Source: Halomonas chromatireducens | GTDB lineage: Bacteria; Pseudomonadota; Gammaproteobacteria; Pseudomonadales; Halomonadaceae | Assembly: GCF_001545155.1 (NCBI RefSeq) | Contig: NZ_CP014226.1 | Coordinates: forward strand, 1,383,126 to 1,404,654 | Length of the DNA stretch: 21,529 bases | Reading direction: 5' to 3' | Shown here: positions 1 through 21,529 of the stretch, one piece after another | How positions within the stretch are numbered: the stretch's first letter is position 1 | How the letters are laid out: each line of letters starts with the position of its first letter | The notes under the pieces: generated by a model | Databases searched by the model: none | What the model saw: the letters and a program-made list of their open reading frames with translations, nothing else | What the model was told of the DNA's origin: nothing | Made by a program: the position numbers and the translations under genes

Positions 1-1991
1 GCGTTCTTCGACATGAACACCTGCTCGATGGCGAACTCCCCGGGCCTGTGCAGCGCAATCAGCTCGCTGATGCCGGCATAGGCCTGGGCGAGACGCTGGG
101 CCAGGTCGTCGCCCTGCATGGCCCGACCGGCAATGCCGACCAAGGGCGCCGTCTCGTGCTGAATGAACTGCGGCTGCGCGCCCTGGACTTGCACGACGAT
201 CCAGCACTGGAAGTCCTGGATCTGCGCGGCTGTGGTCGGCAGCACTACCTGCACCTGCAGCTCGACCGCCTGCCCCACCTGCGCGAGATCTATCTGCCGT
301 GCCTGGCGGAGGGTGCCATCCTCCATCTCTTCAACTTGGATGTGCCGGCGTCCCTGACGGTCCATGGTCGTGTTCGCGAGATCGATGCGGACTGGCAGAA
401 GGGCACGCTGCGTCTTACGCATCGGCAGCGGAGCTGGGAGGGGGTGCAACTTCTGGGGCATGACGCCAAGCCGGACGACCTTGTCGATCCGCCACTGGCG
501 TTCCCTCTGAACGTCGTGCTGAGTTCGGAACTGCTCCAGGCGGCGACCATGGATGGTGCACTATGCCTGTCAGGGCAGGGGGAGTGGTATCTGGCGGATG
601 CCTCTGCGCTTGAACGCCTGGTGATCGATGGCCCCAGTGTCCTCAGAGTCAGCCGAGCACATGCACTGCGAAGCATGCAGATGTGCAAGCCTGCGCACTT
701 TGAAGGCACGCAATTGGACGCCTTGGCCAGGCTAGGGACCGGAGAAGCTCGGTGTAGCCTCAATGCGCCCGCTGCAGCTCAGTATTGCATGTCCTTCAAA
801 GGGGCTGCAGTGCTGCGTGGCAACATGCAAGCCCTGACGCTTGTGGACGAGTGGGGGGAGGTGCAGCTGCATACCCCGCGTCTTGAGCGTCTGGCACTTA
901 GCGGCGCTACCTCCCTAACTCTACACAACTGCGGGCATCTGGAGACCGTGAGTCTTCCCGAAGGATTAGCGATTGATTGCCACGGCACTGTGCCAACTCC
1001 ATTGCTGCATGTGGCGCGCTTTTTCATTGACGAGGCGACACTCAAGCAGGCGCTCAACCGCCTGGCGGCGGGCGAAAATGAGCTGCTGGACAGCGTGCTG
1101 ACCATGCTGCCCCAGCGTGCCGGTGCCGCCTTCCATGGCCTGACCTCTTTGCTACAGCTGGCAGAGCAGGGGCTGGATGCCCAGGCCCTATGGCACTGTC
1201 GCCGGATGATCGCCGCCCGGCAGATGATGCCTCGTCGGCGCCGCCAGTGTATCCAGCTTACCGATCAGGATTTGGCTCGTGCCGACGGTGCATGGCGCTG
1301 GGACCTGCCCCGCGACCGCGTTGATGAAGGCATTCTGGCGGACCTGCAACTCTGGGCGCTTTGCAGTCCGCATAGCACCGACGCTCAGACCTACCGAAAG
1401 TCCCTGGTTGCCAGCTGCAATGAAGGCCAGAAATTTCAGTGGATTGTGCGCTTTGGCAGTCGCCCCGATGCACTGTCGCCACTGCGGCAGTTGATGCTGG
1501 AAGTCCTGGTCAAGCAGCAGGCATGCGGCACGCTTTCGCTCTGTTTAGGCGGGCAGGACAACACGGTCAACCACCGCTATTTGGTGAGGATCATGAGTCA
1601 CGAGCCGCTGACGGCCGAACAGCGCAATGCTCTGCTTGGTGCCGTCAGCGAGGTGGCCCCCTGGGAGGAACTACCGCAGCTGGTCACCACACTGCTTCAG
1701 CGTTACCCGGGACCCGTGCGCGCTTTTTTGATAGCGCTTTCTCGTAATCCCGATGACTGGTTTCACGGAAGACTGCCTGGACGTGTTGGCGCCACTCGCA
1801 TACGACAGGCACGTTTACAGTTGACTCAGCTGGCGCTGATGCCTGGTGGATGGTCGGGAATGACAACAAATTCCAGATTGAATGAGCCACCAACTGCGGC
1901 GTCGGAAGCACAGGCTCAGGTGGCGAGGAATAGCGCTTTTGAGGATCCACTGGGCTCCTACCTGACACCTCCTACCCATATTCGTCGCTGA
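1..1991 (+). CDS. Large repeat-containing protein of unknown function (5' partial)
   Basis: The reading frame is open from the left edge of the window. A GTG at 48 could start it, but in-frame codons continue upstream without a stop and no clear ribosome binding site precedes it, so the true start probably lies outside. I do not recognise a named family. The N-terminal half (about residues 40-320 counted from the GTG) has irregular leucine-rich stretches such as LRALDLHDDPALEVLDL and LERLALSGATSLTL, resembling a leucine-rich or beta-solenoid fold. The C-terminal half looks helical, with a disordered-looking tail. No signal peptide or membrane segment is visible in the part seen. Only 14 nt separate it from the MoxR-like ATPase gene, so the two are surely co-transcribed. 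I infer a substrate-recognition or adaptor role for the ATPase/VWA pair, without direct evidence. Confidence 0.8.
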   Translation, partial: VLRHEHLLDGELPGPVQRNQLADAGIGLGETLGQVVALHGPTGNADQGRRLVLNELRLRALDLHDDPALEVLDLRGCGRQHYLHLQLDRLPHLREIYLPCLAEGAILHLFNLDVPASLTVHGRVREIDADWQKGTLRLTHRQRSWEGVQLLGHDAKPDDLVDPPLAFPLNVVLSSELLQAATMDGALCLSGQGEWYLADASALERLVIDGPSVLRVSRAHALRSMQMCKPAHFEGTQLDALARLGTGEARCSLNAPAAAQYCMSFKGAAVLRGNMQALTLVDEWGEVQLHTPRLERLALSGATSLTLHNCGHLETVSLPEGLAIDCHGTVPTPLLHVARFFIDEATLKQALNRLAAGENELLDSVLTMLPQRAGAAFHGLTSLLQLAEQGLDAQALWHCRRMIAARQMMPRRRRQCIQLTDQDLARADGAWRWDLPRDRVDEGILADLQLWALCSPHSTDAQTYRKSLVASCNEGQKFQWIVRFGSRPDALSPLRQLMLEVLVKQQACGTLSLCLGGQDNTVNHRYLVRIMSHEPLTAEQRNALLGAVSEVAPWEELPQLVTTLLQRYPGPVRAFLIALSRNPDDWFHGRLPGRVGATRIRQARLQLTQLALMPGGWSGMTTNSRLNEPPTAASEAQAQVARNSAFEDPLGSYLTPPTHIRR

Positions 1992-2005
1992 GCGGAGACA
2001 GACCC

Positions 2006-3196
2006 ATGATGCATGCTACTCCAGACCAGGCCATCACCCTGCTGACCCATCAGTTGGAACAACTGCACTTGCAGCCAGAAATGGCGGAGCTGTTGCCGCC
2101 CATTATGTTGTGGGGCCCCCCAGGCGTAGGCAAGAGCTCGGTGGTGCGTACTGTGGCCGAACGCCAGGACATTGAATTCATCGACATTCGACTGGCCCAG
2201 CGTGAGCCGGTGGATTTGCGCGGCCTGCCGGTGCCAGATCGTGAGCGTGGTGTAGTGGACTGGTTGCTGGCGGGCGAGTGGCCCCGCGATCCAGAAAGCC
2301 GCGGGATATTGCTCTTCGATGAGCTGACCGCCGCCGACCGAAGCCTGCAGGTGGCCGCGTATGAGCTGATTCTCGACCGCCGTCTGGGGGATCTGTATCG
2401 CTTACCGCCTGGTTGGCTGGTAGTGGGAGCCGGCAATCGCAGCGAGGACCGTGCCGTGGCGCAGTCCTTTTCCAGCGCGCTGGCCAATCGCTTCTGTCAT
2501 CTGAGCTTGGCACCTGATCTCGAGTCTTGGTCACGCTGGGCGGCAGGGGAGGGGCTGCATCCGGATGTGATCGCCTTTCTGCGTTTCCGGCCGGAGTGCT
2601 TCTTCGACATGGAGGGCAGCGTGGAGCAGGGCTGGCCCAGCCCGCGCAGCTGGGCACGGGTGGCGCAGTCTCTCGCGCATGGCCGGGCGCTGCCCGCCGG
2701 AGTACAGGCTCTGATGATTCATGGCCTGGTCGGCCAGGGCGCTGGGACTGAGTTTTTGGCTTTTCGCGAGTGGGCTCTCAAATTGCCGGATATCCCTTCC
2801 ATGCTTGCCGGCAAGACGCCCATTCAGATTCCTGAGCGGGCTGATCAGCGCTATGCCTTCTGTTCGGGCCTAGCCCATGCGCTATGGAAAGGGCTGGAGA
2901 TTGACGCACTTCATGAGGAGATCGCCCAGAAACGCCTGGCACGCTTCTTCGAGATCAGCCAGGCGCTGAGCGCGGACTTCGCCACCCTGGCGCTGATGGA
3001 CGCCATGCAGGGCGATACGGAAATGCTGCAGCAGACGCGCACGCTGGCACTGCTAGGCCATCCGGCCTTCGATGCCTGGAGCCGGCAGCATGGCGCAGTT
3101 TTCCATGAGCATCTCATGGCACAGATGGGCATCTCCCTGCCGGAGGCCGGTGCACAGGTACCGGTTGTGGACCTCTTCGGTGAGGAGGCGCCATGA
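2006..3196 (+). CDS. MoxR-like AAA+ ATPase
   Basis: A 396-residue cytoplasmic AAA+ ATPase. Walker A is GPPGVGKSS at residues 37-45, Walker B is ILLFDELT at 101-108, sensor 1 is GAGNR at 141-145, and SSALANRF at 156-163 fits the MoxR-type arginine-finger region. The C-terminal half is helical and less conserved. MoxR-family ATPases typically act as chaperones with a VWA-domain partner encoded next door, and such a partner follows here with a 4-nt ATGA overlap. The start is ATG 2006, preceded by CGGAGA at a normal distance. The second ATG at 2009 is also possible. Family assignment is firm. Substrate and pathway cannot be read from the sequence. Confidence 0.9.
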   Translation: MMHATPDQAITLLTHQLEQLHLQPEMAELLPPIMLWGPPGVGKSSVVRTVAERQDIEFIDIRLAQREPVDLRGLPVPDRERGVVDWLLAGEWPRDPESRGILLFDELTAADRSLQVAAYELILDRRLGDLYRLPPGWLVVGAGNRSEDRAVAQSFSSALANRFCHLSLAPDLESWSRWAAGEGLHPDVIAFLRFRPECFFDMEGSVEQGWPSPRSWARVAQSLAHGRALPAGVQALMIHGLVGQGAGTEFLAFREWALKLPDIPSMLAGKTPIQIPERADQRYAFCSGLAHALWKGLEIDALHEEIAQKRLARFFEISQALSADFATLALMDAMQGDTEMLQQTRTLALLGHPAFDAWSRQHGAVFHEHLMAQMGISLPEAGAQVPVVDLFGEEAP

Positions 3197-4515
3197 GTCG
3201 TCGCCCCCTCACCGAACGAGCAGGGAGCATGCGAACGCCCCCAGGGCAGCGTAGCCGTCGGCCAGCCCGAGAGCCGCGCGCTCCCAACGACCAGGAGCAG
3301 GCCCTCAAGCAGCGCATACAACGCCAGTGTGAAGCCGACCGTGCCCTGCTGATGGCGGCACAGCCCTTCACCGCACGGCTGCTGATGCAGCTCGCCATTG
3401 TGGCCGTGGTCGATGACCGTTTACCCACGGCAGGAACCGATGGCGAAAGTCTATTCGTCAATGCCAAGTTCATGGCGCGGCGAAGTGAGGAGGATCGCCG
3501 CTTCATTCTGGCTCACGAGGTCTGGCATTGTGCTCTCGGCCACCATCGTCGTCAGCTAGGGCGGGAGCCGGATACCTGGAATCGCGCCTGCGACTACGAA
3601 GTGAACAGCCTGCTTCGCGATGAGCTGGGCTACTGCCCCGCCGATGCGCTCTATCACCGTCGCTACCTCGGCCAATCCGCTGAGCAGATCTATGCCGACC
3701 TTTGCCAGCACCCGAGCCGAAGCGAGCAAGGGAGTGTTCTGGACGAACATGACATCACAACGCTCGCAACGCTGCCTGGCCAGGTGATGGACCCAGACTT
3801 CAACCCGAAGCCGGTCACTCCGGAAGGGGCACGAGCCTGGCAGCAGCGTCTGGTAGCCACCGCACAGCAATTCGAGCGTCAGCAAGGCAGCCTACCCGGT
3901 CATCTACAGACCCTAGTGGAGCGTCTGCGTCATCCTCAGGTGCCATGGCAGCAGGTATTGGCCAGCTTTATCCATCAATCACTTGGGGGTAATCGGCAAT
4001 GGTTGCCACCGGCACGACGGCACGTACATAGCGGCCTTTATCTACCTAGCCAACGGAGTCAAATACTTACTCTGGCGGTTGCCGTCGACACCAGCGGTAG
4101 CTGTCAGCGGGACCTGCCGCATTTTCTAAGCGAGCTCAAGGGCATTCTTGGCGCCTGCGATCGGGTCAGGCTGGATGTCATGGACTTCGACGCTTGCATT
4201 ACCCAGCGCCGAACGCTGCATGAAGGGCAGCTGCATGAGCTAGAGCACTGGCGTTGCCAGGGCGGGGGAGGCAGTGATATCCGCCCGGTCTTCACTGCCT
4301 TGGAGCAGGCGCCTCCCCAGGTGTTGGTGGCGCTGACAGATGGCTATATCCATACGCCTAGTCACACGCCAGGTTACCCGGTGATTTGGTGCCTAACTGA
4401 GGGAGGACGAGTGCCTGCTGGCTGGGGCCAGACGATTCCTCTGGAAGGTGGGTGTGTGCGGCCGGCGATGCTGGATGACCTATTGGATGTGATGCCGCCT
4501 ATGCGCCGAGGATAG
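3193..4515 (+). CDS. Metallopeptidase-like/VWA domain protein (DUF2201 type)
   Basis: A 440-residue protein with two parts. The N-terminal domain has the zinc-protease motif HEVWH at residues 108-112 followed by CALGHH, as in the putative metallopeptidase domain of DUF2201 proteins. The C-terminal domain is VWA-like: the MIDAS motif DTSGS is at 299-303, GGGSD at 358-362 and LTDG at 381-384. The residues needed for zinc and divalent-metal binding all appear present. The gene overlaps the MoxR-like gene by ATGA, and GAGGAGG lies just before the start, which suggests translational coupling and a 1:1 complex. The family commonly pairs with MoxR ATPases. Whether the HEXXH site is an active protease is not known from sequence. 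Confidence 0.88.
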   Translation: MSRRPLTERAGSMRTPPGQRSRRPAREPRAPNDQEQALKQRIQRQCEADRALLMAAQPFTARLLMQLAIVAVVDDRLPTAGTDGESLFVNAKFMARRSEEDRRFILAHEVWHCALGHHRRQLGREPDTWNRACDYEVNSLLRDELGYCPADALYHRRYLGQSAEQIYADLCQHPSRSEQGSVLDEHDITTLATLPGQVMDPDFNPKPVTPEGARAWQQRLVATAQQFERQQGSLPGHLQTLVERLRHPQVPWQQVLASFIHQSLGGNRQWLPPARRHVHSGLYLPSQRSQILTLAVAVDTSGSCQRDLPHFLSELKGILGACDRVRLDVMDFDACITQRRTLHEGQLHELEHWRCQGGGGSDIRPVFTALEQAPPQVLVALTDGYIHTPSHTPGYPVIWCLTEGGRVPAGWGQTIPLEGGCVRPAMLDDLLDVMPPMRRG

Positions 4516-4717
4516 GAGACAGATGGTGGTTCACGCACTCCCTGACAAGTCGCAAATATTCCCTTTTAATTCAATTGATTACACGGCTTTCATTATGGCG
4601 CCAGTGTTGTTTAGCTATGGTAATGCGTAGCTTTCGGAAAAAAAGGCTAAAGATAATTGGCTTTCAGCCGATATTTCTGTTCGTGGCTCTTGAGTCTAAA
4701 TGCCTGAGGGGGAATAG
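4516..4717 (+). other. Short intergenic gap at the left edge of the AT-rich block
   Basis: Base composition changes here from GC-rich to AT-rich. A short inverted repeat TTGGCT/AGCCGA (4657-4671, 3-nt loop) followed by a T-rich run could be a weak terminator for the MoxR/VWA operon, or lie in the leader of the next gene. AGGGGG at about 4707-4712 serves as the ribosome binding site of the gene at 4718. No clear promoter was found. Confidence 0.35.
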
Positions 4718-4954
4718 ATGGCGGCTCCGTTAATTGGTTGGAAAATTAAATGGTTGATATCATTGTCCTTGGTCGCACTGGGTTTTTATGCGGCTTTTTC
4801 TTTCGTTGATATGGTGCGCGAGATGCTGGAAGCAGCAGCAAGGTTATGGCCATTGCTTGCCTTGGCTGTAACGTTTTTTATTATGGGTAAAATTGTGAAA
4901 GCGCATGCCTTAAAAAGGCAGTCAAAAGCTGATGAAAGCAAGCAAGGAGATTAG
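4718..4954 (+). CDS. Small two-helix membrane protein, unknown function
   Basis: A 78-residue protein with two predicted membrane segments, about residues 10-30 (WLISLSLVALGFYAAFSFV) and 42-60 (LWPLLALAVTFFIMGKIV), and a basic, polar C-terminal tail. The ATG at 4718 is preceded by a purine-rich GAGGGGG. It matches no family that I recognise. It ends one base before the next gene, whose ribosome binding site lies inside its last codons, so the two form a small operon. It lies in AT-rich DNA upstream of the dynamin operon. Whether it belongs functionally to that system is unknown. Confidence 0.65.
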   Translation: MAAPLIGWKIKWLISLSLVALGFYAAFSFVDMVREMLEAAARLWPLLALAVTFFIMGKIVKAHALKRQSKADESKQGD

Positions 4955-4955
4955 C

Positions 4956-5417
4956 ATGAGCTTGGAGGTAGCTAAGCGGTCTGGGTTCGTGCTGAGAATG
5001 CTATCATTAATGGCGTTTTCGTGCATGATACTGTTTGCTGGAATTGTTGTTATTCAAAATGAAGAGCTAGGAAAGCTAGTTCCGCCAAGTACAGCTAGGA
5101 CGTTATCTATATTTTTTGCATACATAGTGGCCATGATAACATTTAATTATACTTTGGCGGCTAGAGGAAGAAATTTCATGGGATGGAAAAATGAAGCTCT
5201 GATAATGATTGGTTTTGTTATCGCTTTTGTTGGCATTTTTCTCCCCCATGCTTTTCCTGCTTCGCAAGTCATAGTCACAGAAAGTTGGGTTCCTTTTTCC
5301 TCCAAGGAGGTTGCTCATCTTAAACCTAACTGGGCTTATATGCCAGTATCATTTATCGCCGTCCCTTTTATTTATAAGGCTTGGTTGGGAATTAGAGCGA
5401 TGCCACTGTGGAAATAA
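4956..5417 (+). CDS. Small multi-pass membrane protein, unknown function
   Basis: I place the start at ATG 4956 because AAGGAG (4944-4949) sits 6 nt upstream of it. An upstream ATG at 4932 lies inside the previous gene and lacks such a site. The 153-residue product has four probable membrane segments: MLSLMAFSCMILFAGIVVI, a second around LSIFFAYIVAMITFNYTLA, a third around IMIGFVIAFVGIFL, and a fourth near the end around MPVSFIAVPFIYKAWL. A polar loop rich in Ser, Lys and Trp precedes the last segment. It does not resemble a family I can name. It is tandem with the gene at 4718 and separated from the dynamin gene by a 448-nt gap with its own promoter. Confidence 0.65.
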   Translation: MSLEVAKRSGFVLRMLSLMAFSCMILFAGIVVIQNEELGKLVPPSTARTLSIFFAYIVAMITFNYTLAARGRNFMGWKNEALIMIGFVIAFVGIFLPHAFPASQVIVTESWVPFSSKEVAHLKPNWAYMPVSFIAVPFIYKAWLGIRAMPLWK

Positions 5418-5865
5418 ACTGAAGGGTTTTGAAGTTAGCATAGTGGGTGTAAGGGGGGGGCGAGTTTTACTTGTAATAAATGAACTATGAATGATGCAAA
5501 GGGTTGAGTTAATGGTGCTTAAACTACCAAGGCACGATATTTGGAAAAGTAATAAAACAGGTGGGTGCCTGCTAAGGAGCCACCTTGGCCCCCGAGGCAA
5601 CGGTGAGTAAATGCTCATGTATTATCGTACACGCTGGAAGTCGGCTGCATAGAGGACGAGGCAATTTGCTAGGATACGCGAAAATTATCAATTTTAAAAT
5701 TACTAAACAGGTTTAAGAGCAATAATTCAGAGGCCATTGCGAGGCCTTATTCAGCGCGGTATGGTGGTGTATTCTTGGAAAAGTGTTGTGTCTGAGCTAT
5801 AGGATTTTATCTGATATAATGAAGGTTGAAAAATCAAACACCACTAGACAGGAAGGGAGTTGCAG
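5418..5865 (+). other. Gene-free AT-rich region upstream of the dynamin operon
   Basis: I see no convincing coding sequence. It contains a G run (5453-5460), a segment with nested complementary arms (TGCCT 5566-5570 with AGGCA 5596-5600, AAGG/CCTT inside; alternatively GGTGG 5560-5564 with CCACC 5581-5585), and a weak AGGCC/GGCCT dyad at 5731-5747. The right end carries the dynamin promoter and ribosome binding site. No known riboswitch consensus was matched by eye. Confidence 0.4.
5812..5820 (+). promoter_or_regulatory. Extended -10 promoter of the dynamin operon
   Basis: The sequence TGATATAAT is a perfect extended -10 element (TG, one base, TATAAT). No good -35 hexamer lies at 17 nt, which is normal for extended -10 promoters. 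It sits 45 nt before the dynamin start codon, in AT-rich DNA, and is the best promoter candidate for the three-gene operon. Confidence 0.6.
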
Positions 5866-8358
5866 ATGATATTGTCAGCGTTGCAAGATGAGATATCAAC
5901 CTTAATTCATAAGCAAATGAAGATGCTGGCTGAACTAAAAGATCAGAAAGCGATTTGGACCGAAGATAGAAACGGTCTTGCATTGAACCCATCACTCATT
6001 GATCAGCAGTTAGAAGCTTTGGTCAGTGATGGTGTAAAAGTAAAATCGCTTGAATCAACTATCGCAGTAATCGGGACGATGAAAGCGGGCAAGTCAACAA
6101 CAATTAACGCTTTAATTGGCGAAGAAGTATTGCCAAATCGTGTCACTGCAATGACTACACTGCCGACACTGATCAGGCACAAGCCTGGCCAAAAAGAACC
6201 TGAGCTTACTTTGCATAACGAGTCTGTCTTTCAGGATTTAGTTAATGAGGTTAATTCGGTAATAAAATCATCCAACGAGAAAGGTGTCGATTTAACAAAA
6301 GTACAAGAAGCTGTAAATACTATCTCTGATAGTGGGTCTAAAATAAAAAAAAGCTATGTTGGGAAGGATGAAATTCATAAAGCGTTGTTCTTGATTAATG
6401 ATACTTTTCGCCTTGCCGGCCACGAAAAAAATGGAATTGATTTAAGCGATTATCTCAAGCATTTCACAGACATCGGCAGCCTGCCAACGGTTGAGATTGA
6501 ATTCAAATGCTTAGCAAATAAACCGGAAGGCAGGCACCGCGGTTCACTAGCGCTACTTGATACACCCGGCCCTAATGAGGCTGGTCAGAGTGCTGTGCTC
6601 AAGCAGATACTTTCAGAGCAGATAGCAAAAAATGCATCAATGGTTTTGTTGGTAATGAATTATACGCAACTTAATACAGAACAGGATTCTGATATAAGGA
6701 GTCAGGTGAAAGGGATCAAGGAGGTAATTAAGGACCGCTCTTTTGTTGTGGTAAATAGATTTGATGAAAAGAAATATGGAGATCTTGATGAGGGCCAGAC
6801 AAAAAAAATTGCCTGCGAATTGCTGAATGACAGTATTGATGAAGAAAACTTCATTACTGAGTCTGAGGTATTTCCTGTCTCCTCGCATTATGCCTTCATG
6901 GTGGATAAAGTTAAGCAGCAAATTGCTGGCGGTGTTGATGTGAGAGGCTTTTTGGGAGAGGCGTCTAATCGTGACTTTCTTCAAGCGGCATTTGGCATGA
7001 TTGATGAAGAAGAAATTGATGAACTGAATCTCGATAGAATTGAAAAGCGAGCTGATAAGTTGTTTAAAAAGTCACGCTACGATGGATTTGTTGGCGATAT
7101 GCTGGAGAAGGCCTATATTAAGGCAGGCGAAAATAGTTTGCAAGTTTCACTTGCACGCCTTTCAGACAATGCAAGGAAGCTGGATCATTTTTCCACTGTT
7201 GTACGCGGCGGACTATCTCAAGAATTAGAAGAGCTTAAGAGTAGTATTGAGCGCACTAAAAAGCTGAGTGAAGATGTTGAGGTGGTCTATAACAAAGTAG
7301 CCACTGTAAAAGATAAGGGTGTAAAAGAGTACAGGAAAAAGGCTGACTTTTTACTTAACGAAAATGTTGACAATATAAAGAAGGCTATTAAAGAAGAGTT
7401 TACCAATAAAGAAAGAGATTTGAAGAGTGACCTGGAAGGCGAGTTAAATGTTAAATTAGATAGCAAGAAAAGCTTAAGTCGTGAAAAATATGCTCATAAG
7501 CGTGCAGGAAGAAGAGAGGCGATGGTGCTGGAAAGTGATATTAATATTTTGCACAATATGATAGACAAGCATACTAATAATGACGGAAAGGAGTTAGATT
7601 TTGGGAAGGATAAAGGAAAAGCTGTTGAGTTTGATAAAAAAGCACAAGAAATTATGAGCTCCATGTTTTCCACCATGGTTTCGAAGCTGCAAGTTGAGCT
7701 AAATACTCTTGAGGAAAAAACTAAAGCTCAAATTCAGGGCGAATTGTTCGGGAGAGTGGAAAGTTTATTCAAAGCGTATGAGGAGGAAATGCAGGAAAAG
7801 GGTTTTGATTTCGATGTCAGCTTCCTAGAAAATTTCTCCCTCGATATCTTGAATCAAAGTAAGATAGAGCCTGGTTCTCATCAAGCTATTCAACAGTACG
7901 ATGAAATGGTAACTAGAATAATCAAGAAAAATGTTCGGCGTGAAGGTTGGGTGCATGGTGTTCTAAAAGTCCTGAGCTTTGGCCTTAGAGATGATTTTGA
8001 AGAGACGATAGTTGATATTCAAGAGGGTGAAAAGCGATACAAAATTGCTTTGTCTGGCTATATAAGTCAGGCAGAAAAAATGGCAGATCAATTCTACAAA
8101 AATATAGATCAAAATCTTAATGAGCAATTTGAGGCCAAACTTATACCCGCAGTCGATGAGATTTTTGGAGAAATTATTGTGTCCATTAAAAGCATAGAGG
8201 GGGCGTTGGATCGCTCAAAAAAGCTACAAAGTAATGATGTGGCTGTGGTATCAGATATCAAATCATTCATGGATGATGCCAAGAAACTAAATTATTCGCT
8301 TTTGCAGCGTATTAAAACTGCGCGGAATGGCCTTGATTCTTTGGTGTCAGTCGACTAG
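5866..8358 (+). CDS. Dynamin-like GTPase, CrfC (YjdA)-like G domain
   Basis: The start is ATG 5866, with GGAAGGGAG ending 6 nt upstream. A TTG at 5860 directly abuts that site and is unlikely. The 830-residue product has a complete dynamin-type G domain: G1 GTMKAGKST at residues 70-78, a probable G2 threonine in MTTLPT near 97-101, G3 DTPGP at 232-236 and G4 NRFD at 297-300. The stretch around G1 through LPTLIRH and the LLDTPGPNEAGQ segment are, from memory, very close to E. coli CrfC/YjdA. The rest is long, charged and helical, with coiled-coil character at about 430-660 and a small hydrophobic patch WVHGVLKVLSFGL near 707-719 that could act as a membrane-inserting tip. Dynamins use GTP hydrolysis to remodel or tether membranes. 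It is co-transcribed with a partner gene and a phospholipase gene. Confidence 0.88.
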   Translation: MILSALQDEISTLIHKQMKMLAELKDQKAIWTEDRNGLALNPSLIDQQLEALVSDGVKVKSLESTIAVIGTMKAGKSTTINALIGEEVLPNRVTAMTTLPTLIRHKPGQKEPELTLHNESVFQDLVNEVNSVIKSSNEKGVDLTKVQEAVNTISDSGSKIKKSYVGKDEIHKALFLINDTFRLAGHEKNGIDLSDYLKHFTDIGSLPTVEIEFKCLANKPEGRHRGSLALLDTPGPNEAGQSAVLKQILSEQIAKNASMVLLVMNYTQLNTEQDSDIRSQVKGIKEVIKDRSFVVVNRFDEKKYGDLDEGQTKKIACELLNDSIDEENFITESEVFPVSSHYAFMVDKVKQQIAGGVDVRGFLGEASNRDFLQAAFGMIDEEEIDELNLDRIEKRADKLFKKSRYDGFVGDMLEKAYIKAGENSLQVSLARLSDNARKLDHFSTVVRGGLSQELEELKSSIERTKKLSEDVEVVYNKVATVKDKGVKEYRKKADFLLNENVDNIKKAIKEEFTNKERDLKSDLEGELNVKLDSKKSLSREKYAHKRAGRREAMVLESDINILHNMIDKHTNNDGKELDFGKDKGKAVEFDKKAQEIMSSMFSTMVSKLQVELNTLEEKTKAQIQGELFGRVESLFKAYEEEMQEKGFDFDVSFLENFSLDILNQSKIEPGSHQAIQQYDEMVTRIIKKNVRREGWVHGVLKVLSFGLRDDFEETIVDIQEGEKRYKIALSGYISQAEKMADQFYKNIDQNLNEQFEAKLIPAVDEIFGEIIVSIKSIEGALDRSKKLQSNDVAVVSDIKSFMDDAKKLNYSLLQRIKTARNGLDSLVSVD

Positions 8359-8369
8359 GTGAATTGGTA

Positions 8370-9299
8370 ATGATTGATGAAAAAAGTACTGTTGCTTTGC
8401 TAATAGATGATTATCCTCACCTTGAGGAAAAAGCTATTGTTGATTTTATCAATAACTTTTCTGTCATGGCCGATCATCTGAATAAAAAGCAAGAAATTGC
8501 AGATAGCCCATCCGCGCGTTTTTTTGACTGGATGTCTGGGCGAAATGTGAAAAGGCAGTTGTTGCTCGATAGAACTTTTGAGAGTGAGCTTGTTTTTGTC
8601 AGGGATTATATTGTTGAAAATGAAAAACGTCTAGTTAAAAATGACGATTTCATGGATGAAATTATGAGTGGTGTCAGCTTGCTGTCCGGGAAGTTGCGAG
8701 AGGTAGCCAATGAAACTTGTCAAATCAAGGAAAGTCTTGAGGAATTGCGCGAAACGGTCTGTCACATAGAAAGTTCTGTTGTGCAGCGTCTTGATTATCA
8801 AGAATTATACATAAATGCTCTATCTGAAAAAGAGCTGGCTCTCAGTATCTTTTCGAAAACGAACGACAGTCTGTCGCCGGAGCAAAGTCTGTGGCTGATG
8901 TTGACCCGTCTATGGTATGGTGATTTTGGTCGTTGGCTTAAAGCATCTGGCAAATCAAAAAGTAACTCCAAGGTGGTAAAAGAGACACTAGAGACCTTGA
9001 AGAACCAGTGCATGCTTATTATGTCTAAAAAGACAGGTCGCTCGAATGACGCTCTAATTGATCGCGACACGCTATATAAAAGCCTCATCTCTGATTTTGA
9101 ACCTGTTAAGGACGCACTCTGTCTTATGAGTGATCATCATTCTAACAAACTTGAATCAATGATTTATTCACTTAACAGCAATGTGGAGCTAAGGCAGTTT
9201 GAAGATAGCGATCTTCCATTTGTTTTTTCTAATATAAGTATCTTTCATGAAATGGCGAGTTTGCTTCAGTTAGGAGAAGATCATGCCACAACCAACTAA
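8370..9299 (+). CDS. Coiled-coil dynamin-partner protein, possibly YjcZ/RdcB-like
   Basis: ATG 8370 is chosen over an upstream TTG at 8364 because AGGTGA (8357-8362) is correctly spaced for it. The gene begins 11 nt after the dynamin stop codon. The 309-residue soluble product is mostly helical, with heptad-like content around residues 100-145 (LSGKLREVANETCQIKESL and onward) and the aromatic segment LWLMLTRLWYGDFGRWLK near 171-188. In E. coli the CrfC/YjdA dynamin gene is followed by yjcZ, whose product is a similar-sized partner. By position and size this protein may be the equivalent, but I cannot confirm homology by eye. No catalytic motif is apparent. It probably binds the dynamin or couples it to the phospholipase. 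Confidence 0.75.
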   Translation: MIDEKSTVALLIDDYPHLEEKAIVDFINNFSVMADHLNKKQEIADSPSARFFDWMSGRNVKRQLLLDRTFESELVFVRDYIVENEKRLVKNDDFMDEIMSGVSLLSGKLREVANETCQIKESLEELRETVCHIESSVVQRLDYQELYINALSEKELALSIFSKTNDSLSPEQSLWLMLTRLWYGDFGRWLKASGKSKSNSKVVKETLETLKNQCMLIMSKKTGRSNDALIDRDTLYKSLISDFEPVKDALCLMSDHHSNKLESMIYSLNSNVELRQFEDSDLPFVFSNISIFHEMASLLQLGEDHATTN

Positions 9300-10320
9300 A
9301 TTAGGGCTTGTCTTGTCTGGGGGTGGGGCAAAAGGCGCATACCAAGCAGGCGTGCTCCGTTATCTTGCAGAGATGAACATTCAGCCAGATGCTGTAGCCG
9401 GGGCTAGCATTGGATCTTTAAATGGGGCGGTAGTAGCCAATGCCGAGAATGTTAAGCAGGCGGCTGATTCTCTTGAGGTTGTTTGGCGAGAAATTGCGGA
9501 GAAATCACCTTTGAAGATGGACCCGCTTGCTTTTGTGGCGATTTTGCTAAAAATTTGTGTGGCAGCCTTTGGTGGAGCGCCGGGTAGGGTTTTCGCTATG
9601 AGCGCTCACCAGCTTGAGAAAATAGTTCCGGTAAAGTATCACAAGTATGTTTCTGATCCGGCCTTTTTTGACAACTCGCCCACCATTGATATCTTAACTC
9701 GCTATGCAGGCCTTGAAAATGATAGTGTAGGCTTGCCTTTCTGGGTTTCCGTCTATGAAAGTGAAGGAGCGATCAAGGACTTGGTTGGTACCTTGAGGGC
9801 GACCGTAGGCATTTCCGATTCAAAAGGTTCCATGTTCTTACCCATGCATTTGCTTTCGTCGGAAGACAAGCGTAAGGCATTGTTAGCGTCTTCTGCAATT
9901 CCGCTTGCTTTCGAGGCACAATTAATAAGTGGTAAAAAGTATTATGATGGCGGCTTGGGAGGTTGGAATACAGCTCAGGGCAATACTCCGGTTACCCCCT
10001 TGATTGTAAATGAAAAATGCAGTCACGTCATAGTGACACATTTAGACGATGGGAGTTTTTGGAATCGTAATTCTTTCCCGGGCACGACGTTTCTTGAAAT
10101 TCGACCCAAGAAAATATCACGCAACGGCCTGAAGGATATGCTTAATTTTGAAAAATCTACTTTGCTTGAATGGATGGAACAAGGCTACCATGATACCAGC
10201 GCTTGCATTGGGTCAGTCAAGGGCGGACTGGACGTCTTTAGTAAAAGCCAGGCTAGTCATGCTTCGCTAGAAAAGTCGCTCGGTGATATGGCAGATTCTT
10301 TGCAGTGGATGAAAAGGTAG
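9283..10320 (+). CDS. Patatin-like phospholipase
   Basis: A 345-residue patatin-family lipid acyl hydrolase with all the expected parts. The oxyanion-hole motif GGGAKG is at residues 13-18, the nucleophile elbow GASIGS at 40-45 (Ser42), and the catalytic aspartate lies in DGG at 222-224 (Asp222), preceded by ASSAIPLAF as is typical. A Ser-Asp dyad is therefore intact and the enzyme is probably active. No signal peptide is seen, so it should act from the cytoplasm on the inner membrane. TAGGAGA precedes ATG 9283, and the gene overlaps the coiled-coil gene by 17 nt, so expression is coupled. Patatin effectors occur in several bacterial immune systems such as CBASS (CapV). Here the neighbours are a dynamin and its partner, not a cyclase. 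Confidence 0.9.
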   Translation: MPQPTKLGLVLSGGGAKGAYQAGVLRYLAEMNIQPDAVAGASIGSLNGAVVANAENVKQAADSLEVVWREIAEKSPLKMDPLAFVAILLKICVAAFGGAPGRVFAMSAHQLEKIVPVKYHKYVSDPAFFDNSPTIDILTRYAGLENDSVGLPFWVSVYESEGAIKDLVGTLRATVGISDSKGSMFLPMHLLSSEDKRKALLASSAIPLAFEAQLISGKKYYDGGLGGWNTAQGNTPVTPLIVNEKCSHVIVTHLDDGSFWNRNSFPGTTFLEIRPKKISRNGLKDMLNFEKSTLLEWMEQGYHDTSACIGSVKGGLDVFSKSQASHASLEKSLGDMADSLQWMKR

Positions 10321-10858
10321 GATCATCATTATATTGAACGTTACTTGGTAATTTCGGAATGTTAAAATGAATTTTAAGGGGGCAAGTGTTAGCAATTTCC
10401 AAGTTTTGCTCGTGGCTGCCCCCTCCCTCGCTGCAGGGTTTGCTACCGATCGAAGCCCTTGCACAGCCCGCGTGAAGCTGGCACTGGTGGGGTTATCCAA
10501 CTATGGAACTTGCTGCCCGGCGTGTGTCTTGGGTGAGAGCCGTTACTCGATTCAGCGTATCCTGTAGCTCAATGGCAAGCAGGTGCACAAGCGCACTCAA
10601 AGCTTATGACCATACGCCAGGAGCCGCTATCAGTCGCCCCACGACTTGATAAGCGCTGGGCTGTTGCCCCAGCTCACGAATGTTGTGGCAAGGATCCCTT
10701 GTCAGCTTGCAGGTGACGATCGATTGTCGCACGCGAGAGGTCCACATTAATCAACATTAGCAGCAGGACTGCTGCATCGGCGCTAGTAAAGGCTCTGGTG
10801 TATCGATTCGGGGCTCTGGGTCATTTATCAACCGCTGGACCTGCACACTGAAAATAGT
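10321..10858. other. Gene-free junction between the AT-rich block and GC-rich DNA
   Basis: No convincing gene is visible between the phospholipase gene (plus) and the hydrolase gene (minus). Composition returns to GC-rich at about 10410. Short minus-strand stretches (for example near 10680-10760, VDLSRATIDRHLQADKG) look protein-like but are broken by stops and frame changes, so this may be a decayed gene. No insertion-sequence ends, tRNA or direct-repeat attachment site could be identified by eye. Confidence 0.4.
10378..10423. repeat. Nested inverted repeat downstream of the phospholipase gene
   Basis: The arms GGGGGCA (10378-10384) and TGCCCCC (10417-10423) are perfectly complementary. Inside them AGCAA (10391-10395) pairs with TTGCT (10406-10410). 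There is no T run after it, so it is a poor intrinsic terminator. It lies 57 nt past the operon stop codon and near the composition change. Confidence 0.45.
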
Positions 10859-11413
10859 TTATTTTTGTACTAGTATTTTTTTCAAGTAATATTCGAAAGC
10901 ATCTATGAGTATATTTAAACTGACTTCCAATCTGTGATTATCATCTACCAACCGCAGAGGCACACACTGCTGTTGAGCTAACTCAATAACAGGCCCCGGT
11001 GGCACGACGGTATCCTGCCAACCATGAATGATCTGCACATGCTGTGCCCGTATCACGGGGGCTGGGTCCGGGTAGCGCTCAAGCCCGAACGCCGGAGCCA
11101 TCAGAAAGCAGCCCAGCACAGGTATATGGCTGCTGGCCGCTGCGCTTACCCATCCTCCCATGCTTGAGCCGGCCAAGATGGTCTGTTCCGGCTTGTAGGG
11201 TAGCTGCTCCAGGGCAGTCATGAGGTGGCTCAGCCGCTCTTCAGGCGTCTCCATGCCCCGGTAGTCCATGACAACAACGTGTACATTGTCGAAGCTCTCC
11301 GCGACTGCCGTCAGGGCCTGCATCTTGGTGGAGCTGGGGCCGCTTTCCAGGCCGTGAGACAGTACAACGGCCAAGCCTTCCTTACTGCTGGTGGCGGGGT
11401 CAGTGAGATACAT
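10859..11413 (-). CDS. Small serine alpha/beta hydrolase
   Basis: A 184-residue protein starting at ATG 11413, preceded on the coding strand by AAGGAGGAGCAATA, an excellent ribosome binding site. Longer in-frame starts upstream lack one. The fold and motifs match small alpha/beta hydrolases of the YqiA/RBBP9 size class: SHGLESGP near residues 19-26, nucleophile elbow GSSMGG at 82-87 (Ser84), a probable acid in HGWQDTVVP (Asp134) and a probable catalytic histidine in DDNHRL (His160). The triad is complete. The substrate is unknown, with esterase or thioesterase activity likely. It overlaps the cyclotransferase-like gene by 14 nt and is the last gene of the cobS operon. Confidence 0.85.
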   Translation of the reverse strand: MYLTDPATSSKEGLAVVLSHGLESGPSSTKMQALTAVAESFDNVHVVVMDYRGMETPEERLSHLMTALEQLPYKPEQTILAGSSMGGWVSAAASSHIPVLGCFLMAPAFGLERYPDPAPVIRAQHVQIIHGWQDTVVPPGPVIELAQQQCVPLRLVDDNHRLEVSLNILIDAFEYYLKKILVQK

Positions 11414-11846
11414 TATTGCTCCTCCTTGGCGAATATTTTGTGCTTTCCGATCGGCATAAAGAAGGCCGCCAGTTCCCAGAAGAAACAATCTGGTGGTGAC
11501 AAGCGGAGTCGTTGTAGAGATACACCCATGCCCCTCCGTAGTGAGTCGAGATGATGGTTCGGTCATATAGGCCGGAAGACGGACTTTTCGGCTGATAGCC
11601 CTCCAGGTAATCCAGCCGGTTCAGTTGCTCAGCATCGATTAGATAGACCTCGACATACGCCCCAGCGGAAGGCATCAGCAGGGCACCAGGAAAAGGACCC
11701 AGGTTGTATAGGGTGATAACGCTGAGGCGGTCGGGGCCAAGATATTTCGCCCCTTCGAGCAAGTGATGGTTGTGCAGGCCGGCCTTGAGCGTGCCGTATA
11801 CAGCCACCCGAGGTGCACGCGCAATGTCGCGTTGACGGTCATGCAT
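11400..11846 (-). CDS. Gamma-glutamylcyclotransferase-fold (AIG2/YtfP-like) protein
   Basis: A 148-residue protein. The start at ATG 11846 has GGAG about 9 nt upstream, and the family's N-terminal motif VAVYGTLKAG follows at residues 14-23. Further family features are a glycine-rich PGALL segment, AYVEVYLID at 63-71 and LDYLEGY at 78-84, where Glu82 is the probable catalytic acid. AWVYLY near the end is also typical. Small members of this fold cleave gamma-glutamyl or related amines to 5-oxoproline, but many are uncharacterised and the true substrate here is unknown. The C-terminal 25 or so residues are unusually Ser/Arg-rich and overlap the start of the hydrolase gene by 14 nt. It follows the CobT remnant on the same strand. 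Confidence 0.82.
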   Translation of the reverse strand: MHDRQRDIARAPRVAVYGTLKAGLHNHHLLEGAKYLGPDRLSVITLYNLGPFPGALLMPSAGAYVEVYLIDAEQLNRLDYLEGYQPKSPSSGLYDRTIISTHYGGAWVYLYNDSACHHQIVSSGNWRPSLCRSESTKYSPRRSNNVSH

Positions 11847-11959
11847 AGGCGTGCTCCGTCGCCGTGTAAACGCCAAGGCGTGAGCAGCTTGTCCAACCAT
11901 TTTGGGTGGCTTGCTGAGGGTGTACATGGCTGCTCAAGGATCGAAGCAGTATTCGCTTT

Positions 11960-12319
11960 TGCAGCAAACGCATTGCGCGCGGCATGGTAGAGCGCGGCCA
12001 TTGCGCTATCACTAGGCGCCGTGGTGTCCGGGTGGGCCAGGTTGCTCGCCATGCCCGGCAGGTGGCGTTGGGCCAGGGTTTCTACCCGAGCCCGCTCTAT
12101 GACGGCATACCAGCACCACTCGCCAGAAGAAAAGCGACCATCCTGCTCAGGGTCGTGCCAGCGCCGCCATGCGGCCAAGGCATCGGCTTCGCTGCGGCTA
12201 GCAGTATCGGGTGGCGCGACGGTGTCTAGGTGTTGGGGGGGGGAGCCGGCACCATAGGTACGTGTCCAAGCCGACACCAGCTCTCTGGTACGCCTGCTAT
12301 CAGTAGATGCCGGTGACAT
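11960..12319 (-). pseudogene. cobT: CobT remnant, N-terminal region only
   Basis: Directly after cobS, overlapping its 3' end by 20 nt, a frame opens at ATG 12319. About 120 residues resemble the N-terminal region of CobT, the cobaltochelatase VWA subunit. The clearest match is ERARVETLAQRHLPGMASNL at residues 75-94, against the CobT pattern of a Glu-Gln-Ala-Arg-Val-Glu-Ala stretch followed by MAGVAxNL. The acidic linker and the whole C-terminal VWA/MIDAS domain, several hundred residues in normal CobT, are absent. The same frame continues to 11675, but that part overlaps the cyclotransferase-like gene in another frame and looks non-homologous. I infer an internal deletion joining the cobT 5' end to the next gene. 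Confidence 0.65.
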
Positions 12320-13265
12320 GGGGAGCGCCTCGCAGCAATTCTGCATCGAAACAGCGTTGGTAAAGCTCGGCTACAAGGGGGCGTTCTGTCTCATCGCAGC
12401 GATTGACGAATGCCAGCCGCAAGGCATCTTGCGTGTCTTTGATAAGGCCAATGTTTTCCCCCCAGGATACCAGGGTCCGCAGGGAGAGCAGTGACGAGAG
12501 GTCACCTTGGGTGAATGCCTGCCGTGTGAGGCCGGCGAAGGTGACCATGCGCTCGATGGTCTCTGCATCGAGCGAAGGCAGGCGCGACTGGAGGATTTCA
12601 CGCTCTCGGTCGGCCGGCATGTAGCCAAGCTCTGTGACCACATGCCAACGGTCCATTTGCGCCTGATTAAGCGCTTGGGTGCCTGCATAGAGGCCGGTGG
12701 CATCGCCTTGGCCCGCGGTATTTGCCGTGGCAAACAGGCGAAATGCCGGGTGTGGTGTGATGACACGATTTTGATCAAGCAGCGTGAGCCGGCCCTGACT
12801 TTCGAGTAGGCGTTGGATGACGAACATTACATCGGGGCGACCCGCATCGTATTCGTCGAAAACGATTGCGACCGGCCGCTCAAGCGCCCAGACGAGGATG
12901 CCCGGGACGAACTCGGTGACCTGCTTGCCATCGCGTATCACTACCATATCCCGGCCTATCAGGTCGGCTCGCGTGATGTGGCCATCGAGGTTGATGCGTA
13001 TGCAAGGCCAGTTGAGCCGCGCCGCTACCTGCTCGATGTGGGATGACTTGCCACTGCCATGAGGGCCATGCAGGTAAACACGCCGATTGTGCGCGAAACC
13101 CATCAATATCGCTGTGGTGACGTCTGGCATGAAGCGAAATGCAGGGTCTGGATCCGGGACGTGCTCTTCAGGTTCACTGAAAGCAGGAACGGGCCACGGC
13201 AAGGGAAGCTTGAACGTATGGGCGGTATCGCAGAATGTATCTGGACTCGAAATGGCGTCAGTCAT
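12300..13265 (-). CDS. cobS: CobS-type AAA+ ATPase (aerobic cobaltochelatase subunit)
   Basis: A 321-residue AAA+ protein close to CobS over its whole length. Shared landmarks are PDPDPAFRF near 37-45, GFAHNRRVYLHG at 56-67, Walker A GPHGSGKSS at 67-75, HIEQVAARLNWPCIRINLD at 76-94, Walker B VAIVFDEYD at 132-140 followed by AGRPDVMFVIQRLLES, sensor 1 FATANT at 178-183, and ALNQAQMDRW at 198-207. CobS normally forms rings with CobT and drives cobalt insertion by CobN into hydrogenobyrinate a,c-diamide. No cobN is present in this window and the adjacent cobT is broken, so the protein may be an orphan or have been recruited to another job. The start at ATG 13265 has no strong ribosome binding site. 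Confidence 0.92.
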   Translation of the reverse strand: MTDAISSPDTFCDTAHTFKLPLPWPVPAFSEPEEHVPDPDPAFRFMPDVTTAILMGFAHNRRVYLHGPHGSGKSSHIEQVAARLNWPCIRINLDGHITRADLIGRDMVVIRDGKQVTEFVPGILVWALERPVAIVFDEYDAGRPDVMFVIQRLLESQGRLTLLDQNRVITPHPAFRLFATANTAGQGDATGLYAGTQALNQAQMDRWHVVTELGYMPADREREILQSRLPSLDAETIERMVTFAGLTRQAFTQGDLSSLLSLRTLVSWGENIGLIKDTQDALRLAFVNRCDETERPLVAELYQRCFDAELLRGAPHVTGIY

Positions 13266-13299
13266 GGCCGCTCGGAAGCATCCTGTTTGAGGAACAGAA

Positions 13300-13325
13300 C
13301 AGAAGTGCTGTCTTTAGCACTTCTG
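13300..13325 (-). promoter_or_regulatory. Perfect 10-bp inverted repeat in the cobS leader
   Basis: CAGAAGTGCT and AGCACTTCTG are exact complements around a 6-nt loop, 35 nt upstream of the cobS start codon. A candidate -10 (TACAAT, 13344-13339 on the minus strand) would place this element at the very 5' end of the cobS transcript. It could be a protein operator or an mRNA stem. No T run follows in either direction, so it is not a good terminator. Confidence 0.5.
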
Positions 13326-13723
13326 CACGTTCAAATGGATTGTAGAGCTAACCTAGCAGAAGGCTTGACGAACGGGCAACGCTGCAAGGGAAAATGTGTC
13401 CTTTTGTTAATTTGCGTGGATTTTAACAAGCTTAGAGCAGGCTAAGACTAGGTACTATTATTCTAATGCTCCCATGTGTAGGGCGTTATGGTGAAACTGC
13501 ACGCTCCACATGCCAGCTGCAGCTAGGCTATCATTTTGTCACTAGACTGTTACTATTTTGTCGCGGTATGGTCATCGTTGATCATCCAGTCTGTCAGGTA
13601 ACGGCTCCCTACCACGACATGCACTGGTTCGGTGACTGATAGGTGAAACGTTTGTATAAAGTAAGTACGGTGGATAATAGTCACCAGGTTCATGTCAGGA
13701 TTTGAGTCTGCGAATTAAAGAAT

Positions 13724-13742
13724 GATATTGATAATTATTAGC
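13724..13742 (+). promoter_or_regulatory. Fur-box-like operator
   Basis: GATATTGATAATTATTAGC agrees at 16 of 19 positions with the classical Fur consensus GATAATGATAATCATTATC. It lies 45 nt upstream of the nucleotidyltransferase start codon, a normal place for iron-dependent repression. A promoter overlapping it is likely, but its -35 and -10 cannot be fixed confidently (TTGAGT at 13702-13707 is one possible -35). Confidence 0.65.
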
Positions 13743-13787
13743 ATTTGAGTTTTCTATTAGCGCCATGCTCAGTAAGGAGTGTTCTTC

Positions 13788-14987
13788 ATGACGGTTACGC
13801 TTGCGCCAGCTCAGTTGGCCCCTGATTTGCGGCTCTTGGTGTTGCTGGCGAGGTTGAACCTGTCTGAGGAGCAGTCTCGCGCTTCACTAGCTCTATGCGA
13901 GAGTATCGATGATTGGGGGAGCTTCACCAAGCGCGCTCAAGAACGCTTTATCCTGCCGCTGGTATACCGCCATTTGCGTCGACTGTCGCCCCCGTCCTTG
14001 CCTGAAGAGCAGTTGGAGCTAATGAAGCTGCATTCGCTCACTGTTCTACAGCATAATCTGAACGTGATGGCTGCCTTGCGAGACCTGGCCAAGGAGCTGC
14101 TGCACCCGCTCGAACTGCAACATGTGTTCTTCAAGGGGCCGACGCTGGCCGGGCGGTATTACGATGAACCAGCTATGCGCTTCTGCCAGGATATTGATGT
14201 GCTGGTCCCGCGTGAGCGGATGGCGGAGCTTCTGGGTGTCGCACTGCAGAATGGCTATACTCCCTTGGATCCCGCAGCGTTGTCGGATGACAGCACCAGC
14301 CTGGCCTTCGTGGCGCGGGTCCAGAAAGTCGTGACCCTCGCCTCACCCAGAAACGTGGCCATCGAGTTCCACCAGCGGATCGACAACATCGGCACGATCT
14401 ACGATTCCCGGCAGCTGTTGACACTGGCGGAACCCATGCGTATGGCCAACAATTATTTTTCCGTGATGCCGACTGCGGAACTGTTTGTCTATATTTGCTG
14501 GCACCATACCAAACACTACTGGTCGCACCTGCACTGGCTGGTCGATATGGACGCCATCCAGCGCCATCCGAGTTTCGACCTGGATGCCGTGCTTGCTTGC
14601 GCAGAACGGCGTAACCTGCGGACTACCGTGGAAGCTTCTCTAGAGCTGTTCAATGTATTGGCGACCCCCGGGCCATGGCGTGAGGAGGAATTGACTGAGC
14701 GTGGCAAGGACATGCTTGCCATGGCATTGAAAGCCATGCAGGGGGGCCATCAGGTCGAGCTGACCATGCGTCGGCAGAAAGTTACCCCTGATTTTTCCTT
14801 CAGCTGGCAGGCCAAACCCACTCAGTTGTTGCGTTGGAGATTGCTGGGCTGGACTCGCTTGTTCCGCCCCAGCTACGCTGACTATCAGGGCTGGCCGCTT
14901 CCGCCCGCGTGGCAATGGCTATATCGTGTTACCCGCCCGTTTCGTGAATCCTACGTTCGCCTGACCTCCGGCGATTCCCATAAATGA
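13788..14987 (+). CDS. Nucleotidyltransferase family protein (NTP_transf_5 type)
   Basis: The start is ATG 13788, 8 nt after AAGGAG. A GTG at 13779 overlaps that site and is unlikely. The 399-residue product carries the family signature of a polymerase-beta-like nucleotidyltransferase: FFKGPTLAGRYY at about residues 114-125 and DIDVLV at 135-140 (two metal-binding aspartates), with a further carboxylate in VAIEFHQRI near 193. The rest is helical. Proteins of this family are often encoded beside ABC exporters in polysaccharide or ribosomally made peptide clusters, but their substrates are mostly unknown. It is the first gene after the Fur-box-like site and is followed closely by an ABC exporter gene, so I infer an iron-regulated operon. 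Confidence 0.82.
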   Translation: MTVTLAPAQLAPDLRLLVLLARLNLSEEQSRASLALCESIDDWGSFTKRAQERFILPLVYRHLRRLSPPSLPEEQLELMKLHSLTVLQHNLNVMAALRDLAKELLHPLELQHVFFKGPTLAGRYYDEPAMRFCQDIDVLVPRERMAELLGVALQNGYTPLDPAALSDDSTSLAFVARVQKVVTLASPRNVAIEFHQRIDNIGTIYDSRQLLTLAEPMRMANNYFSVMPTAELFVYICWHHTKHYWSHLHWLVDMDAIQRHPSFDLDAVLACAERRNLRTTVEASLELFNVLATPGPWREEELTERGKDMLAMALKAMQGGHQVELTMRRQKVTPDFSFSWQAKPTQLLRWRLLGWTRLFRPSYADYQGWPLPPAWQWLYRVTRPFRESYVRLTSGDSHK

Positions 14988-14997
14988 ATATGGCTGA

Positions 14998-16839
14998 GTG
15001 CGGCTGCTCATGATTCAAACCGATAAGTTTTTCGCACCGGTGTTTTCATTGCGTCGCATTCTGCCGATGCTCTGGCAGAGTAGTCGTAAGTGGACGCTGC
15101 TCAGTACCCTACTGATGGCTCTGGAAGTGGCATTTGGGTTAGCGGTGCTCTACCTCCTCAAGCAGCTGGTGGACGTCGTCACCCAAATGCTGGGGAGTGC
15201 GGATACAGAAGGTGGGCTAACCCAGGTATTACTTTTCGTGGCCCTGACCGGTGCATGTACGGTGGCGTTCATCACTGCACGAGGGCTGTCTGGCCTCGCT
15301 CGCGAAGCACAGGGAATGTTGGTGGCTGACTTTGTTGACCGCGAAGTGCATTCGCGGGCAGTAAGGGCAGACCTGGCCTTTTATGAAAGTCCACAGTACC
15401 ACGATACTCTTGAGCGAGCGCGCCAATCAGGCAATCAGCGACCCGCTCAGGTGGTCAGTAACTTAATGATGTTGAGCAAGAACAGCCTGATGTTGGCGGC
15501 AGTGGTGATACTGATCATCACCATCAACTGGCTGTTGCTGCCCGTATTGTTGATAGCCATCGTGCCCGCGCTTCTGGTGCGAATCTATTTTACTCGATAC
15601 TTATATCAGTGGCAGCGGCGCAGGACACAGATGGAGCGCCGCGCCGGCTATCTTGACTGGCTGATGACTTCTGATATCAATGCCAAGGAGTTGCGTCTCA
15701 ATCAGTTGGGCGATTATCTGCGTAACCAATATTCCAAGTTGCGGGGAACGATTCGCAGAGAGAAGCTTGCCATCACCAAGCGGCGAACCATGGTTGAACT
15801 GGTAGTGGCCAGCATTGCCTCGGTTGCTTTCTTCGGCTCACTGGGCTTTCTCGCCTGGCAGACTGCGGAAGGTCGCAACAGTGTGGGCGACCTGGTGCTG
15901 TTCCTGTTGATTTTCCAGCGTGCCCAGTCAATGGGGCAGGAGCTGGTCCAGCAGCTTTCCAAGCTCTACGAGGATCATCTCTATATTGGCCTGCTATTCG
16001 AGTTTCTGGATATCCGCCCCTCGATCAGCGAGCCCGAGCACCCCGTGAAAGTGCCCGGTGTGCTTAGCTCAGGGGTCGCTTTCGAGAATGTCGGGTTCTC
16101 ATACCCTGGTACTGATATCCCGGTGTTGAGGGATATAAATTTGACGATCAGGCCCGGTCAGATAGTCGCCTTGGTAGGTGCGAATGGATCGGGAAAGACC
16201 TCGCTGATCAAACTGTTATGCCGGCTATATGATCCAACATCGGGTAGAATCACACTTGACGGTATCGATGTGCGAGAGTTTGGGGTCGAGGACTATCGCC
16301 GCGTTTTCAGCGTGATCTTCCAGGACTACACGCACTATGCCGCCACCGTCCGTGATAATATTCGTTTCGGCGATATTCGCGAGCCCGAGGACACGCCGGC
16401 AGTGAAGGCAGCGGCTATCAATGCTGGTGCGGCACCGTTCATCGATTCCCTCAAGATGCAGTACGATACTCCCTTGACCAGGATGTTCGATGGAGGGCAG
16501 GAGTTGAGTATCGGTCAGTGGCAGAAGATCGCCTTGGCACGAGCCTTCATGCACCGTTCCAATATTATTATCCTCGACGAACCGACCAGTGCGCTGGATC
16601 CGGGCGCAGAGTTCGAGCTTTTCGAGAATTTCCGCGAACGTATCGATCATCGTGCAGCTCTGGTCATCAGCCATCGTCTCTCCACGGTGAGAATGGCCGA
16701 CTATATTTATGTCATGGATAAAGGGCAGATCTGCGAATCCGGCACCCATGATGAGCTGATCAGGCAGCAAGGGATCTACTGCGAACTGTTCAAGCGCCAG
16801 GCACATCACTATCGGGAAGTCGATGCCGAAACTCACTGA
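14998..16839 (+). CDS. ABC exporter with fused membrane and ATPase domains
   Basis: A 613-residue half-size exporter counted from GTG 14998. ATG 15010 is an equally possible start, since neither has a strong ribosome binding site. The membrane domain covers roughly residues 30-330, with hydrophobic segments near 34-56, 78-97, 165-198 and 266-310. The ATPase domain is complete: Walker A GANGSGKTS at 394-402, Q-loop glutamine at 442, signature LSIGQ at 503-507, Walker B IIILDE at 523-528 and the switch histidine in ISHRLS at 559. The stretch around FQDYTHYAATVRDNI resembles exporters found in peptide natural-product clusters as well as lipid exporters. It should work as a homodimer in the inner membrane. 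It starts 10 nt after the nucleotidyltransferase gene and ends 14 nt before the polymerase-like gene. Confidence 0.88.
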   Translation: MRLLMIQTDKFFAPVFSLRRILPMLWQSSRKWTLLSTLLMALEVAFGLAVLYLLKQLVDVVTQMLGSADTEGGLTQVLLFVALTGACTVAFITARGLSGLAREAQGMLVADFVDREVHSRAVRADLAFYESPQYHDTLERARQSGNQRPAQVVSNLMMLSKNSLMLAAVVILIITINWLLLPVLLIAIVPALLVRIYFTRYLYQWQRRRTQMERRAGYLDWLMTSDINAKELRLNQLGDYLRNQYSKLRGTIRREKLAITKRRTMVELVVASIASVAFFGSLGFLAWQTAEGRNSVGDLVLFLLIFQRAQSMGQELVQQLSKLYEDHLYIGLLFEFLDIRPSISEPEHPVKVPGVLSSGVAFENVGFSYPGTDIPVLRDINLTIRPGQIVALVGANGSGKTSLIKLLCRLYDPTSGRITLDGIDVREFGVEDYRRVFSVIFQDYTHYAATVRDNIRFGDIREPEDTPAVKAAAINAGAAPFIDSLKMQYDTPLTRMFDGGQELSIGQWQKIALARAFMHRSNIIILDEPTSALDPGAEFELFENFRERIDHRAALVISHRLSTVRMADYIYVMDKGQICESGTHDELIRQQGIYCELFKRQAHHYREVDAETH

Positions 16840-16853
16840 GCGCACTGGCTGGC

Positions 16854-18218
16854 ATGCGCATGATAACTGAGAGATCTGTGTGCCGAGCCAACGGCGTGCT
16901 TGTATTTGCCTTCGTCGCCTTATTGGTCTTGATCCCAGAGGCTTACAGGATTGTTGCCCTGCTTGCACTTCTGGTACTGGCCGTGGGCGCTTTGACGTTA
17001 CGACGCGCACCGCAATGGCGGTTGGACAGGGATGATGCCTGGCTATGCCTGGCGCTTGTGCTCTATGGCGGTATCTGGTTGCTGGATGTTTGGCGTTCAG
17101 GTTACTGGCCGATGGTAGATGGCGCCGGTTATCAGCTTCTGCCGATATGGCCGCTAGTGGCCGCGCTGATACTGGTTGGAATGCGCTGCTATCCCCCCAA
17201 CCCCCGTATGCTATGGTGGGGAGCTTGCTGCGGTGCCCTGGGAGCGGGAACCATAGCCCTTTACGAGCGGGTCGTGTTGGGCGTGGAGCGTGCCAGTAAC
17301 GGCATCAACGCCATCCCTTTCGGTAACCTGTCATTGCTGCTTGGTTCGCTATCCCTGCTAACGGTGCTGTGGTGCTTGCGTCGTCAAAGGCCCCGGCATG
17401 TGGGCTTATTGATATTGGCGATGGTGGCTGCTCTCCTCGGTCTGTTGGGGTCGTTGCTATCGGGAACTCGAGGTGGATGGGTAGCGTTACCCTTTGTCCT
17501 TCTGATTGTCTACCGTGCTGCGCGGGACCTCCTGCCTTTGCGTCATCTGCGGCTAGGCGCTGGTGGACTGGTATTGCTGATGCTGGTACCCATCTTGTTG
17601 CCGCAGAGCGGTGTGAGCGAACGTGTGGGCCAGGTCGCTGATGATGCTCAGCGCTACTGGCAGCGTGGGGATGCCGGTAGCTCTCTGGGGGTGCGCCTGG
17701 AACTCTGGCGCGCTGGCGTAATGCTGATCAGCGAGAAACCGCTACTGGGTTTCGGCGAGCACCGCATGGAGAAGGCGCTGGGCGATCTGGCAGAAGAGGG
17801 GCGAGTCTATGATCGGGTGGTTATCCACATGCAGCTGCACAACGAGGTCATCGATACGGCTGCCCGACGCGGGCTGTTAGGTGCTACCAGCCTGCTGTTG
17901 CTTTATGGCATTCCACTCTGGATATTCTGGAAGAAGCTGCGCCGGGCTGGTCATGAGCCTGGCCTCCAGGTGCTTGCGGCAGCAGGCATGATGGTGCCGG
18001 TGGCATTTTTTGACTTCGGACTCACCCAGTCGATGCTGCGTGATCTGCGGGGGTTGAGTGGCTATTTGGGGCTGTGTGTCTTGTGTTGGGTGACGCTGCG
18101 TGCGTATGAAGAGACACTGCGAACGTTGCCAATCAGTTCGCCTCCATTGCATAGAACCCCTTATATTGCAGATGATAAGGGCGAATTAATCGTCCAGCGT
18201 TCAAGGAGCAGATCATGA
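16854..18218 (+). CDS. O-antigen ligase / Wzy-type polymerase-like membrane protein
   Basis: A 454-residue protein with about ten or more hydrophobic segments. It fits the O-antigen ligase (Wzy_C) family: the segment SGTRGGW at residues 203-209 and a large periplasmic-type loop ending in IHMQLHNEVIDTAARRG at 324-340, whose histidine is conserved in the family. Members join or polymerise glycan units delivered on undecaprenyl phosphate at the periplasmic face, though some modify proteins. The start may be ATG 16854 or ATG 16860, and the ribosome binding site is weak. It ends with a 4-nt ATGA overlap with the zinc-ribbon gene. The position after an ABC exporter gene suggests assembly of a surface glycan or glycoconjugate. 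Confidence 0.82.
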   Translation: MRMITERSVCRANGVLVFAFVALLVLIPEAYRIVALLALLVLAVGALTLRRAPQWRLDRDDAWLCLALVLYGGIWLLDVWRSGYWPMVDGAGYQLLPIWPLVAALILVGMRCYPPNPRMLWWGACCGALGAGTIALYERVVLGVERASNGINAIPFGNLSLLLGSLSLLTVLWCLRRQRPRHVGLLILAMVAALLGLLGSLLSGTRGGWVALPFVLLIVYRAARDLLPLRHLRLGAGGLVLLMLVPILLPQSGVSERVGQVADDAQRYWQRGDAGSSLGVRLELWRAGVMLISEKPLLGFGEHRMEKALGDLAEEGRVYDRVVIHMQLHNEVIDTAARRGLLGATSLLLLYGIPLWIFWKKLRRAGHEPGLQVLAAAGMMVPVAFFDFGLTQSMLRDLRGLSGYLGLCVLCWVTLRAYEETLRTLPISSPPLHRTPYIADDKGELIVQRSRSRS

Positions 18219-18730
18219 GCGAAAGTACCGACCCCCATCGCGAACATCGCCTGCGTGAAGGCTATGAGCGATTGCTGGCTCGTATGCAGGAGGGTGCCCG
18301 TGACCTGACCTGGGAGAACCTGCAGCATGAACTCGACGAGGCGGTGGAGTTCGAGGCGGAACTCGAAGAGTTCACCAAGGATGAGCTGGCCCTGTTGCGC
18401 GCCTGGGTCGAGCGTGACCTTGTCGACATGCGCCGCTACCTGAACGCCGGTGGCCGCAGTGTCGCCACCTGGCTCGGGATCGATCTCGATCAGCTGTCCC
18501 GTCGGGTGGTGGAGTCGCTGCTCTCCATTGCAGACCGCAGCATCGTCGACAATGAACGATTGAAGGAGGACCTGGAAGCCGCCCGCGCCGATTACTGCGA
18601 AGGCGAGGTGGCCGCCCCGGGGCGCATGGCTTGCGTTCACTGCGATGCGGTGGTCGAACTCGAAGGTGTGACCCGCATCGAGCCCTGCCACCAGTGTGGG
18701 CATCGCTACTTCTATCGCGTTTCCGAGTAA
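18215..18730 (+). CDS. Zinc-ribbon protein, DUF1451 (YbeL-like)
   Basis: A 171-residue soluble protein, starting at ATG 18215 with AAGGAG about 6 nt upstream. It has a long acidic helical N-terminal part and a C-terminal zinc ribbon made by CVHC (Cys140, Cys143) and CHQC (Cys158, Cys161). The architecture and size match the DUF1451 family that includes E. coli YbeL, whose role is not established. It overlaps the polymerase-like gene by ATGA, but may simply be a conserved housekeeping gene read through from that operon. Its 3' end overlaps the convergent membrane-protein gene by 19 nt. Confidence 0.85.
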   Translation: MSESTDPHREHRLREGYERLLARMQEGARDLTWENLQHELDEAVEFEAELEEFTKDELALLRAWVERDLVDMRRYLNAGGRSVATWLGIDLDQLSRRVVESLLSIADRSIVDNERLKEDLEAARADYCEGEVAAPGRMACVHCDAVVELEGVTRIEPCHQCGHRYFYRVSE

Positions 18731-20088
18731 GTGTGACCCGAATAAAACGCCTGAGCGGTCTGTGAAACTTGGTCCAGCAGCAGTATGGCCCCAATCACCA
18801 GGCCGCTCATGACCAGCGCGTAAACCAGGTTGTGTTTCATCATGCGGTAGCCGCTCACGCCGTAACGTCCCTGCAGAGAGAGGTTGATTCCCGAGAGCGG
18901 TCCTACCGAAGTGCCGACCGCCCAGGATGCCAGGGCCGTGAAGGCGAACAGGGTCTGGCGGTCTGCACCCAGGTCGAGCATCGACGCCAGGACCGAGACA
19001 CCGATGATGGGATGCAGTCCGGCAATGGCGCTGGCGACAATGGCTAGAAAGCTGAGAATCGCCTCCCACGCGCCGAAGTGGGCAAATAGGGTCCATTCAC
19101 TGCCTGTCGCCGCGGCGATAGCGGTTGATAGGCCAAGGGTCAGCAGCCCAGCTGACAGGAACAGCGCAATCTCCCCTCGCATAGCGGGCAGCCGCATCAA
19201 AGTGTGCTGACGAACGCGGTAAAGTGTCCAGCGCGGGCCGGCCGGCAGGTTACTGGCTAATGCCACTGCCGGCAGCAAGAAGGTGCTGATGCTGACGATG
19301 CCGAGCTCTGGTGTCAGCTTGAAGTGCCATAGCATGACCAGGCTTGCCATGGTAACCGGCATCAGCAGGCTACGGGGCGATAGCGAGAATCCTGCCACCT
19401 CCGCAAGATCGAAGCGTCGTGACAGTTCGAGTGTGGTGAGAACACCGCTCAGCAGGGCCAAGGGTAGTCCGATGATGAGTACCCGCGAGTACTCCATGTC
19501 GGGCGCAAGGGTCATCACGACGCCCATGGAGGCGAAGAAAGGCGACCACAGCGCGGCGCTGGACAGTCCACGGTTGAGGGCCAGCAGCTGGGGCGTGGTC
19601 AGCGGGGCGCGCCGTTCCAGGCGGTCTCCGATCATGAAGACCGTTGATAGGTTCAGGATCGTGCCGAGAAGATGGACACCGAGCCAGGTGCCGAGTGTGC
19701 CGCGTTGCCCCGTTACCGGATGGCCGAGCGGGCGCTTCGAGCTGCTCCGATTTCCGAGTATTCCGATGAAGCTGACCCCCACCAGCATCGCGACCACATG
19801 GGTATTGCCGCTGGTGATGGTGGGCCATGCTATCGCGGCCTCGTAGCGCCAGCGGGATGCGATCAACAGCCCCAGGCCTATGACGGTCAATGCCCCGGCC
19901 TGCCAACGAGTGCGCCTGGGGATGTCTGGCCACAGCAACAGGGTAGCCAGCCACAGCGCATAGCCGACGCCATGTGGCAGTATGACGATTCCGGCAAAGG
20001 CGAGGATCTGCTGCACCAATCCAAGCAGAATCAGCACGCCCGCCAGGGCATGACGCAGGGACGTCGGTGTTGAGTCGGGCAGGGACAC
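18712..20088 (-). CDS. Multi-pass inner-membrane protein, transporter-like
   Basis: A 458-residue protein from GTG 20088. A GGAG lies somewhat far upstream (about 12 nt), and no better start is visible. I count roughly 11-12 hydrophobic segments across the whole length, with helix-breaking glycine and proline patches such as SWAVGTSVGPLSGINLS near residues 389-405, which look like a transport core. It does not match a family I can name with confidence; permease superfamilies of the ion-transporter type are possible. It begins 62 nt after the end of the LysR gene on the same strand, so the regulator and the membrane protein may form one unit. Its 3' end overlaps the zinc-ribbon gene tail to tail. 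Confidence 0.75.
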   Translation of the reverse strand: MSLPDSTPTSLRHALAGVLILLGLVQQILAFAGIVILPHGVGYALWLATLLLWPDIPRRTRWQAGALTVIGLGLLIASRWRYEAAIAWPTITSGNTHVVAMLVGVSFIGILGNRSSSKRPLGHPVTGQRGTLGTWLGVHLLGTILNLSTVFMIGDRLERRAPLTTPQLLALNRGLSSAALWSPFFASMGVVMTLAPDMEYSRVLIIGLPLALLSGVLTTLELSRRFDLAEVAGFSLSPRSLLMPVTMASLVMLWHFKLTPELGIVSISTFLLPAVALASNLPAGPRWTLYRVRQHTLMRLPAMRGEIALFLSAGLLTLGLSTAIAAATGSEWTLFAHFGAWEAILSFLAIVASAIAGLHPIIGVSVLASMLDLGADRQTLFAFTALASWAVGTSVGPLSGINLSLQGRYGVSGYRMMKHNLVYALVMSGLVIGAILLLDQVSQTAQAFYSGHTYSETR

Positions 20089-20150
20089 GGTGGCGTTGGG
20101 CTCCAGGCGGAGTCGAGGGCTATTGTGAGCAGTCTAACAATATTGGCTTG

Positions 20151-21038
20151 TTATCGGCGACTCGACACGTCTTGCGCCTCGTCCAGCAGTGCCAGCATGG
20201 CCCTGGCGGCGTTGGAAAGCGTGCGGCTACGATGCACCACATAGCCGAGGGAACGATGAATGGCGGGGTGATCCACATCGAGCTCATGCAGTTCGCCAGC
20301 TACCAGCCGCTCCGGCAGCAGGCTCCAGCCCAGGCCGATGGCAGTCATCATCTTCAGCGTTTCCAGATAGTTGGTGGAAAGTGCTACCGGCAGTTCAAGG
20401 CCCATGGCGGCAAAACGTGACTCGATCAGCGTGCGGGTGAAGGTCAGGGGGCCGGGCAACACGGCGTCGAAGGCACATAGCTCGTGGAGCGAAAGCCGGC
20501 CGCGCCCGGCCAGAGGATGGTCGTGGGCGCAGACGAAGCACATACGGTCGTCCCATACGGGCACCACAAGCAACTGCGGATCGGGGTGCGGGGCCAGTGT
20601 CACCACGGCAAGCTCCAGTTCACCGTCGAGTACGCCCTGGTAGGCCTGCTCCGAATCGAGAAAACGCAGGTCCATGCGTACTTCCGGGTGGGATTGTGTA
20701 TAGGCCTTGAGCAGCGGCGGCAGGCGATGAAGGCCGATATGGTGACTGGTGGCGATGGTCAGGTTGCCGGCTACGCTGCCACCAAGATTGACCAGCGCCC
20801 GTCGGCTGTCGTCCACCATGACCAGGATCTGCCGGGCGCGCGGCAGCAGGATTCGACCGGCTTCGGTCAGCGTGACGCGACGGCCGATACGATCGAACAG
20901 GCGGGCGCCGATCTGGTCTTCCAGCGTGGCGATGCGCTTGGAGACCGCGGGCTGGGTCAGGTGCAACTGCTCGCCTGCCCGGGAGAAACTGCCGCTGTCG
21001 GCCACGGCGAGAAAGGCCTGAAGGCTCTGGGTATCCAC
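20151..21038 (-). CDS. LysR-family transcriptional regulator
   Basis: A 295-residue regulator. I choose GTG 21038 because AAGGGA lies 6 nt upstream and the protein then begins exactly at the usual LysR N-terminus (first residues DTQSLQAFLAVADSGSFSRA). The helix-turn-helix follows, with AGEQLHLTQPAVSKRIATLE at 21-40. The effector-binding domain occupies roughly residues 90-290. A longer frame to 21107 runs through the operator cluster and is unlikely. The upstream region holds overlapping inverted repeats, and the downstream gene on the same strand encodes a membrane protein. No intact divergent target gene is present. The effector cannot be inferred. Confidence 0.92.
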   Translation of the reverse strand: MDTQSLQAFLAVADSGSFSRAGEQLHLTQPAVSKRIATLEDQIGARLFDRIGRRVTLTEAGRILLPRARQILVMVDDSRRALVNLGGSVAGNLTIATSHHIGLHRLPPLLKAYTQSHPEVRMDLRFLDSEQAYQGVLDGELELAVVTLAPHPDPQLLVVPVWDDRMCFVCAHDHPLAGRGRLSLHELCAFDAVLPGPLTFTRTLIESRFAAMGLELPVALSTNYLETLKMMTAIGLGWSLLPERLVAGELHELDVDHPAIHRSLGYVVHRSRTLSNAARAMLALLDEAQDVSSRR

Positions 21039-21063
21039 GGGCTTCCCTTGTCGAAGTGATGTC

Positions 21064-21094
21064 TTCCAATTGGAATTCCAATATGGAATCCAAT
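21064..21094. promoter_or_regulatory. Cluster of overlapping inverted repeats, likely LysR operator
   Basis: Within 31 nt lie two perfect 12-bp palindromes that overlap, TTCCAATTGGAA (21064-21075) and TTGGAATTCCAA (21070-21081), followed by ATTCCA-ATA-TGGAAT (21075-21089) and a last half-site TCCAAT (21089-21094). The block sits 26-56 nt upstream of the LysR start codon, where such regulators normally bind to control themselves and a divergent gene. Confidence 0.6.
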
Positions 21095-21199
21095 GAATAA
21101 ATAACATGAATTGCTTTTATGGTCGAGTCGCGCAAGACTGATTGACACAAATGAAGCGCCAAGCGCCAAGCGGCGCCGGGGGCAGGTCGTAGCGGAGGT

Positions 21200-21238
21200 C
21201 ATTCGCCATGGATGGCGAATGTAGCGCCCAGGGATGGG
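21200..21238. repeat. Palindromic intergenic repeat (REP-like)
   Basis: A perfect palindrome with 10-bp arms, CATTCGCCAT and ATGGCGAATG, around GG (21200-21221) is followed by a second short stem CCCA-GGGA-TGGG (21227-21238). Pairs of such CATGGATG and CAGGGATG centred stems are common in intergenic DNA of Halomonas and related genera, as I recall. Copy number in this genome cannot be judged from one window. Confidence 0.55.
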
Positions 21239-21294
21239 TTCACAGCGCCTCCGCGAAGGCCTGTCGCCGGGCAAGCCGCGTGCAAGCGACGATT

Positions 21295-21529
21295 TCAGAC
21301 CGGACAGGCAAAGGGCCCCAGAGCCCGGGAGAACGATATGGCAGGCCAGCAGGGGGATCGGTCTTCGTTCATGCCTGGCGTCGCGTTCCGGCCGTCCAGG
21401 AGCCATAGAGCTCGCCTTGCGCACAGGCGCCCGGCAATGAACTCGGCGCGCCGCTTGGCGATGGCGCCTTGCAGAGGGGGAGGCAGGGCGATGCCCTCGT
21501 AGCTGGAGCCAGAATCGGAGTGATCGCGC
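21295..21529 (-). pseudogene. EntD-type 4'-phosphopantetheinyl transferase remnant (partial at right edge)
   Basis: Reading leftwards from the right edge in the minus frame whose stop codon is 21297-21295, the protein shows KRRAEFIAGRLCARRAL and then DRSPCWPA. This is the characteristic N-terminal region of EntD-like phosphopantetheinyl transferases, which activate carrier proteins of siderophore and other nonribosomal synthetases. After WPA, at about 21335-21340, the expected GSxSH motif and the Mg-binding Asp/Glu residues do not appear in any frame. The frame ends at a stop after about 20 unrelated residues. The gene is therefore truncated or rearranged at its 3' end. Its start lies beyond the window. 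Confidence 0.6.

Follow-up and report, generated by a model that had tools for sequence, protein, structure and literature searches.

The window analyzed here, 21,529 nucleotides of contig NZ_CP014226.1 of Halomonas chromatireducens, carries three consecutive genes predicted to encode a dynamin-like GTPase, a coiled-coil partner of the RdcB (YjcZ) family and a patatin-like phospholipase (Table 1), with protein lengths equal to those of database entries P0151, P0001 and P0031, respectively. The open reading frame coordinates confirm the 11-nt gap between the first two genes and the 17-nt overlap between the last two, and with them the translational coupling proposed in an initial annotation of this DNA. 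The same annotation placed the genes behind one extended -10 promoter; the motif TGATATAAT is present, but a two-hexamer consensus scan listed no promoter with its hexamer, so that the single promoter comes down to this motif.

Table 1. Features of the triplet locus, in positions of the window
Feature	Position	Strand	Remarks
Extended -10-like motif TGATATAAT	5812-5820	+	upstream of operon; candidate promoter, from sequence only
Dynamin-like GTPase gene	5866-8358	+	ATG start, 830 aa; alternative start 5860
Partner gene, RdcB (YjcZ)-family coiled-coil (predicted)	8370-9299	+	ATG start, 309 aa; alternative start 8364
Overlap of partner and patatin genes	9283-9299	+	17 nt; sequence
Patatin-like phospholipase gene	9283-10320	+	ATG start, 345 aa

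The triplet resides in AT-rich, strain-specific DNA that is, as first described, unlike its flanks: in 1-kb windows, GC content is 0.38-0.47 across 4.5-11 kb, against 0.60-0.64 to the left of 4.5 kb and 0.50-0.64 to the right of 11 kb. Repeats around this region are short, chance-like pairs, and the small upstream open reading frames at 4718-4954 and 4932-5417 match no Pfam family above cut-off.

The first protein matches Pfam Dynamin_N above cut-off (66 bits) and has the GTPase motifs GTMKAGKS (residues 70-77), DTPG (232-235) and NRFD (297-300), in agreement with the CrfC-like dynamin with an intact G domain recognized earlier. With 245 bits to the NCBIfam CrfC model NF007368 (residues 12-809 of the TTG-start reading), against an equivalog cut-off of 1146, it is a distant RdcA/CrfC homologue that, unlike E. 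coli RdcA, falls outside the equivalog. Its AF2 model (pLDDT 78.7, pTM 0.60) finds its best fold matches among bacterial dynamins and mitofusins, of which several act on membranes; BDLP (2j69), SynDLP and IniA were the top Foldseek matches by E-value, with low whole-chain TM-scores (0.2-0.3).

The partner scores 20.4 bits with the YjcZ family PF13990, under the cut-off of 27, while profile-profile comparison with other RdcB proteins (hhalign) gave 99.2%, which assigns it to the RdcB/YjcZ family. Its AF2 model contains one long helix (residues 58-162), but at a mean pLDDT of 66.5 it is not reliable enough to search for related folds; the weak matches of its profile to solved structures are mostly coiled-coil proteins. 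The coiled-coil partner of the initial annotation is upheld. The third protein matches Pfam Patatin above cut-off (92 bits). Its motifs GGGAKG (residues 13-18), GASIG (Ser42) and DGG (Asp222) follow the family pattern GGGxxG/GxSxG/DGG and are invariant columns in an alignment of 23 relatives, and hydropathy indicates a hydrophobic segment at residues 81-100. It is thus predicted to be an intact phospholipase with a Ser42/Asp222 dyad, in line with the earlier reading.

Distribution and mobility of the triplet

The same gene order is repeated in 12 other aligned loci, which were chosen as triplets, and the arrangement in the window is therefore not a matter of chance. In all 13 loci, the window counted, the patatin gene begins 4-41 nt before the end of the RdcB gene, with starts chosen by hand, and the Ser and Asp motifs of the patatin are intact; the GTPase motifs are exact in 12, the Nostoc protein deviating in its P-loop and G4. 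Pairwise distances of the three proteins correlate across these loci, with Spearman coefficients of 0.62-0.83 (per pair, 0 of 5000 permutations), and also when the tandem-dynamin locus is removed (0.60-0.82; 0, 1 and 0 of 5000 permutations). Such parallel divergence is evidence of common descent, not of interaction.

A genome search for the ordered triplet, as suggested in the initial annotation, found it well beyond this strain. Among nine loci retrieved from GTDB contigs by the dynamin alone, seven have dynamin, RdcB and patatin in order (one dynamin being split), and one more has a degenerate dynamin with a patatin. In Pseudomonas (P. mendocina family, 378 genomes), all five dynamin-bearing genomes have the triplet, two of which are also counted among the seven GTDB loci. 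Triplets are present in Alcanivoracaceae, Methylococcales, Synergistaceae and Nostoc as well. Two outcomes had been named beforehand as speaking against the proposal, a triplet confined to this strain and one that is core in all relatives; neither was found, and both a strain-private triplet and an ordinary core gene set were rejected, since the triplet occurs in several phyla and in 1 of 90 genomes of the genus. In samples of the window's class, RdcB and dynamin were each matched in 1 of 369 genomes, both times the window's own, in a first pass that scored few candidates per genome. The patatin profile was matched in 4 of 369; the three other matches cover the N-terminal part only and are other patatins, with no dynamin or RdcB match on their ~3-kb loci.

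The initial annotation was wrong in holding that E. coli has dynamin plus partner only. The triplet is present in 2426 of 5426 complete RefSeq genomes of this species (query coverage of 80% or more), besides the core pair, which is present in 5354; in E. coli and in bacteria of other phyla the triplet is annotated, and we found no function for it in print. It is also mobile: the dynamin matches 39 plasmid records, E. coli triplets occupy four chromosomal sites among the 7 opened, and insertion sequences interrupt the triplet in 4 of 40 E. coli rows among the matches listed. A phage-borne module was rejected, as neither dynamin nor patatin matched any of 50,697 phage records, and of the 51 pattern matches to the dynamin alignment in viral contigs none was confirmed.

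These distributions bear on two explanations. One is membrane maintenance, with a dynamin that detects or seals membrane damage and a patatin that takes away or remodels lipids, for stress survival without a specific phage role; the fold matches of the dynamin and the hydrophobic segment of the patatin would suit it. Rarity among relatives (1/90, 1/369 and 5/378 genomes in genus, class and P. mendocina family), carriage on plasmids and islands with insertion-sequence breaks, and the reported solubility of RdcA (PMC6510439) make it quite improbable. The other is a module by which plasmids and islands enforce addiction or compete with other elements, with the patatin as a toxin restrained by dynamin and RdcB. 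Plasmid and island carriage agrees with such a module, and the E. coli islands that carry the triplet also hold toxin-antitoxin and antirestriction genes. We nevertheless consider it very improbable: a four-kilobase unit that includes a multi-domain GTPase would be an uncommon addiction pair, and an RdcB-patatin pair exists in Aliarcobacter without a recognizable GTPase.

Gene neighborhoods and possible function

Several triplets lie beside defense genes. At locus L004, the triplet is flanked by DrmD-like helicases/type IIG restriction-modification (878 bits) and by ZorA/B/E II (640/329/436 bits), systems that lie 81 and 47 nt away; at L003 it adjoins type I restriction and AbiLi genes (HsdR 915, AbiLi 244 and HsdM 734 bits). 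A GmrSD pair over Pfam cut-offs is found near the L053 triplet, the PADLOC candidate PDC-M41 near that of L054, and SduA (300 bits) near the RdcB-patatin pair of L039. Elsewhere the neighborhood holds a WYL regulator only (L006), a helicase only (L002, 117 bits to GajB), or nothing in the single neighbor scanned (L055). Altogether, of the 9 loci scanned with PADLOC, 5 have a known or candidate system with a strong match close by, a proportion that comes from 40 neighbors, mostly picked by eye from translations, with no background rate, and that includes one RdcB-patatin locus without dynamin. The 10 neighbors scanned around the window's own triplet include no convincing defense gene (best 17.8 bits), and by RefSeq names the eight E. 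coli contexts hold no named anti-phage system, only CbeA/CbtA toxin-antitoxin and antirestriction genes. The defense role proposed initially thus gains support from the neighbors of some triplets and none from those of the window or of the E. coli contexts.

We lean towards the view that the triplet is a mobile three-protein membrane-effector module, probably anti-phage and acting by abortive infection. The RdcA-like dynamin would be the sensor or switch and RdcB a coiled-coil adaptor bound to it, by a contact known from no RdcA-RdcB pair other than the core pair of E. coli; the patatin, a cytoplasmic protein, would be the effector. In this model, infection would disturb the membrane or lower GTP and so bring the dynamin into a nucleotide-free output state; via RdcB, the dynamin would then recruit or release the patatin at the inner membrane, where cleavage of phospholipids would stop growth or kill the cell. 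Of the GTP-gated effector suggested initially, the effector is kept here, but the gating may be inverted, as an E. coli RdcA mutant thought unable to bind GTP was reported to be fully functional (PMC6510439). Two observations sit uneasily with an anti-phage role: the homologous pair that has been studied acts in c-di-GMP signaling, and Aliarcobacter keeps RdcB and patatin without the GTPase.

A more specific proposal, which we make tentatively, sees in the triplet a new immune system whose dynamin fires the phospholipase via RdcB when GTP falls, the core E. coli RdcA-RdcB c-di-GMP regulator being a patatin-less domesticated relative. If so, mutating the P-loop lysine (K76A, at the position of RdcA K82A) should give an active or toxic protein, not a dead one. 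An immune role would enlarge the set of abortive-infection effectors by a dynamin-gated phospholipase and tie a core second-messenger regulator to mobile defense, so that what RdcB does, and what GTP does in RdcA, could be approached from a second side.

Relation to known systems

The E. coli RdcA (YjdA/CrfC)-RdcB (YjcZ) pair consists of the same two families in the same order, its genes overlapping by 4 nt; unlike in the window, no patatin adjoins the core pair in L014 of Citrobacter and L043 of E. coli, the two core loci that were opened. In a dynamin tree (45 rows, without three Pseudomonas loci, midpoint drawing with long-branch warnings), the core pair sits amid patatin-bearing branches; since its branch is long and the root could fall on it, domestication is offered as a hypothesis. 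In E. coli, RdcA/RdcB activates the diguanylate cyclase DgcE via its MASE1 domain (PMC6510439), and the triplet could likewise be a c-di-GMP or surface-lifestyle regulator, the patatin tuning the membrane or the cyclase. Homology to RdcA over its full length, and to RdcB by hhalign, speaks for this. Of the eight E. coli contexts, three have an Ag43/Cah adhesin gene adjoining the triplet (two being near-identical islands) and one has an EAL-domain gene a few kilobases away, and MASE1 proteins occur in two Methylococcales triplet genomes and, singly, in E. coli, all of which also favors this reading. We hold it to be unlikely: MASE1 (PF05231), the domain on which E. coli RdcA docks and the only cyclase type searched, had no match in the window's genome, with a positive E. 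coli control, or in four of six other triplet genomes (two of the four being metagenome-assembled and possibly incomplete), and the distribution is sporadic and mobile, with restriction and Zorya neighbors.

The patatin and the dynamin each have defense precedents, in the CBASS patatin CapV and in the dynamins DynA and Eleos. Against PADLOC and NCBIfam defense models, the three proteins gave no convincing match, the best being LeoBC (33.9 bits). Eleos (LeoA-LeoBC) consists of two dynamins, as a pair or a fusion; like DynA, it shares a bacterial dynamin with the window, which has instead one dynamin with RdcB and patatin. Membership was rejected, the LeoBC match being partial and marginal and the genome having no second match to the dynamin at E<=0.001. 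The patatin resembles CapV in its Ser-Asp dyad, and both CBASS (lipase model 23.5 bits against a cut-off of 200) and DS-2 (20.2 against 400) were rejected. Pfam recognized no CD-NTase among 15 flanking open reading frames; a nucleotidyltransferase of family PF14907 is encoded 3.4 kb downstream of the triplet, in a polysaccharide-like cluster.

As the initial annotation suspected, the triplet bears no system name that we could find in the open literature. Papers on the DefenseFinder 'Dynamins' have no patatin in their main text (PMC12629846, PMC12595487, PMC11811056, PMC12926258, PMC10855318, PMC12757443), and predicted dynamins of one island are reported there as inactive against the phages tested (PMC12595487). 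We likewise found no published description, as a system, of the triplet carried by islands and plasmids of E. coli, Klebsiella and Enterobacter, which is known by its RefSeq names only ('dynamin family', 'RdcB family', 'patatin-like'). This enterobacterial triplet has the same three genes as the window, in the same order and with the same coupling, at identities (loci L011 and L012) of 24-25% for the dynamin, 18-19% for RdcB and 37-39% for the patatin.

A coupled three-gene unit in strain-variable DNA

The initial annotation read the dynamin-like GTPase, partner and patatin phospholipase genes of the window as a coupled operon with intact GTPase and patatin. This reading holds: an 11-nt gap separates the dynamin and partner genes, the partner and patatin genes overlap by 17 nt, and the GTPase motifs GTMKAGKS, DTPG and NRFD, as well as the patatin motifs GGGAKG, GASIG and DGG, are all complete. 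Moreover, the Ser and Asp columns are invariant across an alignment of 23 patatins. GC content likewise bears out the description of the DNA as AT-rich and unlike its flanks, with 38-47% in the triplet stretch, versus 60-64% on the left and 50-64% on the right.

Positions of the triplet genes and of other features in the window and in two further loci
Sequence	Feature	Position	Strand	Length
Window	Dynamin-like GTPase gene	5866-8358	+	830 aa
Window	Partner (divergent RdcB/YjcZ) gene	8370-9299	+	309 aa
Window	Patatin gene	9283-10320	+	345 aa
Window	Left block: 647-aa protein without family over cut-off, AAA ATPase, DUF2201 metallopeptidase/VWA protein	48-4515
Window	CobS/CobT-like AAA-VWA pair	11675-13265	-
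Window	Polysaccharide-like cluster: PF14907 nucleotidyltransferase, ABC transporter, O-antigen ligase (Wzy_C)	13779-18218
L009 (Synergistaceae MAG)	Tandem fusion of two complete GTPases, then RdcB and patatin	1290-8390		1688 aa (fusion)
L039 (Aliarcobacter plasmid)	161-aa and 397-aa proteins, then RdcB and patatin; no dynamin	4330-8020

The window dynamin aligns with the model of E. coli CrfC (RdcA) over nearly its full length, at 245 bits, far under the equivalog cut-off of 1146. When ranked by Foldseek E-value, the structures nearest to its predicted fold (pLDDT 78.7) are BDLP, SynDLP, IniA and mitofusins; whole-chain TM-scores are low. The partner alone scores under the Pfam YjcZ cut-off. 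Set profile against profile with aligned RdcB proteins from enterobacteria, Methylococcales and Synergistaceae, it reaches 99.2%; three of the aligned proteins match YjcZ directly at 235 (E. coli island), 159 (Synergistaceae) and 114 bits (Methylobacter). On these profiles the partner is a divergent RdcB/YjcZ protein. Its model (mean pLDDT only 66.5) contains one helix of about 105 residues, in line with a predicted coiled coil. As for the patatin, the scores of the respective models rule out RssA, CBASS and DS-2.

Close DNA similarity (78-82%) resumes at window position 18200 in four genus relatives, two of which show weaker matches (66-69%) within 13.9-16.8 kb, in transporter and polysaccharide genes of the polysaccharide-like cluster. 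The LysR gene to the right of the point of resumption is present in 88 of 89 genus genomes, whereas the DUF2201 gene on the triplet's left side occurs in 1/89 and the dynamin in 1/90, in both cases the window's own genome only; the triplet therefore resides in strain-variable DNA. The left block is reminiscent of MoxR-VWA systems. To the right of the triplet, the CobS/CobT-like pair makes up another ATPase/VWA module, its CobT match falling just under cut-off.

Distribution and common descent

A scan of GTDB contigs with two peptide patterns of the dynamin alone, which reaches the dynamins carrying those patterns, yielded nine loci. Seven have all three genes: Pseudomonas mendocina, P. matsuisoli, an Alcanivoracaceae MAG, three Methylococcales (one, L006, with its dynamin split across two frames) and a Synergistaceae MAG. 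A Brasilonema locus holds a degenerate dynamin and a patatin, and a 21-kb Bacillota MAG locus a dynamin with neither RdcB nor patatin. Among 378 genomes of the P. mendocina family, the dynamin is present in five, including the P. mendocina and P. matsuisoli of the scan, and all five carry the triplet. The only genome with a dynamin or RdcB match among 369 sampled from the window's class is the window's own, so the triplet is rare among species of this class. Plasmid records were matched by the dynamin (39) and, at a stricter limit, by the patatin (36), and no phage record was matched. Seven plasmid records were inspected: four carry triplets (L011, L012, L013 and L040), and the others a core-type pair (L014, Citrobacter), a truncated dynamin (L041) and RdcB-patatin without dynamin (L039, Aliarcobacter). 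In Aliarcobacter, with integrases downstream, two other proteins occupy the place of the GTPase, one with a hydrophobic stretch at its C-terminus (161 aa) and one without a Pfam match (397 aa), suggesting that RdcB and patatin can together couple to a different front end.

Pairwise distances over 13 loci are correlated for dynamin-RdcB (Spearman 0.83), dynamin-patatin (0.70) and RdcB-patatin (0.62), with 0/5000 permutations each; without the tandem-dynamin locus, the values are 0.82, 0.73 and 0.60 (0, 1 and 0 of 5000). At the level of sequence distances, this shows common descent of a three-gene unit, not contact. A weaker sign is that 19 of 45 close dynamin clusters equal a close patatin cluster in length of longest contig. 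RdcB and patatin overlap by 4-41 nt in all 13 loci, and the dynamin/RdcB junction spans -4 to +11 nt in 11, the genes lying about 600 nt apart in two Methylococcales; these counts are descriptive, with no test of order, the loci having been pre-selected as triplets and the starts picked by us.

Island copies and the core pair in E. coli

E. coli had initially been credited with dynamin plus partner only. That statement was wrong, because 2426 of the 5426 complete genomes carry a patatin-bearing island triplet that covers 80% or more of the query (2596 when any part is counted), beside the core pair rdcA-rdcB in 5354. The RefSeq labels of the three island genes are 'dynamin family', 'diguanylate cyclase regulator RdcB family' and 'patatin-like phospholipase family'. 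Eight contexts were inspected among the matches listed (one plasmid, and seven chromosomes at four sites). In all eight, the triplet is flanked by a GTPase-family gene, which we take to be YeeP-like, and by a DUF932-antirestriction-JAB/RadC-DUF987-cbeA block; Ag43/Cah additionally lies beside the GTPase-family gene in three. The displayed stretches of these contexts contain no named anti-phage system. Such slots are mobile-island cargo sites, compatible with defence but no proof of it. Among the matches listed, insertion sequences of the IS66 or IS21 type lie within the triplet match in 4/40 (H37, H46, H50, H52).

For E. coli ATCC 25922, one report gives mutation clusters in crfC (122), rssA (75), yeeP (10) and yjcZ (3) (PMC7696260). 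These are the same four families as in the island slot, and the clusters could be island-triplet reads misplaced onto core genes.

In the dynamin tree, the patatin-less core pair falls among patatin-bearing branches, and every RdcB-bearing locus inspected outside Enterobacteriaceae carries a patatin. It is plausible that the core pair lost its patatin; were the tree rooted on that pair's long branch, the pair would instead be a sister group.

Neighboring defence genes and possible mode of action

A strong known or candidate defence system was found near five of nine PADLOC-scanned loci, a count that includes one candidate system and one locus without dynamin, and that derives from 40 neighbors mostly chosen by eye, with no background rate. 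In the Alcanivoracaceae MAG (L004), two DrmD-like helicase ORFs and then a type IIG restriction-modification gene (878 bits) precede the triplet, with 81 nt between that gene and the triplet; on the other side, 47 nt separate the triplet from Zorya II ZorA-ZorB-ZorE (640, 329 and 436 bits). In P. matsuisoli (L003), a WYL regulator and the triplet are followed by type I restriction (915 bits), an AbiLi-like ATPase (244) and a type I methylase (734). Two Pseudomonadaceae copies have, respectively, a GmrSD pair above Pfam cut-offs with a WYL regulator nearby (L053), and the PADLOC candidate PDC-M41 A/B with two WYL regulators and an AAA protein (152 bits to IetA; L054), while SduA (Shedu, 300 bits) lies about 3.6 kb from the Aliarcobacter pair. 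The ten neighbors scanned in the window gave no convincing defence match (best 17.8 bits), those of L006 a WYL regulator only, those of locus L002 a helicase only (117 bits to GajB), and the single one scanned at locus L055 nothing.

MASE1, the domain on which the core pair acts, gave no match in the window's genome or in four of six further genomes with a triplet (those of P. mendocina and P. matsuisoli, and two possibly incomplete MAGs); it is present in two Methylococcales triplet genomes and in E. coli. Given this patchy distribution, the cyclase target is not generally carried over to triplets. Their output would be the patatin encoded beside RdcB: GTP loss, or contact of the dynamin with the membrane, would turn the complex on, and the patatin would then attack the inner membrane. 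We infer protein contacts, trigger and lipid activity alike. For E. coli RdcA, K82A is reported as fully functional and T103D as not, which the authors of that study read as GTP being an inhibitor (PMC6510439); these residues align with K76 and T97 of the window dynamin.

The view that the triplet is not a named system stands: the main texts of the open-licence papers searched yielded no description of it as a system, one elsewhere being possible, and the main text of the DefensePredictor paper makes no mention of dynamin or patatin (PMC13092281). We file the triplet as an undescribed combination of protein families that are themselves known.
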